This document shows, piece after piece, positions 1 through 46,955 of a stretch of 46,955 bases of DNA. Made by a program: the position numbers and the translations under genes. Position 1 is the stretch's first letter. Every line of letters begins with the position of its first letter. The notes beneath the pieces are model-generated. The model was not told the DNA's origin, did not search any database, and saw nothing but the letters and a program-made list of their open reading frames with translations. The stretch comes from Halolamina pelagica. GTDB lineage: Archaea; Halobacteriota; Halobacteria; Halobacteriales; Haloferacaceae. The stretch spans positions 1-46,955 of the forward strand of contig NZ_FOXI01000018.1 in NCBI RefSeq assembly GCF_900115675.1, in the 5' to 3' direction.

Positions 1-2
1 CC

Positions 3-86
3 CCCGAGATGGGGAGCATCGACGCCGGGGACAGCGAGGGATCGAGCCCCGCGGGGAGTCAGACGCCGTCCGACGACGCCGACTGA
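3..86 (+). CDS. C-terminal end of an unidentified protein (partial)
   Basis: An open frame enters from the left edge and stops at TGA 84-86. The visible 27 residues are acidic and rich in Gly, Ser and Asp, a composition typical of disordered tails of haloarchaeal proteins. Nothing identifies the family. It converges on the phosphate permease gene, whose stop lies about 35 bases further on. Confidence 0.4.
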   Translation, partial: PEMGSIDAGDSEGSSPAGSQTPSDDAD

Positions 87-119
87 CGACGAGTCGACGC
101 GTCCGCGAGCGTCCAGCCG

Positions 120-1295
120 TTACCAGAGAAAGCGGAACAGGACCGTGAACGCGACGTAGGCGCCGACGGTCGAGAGCACCGGCACCACGTTCTGCATCAG
201 CAGCACCCGACCGGTCGTCGACGGATCGAACAGGTCCGACGCCGCCGGGATGTCCTCGGGGTCCTCCTCGCCGATGCCGGGCGCCTCCTCACCCGGCTCC
301 TCGGCGGCCAGTGCGCCGACGGAGACGCTCGTCGACTCCTCGCCGCGCACCCCGCCCGAGAGCGTCGCCGTCCGGGTCGCTCGGCCCCAGCCGAGGCCGA
401 CGATGGAGGTGGTGGCGATGATGACGAACGAGGCGGGGATGCCGATCGCCGAGAGCCCGATCACGATGGTCGAGGAGACGATCGCGACGACGATCGCCGC
501 CGTCAGCGGCAGGTCGGTGATGTCGTTGCCCAGCGTGTCGAGCGTTCGGCGCGCGATCGTGAACGCGCCCACGGCGACGGCGGCACAGCCGAGCAGGATC
601 ATCATCTCCATCTCGACGCCCGCGCCGACCAGCGGCGCGATGGCGTTCGCGATGTTCGACGTGCCCGAGGCGAACGCCATCAGACAGCCGATCGTGATGA
701 CGACGATCCCGCCGACCATCTCCCGTCGGGTCGTGTTGGGGCCGGAGACCAGTCGTGGCACGGTGCCGGACCGGTCGAGTTCCATCAGCGCTCCCTCGCT
801 GCTGTCGATGGCGACCCACTGGTTGATCCGCGGGTAGAGGTACCGGCCGATCATCCCCGAGACCCAGAAGCCGACGATGGGCGCGACGATCCACCAGACG
901 GCGATCTCGCCCATGACGACCCAGTCGAGCGAACCGGTCGCGACGCCGAGGCCGGCGATGGAGCCCACGGCGGTCATCGACGTCGACGCGGGGACGCCGA
1001 AGTAGTTGCCGATGAACAGCGCGCCGCCGATGAAGAAGAGGACGACGATGCTCGTCTCGATCGTGAACACGCTCGCGCTGGTGATGAGCTCCTCCCCCAG
1101 CTTGTCGACGACGCGGCGCCCGATCGTCCACGCGCCGACGAAGAAGAAGACGGCCATCAGCGTCGCGGCGCCGGTCTTGGAGATGGCGTCGGACCCGACC
1201 GCCGGCCCGAACGCCGGACCGGTCGTCGAGCCGCCGATGTTGAACCCGACGAACAGCGAGACCACGATACCCAGGATGAGAAGAACCTCGACCAT
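120..1295 (-). CDS. PiT-family inorganic phosphate permease
   Basis: Predicted polytopic membrane protein of 391 residues that would import phosphate by cation symport. The PiT (PHO-4) internal duplication is visible. An N-terminal half begins GFNIGGS around residue 17 and carries GVPASTSMTAVGSIAGLG around 100. A second half has the signature-like SGTSNIANAIAP around 210 and GIPASF near 285. About ten hydrophobic segments are present, with an acidic cytoplasmic loop around 320-355 before the last membrane span. The ATG at 1295 is the first Met before a clean transmembrane segment. PhoU-like partners often found beside PiT genes are not seen here. Family assignment is firm; the ion coupled is not visible. 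Confidence 0.9.
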   Translation of the reverse strand: MVEVLLILGIVVSLFVGFNIGGSTTGPAFGPAVGSDAISKTGAATLMAVFFFVGAWTIGRRVVDKLGEELITSASVFTIETSIVVLFFIGGALFIGNYFGVPASTSMTAVGSIAGLGVATGSLDWVVMGEIAVWWIVAPIVGFWVSGMIGRYLYPRINQWVAIDSSEGALMELDRSGTVPRLVSGPNTTRREMVGGIVVITIGCLMAFASGTSNIANAIAPLVGAGVEMEMMILLGCAAVAVGAFTIARRTLDTLGNDITDLPLTAAIVVAIVSSTIVIGLSAIGIPASFVIIATTSIVGLGWGRATRTATLSGGVRGEESTSVSVGALAAEEPGEEAPGIGEEDPEDIPAASDLFDPSTTGRVLLMQNVVPVLSTVGAYVAFTVLFRFLW

Positions 1296-1453
1296 ACAGG
1301 GAGCAACGGCGCGTCGCTCTTAAGCCGTTGGACCGATCCCGCCGGAGATCACCGCGGCCACGCGGGCCGGGAGAGATGGGTATACCTGTCTGGAACTCCG
1401 TCATCCAGTATGGACCAAAGACGACAGTCTGCGCGCTCGCGGAGGTGGCGTCG

Positions 1454-2098
1454 ATGAAGGCCTCCCGTGTCGACTTCGGTGTCGACCTGGCTTACGGGCT
1501 GACGATCTTCGTTGCGATCATCCTCATTCTCGAGCTCGGGACCGCCGTGGGGGTCGCGTTCGGCCTCGGCGTCCTGCTCTCCTACATCATCCACATCGCC
1601 TGGAAGATGGCGCGGTTCGACCCCGACTGGATGACCCAAGAGGTGACCGAGAAGGTCAGCGAGACGGTGAGTCAGGAGGTCGAACAGACCGTCAGCGAGG
1701 AAGTCGATCAGGTGACCGAGGAGGTATCCGAGACCGTCACCGACACCGTGAGCGAGGAAGTCTCGGAGAAAGTCAGCGAGGAGGTCTCCGAGAAGGTGAC
1801 CGAGGAAGTGAGCGATGAGGTCAGCCAGAAGGTGAGCGAGGAGGTCGAGGAGACCGTCAGCAAGGAAGTCGACAAGGTCTCCGAGGAAGTGAGCGAGGAA
1901 GTCTCGGAGAAAGTCAGCGAGGAAGTCTCGGAGAAAGTCAGCGAGGAGGTCGAGGAGACCGTCAGCCAGGAGGTCGACGACGTCGCCGACAAGGTTTCCG
2001 AGGAAGTGAGCGAGGAGGTCAGCCAGAAGGTGAGCGAGGAGGTCGAACAGGCCGATGGCGACACAGTGGACGACGACAGCGACACGGACGACGAATAG
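1454..2098 (+). CDS. Membrane-anchored protein with SEEV tetrad repeats
   Basis: About 214 residues. The frame is open upstream, but ATG 1454 is preceded by GGAGGTGG, so it is preferred. Residues 15-50 form one long or two short membrane segments (LTIFVAIILILELG, then VGVAFGLGVLLSYIIHIAW). From about residue 60 to near the C-terminus the chain is an almost uninterrupted series of four-residue units of the form S-E-x-V or E-E-x-V, ending in an acidic DDD-rich tail. The repeat would make a long, strongly charged helix with a valine every fourth residue, on one side of the membrane. No catalytic motif is present. It resembles in style the low-complexity apolipoprotein/LEA-like helical repeats, but no function can be assigned. 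Confidence 0.75.
   Translation: MKASRVDFGVDLAYGLTIFVAIILILELGTAVGVAFGLGVLLSYIIHIAWKMARFDPDWMTQEVTEKVSETVSQEVEQTVSEEVDQVTEEVSETVTDTVSEEVSEKVSEEVSEKVTEEVSDEVSQKVSEEVEETVSKEVDKVSEEVSEEVSEKVSEEVSEKVSEEVEETVSQEVDDVADKVSEEVSEEVSQKVSEEVEQADGDTVDDDSDTDDE
1630..2055 (+). repeat. Tandem 12-nt coding repeats (SEEV/SEKV units)
   Basis: The DNA consists of variants of a 12-base unit, GTGAGCGAGGAA or GTCAGCGAGGAG, repeated about thirty times in one reading frame. Longer blocks such as the run encoding VEETVS recur at about 1851 and 1950, suggesting block duplication. The pattern is expected to be prone to slippage and unequal recombination. Confidence 0.85.
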
Positions 2099-2190
2099 GT
2101 CGCCGGTCAGCCGCTATCGACCCAGCCGACCGCAACGAGGCCGCCGCTGCCCCCGGTTTTCTCGTTTCGACAGGTTCGTCCCAAACATGA

Positions 2191-2244
2191 TTAATAACCT
2201 TCATTAACGCTCGTGCACAATCGACGCGTGCAGTCGAGGTGATC
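2191..2244 (+). promoter_or_regulatory. hsp20 promoter region and Shine-Dalgarno
   Basis: An AT-rich TATA-like element TTAATAAC lies at 2191-2198, followed by TTCATTAAC. A strong Shine-Dalgarno GAGGTGATC at 2236-2244 stands five bases before ATG 2249. The spacing predicts a short leader of about 25-30 bases, unlike the leaderless arrangement of many neighbours. Confidence 0.5.
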
Positions 2245-2248
2245 AGCC

Positions 2249-2620
2249 ATGGCGCTACCAGAGAACCTGACCAGTTCCTGGACGCAGGGGCTCGATCTCC
2301 CGAGTCGACTGTTCGAAACCGGTAGTACCGACTACGAACTGTTCGAGGAGGACGGGGAGTTCGTCCTGAGCGTCGAGATGCCCGGATTCGATCCCGAGAG
2401 CATCTCCGTCTCCTGGGACGAGGGTGTCCTGAACATCGCCGCCGAGCACGAGGACACCCAGCGTGGCCGCCGGCGCACCTACCACCGTCGGTTCCGCTTC
2501 CCCAAGTCCATCAACGACGAGGAGATCGCCGCCGAGTACAACAACGGCATCCTCGAAGTCCGGCTGCCGATCGTGGCGGACGCGACCGTCACCGGCACCG
2601 AGATCGAGGTGCAGGGCTGA
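2249..2620 (+). CDS. hsp20: Hsp20/alpha-crystallin small heat-shock protein
   Basis: 123 residues, normal for archaeal small heat-shock proteins. It is an ATP-independent holdase that binds unfolding proteins. The alpha-crystallin domain starts with YELFEEDGEFVLSVEMPGF around residues 26-45, continues through the beta strands with VLNIAAEHEDT, has RRTYHRRFRFPKSI around 75-88 (the conserved F-x-R-x-F-x-L/F-P strand), and closes with YNNGILEVRLPI, the A-x-x-x-x-G-V-L-x-x-x-x-P motif with Ile for Val. The start is supported by GAGGTGATC just upstream. Monocistronic, with a T5 tract shortly after the stop. Confidence 0.93.
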   Translation: MALPENLTSSWTQGLDLPSRLFETGSTDYELFEEDGEFVLSVEMPGFDPESISVSWDEGVLNIAAEHEDTQRGRRRTYHRRFRFPKSINDEEIAAEYNNGILEVRLPIVADATVTGTEIEVQG

Positions 2621-2653
2621 GGGAGGTCGCCTCGGTTCCCGTTCCGCGGTCCG

Positions 2654-2658
2654 TTTTT
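2654..2658 (+). terminator. T-tract terminator after hsp20
   Basis: CCGTTTTTGTG follows the hsp20 stop by about 33 bases. Archaeal RNA polymerase commonly terminates at short U tracts without a strong hairpin. Weak call based on position only. Confidence 0.3.
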
Positions 2659-2773
2659 GTGCTGATCGTCGCTAGCAGGGGAGCGACGGCGTCTATCGAC
2701 GGCGCCAGCGCCGAACCGTGTGACTGTCTCACACGACACCTTCATAGGTATCTGTCCGATATGGAAGGACACG

Positions 2774-3418
2774 ATGATGCTCCCGACCCACGCGCTGTTC
2801 GGGATGCTCCTCGCGCTGCCGGTGGCCGTGCTCGCGCCGGAGTACGCCGCCGTCGCGCTGGGAGCGGGGCTAGCCGGCGGGATCCTGCCGGACCTGGACC
2901 TGTACGTGGGCCACCGGAAGACGCTGCACTACCCGGTCGGCTACAGCCTGCTCGCCGTCGTCGCCGCCGTCGGTGCGGTCGTCAGTCCGACGGCGGCGAC
3001 CGTCGGCGCCGCGCTCCTGCTCGCCGCGGCGGCGAGTCACAGCCTCGTCGACGTGTTCGGCGGGGGGCTGGAGCTTCGTCCCTGGGAAGCGACCTCCGAG
3101 CGGGCCGTCTACGACCACTACCGCGGGCGCTGGATCGCCCCGCGTCGGTGGGTGCGCTACGACGGCGCCCCGGAGGACCTGCTGCTCTCGGTCGGGCTCG
3201 CCGTCCCGCTCTGGCTCCACGTCGGGTCGCCGTTCCGGCCGGTCGTGATCGCCGCACTCGGCGTCGGGGCCGTCTACGTCGCCTCGCGGCGCGTGCTCCC
3301 GCAGGTCGCACACCTGCTCGCGACCGAGGTACTCCCGGGCCGTGTGTCGCCGTCGCTGCTGGCACGGGTCCCCGACCGCTACCTCGACGGCGCCGAGCCC
3401 GACGACGCCCGGGCGTGA
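2774..3418 (+). CDS. YdjM/DUF457-type membrane metal-dependent hydrolase
   Basis: About 214 residues from the ATG-ATG pair at 2774/2777; an in-frame start at 2720 adds an unlikely polar leader. The features fit the LexA-binding inner-membrane-associated / YdjM (DUF457) family: an N-terminal LPTHALFG, then GGILPDLDLYVGHRKTLHYP (conserved D-x-D and H-R-x-x-x-H), and a later ASHSLVDVFGGG with His and Asp. The conserved His/Asp residues face the same side and are thought to bind metal; substrates are unknown. Four or more hydrophobic segments are predicted. The next membrane-protein gene follows by about 50 bases in the same direction. Confidence 0.75.
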   Translation: MMLPTHALFGMLLALPVAVLAPEYAAVALGAGLAGGILPDLDLYVGHRKTLHYPVGYSLLAVVAAVGAVVSPTAATVGAALLLAAAASHSLVDVFGGGLELRPWEATSERAVYDHYRGRWIAPRRWVRYDGAPEDLLLSVGLAVPLWLHVGSPFRPVVIAALGVGAVYVASRRVLPQVAHLLATEVLPGRVSPSLLARVPDRYLDGAEPDDARA

Positions 3419-3466
3419 CGGTGCAGAAGTTACTTCCGTGTGGTGTGAGCCCTCACCAGTAGAGCG

Positions 3467-4045
3467 ATGGGTGCCCTGACAGTCGGCGTCGCCCTCGTCG
3501 GCGCGGCACAGCTGGCCGCCCTCTACGTCGGCTACCGCCGCGGCGACACGGCGGCGGTCGTCAACACCGCCGCCGCCGTCGCCCTCGTGCTCGTTTTCGC
3601 CGCACTTCCGGTGGTACTCCGCGACGGCGATCAGCCGACCCGGCTCGCGGGGTTGACCTTCTGGGTCGCGGTGGCCGGCTTCCTCCACGCGCTCGGGATG
3701 CTGGGGCGCTACGAGTCGGTCTGGTGGTGGGACCACCTCACGCACACGCTCTCGGCGGCACTGGCCGCGGCACTGCTGTACGCGGCGGTGCTCGTGGCCG
3801 GGTGGAGCGGTGCCGCCGCCATCACGCTGCTCGGCACGACCGTCCTCGGCGTCCTCTGGGAGGTGGGCGAACTGATCGCCCGCGAGATCGCCGACCGGTA
3901 CGACATCGAACCGGTGCTCGTCCACTACGGCTGGCGGGACACGGCGTTCGATCTCGTCTTCGACGTGGTCGGCGCGGTACTGGTCGTCGCGCTCGATCTG
4001 CGACTGTTCGTCCCGGTCGTCGAGTGGGTGTCGGGCGCCGCCTGA
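3467..4045 (+). CDS. DUF2238-like membrane protein
   Basis: 192 residues with five or six hydrophobic segments. The sequence WWWDHLTHTLSA around residue 85-96 and the following VLWEVGELIAREIADRY resemble the conserved core of the YjdF/DUF2238-like membrane proteins, in which Asp, His and Glu sit in or near the membrane. No substrate is known. It follows the YdjM-like gene on the same strand, so the two may be co-expressed. Confidence 0.65.
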   Translation: MGALTVGVALVGAAQLAALYVGYRRGDTAAVVNTAAAVALVLVFAALPVVLRDGDQPTRLAGLTFWVAVAGFLHALGMLGRYESVWWWDHLTHTLSAALAAALLYAAVLVAGWSGAAAITLLGTTVLGVLWEVGELIAREIADRYDIEPVLVHYGWRDTAFDLVFDVVGAVLVVALDLRLFVPVVEWVSGAA

Positions 4046-4151
4046 GTCGACCGGTCTCCCGTCGATACCGATCACGTCGATCGTCGAACACGACGGCGAA
4101 AAGGGGTCCGTTATCCGTGCGGAGTGCGAGCGTCGGAGTAACGCCTAAATT

Positions 4152-5495
4152 ATGTCCGGAGAGTACGACCTCGTCATCGTCGGGGGCGGCATCAGTGGGG
4201 CGTCGTTGCTGTACACGACCGCGAAGTTCACCGACATCGACTCGATCGCGCTGATCGAGAAGGAGCCGGAGATCGGCGCGATCAACACCCACCACACGAA
4301 CAACTCCCAGACGCTGCACTTCGGCGACATCGAGACGAACTACACCCTCGAGAAGGCCGAGGAGGTCAAGGAGGGTGCCGAGCTCCTCGCGGGCTACCTG
4401 GAGAACCACGACCCGGACCGCGAGATGCATGCGAAGCGCAGCAAGATGGTGCTCGGCGTCGGCGACGAGGAGGTCGAGAGCCTCGAGCGGCGCTACGAGG
4501 AGGAGGGGTTCGGCGACCTGTTCCCCAAACTCCGGCCGATCGGGCGCGAGGAGATCGCGGAGCTCGAACCCAAGGTCGTCGAGGGGCGTGACCCCGACAC
4601 GGAAATGCTCGCGCTCCAGACGCCGGACGGCTACGTCGTCGACTACGGCGCGACCGCGGGGTCGTTCGTCGAGGCCGTCGCGGACGACGACGGCGTCGAC
4701 GTGTACACCGGGACGGAGGTCACGGACATCACGCCGACGCTCGAGGGGCACACGATCGCGACCGACGGGGCCGGGCGCTTCGACACCGACGCCACGGTCG
4801 TCGCCGCCGGCTCCCACAGCCTCCAGATGGCCAAGGAGCTGGGTTACGGCCAGGACAAGGTGCTCCTGCCCGTCGCGGGGAGCTTCTTCCTCGCGGACGA
4901 CCTGCTGAACGGGAAGGTGTACACCCTCCAGATGAAGAAACTCCCCTTCGCCGCGGTCCACGGCGACGCCGACGTCCACGACGGCTCGATCACCCGCTTC
5001 GGGCCGACCGCGAAGCTCGTCCCCGCGCTCGAACGCGGCCGGATCTCCACGGTGGGTGACTTCCTCGACGTGTTCGGCCTCAACGTCGCCTCGTTCCTGA
5101 GCTACGCCAACATCCTCGCCGACCGCATTCTCCTGCCGTACGTGCTCCGGAACCTCGTCTACGACGTGCCCGAGGTCGGCCCGCGGCAGTTCCTGCCCCA
5201 CGTCCAGAAGGTCGTCCCCAGCGTCGAACTCGACGACATCGAGCGCGCGAAGGGGTACGGCGGCGTCCGCCCCCAGATCGTCGACACGGAGCAGAAGTCG
5301 CTGGACATGGGCGAGGCGAAGATCGTCGGCAACGACGTGATCTTCAACATCACGCCCTCGCCGGGCGCCTCGACCTGCCTGAAGAACGCGATGCGGGACA
5401 CCCACACCGTCGTCGACTTCCTCGACGGGGAGTACGAGTTCGACGAGGACGCGTTCCGCGAGGACACCATCGGCGAGTTCCCCCGGGCGGAGTAG
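4152..5495 (+). CDS. mqo: FAD-dependent malate:quinone-oxidoreductase-like enzyme
   Basis: 447 residues. It begins with an FAD-binding Rossmann motif, YDLVIVGGGISGASLLY, and an acidic strand end LIEKE typical of the DAO/MQO group. Conserved blocks fitting Mqo include NTHHTNNSQTLHFGDIETNYT near 48-68, the central VVAAGSHSLQMAKELGYG, GPTAKLVP around 282, and a C-terminal ITPSPGASTCLKNAMRD, the FAD-contacting ending. It would oxidise malate, or a related 2-hydroxyacid, and pass electrons to menaquinone at the membrane surface; no transmembrane helix is seen. The L-2-hydroxyglutarate oxidase family is the main alternative. Convergent with the channel gene, with no spacer. Confidence 0.75.
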   Translation: MSGEYDLVIVGGGISGASLLYTTAKFTDIDSIALIEKEPEIGAINTHHTNNSQTLHFGDIETNYTLEKAEEVKEGAELLAGYLENHDPDREMHAKRSKMVLGVGDEEVESLERRYEEEGFGDLFPKLRPIGREEIAELEPKVVEGRDPDTEMLALQTPDGYVVDYGATAGSFVEAVADDDGVDVYTGTEVTDITPTLEGHTIATDGAGRFDTDATVVAAGSHSLQMAKELGYGQDKVLLPVAGSFFLADDLLNGKVYTLQMKKLPFAAVHGDADVHDGSITRFGPTAKLVPALERGRISTVGDFLDVFGLNVASFLSYANILADRILLPYVLRNLVYDVPEVGPRQFLPHVQKVVPSVELDDIERAKGYGGVRPQIVDTEQKSLDMGEAKIVGNDVIFNITPSPGASTCLKNAMRDTHTVVDFLDGEYEFDEDAFREDTIGEFPRAE

Positions 5496-7184
5496 TCAGC
5501 TCAACTCGCCGTTCTCCGCCGGCGTCACGTCGTACCGCTTCAGGAACTGCCGGACCGACTCGTCGCTCCCGACCAGCGTGAGTTCGTCCCCAGCCGAGAG
5601 CGCTCGCTGTGGGTCGACAACCGTCGTCTTCCCGGCCTCGTCCGTGACGGCGACGACCCGACAGCCGGTCGTCTCGGCGATCCCCGACTCGGCGATGGTC
5701 GACCCGGCGAAGGGCGTCGCCGGCACGCGGATCAGCCGGATCTGCCCGCCGGGATCGAGGATCGCCTCCCCCCGGAGTGCCTTCGCGATCATCCGGGCAC
5801 TCACCCGCGGCACCGACAGCACGTAGTCGGCGCCGGCACTCAGCGCCTTCCGGGTCGCCTCCGCGTCGGTTACCCGGATCAGCACCTCGATGTCGGGGTT
5901 CATCTCCTGTGCGAGCACCGCCGTCAGCAGCGACTGCGAGTCCTCCGGCAGGCCGATCACGATCGCGTCGGCGTCGTCGACGCCGGCCTCCCGAAGGGTG
6001 TCGCGGGTGCTCACGTCCCCGACCACGTCGACGCCCTCGCGCTCGGTGATGTCGACAGTGGTCGTTTCGATCCCGGCGGCCGCGACCACCGTGGCGGCGG
6101 CCTGTCCCACCTCGCCGAACCCCGCGATCACGATGCGGTCGTGCTGCCCGACCGTCCGGGCCGGCCGAGTGAACTCGCTCAGGGTCTCGAAGCTCTCGGG
6201 GCGTCCCGAGACCAGCAGGACGGTGTTGTCCCGGATCACCGCGTCGGGGTCGGGCGGCAGTTGGAGTTCGCCGTCGATCCACGCGCCGATGATGTTCGCG
6301 CCGGTGCGCTCCCGTACCGCCGACTCCCGGATCCGGCTGCCGACCAGCGGGCTACCGTGGGAGACCGGCACCTCCGCGATCTCGATGTCGCCGCCGAGTT
6401 CGACGGTCTCGCGGACCTCGGCGGTGAACGACTCGACGGCCTTGTCCGCGAGTCGGCGGCCGAGCACGCCGTGGGGCGAGAGCACCGTGTCGGCGCCGAC
6501 CGAGTGCAGGACACGCTCCATCTCGCTGTCGTCGGTCAGCGCGATCACGTCGACGTCCTCGCGGACCGACCGGATCGTCAGGATCGTGTTGACGTTGGCG
6601 TCGTCGGCGTCGGTGATCACCGCCCGCGCGGTGTCGATGCTCGCACGCTCGAACGCCTCGGCGTCCTGCGGCGAGCCGTGGATCACCGCGTAGCCGTCGT
6701 CGGCGAGCGCCTTCGCCTCGGCCTCGTCGGAGGAGATGAGCACGTAGTCCACGTCCAACTCCCGGAGTTCGTCCAGCAGCACGGCGGAGTCGCGGCTGTA
6801 CTCGCAGATGATCACGTGGTCGCGCTTGGGCGAGAGCCGGCTGTCGAGGTCGACCTCCGCGCCCGTGAACAGCGGGATGATCACGAGTCGGAGCGTGAAG
6901 AAGCCGACCGCGATCCCGCTCAGCTGGACGAACACGACGTAGAGGTTCATCAGGGGGTGGCTCCACGGCGAGTCGGCGCCGTACCCCGTCGTCGTCATCG
7001 TCTCGACGACCGTCGTCAGCGCGTTGAACACCGTGTACTCCGGCCCCTCGCCCTCCAGGGTCCGCATCCCGTAGAAGTAGACGACCGTGAGAAACAGCAC
7101 CATCGCTACCAGCCCCACCGCGTAGTAGGCGACGAGCCTGTGGCGGCGGGAGAGGTCCGAGAACGAGTCCGGGAGCGAGACCAT
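5496..7184 (-). CDS. Potassium channel with two RCK/TrkA domains
   Basis: 562 residues. Two membrane helices (about 17-40 and 78-105) flank a pore loop whose TTTGYG (64-69) is the potassium-selectivity filter. The first RCK domain starts at about 121 with HVIICEYSRDS, where the usual glycine-rich NAD motif is degenerate. A TrkA-C-like segment follows. A second RCK domain starts near 344 with a canonical RIVIAGFGEVGQAA and an acidic VDITERE, followed by a second TrkA-C domain to the C-terminus. A tetramer would thus carry eight RCK domains like MthK rings. The gating ligand is not predictable; NAD(H) or nucleotides could bind only the second domain. Confidence 0.88.
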   Translation of the reverse strand: MVSLPDSFSDLSRRHRLVAYYAVGLVAMVLFLTVVYFYGMRTLEGEGPEYTVFNALTTVVETMTTTGYGADSPWSHPLMNLYVVFVQLSGIAVGFFTLRLVIIPLFTGAEVDLDSRLSPKRDHVIICEYSRDSAVLLDELRELDVDYVLISSDEAEAKALADDGYAVIHGSPQDAEAFERASIDTARAVITDADDANVNTILTIRSVREDVDVIALTDDSEMERVLHSVGADTVLSPHGVLGRRLADKAVESFTAEVRETVELGGDIEIAEVPVSHGSPLVGSRIRESAVRERTGANIIGAWIDGELQLPPDPDAVIRDNTVLLVSGRPESFETLSEFTRPARTVGQHDRIVIAGFGEVGQAAATVVAAAGIETTTVDITEREGVDVVGDVSTRDTLREAGVDDADAIVIGLPEDSQSLLTAVLAQEMNPDIEVLIRVTDAEATRKALSAGADYVLSVPRVSARMIAKALRGEAILDPGGQIRLIRVPATPFAGSTIAESGIAETTGCRVVAVTDEAGKTTVVDPQRALSAGDELTLVGSDESVRQFLKRYDVTPAENGELS

Positions 7185-7299
7185 CCAGATGCTGACTCAC
7201 GTCCCCCTATTAGAAAAAGGGTTGCTCGCTCGGCCCGCGCCCAGCGGATCGCGAGCCGGCCTCGCGGCGTTTAACTCCGCCCACCCACAACCACGGACG

Positions 7300-7851
7300 A
7301 TGGCAGACGACTACGGCGGCATCCTCGGCGCGTTCCCCTACGCGTTCCGGCGGAGCGACTCGCTGCTGTTCCGGTCGTACGTGCTCGTCGCCGGCCTCAC
7401 GACGCTGCTGCTCGCGCTGGCCTGCGTGCTCGCGATCGTCGTCGTGTTCGGCCAGACCGCCGGCGCCCGCGGGGGCAACTTCACGCTCTCGCGGTCGTTC
7501 ATCGCGCTGCTGGGGCTGCTCGCGGTGCTCCCGGTCGTGGGGCCGGTCCTGCTGGCCGCCCGGACGCGCCGCCGCGGGCTGGCCGATGACGGCGCGTTCG
7601 AACCCCCGCGGAACTACGAGCCGCTGCTGGCGGTCGCCGGCTACCTCTTCCTCCTCGCGCTGTATCTCGGGCTGGTCGCGTCGATGCCCGAGACGTTCAC
7701 GCTCGACGGCGAGACGATCACGCGCCCCGCGCCGTCCGGGCCGTTCGCGCCCGTCCTCGCCGCACTCTACGCGGTTCCGCCGATCGCCTCGCCCCTGATC
7801 CCGGCCGCCGCCGCAGCCGCGATCCTCGCGGTCCACCGGTGGCGCCGCTGA
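7300..7851 (+). CDS. Four-helix membrane protein of unknown function
   Basis: 183 residues from ATG 7300. The frame is open further upstream, but the upstream stretch overlaps the promoter of the divergent channel gene. It begins DDYGGILGAFPYAFRRSDSL and has four hydrophobic segments (about 25-55, 70-90, 108-130, 150-178), a pattern of a haloarchaeal DUF-type membrane protein. No catalytic or binding motif is visible. It precedes the DUF5812-like gene in the same direction. Confidence 0.65.
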   Translation: MADDYGGILGAFPYAFRRSDSLLFRSYVLVAGLTTLLLALACVLAIVVVFGQTAGARGGNFTLSRSFIALLGLLAVLPVVGPVLLAARTRRRGLADDGAFEPPRNYEPLLAVAGYLFLLALYLGLVASMPETFTLDGETITRPAPSGPFAPVLAALYAVPPIASPLIPAAAAAAILAVHRWRR

Positions 7852-7913
7852 TCCCGGCCCCCGACGCCGGCCGCGGACGAAATCCGGAAGGGGCTCGGGC
7901 GCCCAGTAGGGGT

Positions 7914-8399
7914 ATGAGCGACGCCGAGATCAACGGCGAGACCGAGGGGACGTTCCTCGTCACGCACGCCGCCGACGACAGCGCAGTGTTGCGGGACGTC
8001 GAGCGCGGACAGGTCCACACGCTCTCCTCGAACCCCGGGCTCTCGGAGGACGACGCCGTCGAGGGCGTCGTCGCCCCGGAGCCACCGCTCGACGTGACGG
8101 CGGAACTGATCGAGATCGAGGAGCGCCGCTCGCTGTCGATCGGTGAGAGCCGGGAGCCGCCGACGAAGCACGAACGGGAGCTCGCTGCCGAGCAGGAGGT
8201 GGGTGAGCTCACCCGGAAGGAACGGGCCGGGATCGGCGAACTCCACGTCATCACCGTCCCCGATGACGAGACCGGGGCGGCCGTCGAGGACGTGCTCGAC
8301 GACCGCGAGACGACGCTGAGCCGGGCGGCCCGCCTCGGGGTGAACCGTGTCGAGATCCGGTCGGAGCCGGGCGTGGTCAGCGTGCGGTACCTCCCGTAG
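7914..8399 (+). CDS. DUF5812-like haloarchaeal protein
   Basis: 161 residues, soluble and acidic. The N-terminus TEGTFLVTHAADDSAVLRDV followed by GQVHTLSSNPGL and VVAPEPPLDV matches my memory of the haloarchaea-restricted DUF5812 family. The N-terminal half resembles an OB-like beta domain; the C-terminal half, IGELHVITVPDDETGAAVEDVL, looks like an alpha/beta domain. No biochemical role is known. The ATG at 7914 is chosen because upstream codons are intergenic in character and homologues start near GTFLVTH. Confidence 0.75.
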   Translation: MSDAEINGETEGTFLVTHAADDSAVLRDVERGQVHTLSSNPGLSEDDAVEGVVAPEPPLDVTAELIEIEERRSLSIGESREPPTKHERELAAEQEVGELTRKERAGIGELHVITVPDDETGAAVEDVLDDRETTLSRAARLGVNRVEIRSEPGVVSVRYLP

Positions 8400-8418
8400 T
8401 CGGACCTCCGCGGTGGAG

Positions 8419-9363
8419 TCAGCAGATCCGGTTGACGAACGCCCCGTTGCTGCCGAAGCGCCGGTAGTTCTCCCCGATGATCTCCGCCCACCGCTCGGCC
8501 TTCTTCGGCGTCGAGCCGGCCATGTGGGGCGTGAGCAGCACGTTCGAGAGGTTCCACAGCGGCGAGTCCGCCGACAGCGGTTCGGTCTCGAACACGTCCA
8601 GCGCGGCGCCGCGGATCCAGCCGTACTGCAGCGCCCGGACCAGCGCGTCCTCCTCGACGACCTCGCCGCGGGCGACGTTCACGAGCACGGCGTCGCCGTC
8701 GAGCAGGCGGAGTTCGTCGGCGCCGATGAGGCCCTCGGTCTCCTCGGTCAGCGGGCAGGCGAGCACGAGGTGGTCGGCGCGCCGGCAGAGTTCGGTGTGG
8801 CCGTCCGGGCCGAAGCACTCCTCAACCGCGTCGGGAGCCGAAGCGGGATCGCGCTTGGTCCCGAGCACCTCCATCCCGAACGCCGACCCGAGTTCGGCGA
8901 CCCGGCTCCCGATCGCGCCGACGCCGACGATGCCGAGGGTCTTCCCGTGGAGTTCGCCACCCTCGACGCGCTCCCAACTGTTGCGCTCCTTCTGCGCCAT
9001 CGCGTCGAGGAACCCGCGCTCGAACGCCAGCATCCCGCCGAGCACCTGCTCGCCGATGGGTTCCGCGTGGACCCCGGAGGCGTTGGTGAGCGCGATATCG
9101 CGCTCCTGCAGCGCATCCTGTGGGTAACTATCGACGCCCGCCGAGAGCGCCTGCACCCACTCGATCTCGGCGTCGGCGAGCAGATCGGCGTCGAGACGCC
9201 CGGTGATCAGCGCGTCGGCCGCGGGGAGCAGATCCGCGGTCTCCTCGGGCGTCGCCGCCGTCAGCAGTTCGGCGTCCGGAACCTCCGCCCGGAGCGCGTC
9301 GAGTAACTCCTCGCTGGTCTCCGGCGGGACGGTGTGGGTCAACAGCAGCGTCGGGTCAGCCAT
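8419..9363 (-). CDS. D-2-hydroxyacid dehydrogenase
   Basis: 314 residues from ATG 9363. It reduces 2-oxoacids or oxidises D-2-hydroxyacids with NAD(P). The NAD-binding fold has GKTLGIVGVGAIGSRVAELG around 137-156. VNVARGEVVEEDAL contains the catalytic Arg, and LTPHMAGSTPKKAERW near the C-terminus supplies the catalytic His. The residue after the second beta strand is not acidic (GTKRDP, with K and R), which suggests NADP preference, although this is inference. The open frame continues upstream across msrB on the same strand, but that part is out-of-frame reading of the neighbouring gene. Confidence 0.9.
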   Translation of the reverse strand: MADPTLLLTHTVPPETSEELLDALRAEVPDAELLTAATPEETADLLPAADALITGRLDADLLADAEIEWVQALSAGVDSYPQDALQERDIALTNASGVHAEPIGEQVLGGMLAFERGFLDAMAQKERNSWERVEGGELHGKTLGIVGVGAIGSRVAELGSAFGMEVLGTKRDPASAPDAVEECFGPDGHTELCRRADHLVLACPLTEETEGLIGADELRLLDGDAVLVNVARGEVVEEDALVRALQYGWIRGAALDVFETEPLSADSPLWNLSNVLLTPHMAGSTPKKAERWAEIIGENYRRFGSNGAFVNRIC

Positions 9364-9416
9364 GTTCGGCAGTTCCGACGGACGGGAGAAAAGCGCTCGC
9401 CCCGGGGCAGTCGCAG

Positions 9417-9821
9417 TTACGCCTCGTCCTCGAACTCCAGCGCGACCGAGTTGATACAGAAGCGCTTCCCGGTCGGTTCCGGCCCGTCGTCGAACACGTG
9501 GCCCAGATGCCCCTCGCAGTTCGCGCAGACGACCTCGGTCCGGGTCATTCCGTGGCGGGTGTCCTCCTGTGTCTCGACGGCGTCGTTCTCGGCGGCGTAG
9601 AAGCTGGGCCAGCCACAGCCGGCGTCGAACTTCGTCTCGGAGTCGAACAGCACCTCGCCACAGCCCTTGCAGCGGTAGACGCCGTCGTCGTCGCGGTCGA
9701 CGTGCTCGCCGCTGAACCGGGCCTCGGTGCCCCGTTCGCGCAGGATCTCGTACTCCTCGTCGGAGAGCTCCTCGCGCCACTCGGCGTCGGATCTCTCGGC
9801 TCCCGTGTCGCTCTCGCTCAT
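9417..9821 (-). CDS. msrB: Peptide-methionine (R)-S-oxide reductase MsrB
   Basis: 134 residues; repairs methionine-R-sulfoxide in oxidised proteins. The zinc-binding pairs CKGCG and CANCEGH, the GCGWPSFY block and the catalytic cysteine in RFCINSVAL (about residue 123) are all present. The N-terminus has the usual EEYEILRERGTEARFSGE. It lies 50 bases upstream of the hydroxyacid dehydrogenase on the same strand and could be co-transcribed with it. Confidence 0.95.
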   Translation of the reverse strand: MSESDTGAERSDAEWREELSDEEYEILRERGTEARFSGEHVDRDDDGVYRCKGCGEVLFDSETKFDAGCGWPSFYAAENDAVETQEDTRHGMTRTEVVCANCEGHLGHVFDDGPEPTGKRFCINSVALEFEDEA

Positions 9822-9889
9822 AGCTCGTGTTGGGGTTGCGCGGGCCTAACGCTTCCGCCGGCGTCGACGGGTTCGAACGCCCCGGAGAA

Positions 9890-10546
9890 CTACCGACAGA
9901 GCGCCCGCACGTCGTGTAGGTCGTCGACGACGTGGTCGGGCTCGACCGACAGCTCGTGGTGCCGGCGGTGTGGCCGGCGGATGAACGCCGAGTCAACGCC
10001 GGCGTTGAACGCCGCCGTCACGTCGCTCTCCCGGTCGCCGACGTAGAGCGCGTCCTCGGCGTCCAGATCCGCGAGCGCCCGCTCGATGAAGTGCGGGTCG
10101 GGCTTCTTCCGCCGGAGGTCGGCCATCGTCGGCTGGCGACCGTAGGCAGTGTCGAACAGCCCCGAGACGCCGTAGTGATCGAGCAGGAAGTCGACCGTCT
10201 CCTGCTGGTTGGAACTCACCACACCCATCGGGAGGTCCAGACCCGACAGCGTCGACACGTCGTCGAACAGCGGCTTCCCGCCGGCGTGGACGTGCTCGCG
10301 CTGAGCCTCGTGTGAGGCCCGGTCGCGAACCCGCCAGAACTCCTCGACGGAGAGGTCGTACAGCTCACAGATCTCCGACAGCGATTCCGGGGTTACACCG
10401 ACGACGACCTCCTCGACGTGCTCGGGATCGGGGTCGTCGACGCCCGCCTGCTCGAACGCACGCCAGGCCGCCTCCTGCAGCACGTCGTAGTCGGTGGTGT
10501 CCACCAGAACGCCGTCGTTGTCGAACACGACCGCGTCGTAGCTCAT
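9890..10546 (-). CDS. HAD-superfamily hydrolase (phosphoglycolate-phosphatase-like)
   Basis: 218 residues from ATG 10546. The HAD motifs appear in order: motif I VVFDNDGVLVDT (nucleophile and acid/base aspartates), a helical cap around residues 15-85, motif II GVVSSN, motif III RRKKPDPHF with the conserved Lys, and motif IV YVGDRESDVTAA. This is the layout of subclass I phosphatases such as Gph. The natural phosphate ester is not predictable. The upstream continuation of the frame belongs to the Rieske gene in another frame. Confidence 0.88.
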   Translation of the reverse strand: MSYDAVVFDNDGVLVDTTDYDVLQEAAWRAFEQAGVDDPDPEHVEEVVVGVTPESLSEICELYDLSVEEFWRVRDRASHEAQREHVHAGGKPLFDDVSTLSGLDLPMGVVSSNQQETVDFLLDHYGVSGLFDTAYGRQPTMADLRRKKPDPHFIERALADLDAEDALYVGDRESDVTAAFNAGVDSAFIRRPHRRHHELSVEPDHVVDDLHDVRALCR

Positions 10547-10616
10547 ACGTATCAGAGGCGTACGCGCCTGAAAAAGGTTGTGCGCCGGCAAATCGCTCGC
10601 GCTCGGTCGGCGGCGC

Positions 10617-12398
10617 TCAGTCGTCGGCGGCCGCCTCCGAACCCGCGGCCTCGTGGATCCGCTCACCGCGGTGGAGCCGCGAGGCGATGGAGTAGGTCTG
10701 CTCGCGCTCGCGCCGGGTCGGGTAGTGCGCCGCGAGGTAGCGCGCGACCGCCGTCGCGAGGACCCGGCGCTCCTCGGGATCGTCACGCAGGTCGAACTGC
10801 CGGAGCCCGGCTTCGAGCGCCTGGAACGTGTGGAAGCCGGTGTCCTCCTGCAGGAGTGCGTTACCGAGTTCCGCCTTCAGGCGCTCGGGGTCGCCGCCGG
10901 CGTCGAGGAAGTTCGCGGCGTGAGTGCCCGCGGCGTTCACCTCGCCCTCCATCTCGAAGCAGCGGCCCAGCCCCTCGATCTCCGCGTCCGGATCGGCGTC
11001 GGCGTCGCCGGCGGGCTCGGGCGCCGGCGGCGTGTTGAGGAACCGGTCGAGGTAGACGTTCGTCGCCGCGTCGTACACCCCGCGGTAGAGCTCGGTCGTC
11101 GGCGCCCGCTGGGCCGCGCGGTGGACCGCGTTCGCGTACGTGAACGTGTGGTGGACCGTGTTCCAGTCGTTGAACTCGTTCGCGGTGGAGAACCGTGCGA
11201 CGCGCTTCCCCGCGGCGAACGCGACCGCGCTGGCGAGTTGCTCGACGGTCGCGCCGTTCCTGATCGCGCCGTCGAGCGCGTCGTACACTTCCTCCGGCTC
11301 CTCGCTGTGGAGTCGGTCGGTGAAGTCGTCGGGCTCGGTCCACTCTTGTCCCTCGCCCTCGGCGACCATCTCGTCGATGCGGTCGAACGACTCGGCGCTG
11401 CGGCCCGCGAGATCGTCGGGCTGACGCCACGAGGAGAGCTCCTCGCTGCGCTGGGCGTCGGCGAGGCCGCGGACCAGTGACGCCAGCACGTCCGCGGTCT
11501 CGGGGTGGTCCCAGCCGACGTGGTCCAGCGCCTCGGTCGCCTTGTTCAGGTGGTCGAACCGGTGGCCGGTGTCGATGTAGCGGTGGTCCGTCGCCGCCGC
11601 GGTCAGCATCTCCGTGAGCTGCTCGGGCGAGCAGCCGTTGGCGACGGCGGTCCGCAGCACGCGCTCGGCGCCGTCGGCGTCGCGCACCTCGACGTTCTCC
11701 CGGAACCACGACTTCAGCCGGGAGAACGGCACGTCCGTGGCCTCGAACGCCTCCTGGTCGAACTTCGGCGGCTGGTCCGCGCAGTCGCTCGCGACCTGTA
11801 CGAGCCCCTGATACAGCGCTCGCTCGCGGTCGGCCTCGTCGAGGTCGGGCATGCGGTTCAGCAGCGCCGTCAGGATCGTCAGCCCGGAGCTCCACCCGCC
11901 CTCGCGGTACTTGGTGCCGAAGACGACCGCCGTCTCGAAGGGGTTCTCGGGGTCCACGTCCGCTCGGAGCAGCCCGATCGCGGACTTCGCGAGTACCAGC
12001 CGGAGGTTCTGTTCGAGGCCGTCCTCCAGTCGCTCGGTCCAGTGAACCGCCGGCGGCTCGTCGCGTTGGGGGTCGGGGTCGACGTACACCGTGCCGTCGA
12101 CGACTTCGAGCGGGTAGCTCTCCACGTCGTCGGCCCACGGGTCGAACGTGTCGCCACAGGAGAGTTCGAAGCGCGCGTGGTGCCACTCGCAGGTCAGGAC
12201 GCCCTCGTCGACGCTACCCTCCGAGAGCGGGAAGCCCATGTGCGGACAGCGGTTGTTGACCGCGCGGAACTCGCCCTCGTGGTGGAACACGACGACCGGC
12301 GTCCCGCCGGCGCTGGCGACGGTGCGGCCCTCCTCGCGGAGGGTGTCCGCGTCGGCGACCTCGACGTACCCGTCGGGGACGGTGTCAACGTTGGACAT
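10617..12398 (-). CDS. Rieske [2Fe-2S] protein with long helical domain
   Basis: 593 residues from ATG 12398; a GTG at 12404 would add two residues. Residues 1-105 are a Rieske ferredoxin-like domain with both ligand pairs, CPHMG and CEWHH. The remaining roughly 480 residues are helical and soluble, with several His/Asp-containing helices, for example HRYIDTGHRFDHLNKA and NDWNTVHHTFTYANAVHRA, which could form a metal site. Known Rieske oxygenases have a different catalytic domain with a two-His-one-carboxylate motif that I cannot place here. The enzyme's reaction is unknown. A single-gene unit upstream of the HAD hydrolase. Confidence 0.8.
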   Translation of the reverse strand: MSNVDTVPDGYVEVADADTLREEGRTVASAGGTPVVVFHHEGEFRAVNNRCPHMGFPLSEGSVDEGVLTCEWHHARFELSCGDTFDPWADDVESYPLEVVDGTVYVDPDPQRDEPPAVHWTERLEDGLEQNLRLVLAKSAIGLLRADVDPENPFETAVVFGTKYREGGWSSGLTILTALLNRMPDLDEADRERALYQGLVQVASDCADQPPKFDQEAFEATDVPFSRLKSWFRENVEVRDADGAERVLRTAVANGCSPEQLTEMLTAAATDHRYIDTGHRFDHLNKATEALDHVGWDHPETADVLASLVRGLADAQRSEELSSWRQPDDLAGRSAESFDRIDEMVAEGEGQEWTEPDDFTDRLHSEEPEEVYDALDGAIRNGATVEQLASAVAFAAGKRVARFSTANEFNDWNTVHHTFTYANAVHRAAQRAPTTELYRGVYDAATNVYLDRFLNTPPAPEPAGDADADPDAEIEGLGRCFEMEGEVNAAGTHAANFLDAGGDPERLKAELGNALLQEDTGFHTFQALEAGLRQFDLRDDPEERRVLATAVARYLAAHYPTRREREQTYSIASRLHRGERIHEAAGSEAAADD

Positions 12399-12517
12399 GG
12401 GCACACGTTGTGCCGAGTGCGACTAAAACGTGTCCTGAAGAACGTTTTACCGAGTCGGCGCGGCGACGACACGATCGGGGCGCGGCGACGAGACGGCGGC
12501 CGGTGCGGCGGGCCGGA

Positions 12518-13576
12518 TCAGTCCGAGACGACCGCGGGGGTTCGACAGTCCGCCAGGTCGAGCACGTCGTCGAAGAAGTCGAGCGAGTCGTGCGGGCCGG
12601 GGTTGGCTTCGGGGTGGTACTGCCGCGTGAGTACGTCGATGTCGACGCCCGCCAGCCCCTCCGCGGTGCCGTCGTTGACGTTGACCTGCGTGACCGCAAG
12701 GTCGCCGGGGTCGGCCACGCTGTAGCCGTGGTTCTGGGTCGTCATGATCACGCGGTCGGTCTCGAGGTCGCGAACCGGCTGGTTCAGCCCGCGGTGGCCG
12801 AACTCCATCTTCTCGGTCGCGCCGCCCAGCGACCGGGCGACGACCTGCTGGCCGAGACAGATGCCCGCGATGGGCGTCTCGCCCGCGAACTCGTCGACGA
12901 CCTCGCCGGCCGCTTCGAAGTTCGCCGGGTCGCCCGGCCCGTTCGAGACGAACACGAGGTCCGGCTCGCGCTCGGCCACGGCCGCGGGCGTCGAGTCGTA
13001 GGGCATCACGTGGACCTCGGCGCCGCGGGCGGTCAGCGAGTCGACGATGGACTGCTTCGCGCCGCAGTCGAGCAGGGCGACGCGCGGTCCGCTTCCCTCG
13101 TACACCTGCGGTTCGTCGACGCTGACCTGCGCGCCGATGTCGACGTGGTCGCTCATCTCGACACACTGGTCGAGCTGTTCGCGGGCCTGTTCCGGCGTCG
13201 CGTCCGGGCCGGCGGCGACGCCACACCGCATCGCCCCCTGCTCGCGGATCGCGGTCACGAGCTCCCGGGTGTCGACGGCGTCGACGGCCGGCACGCCCTC
13301 GCTCGCCAGCCAGTCGGCCACGTCGTCGGTGAACTCCCGGGCGATCGCGACGCGGGGCGTGACGGCGTCGGACTCGAACCGCTCCGAGCGGACCCCGTAG
13401 TTCCCGATGAGGGGGTAGGAGAAGGTCAGTACCTGTTCGGCGTAGGAGGGGTCGGTCAGACTCTCCTCGTAGCCGGTGTACGCCGTCGTGAACACCAGCT
13501 CGCCCCGATCCGTGCCGGGAGCACGCGAGCGTCCCTCCACGACACGACCGTCGGCCAGCGCGATGTACGCGCTCAT
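12518..13576 (-). CDS. carA: Carbamoyl-phosphate synthase small subunit
   Basis: 352 residues from ATG 13576. It supplies ammonia from glutamine to the large subunit for arginine and pyrimidine synthesis. The N-terminal domain starts AYIALADGRVVEG and contains GELVFTTAYTGYEESLTDPSY. The class I glutamine amidotransferase domain has VFVSNGPGDP, the nucleophile in GICLGQQ, and the C-terminal HPEANPGPHD with catalytic His and Glu. carB is not adjacent. The start lies about 30 bases from a TATA-like GTTATTA, so the mRNA is probably leaderless. Divergent from an Lrp/AsnC regulator. Confidence 0.95.
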   Translation of the reverse strand: MSAYIALADGRVVEGRSRAPGTDRGELVFTTAYTGYEESLTDPSYAEQVLTFSYPLIGNYGVRSERFESDAVTPRVAIAREFTDDVADWLASEGVPAVDAVDTRELVTAIREQGAMRCGVAAGPDATPEQAREQLDQCVEMSDHVDIGAQVSVDEPQVYEGSGPRVALLDCGAKQSIVDSLTARGAEVHVMPYDSTPAAVAEREPDLVFVSNGPGDPANFEAAGEVVDEFAGETPIAGICLGQQVVARSLGGATEKMEFGHRGLNQPVRDLETDRVIMTTQNHGYSVADPGDLAVTQVNVNDGTAEGLAGVDIDVLTRQYHPEANPGPHDSLDFFDDVLDLADCRTPAVVSD

Positions 13577-13598
13577 TACGAGAAACGTACTCATCTAG

Positions 13599-13610
13599 CG
13601 TAATAACTGT
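13599..13610 (-). promoter_or_regulatory. Probable carA TATA element
   Basis: Read on the minus strand, CAGTTATTACGC lies about 25-33 bases before the carA ATG, the spacing expected for a leaderless haloarchaeal transcript. Proposed from position and AT-content only. Confidence 0.4.
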
Positions 13611-13626
13611 GTCGTTCGAAGGATTC

Positions 13627-13641
13627 TTACGAAATTCGTAA
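13627..13641. promoter_or_regulatory. Perfect 15-bp palindrome, probable Lrp operator
   Basis: TTACGAAATTCGTAA is a perfect inverted repeat around a central base, located in the 96-base gap between carA and the lrp-like gene, 32 bases before ATG 13673. It would overlap the promoter of the regulator gene. Lrp/AsnC proteins bind such dyads and usually control their own gene; control of carA from the same site is an inference. Confidence 0.65.
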
Positions 13642-13672
13642 CCGGTATCCCGAGGGAGCGACACGGGCCTGT

Positions 13673-14089
13673 ATGGACGAACTCGATCGGGAGATCCTGA
13701 ACGTCCTCCGGCGGGACGCACGGACCCCCTACACCGAGATCGCCGAGCAGGTGGGCACCAGCGAGGGAACGGTGCGCAACCGCGTCGAGGGGATGGTCGA
13801 GGACGGCGTCATCGAGCGGTTCACCGTCACCACCCGGACCGGGAACGTGAAGGCGATGATCGAGATCTCGGTCGCGATGGACGTGAACACCGACGAGGTG
13901 GGGAAGCGCCTCGCCGACTGGGAGGAGGTCGACTTCGTCTGGCAGGTCTCCGGCGAGGACGACATCGTGCTCGTCGTCGACTGCGTGGACACGCGCGCGG
14001 TGAACGAACTCATCTCCCGCGCCCGCGAGCAGGAGGAAGTCGAGGAAAGCACGACCCGGCTGATCCTGGACGAGCGACTGGGAACCTAA
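13673..14089 (+). CDS. Lrp/AsnC-family transcriptional regulator
   Basis: 138 residues. An N-terminal helix-turn-helix (DREILNVLRRDARTPYTEIA, then VGTSEGTVRNRVEGMVEDG, about residues 4-45) is joined to a RAM/AsnC ligand-binding domain with the beta-alpha-beta-beta-alpha-beta order ending in TTRLILDERLG. These proteins form octamers that sense amino acids. Its divergence from carA, with a palindrome between them, suggests regulation of carbamoyl-phosphate supply in response to an amino acid such as glutamine or arginine (inference). Confidence 0.92.
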   Translation: MDELDREILNVLRRDARTPYTEIAEQVGTSEGTVRNRVEGMVEDGVIERFTVTTRTGNVKAMIEISVAMDVNTDEVGKRLADWEEVDFVWQVSGEDDIVLVVDCVDTRAVNELISRAREQEEVEESTTRLILDERLGT

Positions 14090-14092
14090 AGT

Positions 14093-14132
14093 CCTCCGAC
14101 GGGCGGAGGCCGTGCCACGGCGGGAGGCCTTT
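14093..14132 (+). terminator. Possible terminator after the lrp-like gene
   Basis: A hairpin with a 6-bp stem CCTCCG/CGGAGG at 14093-14109 begins four bases after the stop and is followed some 20 bases later by CCTTTTCCC. The distance between stem and T run makes an intrinsic terminator uncertain. Confidence 0.3.
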
Positions 14133-14160
14133 TCCCTCGCACTCCCCGAGGATTGAGTGC

Positions 14161-14847
14161 ATGACCGACGCGCTATTCATCGTCAGCGAGGAAGGGTACT
14201 GGGCCGAGGAGTGCATCGACCCGCTCACGACGCTCACCGACGCCGGCGTCGAGATCACGGTTGCGACGCCGACCGGGAACCCGCCGGTCGTCGACGAGCG
14301 CTCGCTCGACCCCGAGGACATCGGCGAGGCGGAGGCCGATCGCCTCCGCGAGATCCACGAGACCGACGACCGCCTGAACGATCCGACGCCGCTGGCCGCG
14401 GCCGAGCCCGGAAGCTACGACGCGGTCGTGTTCCCCGGCGGCCACGGCGCGGAGTGGGACATCACACAGGACAGCCACGCCCGTGCCGCCCTCCGGACGG
14501 CCGTCGAGGGCGAGGACGGAACGGCGCTGGTCGTCTGCCACACCGTCGGCATCCTCGCGTTCGCCCGCGACTCCGCGGGCGAGTTGCTCGTCGAGGGTCG
14601 CGACGTGACCGGCTTCCCGAACGCGTGGGAGGAGGGCATCGTCGACGAGAACGACCTGATGCCCGACGGCCGGAAGCTCCCCTACTGGGTCGAGGACGAG
14701 GTGACGGCCGCCGGCGGGAACTGGGACGCGGAACTCGATTCGGACACCTCCGTCACCGTCGACGGCGACCTCGTCACCGCACGGGGGCCGGGCTCCTCCC
14801 ACGCGGCGGCGCTGACGCTGCTCGAGGAGCTGGGCGTCGACGCCTGA
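14161..14847 (+). CDS. DJ-1/PfpI-family glutamine-amidotransferase-like protein
   Basis: 228 residues, the size of the Hsp31/GATase1-like branch. The start TDALFIVSEEGYWAEE supplies the conserved acidic residue, YDAVVFPGGHGAEWD is the family glycine-rich loop, and VVCHTVGIL contains the nucleophile-elbow cysteine (about residue 123) followed by His. Related enzymes include glyoxalase III/deglycase and Hsp31 chaperones; the actual activity cannot be told from sequence. The ATG has no strong Shine-Dalgarno and probably starts a leaderless message. Confidence 0.85.
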   Translation: MTDALFIVSEEGYWAEECIDPLTTLTDAGVEITVATPTGNPPVVDERSLDPEDIGEAEADRLREIHETDDRLNDPTPLAAAEPGSYDAVVFPGGHGAEWDITQDSHARAALRTAVEGEDGTALVVCHTVGILAFARDSAGELLVEGRDVTGFPNAWEEGIVDENDLMPDGRKLPYWVEDEVTAAGGNWDAELDSDTSVTVDGDLVTARGPGSSHAAALTLLEELGVDA

Positions 14848-14916
14848 GCTGATACGGCGGCGACCGCCCCGCCCGGCATCGAAGCGACCTTACCCCCGGT
14901 GGCCGATGAACCCCGT

Positions 14917-15537
14917 ATGAGCACGGAGAACGCCGACTCGGGTGCCGGCGCCGACGAGGGGCCCCACCCCAACGCCACGCAGGACGTGGTCGCCGTCGAC
15001 GGCGACGACGAGCCGACCGGTCTCGCGAACCGCCTCGACGCCCATACCGGCGAGGGGCAGCGCCACCGCGCCTTCACTGCCCTCGTGTTCGACGAAGACG
15101 GGCGCATTCTACTGGCCCAGCGCGCCGCGAACAAGCGCCTCTGGGACACCTGCTGGGACGGGACGGTCGCTTCCCACCCCGTCGAGGGGCAGAGCCAAGT
15201 CGACGCCACGAAACAGCGCCTGGAGGAGGAACTCGGCGTCACGCCCGACCAGTACGACGACCTCGAAGTGACGGACCGCTTCGAGTACAAGCGCCGCTAC
15301 GAGCGCGAGGGGCTGGAATGGGAGGTCTGTGCGGTGCTGCAGGTCACGCTGACCGAAACCGATCTCGATCCCGACACCGAGGAGATCGAAGGGCTGCTCT
15401 GGGCGGACTACGACCTGCTGTACGAACAGCCCGAGTGGTACCGCCAACTGCGGCTGTGTCCGTGGTTCGAGATCGCGATGCGGCGGGATCAGGAAGGCGA
15501 GACGGTTGCGGACGGGAGCGTCGGCTTCGAACGCTAA
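14917..15537 (+). CDS. idi: Type I isopentenyl-diphosphate isomerase-like Nudix protein
   Basis: 206 residues from ATG 14917. The Nudix-fold Idi pattern is clear: HRAFTALVFDEDGRILLAQRA, then LWDTCWDGTVASHP, an EELGV Nudix-like helix, and LEWEVCAVL. It would interconvert isopentenyl and dimethylallyl diphosphate for archaeal lipid and carotenoid synthesis. Aligned by eye with E. coli Idi, the catalytic cysteine in SVCGHP corresponds to alanine here (TVASHP), while the partner glutamate in EWEVC is kept. This could mean a different mechanism, another Nudix substrate, or dependence on a separate type II isomerase. The upstream frame extension looks non-coding. Confidence 0.85.
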   Translation: MSTENADSGAGADEGPHPNATQDVVAVDGDDEPTGLANRLDAHTGEGQRHRAFTALVFDEDGRILLAQRAANKRLWDTCWDGTVASHPVEGQSQVDATKQRLEEELGVTPDQYDDLEVTDRFEYKRRYEREGLEWEVCAVLQVTLTETDLDPDTEEIEGLLWADYDLLYEQPEWYRQLRLCPWFEIAMRRDQEGETVADGSVGFER

Positions 15538-15548
15538 TCGACCGCCAG

Positions 15549-15827
15549 CTACCCCTTCATCGCCCAGACGCCGACGACGCCCAGCAGGAGCGCCGGGACG
15601 AACGGCAGCGCCAGCATCGCGACGAGGAACGGCACGTGATCCGCCAGCAGCGTGGGGTAGAGATAGATGATCCCCGGGATCACCAGCGTCGCCAGCGTGA
15701 TGGCGCCGACGAGGATCCAGCCGCTCGGGCCGCCACTCTCGCCGTCGCTCGCGTCCGGCCCATCGTCGCCCTCGACGCCCCCGGGCGTGTGCACGTACCC
15801 GCCGTCGTCGCCGTCGTCAGAGCTCAC
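15549..15827 (-). CDS. Small two-helix membrane protein
   Basis: 92 residues from GTG 15827, overlapping the end of the upstream MDR dehydrogenase by 11 bases. An acidic, Gly/Ser-rich N-terminal tail of about 34 residues is followed by two hydrophobic segments (WILVGAITLATLVIPGIIYLY and LVAMLALPFVPALLLGVVGVW). The overlap suggests translational coupling with the dehydrogenase. No functional motif. Confidence 0.65.
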   Translation of the reverse strand: MSSDDGDDGGYVHTPGGVEGDDGPDASDGESGGPSGWILVGAITLATLVIPGIIYLYPTLLADHVPFLVAMLALPFVPALLLGVVGVWAMKG

Positions 15828-16857
15828 TATCCGGCTTTAGTACTACCTTCCCAAAGCCTTCCCGGTCCTCGAGCATGCGGTGACCGCGGGCGGCCTCGGA
15901 CATGGGCACGATCTCCCGGATCCGGGGTTCGAACGTGCCGTCCCACACCAGCGAGAGCACGTCGTCGACCTCGCCGGGGGTGGCCATCGTCGACCCCAGC
16001 ACGGAGAGTTGGTTCCAGAAGATCCGGTTCACGTTGGTGTGGGGCTGGCCGCCCGCGGTCGCGCCGCAGGTGACCAGCTTCCCGCCCTTCGCCAGCGACG
16101 CCAGCGAGTCAGTCCACGACTCGCCGGCGACGTGGTCGACCACCACGTCGACGCCGCGCTTGCCAGTCAGTTCCCGGATCCGGTCCGCGTAGTTCGTCTC
16201 GGTGTAGTCGATGACGTGGTCGGCGCCGCAGTCGGCCGCGTACCCCAGTTTCTCCTCGGTTGAGGCGGTGGCGTACACCTCGCCGGCGACGTGGTCGGCG
16301 ATCTGGACCGCCGCGTGGCCCACGCCCCCGGAGGCGCCGAGGACGAGCACCGAGTCGGTCGGCTGGAGGTCGGCGCGGGTGACGAGCATCCGCCAGGCGG
16401 TCTGGAACACCAGCGCCGCGGAGCCGGCGACCTCCCAGTCGACGCCCTCCGGGACGGGGACGACGTTGTCCGCCGGCACCGTGGCGTACTCGGCGTGGAC
16501 GCCGGGGCGGTGTTCGCCGATGATCTGGTAGCGCACGCACATCGACTCCTCGCCGTCCCGGCAGTACTCACAGTGGCCACAGGAGACGCCTGCAGAGACG
16601 GCAACGCGGTCGTTCCGCTCGAACCGGTCGACGTTCTCGCCCGCGTCGACGACGACGCCCGCCGCGTCGCTGCCGGGCGTGTGGGGCATCTCGAGGTCGA
16701 CGCCGGGCATCCCGCGCCGGGTCCACACGTCGAGGTGGTTCAGCGCGGCGGCCTTCACGTCGATCTTGACCTCGTCCGGACCGGGGTCCTGCTCCGGGAC
16801 CTCGTCGTACTCGATCACGTCGTGGCCGCCGTGGCCGTGGAACTGGACGGACTTCAT
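15817..16857 (-). CDS. Zinc-type MDR alcohol dehydrogenase/quinone-reductase-like enzyme
   Basis: 346 residues from ATG 16857. Medium-chain dehydrogenase/reductase layout: a GroES-like N-terminal domain with AALNHLDVWTRRGMPG and PHTPGSDAAGVV, a structural zinc lobe CGHCEYCRDGEESMC (about 93-107), then a Rossmann domain with VLVLGASGGVGHAAVQIA and a C-terminal ILEDREGFGKVVLKP-like ending. The structural zinc cysteines are complete. The position of the usual catalytic-zinc cysteine is replaced by Asn in AALNHLD, as in quinone-oxidoreductase-like members, so zinc catalysis is doubtful. Substrate unknown. Confidence 0.88.
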   Translation of the reverse strand: MKSVQFHGHGGHDVIEYDEVPEQDPGPDEVKIDVKAAALNHLDVWTRRGMPGVDLEMPHTPGSDAAGVVVDAGENVDRFERNDRVAVSAGVSCGHCEYCRDGEESMCVRYQIIGEHRPGVHAEYATVPADNVVPVPEGVDWEVAGSAALVFQTAWRMLVTRADLQPTDSVLVLGASGGVGHAAVQIADHVAGEVYATASTEEKLGYAADCGADHVIDYTETNYADRIRELTGKRGVDVVVDHVAGESWTDSLASLAKGGKLVTCGATAGGQPHTNVNRIFWNQLSVLGSTMATPGEVDDVLSLVWDGTFEPRIREIVPMSEAARGHRMLEDREGFGKVVLKPDSEL

Positions 16858-16951
16858 GGGGGAGGGGTTGCGGCGGGGAGGGCATAACGGTTGGCGCCAC
16901 GGCGTGACGCGAGCGACCGGAGTTTTGTAGCTCCCGACCCGACACGGGACC

Positions 16952-17560
16952 ATGAGCGACGAACACGCGAACGACGACCACAGCCACGACCCGGAAACCC
17001 ACGAACACGACCAACCCGGCACGCACGAGCACCACAGCCACGACCAGGAGCACCTCGGCGTCGCCGTCCTCACCGTCTCCTCCTCCCGCTCCCTCGACGA
17101 CGACGACGGCGGCGACCGGATCGTCGACGCGCTGGAGGGCGCCGGCCACGAGGTGGCCACCCGCGACCTCCTCCCCGACGACTACGACAAGGTGCAGGGC
17201 ACCGTCCAGCGGTTCGCCGACCGCGACGACGTGGACATCGTGATCACCACCGGCGGCACCGGCGTCACGCCCGACGACGTGACCGTCGAGGCCGTCGAAC
17301 AACTTTTCGACAAGGAGCTCCCCGGCTTCGGCGAACTGTTCCGCCGGCGCTCCTACGAGGAGATCGGCACGATGGTCGTGGCCACGCGCGCCACCGCCGG
17401 CGTCGCCGACGGTACCCCCGTCTTCTCCATCCCGGGCAGCGAGAACGCCGCCACGCTGGGCGCGGAACTGGTCGTCTCCAGCGCCGGCCACCTCGCCGGG
17501 CTGGCGGGTCGCGACGACGAGGACGACCACGACGGTGAGGGCGAACACGAGGAGAACTGA
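16952..17560 (+). CDS. moaB: Molybdenum cofactor protein MoaB/Mog
   Basis: 202 residues. The core carries [40 protein letters not shown] (molybdopterin-binding loop) and the late [12 protein letters not shown], typical of MoaB/MogA adenylyltransferases that activate molybdopterin before metal insertion. The first 37 residues are unusually His-, Asp- and Glu-rich ([17 protein letters not shown]), and the C-terminus is again acidic with histidines. This tail could bind metal. No Mo-enzyme gene is adjacent. Confidence 0.9.
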
Positions 17561-17616
17561 TCTGCTCGGGACGGACCGACAGAATCACGTCCCATCTGGG
17601 AGAACCCCCTGCAAGA

Positions 17617-19479
17617 ATGTTCGATAAGGTGCTCGTCGCGAACCGTGGCGAGATCGCGGTGCGAGTCATGCGCGCCTGCGAGGAACTGGGCGTCGACACC
17701 GTCGCCGTCTACTCCGAGGCGGACAAACACGGCGGCCACGTTCGCTACGCCGACGAGGCGTACAACGTCGGTCCCGCCCGCGCGGCCGACTCATACCTCG
17801 ACCACGCGGCCGTCATCGAGGCCGCCGAGAAGGCCGGCGCCGACGCGATCCACCCCGGCTACGGCTTCCTCGCGGAGAACGCCGAGTTCGCCGGGAAGGT
17901 CGAGGCCCACGACGACATCACCTGGGTCGGCCCGGCCGCGGACGCGATGGAGCAACTCGGCGAGAAGACCAAGGCCCGGAAGACGATGCGCGAGGCGGAC
18001 GTGCCGATCGTCCCCGGGACGACCGACCCGGCCGAGAGCGCCGAGGAGGTCACGGAGTTCGGCGAGGAGCACGGCTACCCCATCGCCATCAAGGCCGAGG
18101 GCGGCGGCGGCGGCCGCGGGATGAAGATCGTCGACGGCCCCGAGGAGGCCGAGAGTCAGTTCGAGTCGGCCAAACGCGAGGGCGAGGCGTACTTCGACAA
18201 CGCCAACGTCTACCTCGAGCGCTACCTCGAGAACCCCCGACACATCGAGGTGCAGATCCTCGCCGACGAGCACGGCAACGTCCGCCACCTCGGCGAGCGT
18301 GACTGCTCGCTCCAACGGCGCCACCAGAAGGTGATCGAGGAGGGCCCGAGCCCCGCGCTCACCGACGAACTCCGCGAGGAGATCGGTGCGGCCGCCCGCC
18401 GCGGCGCCGACGCCGCGGGCTACTACAACGCCGGTACCTTCGAGTTCCTCGTCGAGGAGGAGGACCGCGACGCCGACGCCGGCGAACTGCTCGGCCCCGA
18501 CGCGAACTTCTACTTCCTCGAAGTCAACACCCGGATCCAGGTCGAACACACCGTCACGGAGGAACTGACGGGCATCGACATCGTGAAGTGGCAGCTCCGG
18601 GTCGCCGCCGGCGAGGAACTCACGTTCGAGCAGGACGACGTGGACCTCTCGGGGCACGCGATCGAGTTCCGCATCAACGCCGAGCACGCCGACGAGGAGT
18701 TCCAGCCCGCGAGCGGCGGGACGCTCACCACCTACGACACGCCGGACGGCATCGGCGTCCGCGTCGACGACGCGCTCTCGGCGGGCGACGAACTGGTGAC
18801 CGACTACGACTCGATGATCGCGAAGCTGATCGTCCACGCGGGCGACCGCGAGGAGTGCATCGCCCGCTCCCAGCGGGCCTTCGCGGAGTACGACATCGAG
18901 GGCGTGGTCACCATCGGGCCGTTCCACCGCCTGATGCTCGAGGACGACACCTTCGTCGCGGGGACGCACACGACGAAGTACCTCGACGAGGACCTCGACC
19001 CGGCCCGGATCGACGGGGCGGTCGAGACGTGGGGGACCGAGGACACGAGCGACGAGAGCGAGGACGCCGAGACCACCGAGCGACAGTTCACCGTCGAGGT
19101 CAACGGCAAGCGCTTCGAGGTGAACCTCGAGGAGGAAGGGGCGCCGGCGATCCCCACGCCCGAAACCAGCAGCGGCGGTCAGGATCGCCCCCCGCAGGCC
19201 GGCGGGGGCGGCGAGGACAGCGACGACGGCGGTTCCGCCGGCGACGCCCCGGAAATCCCCGAGGGCGGCGAGTCCGTCGCCGTCGACATGCAGGGGACCG
19301 TCCTGTCGGTCGAGGTCGAGGAGGGAGACGAGGTCGCGCCGGGTGACACCGTCGCGGTGCTCGAGGCGATGAAGATGGAGAACGACATCGACGCCGAGCG
19401 CGGCGGCACCGTCTCGCAGGTGCTCGTCGAGGAGGGCGAGAGCGTCGACATGGGCGACGTGCTCGTCGTGTTGGAGTAA
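17617..19479 (+). CDS. accC: Biotin carboxylase fused to biotin carrier (acyl-CoA carboxylase alpha)
   Basis: 620 residues. Residues 1 to about 450 are the biotin carboxylase ATP-grasp enzyme: [29 protein letters not shown], the glycine-rich [12 protein letters not shown] loop, and [16 protein letters not shown] with the catalytic Glu and Arg. An acidic, Gly/Ser-rich linker follows (about 485-555), then a biotinyl domain with the lysine in EAMKMEN. With a separate carboxyltransferase it would carboxylate acetyl-CoA or propionyl-CoA. In haloarchaea such complexes serve propionyl-CoA metabolism and PHBV-linked pathways; the partner gene is not in this window. Confidence 0.93.
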
Positions 19480-19510
19480 GCGAAAAGCCGACGCGAACGC
19501 CCGACCGCGA

Positions 19511-19957
19511 CTACTCCTTCGGCGCCAACTCCACCTGCGTCAGGTCCCGATCCAGCTCACACGTCTCGTGCGGGGGATCACCCACCACGTCCTCGATCTG
19601 GTACTCCTCGTCGAAGTCGGCGCCCAGCGGCACACAGAGCGGATGGGAGGGGCAGTCCGAGTGCGGACACTCACCCGCCAGCTTGGCCTTGCTCCCGGAG
19701 TAGGCGGACTTCGAGAGGACGTTCGCCGGGATGCTGGTCGGTTCGACCTCGACGGCCCGGACGCCCCCGTCGTGGACCGCACAGTCGAGGATCTGCGTGT
19801 TCTCCCGCACGTCGGTCACCTCGTAGCGAGTCCCTTCTTCGAGGTTGAGACACTGACTACGGTAGGGACAGCCCTCGCAGGCCGACGACTCCCCCTGGTA
19901 GACGAACTCCTCGCCCGGTTCGGCGAGTCGGGCGCCGACGAGCGTGACGGTGGTCAT
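19511..19957 (-). CDS. UPF0179 family protein
   Basis: 148 residues, soluble and cysteine-rich. CEGCPYRSQCLNLEEGTRYEVT near the N-terminus and CPHSDCPSHPLCVPLG in the second half place it in the archaeal UPF0179 family. The cysteines could hold an iron-sulfur cluster or zinc, but no function is established. The start TTVTLVGARLAEPGEEF is the usual family start. It is convergent with the biotin carboxylase gene. Confidence 0.9.
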   Translation of the reverse strand: MTTVTLVGARLAEPGEEFVYQGESSACEGCPYRSQCLNLEEGTRYEVTDVRENTQILDCAVHDGGVRAVEVEPTSIPANVLSKSAYSGSKAKLAGECPHSDCPSHPLCVPLGADFDEEYQIEDVVGDPPHETCELDRDLTQVELAPKE

Positions 19958-20018
19958 ACGCGAACGTAGCTACGCGGCGGGGTTAAGGCTCCCGCCCCCG
20001 ACGGGCCGCGAGACCGGC

Positions 20019-20402
20019 TCAGACACGGCCAGTCAGTTCGTCGAGTTCGTGGAGATACCGCTCCCGAGGCTGCTGGTACGCGCCGCGGTAGTCGATCTCG
20101 CCGGCGGCGAACCGCGCGGCCACGTCGACGGCGGCCTCGACGGCCGCCGCTCGACTCTCCCGCGTCTCGTTGGCGATCTCGACCTCCGGCTCGGCGAACA
20201 GCGTCGCGTGCCACTGCTCGGTCGCGTACTGGCCCGCCCCGGGCCGGTCGGCCCGCGAGCCGTTCGTGACGTAGATCGTCGGAAGACACGCCGCGGGGAA
20301 CTCGTCGGCGTCGAACACGTCCGGGCAGTACGCGAGGATGACCCGCCCGTCCCGCTGTTCGGTCCAGACGGTCCACTCCTCCGGGAGGTCCTCCAGGCCC
20401 AT
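20019..20402 (-). CDS. DUF5820-like haloarchaeal protein
   Basis: 127 residues from ATG 20402; the open frame extends into the tRNA-Glu locus, so the upstream part is discarded. The N-terminus LPEEWTVWTEQRDGRVILAY and CLPTIYVTNGSR agree with my recollection of the haloarchaea-specific DUF5820 family. No catalytic residues are evident. Function unknown. Confidence 0.7.
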   Translation of the reverse strand: MGLEDLPEEWTVWTEQRDGRVILAYCPDVFDADEFPAACLPTIYVTNGSRADRPGAGQYATEQWHATLFAEPEVEIANETRESRAAAVEAAVDVAARFAAGEIDYRGAYQQPRERYLHELDELTGRV

Positions 20403-20516
20403 GACCGAATGTGGGTGGGCAGGGTGGATATGCCTCTCGCTCCGGGCCGCGCTTACTCCCCCAGCGCCGCGGGGCCGAGTCGGCTCGCCCGCTCGCGACC
20501 GTTGCTCGCGGCAGAA

Positions 20517-20591
20517 TGCTCGGTCGGGGATTTGAACCCCGGTCATCGGCTCGAAAGGCCGAAATGATTGGCCGGACTACACCAACCGAGC
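20517..20591 (-). tRNA. tRNA-Glu (anticodon UUC)
   Basis: The acceptor stem GCTCGGT/ACCGAGC, a D-arm with GTGTAGTCCGGCC, the anticodon arm TCGGC-CTTTCGA-GCCGA and the T-arm CCGGGGTTCAAATCCCCG all pair. The loop places TTC at positions 34-36. CCA is not encoded; the discriminator base is A. Confidence 0.97.
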
Positions 20592-20616
20592 GCATTCGAA
20601 TATGCTCGGTCGGGTC

Positions 20617-20625
20617 GTATAAACC
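20617..20625 (-). promoter_or_regulatory. TATA box of tRNA-Glu
   Basis: GGTTTATAC on the minus strand lies about 30 bases before the mature tRNA 5' end, the expected distance for an archaeal stable-RNA promoter. Confidence 0.55.
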
Positions 20626-20663
20626 CTACTCTTTCTACCGCCCGAGGGAGAGGCTGTCGTGGC

Positions 20664-22640
20664 CTACTTCCCTTCGAACTCCGGCTCCTCGTCGCCCATG
20701 AAGGCGGTGACGCCCTCCATCAGGTCGTCGGTGTTCATCAGGTGGCCGAACGCCTGACTCTCGACTTCGAGGCCGGCGTCGGTGTCGTCGCGGCCGGCGA
20801 GCATCGCGCGCTTGGTGTAGCGCTGGGCGATCGGCGGCCCGGCCGCCAGATCGCGGGCCAGCTCCCAGCCGCGGTCAAGCAGGTCCTCGCCGTCCGTGAC
20901 CTCGTTGATGAAGCCGTACTCTTCGAGCTCCTCGGCGTCGTACCGCTCGGCGGTGAAGATGATCTCCTTCGCCCGGCCTTCCCCGACGATGTGGCGCAGG
21001 CGCTGGGTGCCGCCCCAGCCCGGCAGCAGCCCGAGGTTGTGTTCCGGCTGGCCGAGCTCGCTCCGGCGGCTGGCGACCCGGAGGTCCGCACAGGTCGCGA
21101 ACTCCATCCCGCCGCCGAGGCAGTAGCCGTCGATGGCGGCGACGACCGGCGCGTCGAGGGACTCGAGTTTGCCGAACGTCTCCTGGCCGAGCTTCGAGAG
21201 CTCGACCGCGTGCAGCGGGTCGCCGCCGCCGGCGGCCATCGACTGCACGTCCGCGCCCGCGGAGAACGCGCGGTCGCCCTCGCCCGTGAGCAGCACCGCG
21301 CGCACGTCCTCGTGGGCGTCGAGTTCGTCGATCGCGGTGTCGAGCTCGTGGAGCAGTTCCTCGCTGATCGTGTTCATCCGGTGGGGGCGAGCGATCTCGA
21401 TGTGGCCGACGTGGCCGTCGACGGCGACGTTCAGCACGTCGTACTCGGTTTCGCCGCCCGTCTCGCCGTCCGCGCTGCCGTGGAAGCCGTCGCCGGCCTC
21501 GGCGAGGTCACGCAGCGCCGCCTCGGCCTCGTAGCGCTCCTCGTCGGTCGCCTCGTAGAGCTCGTCGAGCGTCTCGACCAGCGCGTCGATCCCGTAGTCG
21601 TCGGCCATCTTCGCCGGGCCGTCGGGGAAGCCGGCGCCGAGTTTGACCGCCTGGTCGATCGCTTCGGGGTCGGCCACGTCGGCGTCGACGAGCCCCGCGA
21701 CCTCGTTGGCCATCACTGCCAGCAGGCGCTCCTGGACGTCCTCGCGGCCGGCGTCGGTCGGTATTTCGACGCTGCCGTCCTCGTAGTCGTAGAAGCCGCG
21801 GCCGGTCTTCTTCCCCAGGTCCTCGGCCTCGACTTTCTCGGCCAGCAGCGGGCAGGGTCGGTAGGCGTCGCCGAGCTCCTGGTGCATGTACTCCAGCACG
21901 TGGTAGCCCACGTCGATGCCGACCTGATCGGCGAGTTCGAACGACCCCATCGGGAGGCCGAGGTCGTACTTGGTGGTGGAGTCGACCTCCGCGACCGTGG
22001 CGTCGTCGGCGTCGACGATCCACGCCGCCTCGTTCATCAGGGGGACGAGGATGCGGTTGACGATGAACCCCGGCGAGTCCTTCCGGACCCGGACGGGGGT
22101 CTTGCCCAACGACTCCGCGAGTTCCTCGATCGTGTCCAGCGTCTCGTCGGCGGTGTTGGCGCCGGAGATGACCTCGACCAGCTGCATCCGCACCGGCGGA
22201 TTGAAGAAGTGCATCCCGCAGAACTGCTCGGGCCGGTCGCTGACCTCCGAGAGCTCCGTGATCGAGAGGCTCGAGGTGTTCGTCGCGAAGATGGCCGCCG
22301 GCGGCGCGTACTCGGCGACCTCGCGGTACACCTCCTTCTTGATGTCCATCTTCTCGGGGACGGCCTCGATCACCACGTCGGCGTCGCCGACCGCCTCCTC
22401 GAGGTCGACGACGGGGGTGACCCGATCCAGCGCGCCGTCGGCCTCGTCCCGGCTGATCTGGTCCTTCTCGGCCAGCTTGTCGAGGCTCCACTCGATCTGT
22501 TCGTAGCCGTTCTGGACGAACTCCTCGTTGATGTCCCGCATCGTCACGTCGTAGCCCGCCAGCGCGGCGACCTCGGCGATACCGTGGCCCATGTTGCCTG
22601 CGCCGAGCACCGCGATCCGGTCGATCTCGTCGGGATCCAT
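20664..22640 (-). CDS. Fused 3-hydroxyacyl-CoA dehydrogenase / enoyl-CoA hydratase
   Basis: 658 residues carrying two steps of beta-oxidation. Residues 1 to about 380 are the dehydrogenase: NAD motif IAVLGAGNMGHGIAEVAALAG, FATNTSSLSI, and CGMHFFNPPVRM with the catalytic His. Residues about 405-658 are the crotonase domain: DRAFSAGADVQSMA, YCLGGGMEFATCADLR (oxyanion hole) and LGLLPGWGGTQRLRHI with a catalytic Glu position. The order, dehydrogenase first, differs from bacterial FadB (hydratase first) and is usual in archaea. Thiolase and acyl-CoA dehydrogenase genes are not adjacent. Confidence 0.93.
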   Translation of the reverse strand: MDPDEIDRIAVLGAGNMGHGIAEVAALAGYDVTMRDINEEFVQNGYEQIEWSLDKLAEKDQISRDEADGALDRVTPVVDLEEAVGDADVVIEAVPEKMDIKKEVYREVAEYAPPAAIFATNTSSLSITELSEVSDRPEQFCGMHFFNPPVRMQLVEVISGANTADETLDTIEELAESLGKTPVRVRKDSPGFIVNRILVPLMNEAAWIVDADDATVAEVDSTTKYDLGLPMGSFELADQVGIDVGYHVLEYMHQELGDAYRPCPLLAEKVEAEDLGKKTGRGFYDYEDGSVEIPTDAGREDVQERLLAVMANEVAGLVDADVADPEAIDQAVKLGAGFPDGPAKMADDYGIDALVETLDELYEATDEERYEAEAALRDLAEAGDGFHGSADGETGGETEYDVLNVAVDGHVGHIEIARPHRMNTISEELLHELDTAIDELDAHEDVRAVLLTGEGDRAFSAGADVQSMAAGGGDPLHAVELSKLGQETFGKLESLDAPVVAAIDGYCLGGGMEFATCADLRVASRRSELGQPEHNLGLLPGWGGTQRLRHIVGEGRAKEIIFTAERYDAEELEEYGFINEVTDGEDLLDRGWELARDLAAGPPIAQRYTKRAMLAGRDDTDAGLEVESQAFGHLMNTDDLMEGVTAFMGDEEPEFEGK

Positions 22641-22767
22641 GCGCGAGTGGTCGGCCGGACGGCGGTTGAACGTTTCCCTCTCCCGTATCGGGAACGGGCT
22701 CGGAGTTGCTCGGCGTGGTCACCGCGGCCGATAGCTCTTACCTCCCCGCGGACGCACGGGGGAACGG

Positions 22768-23250
22768 ATGGAGATCGAGGCGCCGACCATCGAGGACGCC
22801 GACAGGCTCGCGGAGCTGTGGGTGGATCTCGCGCGCAGCCAGCGCGCACACGGCTCACACCTGCTGGCCGAACCCAACCGCGAGGCGGTTCGAGAGGGGC
22901 TGGCCCGCGCGATCATCACCCAGAGCCTGCTGGTCGCCCGGACCGCCGAGGGCGACCTCGCGGGGTTCGTGGAGTTCTCGCCCGAGACCGACAGCTACCG
23001 GCAGGACGTCGAGCGCGGCGTGATCGAGAACATCTACGTGCGGCCGGCTCACCGCGGTACCGGCCTCGGCGGCGACCTGCTCGCAGCCGCCGAACGCCGC
23101 CTGCTCGACGCCGGCGTCGACCGCATCTCGCTGGAGGTACTCGCGGACAACGCGGCCGCCCGGCGCTTCTACGCTCGTCACGGCTACGAACCCCACCGCG
23201 TGGAGCTGGAGAAAGCGCCCGAAAGCGACACGCACTCAAAGGAGGACTGA
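22768..23250 (+). CDS. GNAT-family N-acetyltransferase
   Basis: 160 residues, a single GNAT domain. The acetyl-CoA pyrophosphate loop is RPAHRGTGLGGDLLAAAE (about residues 92-109), preceded by the strand GVIENIYV and followed by ISLEVLADNAAARRFYARHGY, the standard C-terminal motif. The substrate is not predictable. It is the last normal chromosomal gene before tRNA-Thr. Confidence 0.9.
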   Translation: MEIEAPTIEDADRLAELWVDLARSQRAHGSHLLAEPNREAVREGLARAIITQSLLVARTAEGDLAGFVEFSPETDSYRQDVERGVIENIYVRPAHRGTGLGGDLLAAAERRLLDAGVDRISLEVLADNAAARRFYARHGYEPHRVELEKAPESDTHSKED

Positions 23251-23264
23251 GTAGCGTCGACTGC

Positions 23265-23338
23265 GCCTGGAGAGCATGGGTGGTTCATGCACTCGACTTG
23301 TAATCGAGACTTCCCGGGTTCGACTCCCGGTCCAGGCT
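23265..23338 (+). tRNA. tRNA-Thr (anticodon UGU)
   Basis: Acceptor GCCTGGA/TCCAGGC, anticodon arm CTCGA-CTTGTAA-TCGAG with TGT at 34-36, and T-arm CCGGG-TTCGACT-CCCGG all pair; the discriminator is T and CCA is not encoded. The gene is intact, and everything on its 3' side changes to mobile-element content, so its 3' half is the likely integration target. Confidence 0.97.
23312..23338 (+). other. Candidate left attachment site in the tRNA-Thr 3' end
   Basis: Integrated archaeal elements commonly recombine in the T-arm and acceptor part of a tRNA gene and restore it. The element genes start 66 bases after this tRNA, and a tyrosine recombinase gene lies inside. The matching copy is not present before position 46955, so the core length cannot be measured. 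Confidence 0.45.
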
Positions 23339-23361
23339 CTCTACTGCTTGTTCAAAGCTGT

Positions 23362-23400
23362 CCTTAAAAAGGGGTAGCGAGTCGTTTACCCAGGGGGTGA
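23362..23400 (+). promoter_or_regulatory. Promoter and Shine-Dalgarno of the element's left operon
   Basis: CCTTAAAAAGG at 23361-23371 is a good TATA candidate about 35-40 bases before ATG 23405. GGGGGTGA at 23393-23400 matches the 16S rRNA tail. Confidence 0.5.
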
Positions 23401-23404
23401 CAGC

Positions 23405-23950
23405 ATGAGCCGCGGCGAGCGGTTCGCGCAGTTCAACGCCGCTGCTCGATCCTTCTTCGAGGCAGATGTCGGTCCCGTCAACCCCTCCGTTTCGTGTGGA
23501 GTGGAAGCCTGTGACGAGGCCGCCGTCTACCGCGTTCCGTGGCACTCCGTCGGCGGCGACATCACCTACTGCGGCTACCACCTCGCCCGCTACCGCGAAC
23601 TCCACCCGGACCTCTTCGAGCGTGTCCAGGAGGCCGTCGACGAGGACCTCTCCGCGCTCGCGACGCGCGGCGCGCGCTTCCTCACGTTCGATGAGGTTCC
23701 CGAGCAGCTGTACGGCGAGGCGTTCGTCGCGATCGCGCTGCTCGCGACAGGCCACGCACTCTACGAGGAGGCCGATCCGGACGAGATCGTCGAATACCGA
23801 ACCGTCGATCGCCGCCTCCAGAAACGAAGTAGTACCGAGGCCGCCCGCGAGCGCGCCGGCGAGTTCCTCCAGGACGTGGAGCAGCGCCTCGGCGTTCACG
23901 AGTGGAGCGACGATGCGCTGGCGGCACTCTACGGGGGTGAGACGGCGTGA
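23405..23950 (+). CDS. Putative zinc-binding protein, first gene of the element
   Basis: 181 residues, not recognised. CGVEACDEAAVYRV near residue 36 and ITYCGYHLARY near 57 provide two Cys plus a Cys-x2-His pair, a plausible zinc knuckle of the kind seen in small DNA-linked element proteins. The rest is helical and acidic. The last residues are LYGGETA; the GG-E codons also form the Shine-Dalgarno for the next gene, and its TGA overlaps the next ATG (TGATG). It probably acts in regulation or replication of the element, inferred only from position. Confidence 0.7.
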   Translation: MSRGERFAQFNAAARSFFEADVGPVNPSVSCGVEACDEAAVYRVPWHSVGGDITYCGYHLARYRELHPDLFERVQEAVDEDLSALATRGARFLTFDEVPEQLYGEAFVAIALLATGHALYEEADPDEIVEYRTVDRRLQKRSSTEAARERAGEFLQDVEQRLGVHEWSDDALAALYGGETA

Positions 23951-24246
23951 TGTCGAAGGTCGCTCGCTCTCGAGAGCGGATTCGGTCGTCGGAAATCGAG
24001 CCCGCTGTCTTCGAGGTTTGCTGGCGGCTCTACAAACGCGACGAGACAGACCTCCTCGACGGCGGCGTCGCCTCAGCCAGGATCGCCGAAGAACTCGATG
24101 CCACCCACAGCACAACTCGGAGTACGCTCCAGCGACTGCAGCAACGCGGTGTCGTGACAGCGCTCGACGGCGCTGCACCCCACGACCTTCGCGCGCGCCA
24201 GTCGTTCGTTCCCACTGCGCTGCTCGAGGGAGGTGAATCAGCGTGA
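23950..24246 (+). CDS. Small winged-helix DNA-binding protein (copy 1)
   Basis: 98 residues. PAVFEVCWRLYKRDETDLLDGGVASARIAEELDATHSTTRSTLQRLQQRGVVTAL is a MarR/ArsR-like winged helix-turn-helix, about residues 18-70. The wing is followed by an FVP-x-A-L-LEGG tail. It is clearly paralogous to the next protein (shared LWRLYRSGETDLLDGGV, RARQ/RARL and ALLxGGE). ATG 23950 overlaps the previous stop; a GTG at 23947 is the alternative. Likely a dimeric or heterodimeric regulator with its neighbour. Confidence 0.8.
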   Translation: MSKVARSRERIRSSEIEPAVFEVCWRLYKRDETDLLDGGVASARIAEELDATHSTTRSTLQRLQQRGVVTALDGAAPHDLRARQSFVPTALLEGGESA

Positions 24247-24533
24247 TGTCGATGGCACACGATCCGCGCGGGCCGTCGAACATCGAGCCCGAAGTCTTCG
24301 AAGCACTCTGGCGGCTCTACCGAAGTGGCGAGACTGACCTGCTGGACGGCGGGGTTCCGACCCCACGGCTCGCGAGAGAACTCGGTCGGACCCGGAAGAC
24401 GGTCTACGGCGTTCTCCAGCGCCTCGAAGCCCAGGGTGTCGTCACACAGGTCCACGGCGCCGCACCCGAGAACTACCGCGCGCGGCTGTCGTGGGCACCG
24501 GTGGCGCTCCTCAACGGAGGTGAGGAGCGGTGA
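24246..24533 (+). CDS. Small winged-helix DNA-binding protein (copy 2)
   Basis: 95 residues, a tandem paralogue of the preceding protein. The helix-turn-helix is VFEALWRLYRSGETDLLDGG, TPRLARELGRTRKTVYGVLQRLEAQGVVTQV. The recognition helix differs from copy 1 (RTRKTVYGVL against ATHSTTRSTL), so the pair probably reads different DNA half-sites or has diverged in target. A GGAGGTGAAT Shine-Dalgarno lies within the end of copy 1. ATG 24246 overlaps the upstream TGA. Confidence 0.8.
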   Translation: MSMAHDPRGPSNIEPEVFEALWRLYRSGETDLLDGGVPTPRLARELGRTRKTVYGVLQRLEAQGVVTQVHGAAPENYRARLSWAPVALLNGGEER

Positions 24534-24664
24534 GGGAGATCTTCCTCTCTTCGCAGTGTCCCTGCGGTGCCGACGGCGTTCCGCGTAATCGTCCATACTG
24601 CGAGGAGTGTCTCGATCGCCTCGCGGCTGCAGTCACCGACACTCTGCGGGGTGATTTGCCGTGA
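24530..24664 (+). CDS. 44-residue zinc-ribbon miniprotein
   Basis: A small gene starting with GTG 24530, overlapping the previous stop (GTGA), and ending with TGA overlapping the next GTG. The product has CPCGADGVPRNRPYCEECLD, with two Cys-rich knuckles (C-P-C and C-x2-C) able to hold one zinc, followed by a short helix. Such miniproteins are common in haloarchaeal elements, where they are thought to assist DNA or protein contacts. The double coupled overlap and GGAGGTGAGG upstream argue strongly that it is translated. Confidence 0.75.
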   Translation: MREIFLSSQCPCGADGVPRNRPYCEECLDRLAAAVTDTLRGDLP

Positions 24665-25170
24665 GCAAAGCCGCCTCGAAAGTCGTCGGTGAGAGCGTCG
24701 AAGCACTCGTCCTCGAGGCTGTCGACGAGCTCCAGGAGGCGACAGTTCCCGACTCGTGGGATGGCGCAGCCGAGGACTTCTGGTACGACGCTACCCCCGA
24801 TATCGCGCTGTTCGCGAGTCGAAGCGTCCCGATGGTCGGCATCTGCGTGATCGAGTCCGGCCAGCCAGTCGAGATCAAGAGCGCTCGGGTGACGATCTCC
24901 GACGGGACGCGGACGCGATTCGGTCGATTCAACCTCACCCGACGGCAGCACGAGCGGCTGTTGGCCAACGATGGGGTCTACCTCTTCGCCGTCTACGCCG
25001 ACGCCTCCGACCAGGTGGAGATCCGCGGCCTGCTCGCCGTCCCTGCGGTGATCGTCGAGGACGACCTCCGATCGACGTGGTACGGGGTCGACGGTCGCGA
25101 GGACTACTGGCAACTGGCCGCGAGTCGTCTCCCGATCGACGGACTGGGAGGTGATCGCGATGCCGAGTGA
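24661..25170 (+). CDS. PD-(D/E)XK nuclease-like protein
   Basis: 169 residues from GTG 24661. The fold signature is present: an N-terminal helix, ATPDIALF giving P-D at 46-47, a strand, then VEIKSARVTI giving E-x-K at 71-73. Next comes RFNLTRRQHERLL, a basic helix with the conserved Gln seen in Hjc and related nucleases, and a last strand GVYLFAVYA. The catalytic set D, E, K looks complete, so it may cut DNA, as a resolvase, a replication endonuclease or a defence or anti-defence nuclease. A start overlapping the miniprotein stop shows coupling. Confidence 0.65.
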   Translation: MSKAASKVVGESVEALVLEAVDELQEATVPDSWDGAAEDFWYDATPDIALFASRSVPMVGICVIESGQPVEIKSARVTISDGTRTRFGRFNLTRRQHERLLANDGVYLFAVYADASDQVEIRGLLAVPAVIVEDDLRSTWYGVDGREDYWQLAASRLPIDGLGGDRDAE

Positions 25171-25702
25171 GAACCAGCCCGCCGGCTCCGGTAGTCGCGA
25201 GCGCTTCCCGCGGATGCAGTCTGATCTCGGCGAGGATCCCGCACGCTTCCTCGACAGAGATCTGTTCGATCACGGCATCACTCGCCTCGAGGAGCGTGAT
25301 GCTCCCGGGTACAGCGAAGCGAGTCAGCGTGTCGTTCGCGACGCCGATGTCTCGGCGTCCGGCGAGATGATTCGCGACCGGATCCGCGGGATCGACAAGA
25401 TCGCCGTCGCCCGCGCGTGGAAAGCGATCGAGCGGCGCCTCGAACGCACGCCAGAGGGCGGCCGCGACGTGGTCATTGGCTACCTCGACGACCGGATCGA
25501 CGAACTCGAAGCCGATGGCGAGCGTGAGCTTCCCGGGCACAGTCCCGAGGCGCTTCGCGAGCTCGGCGTCGAGAAGTTCGAGGCCGTCGAGAAGGGCGAT
25601 ATCGTCTTCCGCGGTCCCGATGGGGAGATCACTTCCCGAACCGAGGGGGCCAGCGCGAGCCAGAAGCTGGCCGCGATGGCTGACGGAGGTGAGGGCGAGT
25701 GA
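25160..25702 (+). CDS. Charged hypothetical protein
   Basis: 180 residues from ATG 25160, preceded by a near-perfect GGGAGGTGATC Shine-Dalgarno that lies inside the nuclease gene. The protein is acidic and helical, with IRGIDKIAVARAWKAIERRLERT in the middle and a long central helix, and no cysteines. The end DGGEGE again encodes the Shine-Dalgarno of the next gene. No family recognised; a partner of the nuclease or of the following HTH protein is likely from the coupling. Confidence 0.65.
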   Translation: MPSENQPAGSGSRERFPRMQSDLGEDPARFLDRDLFDHGITRLEERDAPGYSEASQRVVRDADVSASGEMIRDRIRGIDKIAVARAWKAIERRLERTPEGGRDVVIGYLDDRIDELEADGERELPGHSPEALRELGVEKFEAVEKGDIVFRGPDGEITSRTEGASASQKLAAMADGGEGE

Positions 25703-27684
25703 CGACCCGTCCGAATCCGGACGCCCCGATCATCGGGACGGCGCCCCACGAGCTGCGCGCGAACCTCAACTTCTCCGAGCGCGGGCTGTCGAACCCGATG
25801 GCGGCCTACTGGGCGCTCTGCGGACTGATGCGGCAACACGGCGGCGGGACCACGGTCGAGACCGAGATCCCCTGGGTCGTCGAGCCACATCCCGATGCGC
25901 CCGTCGACGATGACGGTGAGCCGATGGAACCCGTCACCATCTCGCTGTACTACGGTAGCGACGACGACGGCAACCCCGCCGGGAAGATCGCCCCACATCC
26001 CGAGTTCGACCTTTCCCAGGATCGTGGGATGTGGGAGCCCCGCATCAACGTCGAGGGGTTCGGCGAGCGGAAGGCCGACTTCCACGTCCGGCCCCGATAT
26101 GCCGGGATGGAGCACGTCGATACGCGCAACGACATCGCGAGCCCGTTCGATCACGACGATCAGCCCGACCGCGGGTACAACGTCAACGTCCAGGGATCGA
26201 ACCTCGAGCCCGACGAGTACCTCCACGTTCTCCAGGAGGCCTGCAAGGCGCTCGCGGAGGAGGTCGACGAGAACTGGGGCGACGACCGGTTCACCAACCC
26301 GCTCCCCACCTCGACCATCATCCAGTACGAGCGCTATCTCCGCCTCTCCCGCAAGCTGTCGGAGAAGCTCACGCGCGAGGGCGGCACATTCCACCAGTTG
26401 GCGATGCTGCTCTCGGATCAGGCTGGCTCGAAGGGTGCGTACTTCTGGGACAACCGCGACGTCCAGGGGTACATGAGTCGGTTCCTGCATGACTCAACCG
26501 GCGCCGGGACCATGATCCCCGGCCACCAGTACGGCGGCCAGCTGAAGTCGTACCACCCAGAGAACGTGCACAGCGATCCGTCCGACCCGCTGTTCTACCC
26601 GAAGTTCGGCGCGCTCTACACCCAGCAGATGAACGAGATCCGCCTGAACGACTCCCGGCCGTCGTGGTCCGACCGTCACGATCTTGGGCGGGAGCTCGAG
26701 GAGCGACTCGTCAACGTTCTCGCGTGGTCGGGCATCCCGATCGACCCGGACGCACTGGGCGCTGAGTCCGAGGAAGAGGTCGGTGCGTTCGTCGAGGACT
26801 GGCACTTCCGTGCGGAGGCGACGGATCTCGACCCCGAGCTCGCCGACGACCCGACGCCGGAGATCGAGCGCTCCCAGGAGTCGATGATCGTTCGGTCGCT
26901 TCAGCGCATGACTGATTTGGGGCTCGAACTCTCCGAGCAGCTCATCGCCGACGGTGGCCACGCCCACTACGAGGACCTCGCCGACGACGCCGAGGTGTCG
27001 GCGTCGACAGTGTACCGCTGGCTCCAGCGCATGGGTGAGGCAGTCGAGTCCGACAACGGCGTCATCACCTTCCACTCCGCCAACCTCCGCGAGCAGTTCG
27101 AGGAGATCGTCGGGCGGACGGCGACGAAGTTCGTCTCGACGATCGACAACGCGATGCGCCGTGCCGATACCGTGCTCGAGAAGGACGCCTACCAGCGCCG
27201 CGCGGGTGCGGAGTTCGAAAACTGGCGGCAGAAGTGGGGCGCCGAACTCGCCGAAGACGGTCGCGTGCTGAACCTCGGGACCTGTCTCCCACGCCCCGAT
27301 CGCGATCTCGACGCGCCCGTCGACGCCGGCGACGTCGTGCGTGACGGCCTCGAGGCCTGGCACGAAGACGGGAACAAGACCGGCACCTTCCCGCACGAGA
27401 TTCACTGGGACGACGATCGTGGGCAGCACCACTCCGAACGTCTCGACGATCTCCTGGAGCAGGCGAAGAAGGATCACCGCTCCGAGGCCGTCCAGCAGCT
27501 CGCCGAAATGACGTTCGCCGGTCTCGACGTCGTCGACGCGATCAGCGAGGTCAAGCAGATGATCGAGGCTGGTTCTTCCTGGAGTCCCGCACAGATCCAG
27601 GCGGCTGTTGAGGAGGCCGGCTTCGAGTTCGACGTTCGCGACGCCGCCGAGCCCGACTTCGAGATCCCCGAGACGCCCGGCTAA
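25699..27684 (+). CDS. Large HTH protein, candidate replication/maintenance factor
   Basis: 661 residues from GTG 25699, which overlaps the upstream stop. The first 370 residues form an unrecognised domain, with segments such as PHELRANLNFSERGLSNPMA, RPRYAGMEHVDTRND and FWDNRDVQGYMSRFLHDSTG. Residues about 420-460 are a helix-turn-helix (YEDLADDAEVSASTVYRWLQRM). The remainder is helical and includes a coiled region around 470-500. It closes the coupled operon. Position, size and DNA-binding domain suggest a replication initiator or partition factor, but no Rep catalytic motif was found. Uncertain. Confidence 0.7.
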   Translation: MTTRPNPDAPIIGTAPHELRANLNFSERGLSNPMAAYWALCGLMRQHGGGTTVETEIPWVVEPHPDAPVDDDGEPMEPVTISLYYGSDDDGNPAGKIAPHPEFDLSQDRGMWEPRINVEGFGERKADFHVRPRYAGMEHVDTRNDIASPFDHDDQPDRGYNVNVQGSNLEPDEYLHVLQEACKALAEEVDENWGDDRFTNPLPTSTIIQYERYLRLSRKLSEKLTREGGTFHQLAMLLSDQAGSKGAYFWDNRDVQGYMSRFLHDSTGAGTMIPGHQYGGQLKSYHPENVHSDPSDPLFYPKFGALYTQQMNEIRLNDSRPSWSDRHDLGRELEERLVNVLAWSGIPIDPDALGAESEEEVGAFVEDWHFRAEATDLDPELADDPTPEIERSQESMIVRSLQRMTDLGLELSEQLIADGGHAHYEDLADDAEVSASTVYRWLQRMGEAVESDNGVITFHSANLREQFEEIVGRTATKFVSTIDNAMRRADTVLEKDAYQRRAGAEFENWRQKWGAELAEDGRVLNLGTCLPRPDRDLDAPVDAGDVVRDGLEAWHEDGNKTGTFPHEIHWDDDRGQHHSERLDDLLEQAKKDHRSEAVQQLAEMTFAGLDVVDAISEVKQMIEAGSSWSPAQIQAAVEEAGFEFDVRDAAEPDFEIPETPG

Positions 27685-27988
27685 CACGCCGACTGGTGAG
27701 AGACATCTTTATCCTGCACCCCTAGTTTTCGGCCTCGCGCGACAGAATCACCCCGATCGTCTCACTTTGCCGATGGATTCCCAACTCGAGAGCGCCGGCG
27801 TCGACGGCCGCATTTCCGCCCGGCGGGCAACACCCCTTAGGACGTGTCCCTAACGGGACAGGGACAGCAAAATACACTGCACCGCCCCCACCGCACGCAG
27901 AAATCTCCAGTTGATGCACGGGAAACGGGGGTGCTAAGTTCTCCCAACAATTCTCAAGAACCGATTATTTCGTGACCCAATCTACCTG
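27685..27988. other. Intergenic region between the left operon and the recombinase gene
   Basis: 304 bases without a credible gene. It holds a 6-bp perfect hairpin TGTCCC-TAAC-GGGACA at 27845-27860 with GGGACA repeated directly after it, a TCTTTATCC T-rich stretch shortly after the upstream stop, and AT-rich sequence toward 27970. It could carry termination signals for the two convergent transcripts, or a binding site or origin for the adjacent HTH protein. Confidence 0.5.
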
Positions 27989-28600
27989 TTAAAGCCATAC
28001 GACTTTCTTGCGCTCACGAGCCTGCGCCTTCTCGGTCGCTTCGCCACGATAGTGGTTCAGGAACGTGTCAAGATCGTTCCATCCACCCCATCGAAGTGCG
28101 ATCGTCTCATCGACATCGGCGTTCGCCAGCTGCCCGGCCCAGGTACGCCGGAGATCGTGGAACGTCAGATACCCCCAACGGTCCTCGCCAGTCTCATCGA
28201 CCAACTCTCCTCGAACTGCCTCGACCCAGTTCCGAAGCGCTCGCGTCGAACGATCGACGAGGACCTCTCCATCGTCGACGCCACCGAAGCTCGCTGCGGC
28301 GTCGACGAGATCTGCTAGCGGGTCAGGGATCGGCGCCTCGCGGTACTTCTCTCCCTTCCCCTCTGGAACCACAAGCATCTGTCCCGCCTCACCACCATCG
28401 ACGACGTGGTCCGGCGTGACTGCAACGATTTCGTGAGTCCGGAGTCCACACTCGGCGGCGAGTCGAAACGCGACCTTCCGCAGTGGATCGTCGACGACCT
28501 CAAGCAGCGCGTCGACCTCGTCACGACTGAGCCAGACTCGGCGGCCGTCCTGATCCTCGTACTCTTCGGTCATCATGGATAGCTTCCTCTTTGCTGGCAT
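27989..28600 (-). CDS. Short tyrosine recombinase (integrase)
   Basis: Up to 203 residues (Met-Met at about residue 9 is an alternative start). The catalytic set is readable: R54 in CGLRTHEI, a lysine-containing beta hairpin GKGEKYREAPIP, H148-x-x-R151 in LTFHDLRRTW, W174 in place of the second His in GGWNDL, and the nucleophile Y184 in LNHYRG. It would strand-exchange the element at the tRNA gene. The normal N-terminal SAM-like core-binding domain of about 90 residues is missing. The sequence upstream has no in-frame homologous extension that I can see, so this is either a naturally minimal enzyme or a truncated one. Confidence 0.85.
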   Translation of the reverse strand: MPAKRKLSMMTEEYEDQDGRRVWLSRDEVDALLEVVDDPLRKVAFRLAAECGLRTHEIVAVTPDHVVDGGEAGQMLVVPEGKGEKYREAPIPDPLADLVDAAASFGGVDDGEVLVDRSTRALRNWVEAVRGELVDETGEDRWGYLTFHDLRRTWAGQLANADVDETIALRWGGWNDLDTFLNHYRGEATEKAQARERKKVVWL

Positions 28601-28748
28601 CCCGGAAGAACCTCCGCCGAGAACGGTCGAAATTGACCCGGTTTGGAGGTGTCATCGGAGCTGATCGAGCGTCGAGCTTCCGATTCCCCCCCGATTCCCG
28701 GAAGCCGGTTGCGATGAGAGACCCCCACTTTCTCAGCCTACCAGAGAA

Positions 28749-28783
28749 TGAAAGAGCTGGTAAGTGGTGTGCGAATTGGCCAC
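28749..28783 (+). repeat. Diverged intergenic repeat, copy A
   Basis: Contains TGAAAGAGCTGGTAAGT and then GTGTGCGAATTGGCCAC. It aligns with copies B (31811) and C (32454) along about 35 bases. It is the most degenerate copy at its 5' side but matches copy C at GGCCAC and the following TTCTACC. Confidence 0.55.
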
Positions 28784-28837
28784 GTAGATTTTCTACCTCA
28801 TCGTTGCGTATTTGACCGCCATAAGAGATATGATTGG

Positions 28838-29134
28838 TTAGTTGAACGTAGCAATAATCGCCGTGCTGAATATATCCTCTGTACCTAGCGAAAGTAGTGC
28901 ACACCCTGACGTGGCAAGAAGTCCAACCAATTCGCACATCTGTGCGAAGACGCCCGTTTCCGCACAGGGGTGGAAGCAAAACGAGCCGCTACTCCAGACT
29001 CGCTCGAACACCGCCTCGGTCGTGCTCTCGGCGACGCCATGGATCGGCGTGAGTTCCTCGCCGTGCTCTTCGAGGGCGACGACGGCCAGGATGATCGTGA
29101 TGACACCGGCGCCGACGATCTCGATACAGCTCAT
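28838..29134 (-). pseudogene. Possible small membrane protein, perhaps degenerate
   Basis: A 98-codon frame from ATG 29134. The first 50 codons have good haloarchaeal codon use and a hydrophobic N-terminus (GAGVITIILAVVAL), then EHGEELTPIHGVAES. The second half runs into repeat-like, AT-rich sequence with poor codon use, so the original C-terminus may have been replaced by a rearrangement. No family recognised. Confidence 0.35.
28879..28894 (+). repeat. 16-base direct repeat, left copy
   Basis: CTGTACCTAGCGAAAG, matching CTGTACTTAGCGAAGG at 32397-32412 with two differences. The pair brackets the ATPase and deaminase genes. Confidence 0.5.
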
Positions 29135-29331
29135 CAGCTCGAACCCACACCTCGGCGTCCTTTCCCCACCCTCGACGTCGATAAACCAAGGCTGTACCCC
29201 GTACTCGGACGAGATTTTGAGCTCTCATAGGTTTCTGGTGTGGCTCTGAGATCCGACCCCGGCAACTACGCGCGCACTATAGAACATGCATCCTGCCGCG
29301 TCCGGGCGCCTGATGAAGACGGGAAAATCAG

Positions 29332-31686
29332 CTACTCATCGAGGGAGTCCCACGGCACTTCCAGCGCCTTCTCGCCGAGTGGGGTGATCTCGTACCCGCC
29401 GGTCTCCGGGTCTTTGACGATGCAGCCGTTGATCTCGCCATCGTCGCTCGTGTAGTTCCCGATCGCACTGGCCGAGACACTGCAGTGGGTCGCGATGTCG
29501 CCGTACGTACCGACGCGCCGATCGCGGACCACTCGCAGCACCTCCATCATGTTCTCCCGCTTGTCGCTCTTCACGTAGGCCAGCGCCTCCAGCGGCGCCG
29601 GCACCTCGTACTCCTCCAGGCCTTCCTCGATCCGCTCCTCCTGGGCTTCCTCGGCGTCGCGGATCATCGTCGTCCGCTCGGCGCGGAGCTCGGACACGTC
29701 GCGCAACGAGAGATCGCACTTGACCGGGTACTCGCGGCGCTCCTGGAGGACCTCACGAACGAGTCCCTCGTCGACGTCCTCCCGAGTCGTCTCCTCGGGA
29801 AAGTCCCGATCGAGCAGGAACCAGTCCGAGTAGTAGTCTCGCACCACCGGCTTCTCGTCGCCGTGGCGAACGTCGATCTCGTTTACCTCGACCCACCACT
29901 CGACATCCTCGTGGCGGTTGCGCCAGCGGTCGCGCGGATCTTCGCGAACGCGGGCACCCCACGCGAGCCCGTAGCGATCGAGCCAGCCGCGGTCCTTGTC
30001 CGACAGGCCGCAGCGGGCGCCCCCGAACTCGACGGGCCAGCGCTTCCACCCCGGAGTGTGAATGAGGCCCTGCCCAGGGTCGAACCCCTTGATGGTCTCT
30101 TCGAGGTTGGAGATGTCGATGCTCTCCTTCAGCGTCTTGATCCCCTCATCCTCGTTCGAGAGGACGATCTTGTTCCGCATATTCACGCGGATCTGCCGGC
30201 GCACGTCGTTGACCTTCTGCGTCGAGCCGACCATCAGGATCCCCCGACTCCCGCCCTGGGAGGCAATCTCGAAGATCGTCTGCGCGGTCGATCGGCGCTC
30301 GGCGCTGTACTTCATGTTCTGGGGCTGGCTCGGTGCGACGTTCTTCAGCTCGCGGATCTCCAGAGCGACCCGCGGGACGTTCTTGTGCTCGTCGGCGGCC
30401 TGCCAGATCAGCTGCATCCAGAGGTCCATGATCACGTAATGCAGCGCGCCGTGGCCGTCGTCGAGGAAGTTGCAGTTCAGCGCCGCCACGCGATCCTTCG
30501 CTTTCAACACCTCGGCCATGTCGATGTTCGTGTCGGCGCCCACGTCTTCGATCAGGCCGTCGCCAGCGTACTGGGCGAGCGTGTTCGCGGCCCGCTGGAG
30601 GGTCTCGTCCTCCTCCATCTGGTAGGTGATGTCCCGCAGGCTGTCGTCGTCGGGGTTCTCCATCGTCACCGTCGCCTCCATCTCGCCGGCCATCTCCTGG
30701 AGCTCGTCGACGAGTTGATCGACGGTGCCCGTCCCGCCACGGGCGGCCTCGAGGGCGCGGTTGATCCGGCGCTCGGTCGAGCCGCTGGCGGTCGTCTTCC
30801 CCGCGAGGCGGAGGATGATCTCTGGCGTGAGTGTGTCGACGCCGATCGTGAACAGCCGGAAGTTCGAGGGTAGCTTGTCCGGGACGCCCGGCATCGCGGG
30901 AACGTATACCCGCGTGTCGTACGCTTTGGGCTCCTGGCCGAGGCGCTCCAGGCTACGACGGATCGCGTCCTCGTCGTTCGGGATCGCGATCATCGGCAGC
31001 TCGTTGCGACCGTCGTCGAGGATGCTCACCCATTTGTAGCCGTGCTGGTCCTTGAGGTTCCCACATATCCGGGCGTTCGTCGAGTCCTTTCCCTGCCGCG
31101 GCGACGCCGTCGTCAGGATGTGGTCGCAGGCCTCGTGTGGGATCGATTCGGCCATGAACTCGATCGAGGCCGTCGAGTCCTTCCGCATCCGCTTCCGGCC
31201 GATGGGGAGGACGTCGTCCTCGTCGACGGTCGAACTGTAGCCCTTCTTGTCGACGTGCTCCAGCGTGATCGGCGCGTAGTCGGTCTTGTCCGTCGCCGCC
31301 GAGAGGTAGCCCTGTGCCTTCGCGACTTCGAGCAGGACCGGGTACTCGTCCTCTGGATCGGGACGGCGCCCGCGGGTGCGGAGGCGGTGAATACGCGTGA
31401 ACTGGCTGGCCGCCCAGTTTGGGAGCTCGTCGCCGCGGAGTACCGCCTGTCGGTCGGGGTCGAGCCACAGCATCCAGTGGGCTCGTGAGAGCAGCGCCTC
31501 CGGGTCGTCGTCGGTCTGGCCGACCAGTGCGGCCTCGGCGTCGCTGATGAGCCACCGGACCTCGGCCTCGATCTCGAGGTTCTCCTGGTAGAGCTGGTGT
31601 TCGACACGCTCTTTCAGCAGGTTCTCGGCGGCTGTTGCCGTGTCGGTTCGGTCGCGGGTCTGAATGTCGTCGTAGCTGTTGCTCAT
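29332..31686 (-). CDS. HerA/FtsK/VirD4-type ATPase with C-terminal winged helix
   Basis: 784 residues. It has an N-terminal helical region of about 110 residues and then a P-loop core. The Walker A position is ASPRQGKDST (194-203), a strand-end ILDDGRNE at 222-229, the Walker B-like RVALEIREL (439-447) with Glu as last acid, and a GILMVGSTQKVNDV sensor (483-496) typical of the FtsK/HerA/TraG group, where the Gln senses nucleotide. RRQIRVNMRNKIVLS follows as in these families. Residues about 714-775 are a winged helix (VLRVVRDRRVGTYGDIATH, CSVSASAIGNY). It probably pumps DNA or protein for the element. The Walker A differs from GxxGxGK[ST]; see findings. Confidence 0.8.
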   Translation of the reverse strand: MSNSYDDIQTRDRTDTATAAENLLKERVEHQLYQENLEIEAEVRWLISDAEAALVGQTDDDPEALLSRAHWMLWLDPDRQAVLRGDELPNWAASQFTRIHRLRTRGRRPDPEDEYPVLLEVAKAQGYLSAATDKTDYAPITLEHVDKKGYSSTVDEDDVLPIGRKRMRKDSTASIEFMAESIPHEACDHILTTASPRQGKDSTNARICGNLKDQHGYKWVSILDDGRNELPMIAIPNDEDAIRRSLERLGQEPKAYDTRVYVPAMPGVPDKLPSNFRLFTIGVDTLTPEIILRLAGKTTASGSTERRINRALEAARGGTGTVDQLVDELQEMAGEMEATVTMENPDDDSLRDITYQMEEDETLQRAANTLAQYAGDGLIEDVGADTNIDMAEVLKAKDRVAALNCNFLDDGHGALHYVIMDLWMQLIWQAADEHKNVPRVALEIRELKNVAPSQPQNMKYSAERRSTAQTIFEIASQGGSRGILMVGSTQKVNDVRRQIRVNMRNKIVLSNEDEGIKTLKESIDISNLEETIKGFDPGQGLIHTPGWKRWPVEFGGARCGLSDKDRGWLDRYGLAWGARVREDPRDRWRNRHEDVEWWVEVNEIDVRHGDEKPVVRDYYSDWFLLDRDFPEETTREDVDEGLVREVLQERREYPVKCDLSLRDVSELRAERTTMIRDAEEAQEERIEEGLEEYEVPAPLEALAYVKSDKRENMMEVLRVVRDRRVGTYGDIATHCSVSASAIGNYTSDDGEINGCIVKDPETGGYEITPLGEKALEVPWDSLDE

Positions 31687-31893
31687 GGGTTTCGTGGGGA
31701 GTTACTGGGAACGCTGTTCTCGGACCGATCTGCGATTGGTAGTTACGCTACTGGAAGGGCGTACGGTACACGAGGACTCTGTAGGACCCTATGTATCAGG
31801 CCTTACGGCGGTGAAACAGCTGCTAAGTGGGGTTGCGAATTGAACGAAGGGCACAGAAGATCCTTATCAGGTCGTCGATTGTTTCACGTTCAT
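31687..31893. promoter_or_regulatory. Divergent promoter region between the ATPase and deaminase genes
   Basis: 207 bases between ATG 31686 (minus) and ATG 31894 (plus). Repeat copy B lies at 31811-31843. A TATA-like CCTTATCAG at 31862-31870 precedes the deaminase start by about 25-30 bases. The AT content rises toward the deaminase side. Confidence 0.45.
31811..31843 (+). repeat. Diverged intergenic repeat, copy B
   Basis: GTGAAACAGCTGCTAAGT then GGGGTTGCGAATTGAAC. It matches copy C closely over the first 18 bases (one difference), then both run GG-TTGCG-ATTG. It sits about 50 bases upstream of the deaminase gene. Confidence 0.6.
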
Positions 31894-32355
31894 ATGAGCC
31901 AGTCCGAGGAGGCGAGAAAGTTTATCGAACAGGCCCGTCAGCGAATCCGAACTCACGCTCAGAAGCGCCGACATGCCGGTCAAACAGATAAACTCTATGC
32001 GGTCGTTCAGTCGAAAACCGGCAACCTCTATGTCGGCATTCCTCTCGAAACGTCGATGCCACAAGCCAACTTCTGCGCTGAACGCCACGCCATCAACAAT
32101 ATGCTATACACAGAGCCGGATTCCGGAGCTGTTGAGCGAATTCTTGTCGCAACACCCGCACCTGACGAAACAACGAACCCGACGACTCCATGTGGTGCTT
32201 GTCGGCACGTCATCCACCAGTTCAGCAACGATGCCACCATCTACTGTGCGACGTTCGTTCGTGAAACCGATGGCTGGACCATGTTCCCACGGGTAGACGA
32301 GTACTCAGCCAAGGATATGTATCCCAATCATCACGGCCATCCCTCGTGGGACTAA
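31894..32355 (+). CDS. Cytidine-deaminase-like zinc enzyme
   Basis: 153 residues from ATG 31894. The CDA-fold zinc site is complete: C61-A-E63 in NFCAERHAI with the proton-shuttle Glu, and C100-x2-C103 in TPCGACRHVI. The length and the Cys-Cys-Cys ligand set fit tetrameric cytidine/blasticidin-S-type deaminases rather than the dCMP or tadA types. It would deaminate a nucleoside or nucleoside-like compound. Codon use is less GC-biased than in the surrounding element, suggesting separate arrival. Convergent with the ATP-grasp gene. Confidence 0.85.
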   Translation: MSQSEEARKFIEQARQRIRTHAQKRRHAGQTDKLYAVVQSKTGNLYVGIPLETSMPQANFCAERHAINNMLYTEPDSGAVERILVATPAPDETTNPTTPCGACRHVIHQFSNDATIYCATFVRETDGWTMFPRVDEYSAKDMYPNHHGHPSWD

Positions 32356-32396
32356 CTTGCTTATCGCCCTTCTGTGCTGACCGTTACGTACTTCCC

Positions 32397-32412
32397 CTGT
32401 ACTTAGCGAAGG
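32397..32412 (+). repeat. 16-base direct repeat, right copy
   Basis: CTGTACTTAGCGAAGG, matching 28879-28894 with two mismatches, same orientation. Confidence 0.5.
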
Positions 32413-32453
32413 CACTCATATCATCCCGGTAGGCTCTCACCATCCAATCGGAA

Positions 32454-32490
32454 GTGAAACAGCCGCTAAGTTGGATTGCGTATTGGCCAC
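32454..32490 (+). repeat. Diverged intergenic repeat, copy C
   Basis: GTGAAACAGCCGCTAAGT, then TGGATTGCGTATTGGCCAC and AGATTCTACC. It shares its 5' part with copy B and its 3' part with copy A, so all three derive from one sequence of about 45-50 bases. Confidence 0.6.
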
Positions 32491-32697
32491 CAGAGATTCT
32501 ACCAGTTCAAAGAGTTGTTTCAGTGGTCATACAATGATCCAACGCGCGTCTACAGCACAACCACGTCGGTTGTCTCGGCGTGAATCAAGCAATACTCGTC
32601 GGTCGTCAAACTGTTCTGCTGAAAGCCACAATGGGTTGCAATTTCATCCAGCAATTCAACAGAGTGGACGCCATCCAGAAGTCGCGGTTACTTCTTT

Positions 32698-33429
32698 TCA
32701 CTCGCTTGGCAGGCCCTCAATAATCGATTCGGTGAGAGCCGGCTCTAGTCCAGTGTCTCGGTATCCCGCTGCGAGGTTGACATCGACAGCCCAATACTGG
32801 CCGTCGCCATCTTTGATCAAATCAACCCCGACACCCCGAAGGTCAAATCGTTCAACAAGTTCTCGGAGCGACGCTGCAAGTGCTGGCCTGATCTCTATCT
32901 GGCCGAGGAACTGTTTCTCCCCGTAGAGCTTCGAGGTGACGCGCCGCCCCGCGACGTGTATTTGTGACCCGTCGTTGACGGCATAATACTTGTAATCGAC
33001 TGGTTCTGTCGGAACCAGTTCCTGATAGAAATCTCCCTCGCCGTTGAGTTCCGGTTCGTCGTTCCAGATGTAGTAGCCTTTAGCGACGTACTCGCCATCA
33101 GGTTTCTCGAAGGTGACTTCCGGTGTGAGAAATCCCATCTCCGAAAGCGCTCGAAGACCGACAAGCCGTGAACTGAACAAAATCAACGCCTGCAAATTAT
33201 TCCACAGCACTGTCCCCGTCCGTCGAGCATGCCTGAGAGTTGGGAGTGCACTCGGAAGTGTCTGCTTGTTAACAATCAACGAGAGGTCGGCGATCTGTTC
33301 TGGTGAGAGCGGTGATTGGGGATGGAAGAATCGAACCTGAAAGCCTGCATTCCGAAGACGCTCGGCTACGTCGCGGAACACCGGCTTGCTCTTTTGACAC
33401 AGGATACCGATGCCGCGATTACGTTCCAT
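32698..33429 (-). CDS. RimK-like ATP-grasp ligase
   Basis: 243 residues, on the short side for ATP-grasp. It starts RGIGILCQKSKPVFRDVAERL (pre-ATP-grasp domain), has VNKQTLPSALPTLRHARR, a KGYYIWNDEP nucleotide-binding strand, and the metal-binding DGDGQYWAVDVNLAAGYRDTG with D-x-N near the C-terminus, as in RimK/tetrahydromethanopterin-glutamate-ligase-like enzymes. The glycine-rich loop is poorly formed. It would join a carboxylate to an amine, or phosphorylate a polyol, using ATP. Substrate unknown. Codon use is AT-richer than the element's core genes. Confidence 0.7.
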   Translation of the reverse strand: MERNRGIGILCQKSKPVFRDVAERLRNAGFQVRFFHPQSPLSPEQIADLSLIVNKQTLPSALPTLRHARRTGTVLWNNLQALILFSSRLVGLRALSEMGFLTPEVTFEKPDGEYVAKGYYIWNDEPELNGEGDFYQELVPTEPVDYKYYAVNDGSQIHVAGRRVTSKLYGEKQFLGQIEIRPALAASLRELVERFDLRGVGVDLIKDGDGQYWAVDVNLAAGYRDTGLEPALTESIIEGLPSE

Positions 33430-33559
33430 ACGGCTCTACAGTAGTGTTCAAGCGCGAATTTGAATAGCATTCGGGTGTGTAGCGATTTCAGTAATTCTGC
33501 CTCTGGGTCGAGCCCGCATCGAGAAATGACCATGACTGAGCTATGGCTCTCAGATACGG

Positions 33560-34216
33560 CTAGAATGGAAGAAATTGAATGCCGAACAGGTATTTCGACA
33601 CAATGTCGAGCCCAAATAGCGTAAACAAGCTTGCCGAGACGTATCGCACCCATTTCGTGTTTATGTAGGCTGAACTGCGTGAGAAAAACAGCGCTGTCAC
33701 AAAGCTCACTGGAATGATTGCGAGCATCTCTCCGAACCAAATTGCCGGATGCGCACCGTACTGGACCGCAAGGCCGATGGTGATCAGTTGTGTTTTGTCG
33801 CCGAATTCGCCGAATACCATCAGCGAAAACGAAGGGAAAAAGCCAGCAAAGCGAGATGGGACGACATCAGTTGCCTCATCGACAACCTCCGGACTACCAT
33901 CCGTCAACAGTTGCTCGTCATCCGTGTCTTCCTCAAAATCTAGTTGTGACGTGTAGAGAATCCACGCACCGAAGACGAAAAACAACGCCGCGGTGAGGCC
34001 GTCGAGGAACACTTCGGGGAGTGCTCCTTTCAGCGCATTTCCAAGCAGGATTTCCAGCACTGTCCAGCCACCGAATGCAGTTGCTGCGCCGGCCACGACC
34101 ATGTATGGGTTGTACTTCGTAGCGAGCGCAGCGATCACGATCTGCCCCTTCTCACCGGGAAGTGCGAGAAGTTGGAGTACAAATGCACTAATTAAGATAT
34201 CAAGCCAACCAACCAT
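33560..34216 (-). CDS. GDT1/TMEM165 (UPF0016) family cation transporter
   Basis: 218 residues with six or seven hydrophobic segments. The family has two E-x-G-D-(K/R)-(T/S) motifs, one per three-helix half. The second is intact (VFGEFGDKTQLITIGLA, about residues 135-151). The first is degenerate (LALPGEKGQIVIAALA near 17-32, with the acidic residues shifted). The halves are joined by an acidic loop FEEDTDDEQLL. Relatives carry Mn2+ or Ca2+ in exchange for protons. 130 bases separate it from the ATP-grasp gene on the same strand. Confidence 0.82.
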   Translation of the reverse strand: MVGWLDILISAFVLQLLALPGEKGQIVIAALATKYNPYMVVAGAATAFGGWTVLEILLGNALKGALPEVFLDGLTAALFFVFGAWILYTSQLDFEEDTDDEQLLTDGSPEVVDEATDVVPSRFAGFFPSFSLMVFGEFGDKTQLITIGLAVQYGAHPAIWFGEMLAIIPVSFVTALFFSRSSAYINTKWVRYVSASLFTLFGLDIVSKYLFGIQFLPF

Positions 34217-34237
34217 GCCTGCGAATTTTTCCCGGGT

Positions 34238-35824
34238 CTAATATGAGTTCGGACACCAAACAATAGAGCCGCTATTCTCTACTCGAAAGCCACGAGTCGA
34301 TTCGTCCGGGTCGACGCCCGGGAGGCTGTAGCGGTCGGGCATCTGCCGGATCGGGAAGCGATCGGAGAAGCTGGCCCGGAGTTTCGCCACGTCTGGCGGT
34401 AGCGTCTCCGTCCGGGCGCGGACGGCCGTCACCTCTCGATTACCGTCGGGCGCCCGGATCGTGAACTCGTGTTCGACGAGTGTGTTCGGAACGAGTTCGT
34501 CGTAGCACTCGGCGACAAGATCGGGGTCGTAGCCTATCCCCACGTACCGGAGCCCCATCCAGACGTGCCGTCGATCGTGCTCGACGACACGCTGGGCCAG
34601 GACCTCCTTCGGGAGCATCCCATCCTCGGAGTCGAGCACTTCGTTCACGAGTTGGTCCATCACCTGTGGCTTCTCCATGTTCTCGCGCCAGCCGGCGAAG
34701 TTCAGGATGTAGCGATCCAGACACCAGGCGTAGCGCTCCTCGATCGCCGGCGACGGGTGGTAGCCGTAGGCGCGTTCGAGCGCTCGCGTCGCGAGCGTGT
34801 CGATCAGTTCTTCGCGATCCGTCGACGCGTAGGTGCGACCGGCGAGAAAGCCCATGTGGCAGGTCATTCCCTCGGCGTCGACGGTCTTTACCAACACCGC
34901 GATCTCCTCCCACGTCTCGCCGCCGCGGTCCTGCCGGAGACTCCGCAGGCGGCGCTGGCGGAGCCACTGGTCGCCCCGGTAGACGCCGACGCCGACGAGC
35001 AGCGCGCCGGCCAGCAGTGAGGGATAGAGCCACCACTGGACCCAGAACCGAACGAGGATGAGCTCGAGGACGAACACGATCCCCGCCGGCACCAGCAGCT
35101 TCCAGATCACGTCGTCCGTCCGGAGGCCGGTCGCGAGGTCCATCCGCCACAGCTTGAACCTCTCGGCGTTGCTGGGCGCGTCCTCGTCCGCTTCCGGCTC
35201 CGGCTCGGCCTCGCTGTCGGTCGCCCGCTCGGGGAGGTTCATCGCGCCGGGTTCGGTCGCCGCCGGTTCGTCGACGACCTCCTCCGACGGGTCGGCTTCT
35301 TCGTCGAAGGAGATCCGGTCGTCGTTACCGTTGAACGCCTGCCGGATGCGCTCGCGAGCGCTCGCGCTGTCGTCGTCGCCGAAGATAATCGCCCGGTTCG
35401 TCCCGTCGGTCGTGCGGATCTCGTCGGCCATCCGCCCGACCGTCTGTGGCTTGTGCCCCGTCTCACGGGCGGCCTTCACGATCCGGGCCTTGCGGATGCC
35501 CCAGATCGACCCGCGGCCGAAGACGATCGCCGCGAAGACGTAGCCCCAGCCCGACGTAGCCCACTCCAGCACCGCCGAGAGCAACGGCGCGCTGGAGGCC
35601 GATACCTCGACCTCGGCTTGGGTCATGTAGAAGACGCCCGCGCCGGCGACGGCGGCCAGCGCGAACACCACGACCAGCAGCGCCTTCGACGCCGGCGACG
35701 CCGTCCGGATACCCGTCACCGTGTTCCAGAGCTTCTTCGGAAGGCGGAACGGGAACAGGACGCTCCGGAGGAGCAGCTTGAGGAGGCCTTTCAGAAACGC
35801 CACCGCACTCGTGAGCAGACCCAT
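34238..35824 (-). CDS. Multi-span membrane protein of the element's envelope operon
   Basis: 528 residues. A basic amphipathic N-terminus, then hydrophobic segments at about 44-66 and 80-102, an acidic cytoplasmic stretch with EPEPEADED (about 150-225), and a helical pair at about 240-290 (LLVPAGIVFVLELILV, LYPSLLAGALLVGVGVY). The C-terminal 230 residues form a soluble domain containing ERYAWCLDRYILNFAGWRENM and a Trp/Cys-containing end. Unrecognised. Its ATG overlaps the upstream stop (ATGA), so it is co-translated. Size and topology suggest a scaffold or channel part of the assembly. It is the last gene before the AT-rich cargo patch. Confidence 0.75.
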   Translation of the reverse strand: MGLLTSAVAFLKGLLKLLLRSVLFPFRLPKKLWNTVTGIRTASPASKALLVVVFALAAVAGAGVFYMTQAEVEVSASSAPLLSAVLEWATSGWGYVFAAIVFGRGSIWGIRKARIVKAARETGHKPQTVGRMADEIRTTDGTNRAIIFGDDDSASARERIRQAFNGNDDRISFDEEADPSEEVVDEPAATEPGAMNLPERATDSEAEPEPEADEDAPSNAERFKLWRMDLATGLRTDDVIWKLLVPAGIVFVLELILVRFWVQWWLYPSLLAGALLVGVGVYRGDQWLRQRRLRSLRQDRGGETWEEIAVLVKTVDAEGMTCHMGFLAGRTYASTDREELIDTLATRALERAYGYHPSPAIEERYAWCLDRYILNFAGWRENMEKPQVMDQLVNEVLDSEDGMLPKEVLAQRVVEHDRRHVWMGLRYVGIGYDPDLVAECYDELVPNTLVEHEFTIRAPDGNREVTAVRARTETLPPDVAKLRASFSDRFPIRQMPDRYSLPGVDPDESTRGFRVENSGSIVWCPNSY

Positions 35825-37098
35825 CAGTCATCCCCTCCGGTGCCGGCGTTGCCCGGCCCGAACATCATCTGGTCTTCCTCTTCGACATCCTGGATCAGCT
35901 GGGCCACGTCGTCACGGGCGTCCCGATACAGGTGGCCGAGGTTGTGTTTCGTCTCCATGTGTTCGAGGGTGGCCTTGATCTCGCCGAGTGCCTGCTTCGC
36001 CGTCGGAATACGGTTCGAACGCAGGACGGGTTCGAGCCAGGAGTCCTCCAGCGAGTCTGTGTCGAGGTCCTCAACGCCACCGTGGACCTGTTCGAGGCCG
36101 TCATCGGTCTGTCGGTGGGCGCCGAAGGCGGCCATCCGGGCGAGTTGGCCGGCGCTGCGGACGCCGTGGCCATCACGCCAGTACACCGCGTTCGAGCCGA
36201 CCGCCGGCACCTCCTCAAGCGGCACCTCGTCGGCGGTCTGTTTCTGTTCCTCGTAGGCGAGCTCGAGCTCGCGACGCTTTCGTTCGGCACGCCCCACGTC
36301 GTTCTGCAGGGCCTCGAGCAGCCCACCCCAGCGCTTCTGGATCCACTTCGCGACCAGGGCGATCAGGCCCAGCAGCAGCAACCAGAACAGCCAGTTCATC
36401 GACGCCGCGATCGCGAGGGCCATCAGTTGCGCGGCGGACTTCGTGAGGAAGCCGTCGATCAGATCCGCGCGTTCGTTCACCCACGAGAGGTAGGCCTCCA
36501 ACTCCTCAGGCGAGGTCCCGTAGCCGTGCTGCTCGGCGACCTCACGGAGTTCCTCCAGCACCGGGGCGTACTCCTGCAGCTCCGACGCGCCGACGGAGAC
36601 GCCCGTCTGGCGGGCATAGAGTTCGACCTCTTTCGTCGAGCCGTCCGTGAAGAACAGTTCGAGCGTGTAGAGGCTGGTCTCGCCCGGCGGCGCGGCGTCA
36701 TCGGCGTAGGTGACCTTCACCTGCGTCCCGCCCGCGAACACCTGCGCCTCCGCGGGCTGCTGGCTGATCCGGGCGGCCTCGACCTCCCGGGAGAGCGTGA
36801 ACAGCGCGAACGGACCGGTAGTTTCGAACACCGAGTCCGACTCGCGAACGCTCACCGCGAGGAACGGTTCGTCGAACTTCTCCGGCGTGATCCGGACCTG
36901 TGAGGCTGCAGTCGGGTTCGTCGAGCCGTTCGTGTCCGTCGGCGTGGTCGTCGTGTTGTTCGCGGTCGGTGTCGCCGTCGGCGCCGGCGTCGGTGTGGCC
37001 GTCTGTTGTTGGGCGACCGGATCGGCGACGGCGGCGCCGACAGGGGCCACCGCCATCGAGAGTACCATGACGACGGCGAGGAGAAGGTGTCGACGCAT
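35824..37098 (-). CDS. Secreted-N-terminus, single-span protein with cytoplasmic coiled coil
   Basis: 424 residues. Signal peptide (about 1-25, hydrophobic then AVADPVAQQ), a Thr/Pro/Asn-rich linker (TPTPAPTATPTANNTTTT-like, about 33-60), an extracellular domain with TPEKFDEPFLAVSVRESDSVFETTGPFALF, then a membrane span around 228-248 (LALAIAASMNWLFWLLLLGLIALV) and a long charged cytoplasmic part with a coiled coil (about 250-290) and LEHMETKHNLGHLYRDARDD. The mixed layout suits a linker between the outside and a cytoplasmic ATPase. Start overlaps the upstream 82-residue gene by one base. No family known. Confidence 0.75.
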   Translation of the reverse strand: MRRHLLLAVVMVLSMAVAPVGAAVADPVAQQQTATPTPAPTATPTANNTTTTPTDTNGSTNPTAASQVRITPEKFDEPFLAVSVRESDSVFETTGPFALFTLSREVEAARISQQPAEAQVFAGGTQVKVTYADDAAPPGETSLYTLELFFTDGSTKEVELYARQTGVSVGASELQEYAPVLEELREVAEQHGYGTSPEELEAYLSWVNERADLIDGFLTKSAAQLMALAIAASMNWLFWLLLLGLIALVAKWIQKRWGGLLEALQNDVGRAERKRRELELAYEEQKQTADEVPLEEVPAVGSNAVYWRDGHGVRSAGQLARMAAFGAHRQTDDGLEQVHGGVEDLDTDSLEDSWLEPVLRSNRIPTAKQALGEIKATLEHMETKHNLGHLYRDARDDVAQLIQDVEEEDQMMFGPGNAGTGGDD

Positions 37099-37346
37099 CA
37101 GTTCACCACCTCCGCCACTCGCGGCTCAACGATTGCTGCCATCAGGCCGAGCAGCATCAGTACCCCATAGAGCCAGTGGAACGTCATTGTCTGAGGCCAA
37201 AATACAGAATTGTAGATTGCGAAGAGAGACAGCGGTTCGTACACCCCGATTACCTCATAGAGCGTGAAGAACGCCAGTGCGGTCACCGTGTAGAACACGG
37301 CGATGAACCGCAGTACTCGCCGCCGCGATGGAAGCGAGAACTCCAT
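37098..37346 (-). CDS. Small two-helix membrane protein
   Basis: 82 residues. A basic N-terminus (PSRRRVLRF) then two hydrophobic helices (FIAVFYTVTALAFFTLYEVIG; MTFHWLYGVLMLLGLMAAIVE). TGATG overlaps at both ends show coupling to both neighbours. The middle part (SLFAIYNSVFWPQ) is AT-richer in codons than the neighbours. No function can be assigned. Confidence 0.7.
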   Translation of the reverse strand: MEFSLPSRRRVLRFIAVFYTVTALAFFTLYEVIGVYEPLSLFAIYNSVFWPQTMTFHWLYGVLMLLGLMAAIVEPRVAEVVN

Positions 37347-38362
37347 CAGCGATCCACCTCGGCGCCGTTCTGCGCGACTTCACGCTGGTCTTTCGGGAGG
37401 CGCTGGGCCGCCCGCTCGTTGCGGATCTCGACGTTCTTCTGGCCAGTTGGGAGTTGTGTCAGAATGTCCATGATCTCCTCGCGGGCTTCGTCGCGAGAGC
37501 GGATGTCCTGGGTTTCGAGGCGACGCTGCAGTTCGCGGAGCTGCGTCTGCGTCTCGCCCAGGATCGCGTCTTTCGTGTCGAGTCGACTCTCCAGCTTCTC
37601 CATCTTCTCGCGCTGCTGGAGGTAGGACTCGTAGGGCAGTTCGATTGGCGTTCGGTAGCGGTAGTCCGCGGCGTTCGAGACGCCGTTCGTGACGATCCGC
37701 TCCTGTGTTTTGACCAGGTACTCGTTTTCCTTCACACGGATCGCGTGATCGGGGATCTCGTGGGCGACGATGTCGCTCAGAATCCCGCGCTCGGCCCGGA
37801 GTTCCCGGTCGTGGGCGACCAGCTTCCGCCGGCCAAACAGGCCGACGATCCGCGTTGGGAAGTGCTCGTAGATCACGAGGTTGCCGTCCTTGTTTGTCGT
37901 CGTCTCCGAGGGGTCGAAGTACACCGTCTCCGTCCCATCCTCGTTGGAGTCGTCGTCCTCGTAGATCACCTTCAGCTTCCCGCGCTGGGCGTCCTTCTTT
38001 CCGCGGTAGGCGACGCCGCCGCCGATCGCGACGGTGGCGATCCCCGCGGCTTCGAGGTAGTTGGCGTAGGGCACCTCCACGGGCGCGCCGTTCTTCAGCG
38101 AGAAGTACGCGAACACGCCGGTCGCGAGCACGAGCAGGCCCAGCGAGATCGCCAGCACCTTCGCTGGCAACGTCAGCGTCTTGTGTTTCTTCAGCAGTGA
38201 GACGCTGTAGTCGCCCTCGCGACGGGCTTCTTGCTTCACCCGGTCGGTCCCGCTCTCGGGGTTCTCCCGATCGTCACCGAAGACGTTCCAGCGGTCGAGC
38301 GCACCGAGGATCAGCAGCACGATCACGACGGCGATGACGCCGACGAGGAGGACGTTCACCAT
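37346..38362 (-). CDS. Membrane protein with soluble domain and C-terminal coiled coil
   Basis: 338 residues. Hydrophobic segments: N-terminal 1-22 and a pair at about 66-105 (VLAISLGLLVLATGVFAYF, then AAGIATVAIGGGVAY). A soluble domain follows (KLKVIYEDDDSNEDGTETVYF, IVGLFGRRKLVAHDREL), then a coiled coil from about 240 to 300 (LQQREKMEKLESRLDTKDAI, QLRELQRRLETQ). The coiled coil could dock with that of the 424-residue protein downstream. Not recognised. Neighbours overlap, so it is part of the same coupled block. Confidence 0.75.
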   Translation of the reverse strand: MVNVLLVGVIAVVIVLLILGALDRWNVFGDDRENPESGTDRVKQEARREGDYSVSLLKKHKTLTLPAKVLAISLGLLVLATGVFAYFSLKNGAPVEVPYANYLEAAGIATVAIGGGVAYRGKKDAQRGKLKVIYEDDDSNEDGTETVYFDPSETTTNKDGNLVIYEHFPTRIVGLFGRRKLVAHDRELRAERGILSDIVAHEIPDHAIRVKENEYLVKTQERIVTNGVSNAADYRYRTPIELPYESYLQQREKMEKLESRLDTKDAILGETQTQLRELQRRLETQDIRSRDEAREEIMDILTQLPTGQKNVEIRNERAAQRLPKDQREVAQNGAEVDR

Positions 38363-38956
38363 CTAGCGGCCCTCCTGGGTTGCCTCGGCCTCAACGCGGG
38401 CGCCCTCGTCGGCCTCGCCGGTGAACCCGATCGTTACGTCACTCTCTTCGAGCAGGTCGAGGCCGCGTTCCTGGAGTGACTGATACTGCTCGACGTGGTC
38501 CGACAGCGCGCTGGTGATCTGGTGGCAGCCGACTTCCTCGGCGTAGCGTCGGTAGGCCCGGCGCTTGTCACTCGTGTCGGCGTCGGCGTGTTCGAGTTGG
38601 AGTTGTTCACGGCGGCGCCGTTCCACCGGGTCGACGAACACCGGGCAGCGAGTCCCGTAGTGGGGGCAGCCCTCACAGGAGTCGGGGAAGTTGCCCGTTC
38701 CGTCGCCGTCGACGCGGCGCATCGCAAACTCGCCCATGCCCTCCTCGTCGTCGGGCTTCTCACGGACCGTGCTGAGGTGGTGATCGACGATGTCCAGGAC
38801 GTCGCCGCCGGGGAGCTCGCTCACGTCGCGGAGCCACTGGTAGATGCGACCCTTCAGGCCCCGGTCGTTGACGAACTGGACTTCTTCACGGAGTTCTGCA
38901 GACAGCCACGAGATGCTGTCGGGGCGGTACTGTCGCTGGTCGGTCGTAGGTTGCAT
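38363..38956 (-). CDS. Four-cysteine soluble protein of the envelope operon
   Basis: 197 residues without a membrane span. CEGCPHYGTRCP (about 95-106) plus a later Cys in EEVGCHQI give four cysteines in a C-x2-C-x6-C-x(~45)-C pattern. This could hold a zinc ion or, as in Cas4 and some primases, a [4Fe-4S] cluster. The remainder is helical and acidic. It is the only clearly soluble, cysteine-rich protein in this run besides the AbrB-like protein. Unrecognised. Confidence 0.65.
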   Translation of the reverse strand: MQPTTDQRQYRPDSISWLSAELREEVQFVNDRGLKGRIYQWLRDVSELPGGDVLDIVDHHLSTVREKPDDEEGMGEFAMRRVDGDGTGNFPDSCEGCPHYGTRCPVFVDPVERRRREQLQLEHADADTSDKRRAYRRYAEEVGCHQITSALSDHVEQYQSLQERGLDLLEESDVTIGFTGEADEGARVEAEATQEGR

Positions 38957-38971
38957 GATGAATCAGGTCGG

Positions 38972-39172
38972 TTACTCGTCGAGGACCGGCGCGAGGTCCT
39001 CCATCGTCGGCGCCACGTTGGGGTCGATCAGAAGCAGTCCGACACCGCTTATCGCCCGCACCTCGAAGTCGTCGCCGGGGTTGAACACGCAGCCCTCGCT
39101 CACCTCGTGCGGGATGTAGAACTGGATCTGGCCAACCCCGACCTCGGTTACCGTGTGGGTCGCCCGGCACAT
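38972..39172 (-). CDS. AbrB/SpoVT-like swapped-hairpin protein
   Basis: 66 residues. TEVGVGQIQFYIPHEVSEGCVFNPGDDFEV and the following strand GVGLLLIDP fit the pattern of AbrB-like domains (G-Q-hydrophobic-IP-x-E-V, then PGD), about residues 8-50. These act as DNA-binding dimers that control transition states or element maintenance. It is the first gene after the strong terminator at 39226-39251, so it may respond to or override that signal. The starting Met-Cys-Arg is preceded by AAGG. Confidence 0.6.
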   Translation of the reverse strand: MCRATHTVTEVGVGQIQFYIPHEVSEGCVFNPGDDFEVRAISGVGLLLIDPNVAPTMEDLAPVLDE

Positions 39173-39225
39173 CCTTGGGGTAGGGTGCCTGTGTCGGTCG
39201 AACGCGTTACAACGCCAGCGCCATC

Positions 39226-39251
39226 AAAAAAGGCGGGCCGTGAGGCCCGCC
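39226..39251 (-). terminator. Strong intrinsic terminator in the middle of the envelope gene run
   Basis: On the minus strand GGCGGGCC-TCAC-GGCCCGCC, an 8-bp all-GC stem with a 4-base loop, is followed immediately by TTTTTT. It lies 16 bases after the end of the 93-residue membrane-protein gene and before the AbrB-like gene, on the same strand. Rho-independent-like hairpins of this quality are unusual in archaea. Confidence 0.75.
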
Positions 39252-39266
39252 GCGTGGTGTGTCGGG

Positions 39267-39548
39267 TCATCCGGCGATCTTCTTCCGGAGACTGGTGTTT
39301 TGATCGAGGTTCTTTGCGTGGGTGCTCCCAAGAAACACGGCGACGACGATGATGAGGCCGCCGAGGATGACGAGCGGCCATGCGCCCGTCATCAGGAGGA
39401 ACACGCCGATCAGCAGCGTCGACGCGTTTCGGATGAGGCCGAAGCTCGCGACGGCCACGTCGCCGCCGCTGGAGAACCTCGCAAACAGCCACAGGCCGAT
39501 CGCGATCGAGAGTAGGAGCGCGGTCGCGACCGTGATGAGCTCGGCCAT
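39267..39548 (-). CDS. Small three-span membrane protein
   Basis: 93 residues with hydrophobic segments at about 4-24, 43-58 and 60-75, then a polar, basic tail (NLDQNTSLRKKIAG). The start follows the previous stop directly. Small and of unknown function; it resembles the neighbouring 81-residue protein in design and may form part of the same membrane complex. Confidence 0.7.
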   Translation of the reverse strand: MAELITVATALLLSIAIGLWLFARFSSGGDVAVASFGLIRNASTLLIGVFLLMTGAWPLVILGGLIIVVAVFLGSTHAKNLDQNTSLRKKIAG

Positions 39549-39794
39549 CTACTTTCGCCCCCAGTCCTTGTCGTCCTTGCCCCCGTTGAGCGTGCTGTTC
39601 ACGTCGAAGCGGCCCGCCTTCTTCCCCACGTTCTGCTGTTCGTACAGCCGGAAGCCATACCGGCCACCGTAGAACAGGAACAGGATCGCCGCCGCGATCG
39701 CCGCGGCGACGAGGAACCCGCTCATCACGGTCAGTGCCGGGATGAACGCGAGGACGGCGAGGCCCCAAGCTACTCGTTCGAAGTTGCTAGTCAT
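39549..39794 (-). CDS. Small two-span membrane protein
   Basis: 81 residues. An almost continuous hydrophobic stretch (about 8-42: VAWGLAVLAFIPALTVM, then FLVAAAIAAAILFLFYGG) is followed by a polar C-terminus with KKAGRFDVNSTLNGGK. This size and polarity resemble small major membrane components of archaeal virions and pili, but no sequence match is known to me. It is translated just upstream of the 93-residue protein and 9 bases after the 296-residue secreted protein. Confidence 0.65.
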   Translation of the reverse strand: MTSNFERVAWGLAVLAFIPALTVMSGFLVAAAIAAAILFLFYGGRYGFRLYEQQNVGKKAGRFDVNSTLNGGKDDKDWGRK

Positions 39795-39803
39795 GGGTGT
39801 GGA

Positions 39804-40694
39804 TCAGTCGAAGAGTCCGTCCAGGAAGTCGTCGATCACGTCGGTGCCAGCATTCCACGACTCCCACTGGTGCTGCATCTCGTCCCACCGCGTCGGTCGC
39901 GCGGTGAACCGTACCTTCGCATCCGGGTCGTTGAACACGAACTGGACTCGGTAGTCGTCGACCTGCCGGTAGAACACGGGTGCCTGCGAGTCGGTCGACA
40001 CCGGCCGCCAGCTCGAGGCATTACTCGTCCGGTACATCGCCTGCCACTCCTCAACGACCTTTCCGGTCGACTCGTTCTGCAGGGAGATCGTGACCGTCTC
40101 GGTGGTGTTCGTCGCCGAGAAGCGGTAGGTTCGCTTCTCGAGATCCTCCTCCTCGTCGCCGATCGAGAAGTTCGAGATCGACTCCCACAACGAACTCCCG
40201 GTGTCTTTCACTTCGCCCGTCCAGGAGAGGCTCTTCACGCGCACCGTCGAGGGCGCGAACGTGACCGTCTCACCGGGGCCGAGCGTAAACACGACCTGCG
40301 TGTAGGTCTCGTCATGCTCAAAGTCGTGAACCGCGTGCCAGCCAGCCGTTCGGTTCCCGTCGGTACTCTCGACATCGCCGAGTTCGGCCGGCGAGACGAT
40401 CGCCGGCGCAATGTTCACCCGGAACTCGACGCAGTAGCCGTTCGGGTTACTGGCGTTGATGCGGAGGAAGCCGGTGGCCTGCTCGACGCGGACCTCCGTG
40501 TTCTGGGCCGTGACGGTGGCCGAGTCGTTGGTCGCGGCGTCGACAGTCGCGTTGTCGAACCGGAAGGCGTCGTACGTGACGCGCGTCGAGCAGTCCGACT
40601 GTGTCGACGCCGTCGCCGGTACGGCAGCCAGTGTGGGGGCGACCGCCGCGACGAGTAGGACCGCCACGAGCACGCCCACGCGTGGTCGGAGCAT
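39804..40694 (-). CDS. Secreted, sequon-rich surface protein
   Basis: 296 residues from ATG 40694, which overlaps the upstream stop (TGATG). The frame runs further upstream, but that part lies in another gene. Signal peptide 1-29 (LVAVLLVAAVAPTLAAV, cleaved near ATAS). The mature part is beta-rich, with eight N-x-S/T sites and two cysteines that could form a disulfide. The last third contains VDDYRVQFVFNDPDAKVRF. No C-terminal anchor is seen. Together with the 340-residue protein at 42984-44006 it is a candidate exposed structural protein. Not recognised. Confidence 0.7.
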   Translation of the reverse strand: MLRPRVGVLVAVLLVAAVAPTLAAVPATASTQSDCSTRVTYDAFRFDNATVDAATNDSATVTAQNTEVRVEQATGFLRINASNPNGYCVEFRVNIAPAIVSPAELGDVESTDGNRTAGWHAVHDFEHDETYTQVVFTLGPGETVTFAPSTVRVKSLSWTGEVKDTGSSLWESISNFSIGDEEEDLEKRTYRFSATNTTETVTISLQNESTGKVVEEWQAMYRTSNASSWRPVSTDSQAPVFYRQVDDYRVQFVFNDPDAKVRFTARPTRWDEMQHQWESWNAGTDVIDDFLDGLFD

Positions 40695-40999
40695 CAGCGG
40701 AACTTCCCCCCTCGGTCTTCGAGCTCCTCGTAGGCCTGTTCGCCCGCCTCGCCGCTGTAGAGTTCGTACGCCTTCTCCCGGATCGTGTTCATCGGGAGGA
40801 CGACGTAGAGCATCTGTGCCAGTAGGACGCTGGCGAGTAGCGCAACAGCGATCGCGTCGGCGGCGAAGGAGAGCGCCACCGCGACCAGGAACACGCCAAT
40901 GAAGATCAGCCGCGATCCCCATCGGAACGCACTGCGGACAGTCATGTCCTCCCGACTCGGGAGGTCGACTGACCGGAGGCGGCGACGAACGTCAGTCAC
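40694..40999 (-). CDS. Small membrane protein
   Basis: 101 residues from GTG 40999, overlapping the upstream stop by eight bases; an ATG at 40945 would give 83 residues. Two close hydrophobic segments (FIGVFLVAVALSFAADAIAVALLASVLLAQMLYVVL) lie between a basic N-terminus (RRRLRS) and a charged C-terminus (YELYSGEAGEQAYEELEDRG). No recognised domain. Coupled on both sides. Confidence 0.65.
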   Translation of the reverse strand: MTDVRRRLRSVDLPSREDMTVRSAFRWGSRLIFIGVFLVAVALSFAADAIAVALLASVLLAQMLYVVLPMNTIREKAYELYSGEAGEQAYEELEDRGGKFR

Positions 41000-41537
41000 G
41001 CTTCCACCTCGGCAGGTCGTAGTCGTTCTTGATCGAGAGTGCCGCGATCCATTCCCCGTACTCATCGTTCACAGCCGGGATCAGCCGGGCAATGCCGATG
41101 CTGCCGAGAGCGATCACGATGACGACCGTCCCGATCAGCGCGCCACCGGTGAGGAAGCTGGCCAGCAGCGCGAACCCGATGACCGAGATCGCGGCGCCGA
41201 TCTGTTGCCACGGCGTCGCTCCGCGGATGCCCAGCAGCTTCGGGATGGTCTCGATCGTCCACTGGATCATGTCCCGGATGCTCGGCGGGAGCAACTCGTC
41301 GAAGGTGAGGTAGTCCCAGGCCCGGCCGAGGTTTCGGCGGGTGCCGGACACCTGCCGACGGAGGAAGCCACCCGCCCGGCGGGTTCCGGTGCCGAGCATC
41401 CGGGCGCCGTTGGCGAGGGTTCCGGCGCCGCTCTTGATCGAGCGCCAGGCGGTTCGGAGTCGGCCTTCGTTGGCCTTCTTCGCGGCCTCGGCGTGGCGCT
41501 TGCTGTCGCCGTACCAGCCGCGTCCTTTGTCACTCAT
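40992..41537 (-). CDS. Basic-N-terminus membrane protein
   Basis: 181 residues from ATG 41537, overlapping the upstream stop (ATGA). The first 75 residues are strikingly basic for a haloarchaeon (KRHAEAAKKANEGRLRTAWRS, TGTRRAGGFLRRQVSGTRRN), so they could bind DNA or phospholipid. A long hydrophobic pair at about 115-155 follows, then an amphipathic tail. This mixture would suit a DNA-contacting membrane protein that brings the element's genome to the envelope (inference). Not recognised. Confidence 0.7.
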   Translation of the reverse strand: MSDKGRGWYGDSKRHAEAAKKANEGRLRTAWRSIKSGAGTLANGARMLGTGTRRAGGFLRRQVSGTRRNLGRAWDYLTFDELLPPSIRDMIQWTIETIPKLLGIRGATPWQQIGAAISVIGFALLASFLTGGALIGTVVIVIALGSIGIARLIPAVNDEYGEWIAALSIKNDYDLPRWKRD

Positions 41538-42166
41538 GCTTCCTCCGTGGTGTTCCACATCGACGACTCCGGCGCGCCGTACTTCGCAAGGTAGGCGGCC
41601 TTGTCACCCGTCGAGAGGTCCTCATTCGGTTCGGCGTGTTCGTCGACGAACGTCTCGAGCTCGTCGCCAGCCGCGCGGGACTGGTACCAGTCGAGTGAGA
41701 CCCACTGGTCGGCCGTCCGGTTGGTCGCGTCGAACTCCGACGGCGTCAGCACGCGAGCGTTCGTCCACGAGCCGTTTTCCACGTCCGAAACGACGTAGCG
41801 CGTGACGTTGCCGTCCTCGCGATCGTGGAAGTGAACCGCGAACACGTCGTGGTTGGTGTCAGCCGTCAGCCGCTCGCTCGCGAAGGCTTCGAGGCTCTGG
41901 TTGTGTTCGTTGAACGTGGTCGAAAAGTCCGCCGCGTAGGTGGTAGCGTTGGCCTCGTCGCCGAGGTAGGCGGCGTAGGTCCGGGAGGCGCCGCTGGTCG
42001 CGCCGGCAATCCAGATGCCGGCCTCCTCGAGGATGCCCTGGTCATCGTCGTCGGCGATCAGCCCGTCGAAGAAGGCACCGTCGTCGGACTGGGCGGCGAC
42101 GCCCATCGAGCCGGCGCCGATCGCTGCCGTGACGACCAGCAGCGCGACGAACAGGCGGCGGATCAT
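41534..42166 (-). CDS. Secreted protein of unknown function
   Basis: 210 residues from ATG 42166, overlapping the miniprotein stop (ATGA); earlier in-frame starts belong to another gene. The signal peptide is 1-25 (RRLFVALLVVTAAIGAG, cleavage near VAAQ). The mature protein is acidic with a few sequons (NAT, NRT, NVT) and no C-terminal anchor. Positioned between a zinc miniprotein and a membrane protein in a coupled block. Confidence 0.65.
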   Translation of the reverse strand: MIRRLFVALLVVTAAIGAGSMGVAAQSDDGAFFDGLIADDDDQGILEEAGIWIAGATSGASRTYAAYLGDEANATTYAADFSTTFNEHNQSLEAFASERLTADTNHDVFAVHFHDREDGNVTRYVVSDVENGSWTNARVLTPSEFDATNRTADQWVSLDWYQSRAAGDELETFVDEHAEPNEDLSTGDKAAYLAKYGAPESSMWNTTEEA

Positions 42167-42306
42167 GTCACGATCGCCTCCGTGAACAGCGCCCCACACG
42201 ACGGGCACTCGAACCGCGGGCCGCGCTGGGTCGGCGTTGGGGCGACTGCGTCGCTGCAGTCGTGGTCTGTGGCCGGTGCTCGGAGTCGGTCAGCAAGCTG
42301 GAGCAT
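42163..42306 (-). CDS. 47-residue zinc-knuckle miniprotein
   Basis: A small gene from ATG 42306 to the TGA ending at 42163. The product has H-D-C in TDHDCSD and CPSCG in RFECPSCGALF, with two or three Cys and a His able to bind one zinc. GAGGTGAA stands directly before the start. Its stop overlaps the next start (ATGA). Together these make translation likely. Confidence 0.65.
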   Translation of the reverse strand: MLQLADRLRAPATDHDCSDAVAPTPTQRGPRFECPSCGALFTEAIVT

Positions 42307-42318
42307 CTGTTCACCTCA

Positions 42319-42360
42319 AGCTCACCGACGGAGTCGAACCGTCGCGAGGCCGATGTGAGC
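42319..42360 (-). other. tRNA-like T-arm/acceptor minihelix
   Basis: On the minus strand, a canonical T-arm (GACGG-TTCGACT-CCGTC, 5-bp stem, 7-base loop) is followed directly by GGTGAGC plus a discriminator-like T. Six of these seven bases pair with GCTCAC at 42360-42355. No D-arm or anticodon arm fits. It occupies the short gap between the four-span membrane-protein gene and the zinc miniprotein gene. Confidence 0.5.
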
Positions 42361-42382
42361 GAGTCGCAGGAACGAGTCGGAG

Positions 42383-42871
42383 CTACCGCGCCCAACGGGC
42401 CGCAACCAGACAGCCAACGTAGAGACCGGGGAGGAATATCGAAGCGATAGCCCACTCTCCGATTAGGGTAAACGGGTCAAGGGGGACGTCAGCGTAGACG
42501 TATTGCCATGCGATCAACGACGTGGACAGAGAGACGTTCAGGGCGAAAAACATCGCCGAGCCCTTGCCGAATCGGTGGAAGATATCCGTCGTCTCGGCCG
42601 GAAGATACGTGTACACAAGGGCGACGACCAGCGCAGGGAGCGTCAGAACACCGAGGAAGAGCATCCCCTCAGTCGACATGCTCGCCGCCTCCTCCGCGCC
42701 GTTTGCGCTCCACATCTCACCACCCTGCAGGTAGGCGAGGAACATGAGCCACGTGAGCTGGCCGACTGTTCCACAGAACAGGAACTTCCCCGCCACAGAG
42801 ACGGGGTACGGAAGCGGATTCGGGATGCGTTCTACGGTGCTTCGCAGTCGGGTGGATGCTGTGGTGGACAT
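42383..42871 (-). CDS. Four-span membrane protein
   Basis: 162 residues from ATG 42871 (an upstream start at 42910 would add 13 residues). Four hydrophobic segments: about 30-50, 68-88, 100-122 and 138-160. The sequence RIPNPLPYPVSVAGKFLFCGT begins the first. No active-site pattern. It sits just upstream of the tRNA-like structure and ends with ARWAR, TAG. Confidence 0.65.
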   Translation of the reverse strand: MSTTASTRLRSTVERIPNPLPYPVSVAGKFLFCGTVGQLTWLMFLAYLQGGEMWSANGAEEAASMSTEGMLFLGVLTLPALVVALVYTYLPAETTDIFHRFGKGSAMFFALNVSLSTSLIAWQYVYADVPLDPFTLIGEWAIASIFLPGLYVGCLVAARWAR

Positions 42872-42983
42872 CTGAGGACCCGCTGCCGGGCTCGACCGGC
42901 GGTGCGGCATGGCTACCGAAGCGGGTCAGCGTCGGGTAGGGGATTTTGACTGTCAGAAAGCGGTGCGCGATGGAGCAGCGGCG

Positions 42984-44006
42984 TTACTCGTCGCTGTCCT
43001 CCCAGTCCGGCTCGGTGAAGTCGGCGTTCCAGATCGCCGTCCCGTACGCACTCGACCAGGTGGCGTCGTAGTTTGTCAGCATCGACGCCGTGTTCGTGAG
43101 CCCGAGGCCGTCGTTGCCGGTCGCCGAGATCTCGAGGTCCTGCGCATCGTCGGCAGTGAGTTCGTCGACGTTGTGGTAGGTCAGCGTCTGGGCGTCCTCG
43201 TCGTAGGTCGCGTAGGGCTGGCTGTCGTTGAACCAGTCCGTGTCCGGCGCTTCGCTGTTCGCGACCACGACGTACTCATCGTCGAGCGAGGTGGCGGAGC
43301 TCCAGATCACGTCGCCGCTCTCGGTGTTCTCCGCGGCCGTGCTGAACGCCTCAGCCATCGGCGTCCCGGCGACGCTCAGGGTGACCGTCTCGGTCTCGTT
43401 GCCGGTGACCCCGATCGTCGCATCGGTCTTCGCCGGGTCGGTCGCGTTGTCGCTCCAGAACGCCAGTGAGGCGACGCTGAAGGTGCCGCTGTCGCTCGGC
43501 GTCTGCACACTCGTCTCATCCACGTCCTCGAACGCTTCGACGTTGCCGTTCGCGAACGTGTAGGAGATGTTGGTGGTGTCGGGGTTCGACACCTCGGTGT
43601 TGTTGATCAGCGTGACGTTGAGGGTCACCGATTCGCCAGCGTTGGCGTCGAGACCGCTGTAGTCGGCGCCGTCATCCGCCACGCTGACGTTGAAGTACCA
43701 GGTGTCGAGACTCCCGCTGGAGTCCGTGTCGGCTGCACTGTAGTTCGAGGGGGATGCCGCATACAGCGTGTCGCCGTCCTGGGAGATCTCGATCTTCGAG
43801 TGCTCGGAGTCGGCCGACCACGCGATCAGAGAGGTAGTCGACTGGTTGTACGCCTGTGTGCCGCCGTCGTTGAGCTCCGTCGTCGTCGAGGTGTTGGTCG
43901 TCTCGGTGTCGACCGTCGGCGCCGCTGCGAGGGCACCGCCGGCCGCTGCGACCAGCATGATCGCGACGAGCAGGACGCTCTTCGTCGTTGTGGTGAAGTT
44001 GAACAT
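42984..44006 (-). CDS. Major secreted sequon-rich protein (candidate structural/surface protein)
   Basis: 340 residues. The signal peptide is about 1-28 (KSVLLVAIMLVAAAGGALAA). The mature protein is highly acidic, beta-strand-like, rich in Thr, Ser, Asp and Asn, with no cysteines and about ten N-x-S/T sequons (NTS, NQS, NYS, NVS, NVT, NNT, NIS, NAT, NET, NDS). No C-terminal membrane anchor or PGF-type sorting signal is visible. This composition resembles haloarchaeal surface or spike proteins in general, but not any family I recognise. It is likely to be an abundant external protein of the element. Confidence 0.75.
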   Translation of the reverse strand: MFNFTTTTKSVLLVAIMLVAAAGGALAAAPTVDTETTNTSTTTELNDGGTQAYNQSTTSLIAWSADSEHSKIEISQDGDTLYAASPSNYSAADTDSSGSLDTWYFNVSVADDGADYSGLDANAGESVTLNVTLINNTEVSNPDTTNISYTFANGNVEAFEDVDETSVQTPSDSGTFSVASLAFWSDNATDPAKTDATIGVTGNETETVTLSVAGTPMAEAFSTAAENTESGDVIWSSATSLDDEYVVVANSEAPDTDWFNDSQPYATYDEDAQTLTYHNVDELTADDAQDLEISATGNDGLGLTNTASMLTNYDATWSSAYGTAIWNADFTEPDWEDSDE

Positions 44007-44106
44007 CGAAGGAAAGGTCAGGTCATTTTGGGGACGATACCGGGGAGAGTCGGCGGCGGGGCGGGCGGTGGCCGGTCGCGATCCGCCCGTGCGTGCATCT
44101 GGTGCA

Positions 44107-44811
44107 TCATTGGTCTGAGAGACTGCCTACGTCACCGACACCGACCGACATCATCGCGTCGACCAGCGTGGCATTGATCGAGAACCCAGCCGTCCCACGG
44201 CGCCACCAGTCCGGCCGCGATCGCATCGTCCACGGGTTGGTGACCGACCCCGGCGCGAGTGACTCTTCCAGCCCGTTATCCAGCCAGCTGTCGAAGACGG
44301 TCGTCAGGTCGTCCACGTCGAAGAACTCGCCGGGCTGGCCGGCTGCTGTGTACTGGTGCCAGGGCTTGATCACGCGGAGCTGTGGGTGCGTGTCGTCGAC
44401 GAGTGGGATCTCCGCTCCGGGCGCCCGGCCGGCGATCCAATGGTAGATCGACGCGATCACTTGGGTGACCCCATCGTCGTCGAAGAACACGTACACCGGC
44501 TCGTGGTCGCCGTAGTGGCTGTCGAGATTCCCCAGCCAGCCCTCCTGGTGGGAGTAACTCGCCCAGTACACGGCGACGTTGGTCTCTCGCTCCTCCGACC
44601 GGGTGACCCAGCCGTACAGGCCGATGAACTTCTCCTCGGCAGCGGCGGGCATCACCAGCTCCGGCCGGTAGCGCTCGAGCACGGACTCGTCGTACTCCAG
44701 CGTAACGTCGTCTGGTTTAGCGTCGAAGTGTTCCGCGAGCGCACTCGCTGAGAACACGGTGCTACCGACGGCCACCGCGCCGGCTGCCTGCAGATACTCT
44801 CGTCGGCGCAT
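44107..44811 (-). CDS. Tat-exported protein of unknown function
   Basis: 234 residues. The start RRREYLQAAGAVAVGSTVFSA matches the twin-arginine signal pattern, so it is exported folded. A mature domain of about 205 residues follows, with LYGWVTRSEERETNVAVYWASYSHQEGW, DSHYGDHEPVYVFFDDDG and VIASIYHWIAGR. The aromatic, acidic and His-rich pattern could bind metal, but I cannot assign a family. It starts two bases before the end of the subtilase gene, so they are closely linked. Confidence 0.7.
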   Translation of the reverse strand: MRRREYLQAAGAVAVGSTVFSASALAEHFDAKPDDVTLEYDESVLERYRPELVMPAAAEEKFIGLYGWVTRSEERETNVAVYWASYSHQEGWLGNLDSHYGDHEPVYVFFDDDGVTQVIASIYHWIAGRAPGAEIPLVDDTHPQLRVIKPWHQYTAAGQPGEFFDVDDLTTVFDSWLDNGLEESLAPGSVTNPWTMRSRPDWWRRGTAGFSINATLVDAMMSVGVGDVGSLSDQ

Positions 44812-44813
44812 GA

Positions 44814-46412
44814 TCAGCCCCCCGCAGCAGAGGCGACCCGGGCAAGGAATCCGCCCGCCGCCTCGGCGGCGGCCTCGTAGTACGTCTGGCGCTGCTGGGC
44901 GGGATCAGTCATCGCCTCGGACTGGCTCGTCTCGGGATGCGTGCCGCTTGCGAGGTTCGTCGCGTTGAACATCCCGTGGCCGGCCTCCGCAGTCGCGAGA
45001 TGCGGCGCGGGCGAGGCGCTGTTCGTGACCGCATCATGGACTTCCGCTGGCGAGGCCTCGGCCAGTGAGTCACCGTCACTGAAGCTCGAGACCGTGTCGT
45101 TGGCCGCCATCGCCTGGGCGATTCCACCGGCGACGATCGGCGTCGCCATCGACGTGCCCGACAGCGACGTGTTCGTGAGACTGCCGCCGGTCGTCGGTGT
45201 CCGGGCGACGATCTGCATCCCCGGCGCGACAACGTCGATCGGCTCGGCGTTCGTCACGTTGCCGTCGGCTGCCTGAGAGCCGGCGTACTGGCTGAAGTAC
45301 GCACTCCACGCTTCCTGCGGTCCGGAGCCGTTCGTCGCCCCGACCGTGATCACGCCGGCCACGTCAGCCGGCGTTGCGACGCCCGGCGATCGTGTCTGCC
45401 GGGAGTTCCCCGCGGCGACGACGACCACCGAGCCGGCGTCTTGGGCGTACGTGACGGCATCGACCACGGGCTCGGAGCGGAGTTTCGCGCCCAGGCTCAG
45501 GCTGATCACGTCCGCATCCTGATCGGCCGCGTAGCGGATCGCATCCGCGATGTTTGCGGTGGAGCCGCCGCCATCATCCGCCAGTGCTTTCACGACGAGC
45601 AGCTGGGAGTCGGGTGCAACACCGTCGTGGACGGTGCCCGAGGCGTTGGCCGCGATGCTGGCGGCCGTCCAGGTGCCGTGCCCGTTCCCGTCCTCGATCG
45701 CGTCCCAGCCAGCGTCGGCAACCGTCTCGTTCGTCATGACGTTCTTCGAGGCGTTGCTGATCCGGATCGGCGAGCCGACCGAGCCGTTGCCGAACACGCG
45801 CCCGTCGGCCGTGTTCGCGCCCGTGTCGACGACCGCGACCGTCTGGCCCGACGAATCTGCCGAGATATCGCCGACAGACTCGCGTGCTTCGGCCATCGTC
45901 GTCCGGTTCGCGTCCTCGGAGAAGGCGACACCGTTTGTCGGGTATGCCGGATCGTCGAACTCGAGCAGCCCGACCTGTGGCGTGCTCCAGCTGTCGCCGG
46001 ACTCGAGGATCACCGGCTCGGTGTAGCTGAGTTGGTAGTTGATCGCGACATCCTCGATGTAACTGCGGCTCTGCAGTTGCTCACCGGTGAGGAAGAACTC
46101 GACGGAGCCGCCATCGAGGCGGAACAACCCACCCATGACGTGCAAGTGCGGGGCGGCGACCGTGGCCGTCTTCGACGCGTTGTCCAGTTCGATGAGTTCG
46201 CGACTCTCAGCACCACGAACCCAGTCACGAAGAGAGTCCGCGCTGTCGTTCTCGAACTCAACGATGAACGACGGCCGCAGCTCGCCATCGGTGGCGTACT
46301 GGACGATCGGGGCGTCCTCTCCGTCTGTGAGCGATTGTGCGCCGACCGGGGCGGCGACCGCACTAGTCAGGAGCGTTGCGACTACCAGGAGTGTGCGAAG
46401 TTTGCGGAGCAT
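44814..46412 (-). CDS. Subtilisin-like (S8) serine protease
   Basis: 532 residues. Sec signal peptide (1-25), a propeptide-like region to about 180, then the catalytic domain with D196 in AVVDTGAN, H245 in GNGHGTWTA, the oxyanion Asn N336 in VVVAAGNS and S421 in LSGTSMATP. All are intact, so it should be active outside the cell. No C-terminal transmembrane span; the chain ends in an Ala/Gly-rich tail. Sitting inside a run of envelope proteins rather than alone, it may process a structural or prepilin-like partner, or help escape through the S-layer (inference). Confidence 0.9.
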   Translation of the reverse strand: MLRKLRTLLVVATLLTSAVAAPVGAQSLTDGEDAPIVQYATDGELRPSFIVEFENDSADSLRDWVRGAESRELIELDNASKTATVAAPHLHVMGGLFRLDGGSVEFFLTGEQLQSRSYIEDVAINYQLSYTEPVILESGDSWSTPQVGLLEFDDPAYPTNGVAFSEDANRTTMAEARESVGDISADSSGQTVAVVDTGANTADGRVFGNGSVGSPIRISNASKNVMTNETVADAGWDAIEDGNGHGTWTAASIAANASGTVHDGVAPDSQLLVVKALADDGGGSTANIADAIRYAADQDADVISLSLGAKLRSEPVVDAVTYAQDAGSVVVVAAGNSRQTRSPGVATPADVAGVITVGATNGSGPQEAWSAYFSQYAGSQAADGNVTNAEPIDVVAPGMQIVARTPTTGGSLTNTSLSGTSMATPIVAGGIAQAMAANDTVSSFSDGDSLAEASPAEVHDAVTNSASPAPHLATAEAGHGMFNATNLASGTHPETSQSEAMTDPAQQRQTYYEAAAEAAGGFLARVASAAGG

Positions 46413-46418
46413 GGGTGA

Positions 46419-46955
46419 TCACCTCAGGGTTCGCCGCCGGCGGGCAAGGACAAGCAACGCCCCGCCGACCAGCGGTGACGAGGCCATCCCGAAGCCGAAC
46501 GACGGGATGGAGATATCCGGCACCGAGGTGGACACCCACCAGTCCACTCGTTCGAGGATCCCCGGATCGTAGACGACTTCGACGCCGACATCGCCATCGG
46601 TCGTCGTGTACGTCTTGATCACCGTCTTGTTCGCCGAGTGCGTGATTCCCCCGATGCTGGCGTTGGCAGTGATCGGCTGGCTGCCCTCGTCTGTGACTCG
46701 GTAGACCAGTGTGTCCTCGGGCAGCGGCGGCAGGTGGAGTTCAACCGCCTGATGCCCACTGACGGCCTGGCGCTGCTCGCCTTGAACCATCCCGAGCCGA
46801 TAGGTCGTCGACGTGGTGTCACTCGCCTCCCCGTAGTACCGCACTTTCGACGGCGTCTCCTGGCCATCCTCGAGGACCGCCAGCATCGACACCGACCGAC
46901 CACCGGCCGAGCTGGTCGTCTCGGCATTCTTCAGCCCGTCTGCGATCGTCAGATC
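46419..46955 (-). CDS. C-terminal part of a secreted, membrane-anchored protein (partial)
   Basis: The frame is open to the right edge, so at least 178 residues and an unseen N-terminus. The visible part is a beta-rich extracellular segment containing ITANASIGGITHSANKTVI and YTTTDGDVGVEVVY, then a hydrophobic stretch and a basic end (LVGGALLVLARRRRTLR), the layout of a type I anchored surface protein. It ends 7 bases before the subtilase start and would be co-transcribed. The first in-frame GTG at 46892 is not taken as the start because coding continues upstream. Confidence 0.6.
   Translation of the reverse strand, partial: DLTIADGLKNAETTSSAGGRSVSMLAVLEDGQETPSKVRYYGEASDTTSTTYRLGMVQGEQRQAVSGHQAVELHLPPLPEDTLVYRVTDEGSQPITANASIGGITHSANKTVIKTYTTTDGDVGVEVVYDPGILERVDWWVSTSVPDISIPSFGFGMASSPLVGGALLVLARRRRTLR

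Follow-up and report, generated by a model that had tools for sequence, protein, structure and literature searches.

The locus and its question

A long run of minus-strand genes for envelope proteins, located close to a gene for a HerA/FtsK-type ATPase, raises the question of whether the locus encodes a DNA-export or particle-forming system, and of which kind. The window, by which we mean the whole analysed stretch of 46,955 nucleotides of a Halolamina genome, ends on the right with the end of contig C35, which runs through ORF6; owing to this, only the C-terminal part of ORF6 is present. Its features are listed in Table 1.

Table 1. Features of the window, with the evidence for each. C22, C24, C31 and C52 are contigs; L020 to L025 are loci.
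Feature	Position	Strand	Evidence and relatives
tRNA-Thr(TGT), integration target	23265..23339	+	ARAGORN, Rfam
attL core GGTCCAGGCTCT, in tRNA-Thr(TGT) 3' end	23329-23340		matching attR at C31:13346-13357
Winged-helix regulator, left arm	24243..24533	+	Pfam HTH_29/TrmB; left arm colinear with H. rubra C52:79011-73918
DUF7845 / PHROG 3288 (annotated transcriptional regulator), left arm	25699..27684	+	Pfam 5.6e-82, PHROG 2.2e-102
Short tyrosine recombinase, 203 aa	27989..28600	-	Pfam Phage_integrase 4.5e-14; also in C22, C24, twice in H. rubra C52
ORF25-type ATPase (type I), presumed DNA-loading motor	29332..31686	-	39% to pR1SE ATPase over 3-783; distant profile match to HerA-like ATPase-II
Cargo: cytidine/dCMP deaminase-like	31897..32355	+	Pfam 3.4e-6; relatives without it between ORF24 and ORF25
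Cargo: ATP-grasp/RimK-like	32698..33429	-	sequence reading, no Pfam match; missing from reference elements
Cargo: Gdt1 divalent cation/proton antiporter	33560..34216	-	Pfam GDT1 4.8e-34
ORF24, membrane protein with cytoplasmic domains	34238..35824	-	32% to pR1SE ORF24, 93% to H. rubra
ORF23: secreted N-terminal domain, TM helix, cytoplasmic helical part	35824..37098	-	40% to pR1SE ORF23; profile match to type II counterpart
82-aa two-helix membrane protein	37098..37346	-	insertion relative to H. rubra; missing from C52
ORF22: two TM helices, beta domain, coiled coil	37346..38362	-	29% to pR1SE ORF22; in all type I loci
ORF21, soluble Cys-motif protein (CxxCxHYGxxCP)	38363..38956	-	30% to pR1SE ORF21
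ORF20-equivalent, 66 aa	38972..39172	-	43% to L020; no Pfam or PDB match
Terminator-like GC hairpin + T6, ORF19-ORF20 gap	39232..39251	-	hairpin and T-run also in several relatives
ORF19, small membrane protein	39267..39548	-	
ORF18, small membrane protein	39549..39794	-	
ORF17, secreted sequon-rich protein (approximate start)	39804..40697	-	37% to pR1SE ORF17; sequons
Variable region: small membrane protein (approximate start)	40694..41002	-	41% to L020, 91-98% to H. rubra
Variable region: hydrophobic membrane protein (approximate start)	40992..41537	-	29-37% to L020-L023
Variable region: secreted sequon-rich protein (approximate start)	41534..42166	-	46% to L020, 32% to own C24
Variable region: membrane protein, relatives not found	42383..42871	-	
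ORF9, secreted sequon-rich coat-like protein	42984..44006	-	49% to C24 and to H. rubra; N-terminal part conserved, C-terminal divergent
ORF8, Tat-exported, conserved HxxDHEP motif (NLP-like)	44107..44811	-	33% to pR1SE ORF8, 85% to C24
ORF7, secreted subtilase (S8)	44814..46412	-	Pfam 3.2e-39; 94% to C24
ORF6, C-terminal part, contig end cuts it	46419..46955	-	25-36% to ORF6 of L020, L021, L023, L024, L025, H. rubra

Analysis of the gene block

Seventeen tightly packed minus-strand genes were counted between 34238 and 46955, where the first-pass annotation had proposed about 18. Most of them overlap or are separated by about 15 nt at most; 15 of the 16 intergenic distances do not exceed 112 nt, and the remaining one is 216 nt. 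GC3 is 0.76-0.89 in the block, and no inner stops were found. Signal peptides and/or hydrophobic helices were identified in about 15 of the 17 proteins, the soluble-looking exceptions being ORF21 and the 66-aa protein upstream of it. Sequon-rich secreted proteins, of which two had been claimed, are in fact four: ORF7 (12 sequons observed, 3.8 expected), ORF9 (11 and 6.0), ORF17 (8 and 2.6) and the protein at 41534-42166 (6 and 1.6); no sequons were counted in ORF21, ORF22 and ORF24. The Tat-exported protein and the subtilase noticed earlier correspond to ORF8 and ORF7, respectively. Eight plasmid records or loci share this gene order, as do 12 genome loci, so the block is more than a chance arrangement. 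The ATPase, already associated with the block, is ORF25 of the pR1SE order and belongs to the same module, with three cargo genes between it and ORF24.

Relationship to pR1SE

Using tblastn and HMM searches, colinear homology to pR1SE and/or six other plasmids was detected for ORF6 (C-terminal part), ORF7, 8, 9, 17, 18, 19, 21, 22, 23, 24 and 25, in agreement with the earlier suggestion of pR1SE as the nearest known concept. As the block corresponds to pR1SE in both its genes and their order, it is a member of a published family, the apHPVs (PMC10818511), and not an undescribed system. An apHPV has at least five of six core proteins (ORF6, 8, 17, 21, 23 and 24), and all six were found, ORF6 as its C-terminal part and in the only copy present in the Halolamina assembly. 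The window order, 6-7-8-9-variable-17-18-19-20-21-22-23-24-25, contains cluster 1 (ORF6-9), the variable region and cluster 2 (ORF17, 21, 23-25) of the family; ORF7 is a subtilisin-like S8 peptidase, and ORF25 is by sequence a HerA/VirB4-like ATPase. A replication protein near the core, common but not universal in apHPVs, would be the Orc1/Cdc6 described below, which hinges on the link between contigs C35 and C31. The order 8-17-21-22-23-24-25 is common to the window and the type I loci examined, barring edge-cut loci and fragment matches.

In comparison with pR1SE of Halorubrum lacusprofundi (KX687704; apHRPV1), which has the subtilase, ORF8, ORF9, ORF17-19, ORF21-24 and ORF25 in the same order, protein identity is only about 27-40%, the variable region differs, and the window element is site-specifically integrated with its own att sites, has the 82-aa insertion between ORF22 and ORF23, and carries the Gdt1/ATP-grasp/deaminase cargo between ORF24 and ORF25. 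Proteins of pR1SE have been detected in infectious plasmid vesicles (PMC10818511), and infectious vesicles with plasmid DNA and proteins have been shown in the literature for pR1SE only. Because vesicle proteins are glycosylated and vesicle titre falls without aglB (PMC10384203), the sequon pattern in the window is consistent with this assignment. Judged by gene content and order, the window element belongs to a class of archaeal plasmids already known to travel in membrane vesicles of their own making; vesicle formation in Halolamina itself is what we infer by analogy. We thus consider it very probable that the gene block represents the core of a pR1SE-type vesicle plasmid (apHPV, type I) integrated in the genome of a Halolamina species, that the plasmid works as proposed below, and that its clusters are separable.

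Integration and integrity of the element

Sequence comparisons place the window element in the chromosome at tRNA-Thr(TGT). Synteny with the congener ends at 23338-23341, the 3' end of this tRNA gene, and the attL core is matched by attR on contig C31, the att core being 12 bp only. The integrase adjoining attR (405 aa, intact) forms with it a segment, C31:12067-13357, that is colinear with H. rubra C52; the right chromosomal flank begins at C31:13586, and Orc1/Cdc6 is located at C31:5800-6861 (Pfam Cdc6_lid 2.1e-8). The att sites and this colinearity suggest that C35 and C31, separate contigs in the assembly, are joined as one element, which spans at least 37 kb from attL (window 23329) to attR. 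A close relative in Halolamina rubra CBA1107 (NZ_BBJN01000020.1, C52, locus L157) occupies a second site, tRNA-Thr(CGT); its arms and integrase are colinear with those of the window element, and its variable region and cluster 2 are mostly 91-99% identical at the protein level (92-99% across most of cluster 2), but it measures about 74 kb and its ORF7-ORF9 are only 35-49% identical.

The element could also be a decayed, inactive remnant that makes no vesicles and is kept by drift or for its cargo. Its chromosomal location agrees with this, the splitting of ORF24 and ORF25 by cargo genes means that the window copy could be altered, and a sibling element on C22 is clearly decayed, with stops and deletions in ORF24 and ORF25. 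However, every core frame in the window is open, cluster 2 retains its high identity to H. rubra, attL and attR are defined and the integrase is intact, so that we consider decay unlikely, although it is the alternative to be taken most seriously.

Two types of cluster 2

A second element of the same genome, on contig C24, has nearly the same cluster 1 (ORF7 94% and ORF8 85% identical), whereas its cluster 2 proteins are divergent and re-ordered (17-21-25-22-23-24); we named this arrangement type II. It also carries a pasted C-terminal piece of a type I ATPase. Five of the six type I/II protein pairs are homologous by profile comparison only, with matches on the diagonal alone (92-97% probability, at most 33% off the diagonal); for the ORF21 pair homology was not detectable by this comparison. 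In a set of 391 genomes, 50 ORF8 loci were found, of which 28 have type I and 15 have type II (43 in total). The order of cluster 1 plus 17-21-25-(MoxR-VWA)-22-23-24 was observed in C24 and in the fully covered type II loci, with the exceptions of L177 and L180 (22-24 inverted) and L181 (ORF22 not detected). Type II plasmids of Salinigranum rubrum (CP026314), Halomontanus rarus (CP135527), Natrinema pallidum (CP040639) and Natronorubrum daqingense (CP019330) share cluster 1 with the S8 peptidase and ORF8, and have homologous ORF17 and ORF22-25, but differ in their re-ordered, divergent cluster 2; the first three contain the MoxR-VWA pair. In IMG/VR the ATPase-I profile had no match, and the ATPase-II profile found two contigs with the same match.

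Type II cluster 2 might instead be an unrelated system lying beside cluster 1, not a functional counterpart of type I, as the undetectable homology of the ORF21 pair, the different gene order and the MoxR-VWA pair of some elements would allow. The diagonal-only matches of five of the six pairs argue against this, as does the position of the type II ATPases, downstream of ORF8 and on the same strand in 15 of 15 cases (one only across a presumed contig wrap), and we regard it as very unlikely. The cluster-2 types are scattered randomly over the ORF8 tree; clusters 1 and 2 therefore behave as exchangeable cassettes. We consider it likely that apHPVs are a two-cassette system, in which cluster 1 is combined with one of two DNA-loading machines that diverged long ago, differ in gene order and were swapped many times, and in which co-resident elements, for example the ones of the Halolamina genome, make chimeras. 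Since type I profiles miss type II, the published "incomplete" elements with cluster 1 only may be complete after all, the link to type II coming from profile scores.

Domain and fold searches, and other transfer systems

Searches of the core proteins in Pfam, PHROG and NCBIfam gave the subtilase and weak HerA/FtsK signals only. Pfam signals of FtsH_ext on ORF22, New_glue on ORF23 and Rep_OBD on ORF17 were below cut-off and were discarded, and an AbrB-like reading of the ORF20-equivalent, made by eye, was dropped as it had no database support. PDB sequence searches with the ORF8, ORF23 and ORF25 profiles gave nothing significant. AlphaFold2 models of ORF22 and ORF24 were of low confidence, with a mean pLDDT of 62-63; no fold match was obtained for the ORF22 model, and winged-helix proteins were near the top of the matches for ORF24. 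A winged helix in the C-terminal part of ORF24 is possible, and is kept as a hint only because none of these matches was significant.

A HerA/VirB4/TrwB-like ATPase fold has been reported for ORF25 homologues (PMC10818511), and the coiled-coil proteins could form a membrane complex, as in a T4SS-like conjugation system that needs cell contact. Such a system is nevertheless highly improbable: no T4SS, relaxase, VirB/VirD4 or pilin family was matched among the core proteins in Pfam or NCBIfam, as the first-pass annotation had already sensed for relaxase and pilin, the plasmid homologues were all typed non-mobilizable, and pR1SE moves without cell contact (PMC10818511). There is only the slightest chance of a true virus or provirus of the pleolipovirus kind, whose membrane-bound, non-lytic particles recall the element in lifestyle only (that of pR1SE resembles chronic infection, PMC10384203) and which tRNA-gene integration, membrane and secreted proteins and a HerA-like motor would also fit, since content and order equal those of pR1SE, ORF24 and ORF25 had no tblastn match in 50,697 phage records, core PHROG matches were a generic protease or short stretches at most, and these searches returned no spike, VP3-like membrane protein or NTPase homologues. 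Of the initial reading, the membrane-vesicle plasmid with its HerA/FtsK-type motor and the pR1SE lead are retained and novelty is abandoned; the pleolipovirus lead gained no support from these searches.

Proposed mechanism and significance

For the integrated pR1SE-type plasmid, we propose that the integrase adjoining attR was responsible for insertion into the tRNA-Thr(TGT) gene at its 3' end and may also excise the element, and that Orc1/Cdc6 would support replication. Following what is proposed for pR1SE, the secreted, probably N-glycosylated cluster 1 proteins (ORF6-9) and ORF17 would cover a membrane bud and give it its shape, the subtilase processing these proteins to maturity and ORF8 acting on membranes. 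Cluster 2 (ORF21-24) would assemble into a complex in the membrane, its coiled-coil and possibly DNA-binding parts lying in the cytoplasm, and would be the platform from which the ORF25 motor feeds plasmid DNA into the bud; the vesicle would carry the plasmid into a new cell. In this proposal the two clusters are separable cassettes, and one kind of cluster 1 occurs alongside either cluster-2 type. Even in pR1SE, what each of the two clusters does is hypothetical.

The att-defined element suggests provirus-like insertion by its own integrase, and it bears on the role of apHPV integrases, which a 2023 survey left open. Type II adds roughly half to the family in the sampled genomes (15 type II beside 28 type I). 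If the two-cassette reading is true, the majority of the published "incomplete" apHPVs would in fact be complete elements of type II, and the type I/II pair would be a natural complementation test of cluster roles. Plasmid vesicles are intermediate between virus and plasmid, and it is still asked which of their proteins build the particle and which bring in the DNA; with two interchangeable cluster-2 types, the two-module model could be tested directly by genetics.

Gene content and affiliation of the window element

The window is contig C35 in its full length (46,955 bp), part of a 3.16-Mb haloarchaeal draft genome of 37 contigs. The minus strand of 34238-46955 carries 17 genes, whose ends mostly overlap or touch, with a GC3 of 0.76-0.89 and zero inner stops, and approximately 15 of the 17 encode secreted or membrane proteins. 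The dense run of envelope genes described in the first-pass annotation is real. The 338-aa protein 37346-38362 matched nine haloarchaeal plasmids by tblastn, including the vesicle plasmid pR1SE (NZ_KX687704). The colinearity of all window genes was analyzed by tblastn against pR1SE and six other plasmids, and the pR1SE ORF numbers, assigned here by gene order, agree with the ORFs named in PMC10818511.

Window genes with counterparts in pR1SE-like plasmids
Feature	Position	Strand	tblastn result
ORF6 C-terminus	46419-46955	minus	matched in at least 4 of the other elements, none in pR1SE
ORF7	44814-46412	minus	colinear match
ORF8	44107-44811	minus	colinear match
ORF9	42984-44006	minus	colinear match
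ORF17	39804-40697	minus	colinear match
ORF18	39549-39794	minus	colinear match
ORF19	39267-39548	minus	colinear match
ORF21	38363-38956	minus	colinear match
ORF22	37346-38362	minus	colinear match
ORF23	35824-37098	minus	colinear match
ORF24	34238-35824	minus	colinear match
ORF25	29332-31686	minus	colinear match

PMC10818511 describes the family of pR1SE-like vesicle plasmids (apHPVs) as composed of cluster 1 (ORF6-9), a variable region and cluster 2 (ORF17, 21, 23-25), and counts an element as complete when it has five or more of six marker proteins. All six markers are found in the window, ORF6 being cut off at the contig end. The window element is therefore a new member of the known apHPV family: the suggestion of pR1SE as a lead was correct, and that of an undescribed system was wrong, since the family had already been published. 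The closest named relative element is held by the congener Halolamina rubra CBA1107. Between ORF24 and ORF25 (31897-34216), inserted cargo consisting of deaminase-like, ATP-grasp-like and Gdt1 antiporter genes was observed, which relatives do not have at this position.

Properties and proposed roles of the encoded proteins

Sequon-rich secreted proteins, of which two had been noticed initially, are present but number four: ORF7 (12 observed, 3.8 expected), ORF9 (11 and 6.0), protein 41534-42166 (6 and 1.6) and ORF17 (8 and 2.6). In the same count, ORF21, ORF22 and ORF24 had no sequons. A conserved HxxDHEP motif is found in ORF8, reminiscent of the metal site of NLP proteins; an NLP-like fold of ORF8 was reported in PMC10818511. 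The predicted structure of ORF24 (mean pLDDT 62) gave only non-significant fold matches, with winged-helix DNA-binding proteins frequent among the top ranks, a hint that ORF24 may hold DNA at the membrane.

The gap separating ORF19 from the ORF20-equivalent contains, at 39232-39251, a strong terminator-like GC hairpin with T6, and several relatives have hairpins or T-runs in the equivalent gap, suggesting that the structural and loading parts are transcribed at different levels. The ORF20-equivalent (38972-39172), conserved among type I elements (those with a window-like cluster 2), appears AbrB-like by eye (IQFYIP...FxPGDxxxVR), an assignment without database support.

As described in PMC10818511 and PMC10384203, pR1SE DNA is carried in vesicles containing plasmid-encoded core proteins, recipients turn into producers, and the titre is affected by glycosylation. 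In the window element, cluster 1 and ORF17 would form and coat the vesicle, ORF8 would act on membranes, and ORF21-24 together with ORF25 would load the DNA.

Integration at tRNA-Thr

In all six congeners, chromosomal similarity to the window breaks off at 23338-23341, where tRNA-Thr(TGT) has its 3' end; their right flank corresponds to contig C31 of the same assembly from position 13586 onward. The H. rubra element, in its part upstream of ORF6, is colinear with C31:1-13357. This stretch of C31 closes with a gene for a 405-aa integrase (12067-13284; 94% to that of H. rubra) and the repeated core GGTCCAGGCTCT, which has a single copy there (13346-13357) and a single copy in the window (23329-23340). 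An Orc1/Cdc6 gene is also located on C31. The known parts of the element, in which ORF6 is incomplete, total 36,984 bp; ORF6 has no other copy anywhere in the assembly, which fits an assembly break caused by a repeat, and we infer that C35 and C31 are joined. The homologous H. rubra element is located at tRNA-Thr(CGT). Taken together, the integrase and core repeat on C31, the synteny stop and the H. rubra site indicate that the element encodes an integrase of its own and that its target is the 3' end of tRNA-Thr genes. tRNA sites go unmentioned in the main text of PMC10818511, in which the role of the integrases is left open.

In three congener loci (L059, L061 and L062), the 3' end of tRNA-Thr is repeated once or twice more in the ~300 bp just behind the gene, probably as scars of previous integrations there. 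Imperfect tandem repeats are present at 1632-2054, in the chromosomal part of the window.

Sibling elements and mosaicism

Two further apHPV-related regions are present in the genome. Contig C22 (G000:C22:281896-290196) holds a decayed remnant with ORF24 and ORF25 fragments containing stops, and a copy, at 92%, of the window's short recombinase. The second element, on contig C24, is 94% identical to the window in ORF7 and 85% in ORF8, and window ORF17-24 had zero tblastn matches in it. The H. rubra element shows the opposite pattern, with mostly 91-99% identity in the variable region and cluster 2 and only 35-49% in ORF7-9. Because of these opposed patterns, and with DNA similarity to both sources switching at about 43556, the window element looks like a chimera with a junction near ORF9.

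After the C24 element (L026:5400-18847), the C-terminal third of a type I ATPase has been pasted in. Stand-alone copies of the C-terminal region of this ATPase type, whose sequence resembles a winged-helix domain, occur at G052:C52:49170-49610 in H. rubra and at G000:C24:20599-21354; the region has been repeatedly duplicated or exchanged. Two adjacent lower-GC3 genes at L026:726-3403, with weak PADLOC matches (LmuB, JetC, LeoB; coiled coil), are possibly a defence system borne by the C24 element.

A second type of cluster 2

Downstream of cluster 1, the C24 element encodes a secreted protein resembling ORF17, a protein with a Cys motif, a HerA-like ATPase of 785 aa (Pfam DUF87 at 2.8e-4, slightly below cut-off) and ORF22-, ORF23- and ORF24-like proteins. 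Four plasmids carry this ATPase, all four with an S8 peptidase and ORF8 upstream. We refer to this divergent and re-ordered arrangement as type II, with ATPase-II, and to that of the window as type I, with ATPase-I (ORF25). Profile-profile comparison of the two types, in which E-values refer to single comparisons of small alignments, gave probabilities of 97% for ORF17, 94% for ORF22, 95% for ORF23, 92% for ORF24 and 96% for ORF25; the ORF21 pair was undetected (0.4%), and all 30 off-diagonal pairs remained at or below 33%.

A survey of 391 genomes from the class yielded 50 distinct ORF8 loci. ATPase-I lies downstream in 28 of them (2 via a presumed circular wrap) and ATPase-II in 15 (1 via wrap), and 7 have neither. 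All ATPase-II genes are on the same strand as, and downstream of, an ORF8, one solely via presumed wrap. The median ORF8-ATPase distance is 11.7 kb in type I and 5.1 kb in type II. Each type has a constant gene order: that of type I is 8-17-21-22-23-24-25, and that of type II is 8-17-21-25-22-23-24, with MoxR-VWA between 25 and 22 in some; 22-24 are inverted in two loci, and ORF22 was undetected in L181. Five of the 15 type II loci (L171, L175, L177, L178 and L180) are on chromosome-size contigs (~3-4 Mb), apparently more often than type I.

On 19 type II loci, the type I profiles of ORF17, 21, 22, 23 and 24 scored at most 17.5 bits, far under the 50-bit cut-off used for downloaded genomes in the 2023 study (PMC10818511). 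That study lists 38 "incomplete" elements, 34 of them with cluster 1 only, and the simplest reading is that many of these are type II.

Probable exchange of the cluster 2 cassette

In a phylogeny of 42 ORF8 proteins, the cluster 2 type takes 13 changes, at least 9 of them forced by well-supported branches. Shuffled labels required a mean of 13.5 changes, and 248 of 500 shuffles were as low as the observed value, so cluster 1 bears no visible memory of its cluster 2 partner. This argues that types I and II serve the same particle cassette in the same role. What is new within the apHPV family, and the most useful outcome of this analysis, is the type II cassette together with its free exchange.
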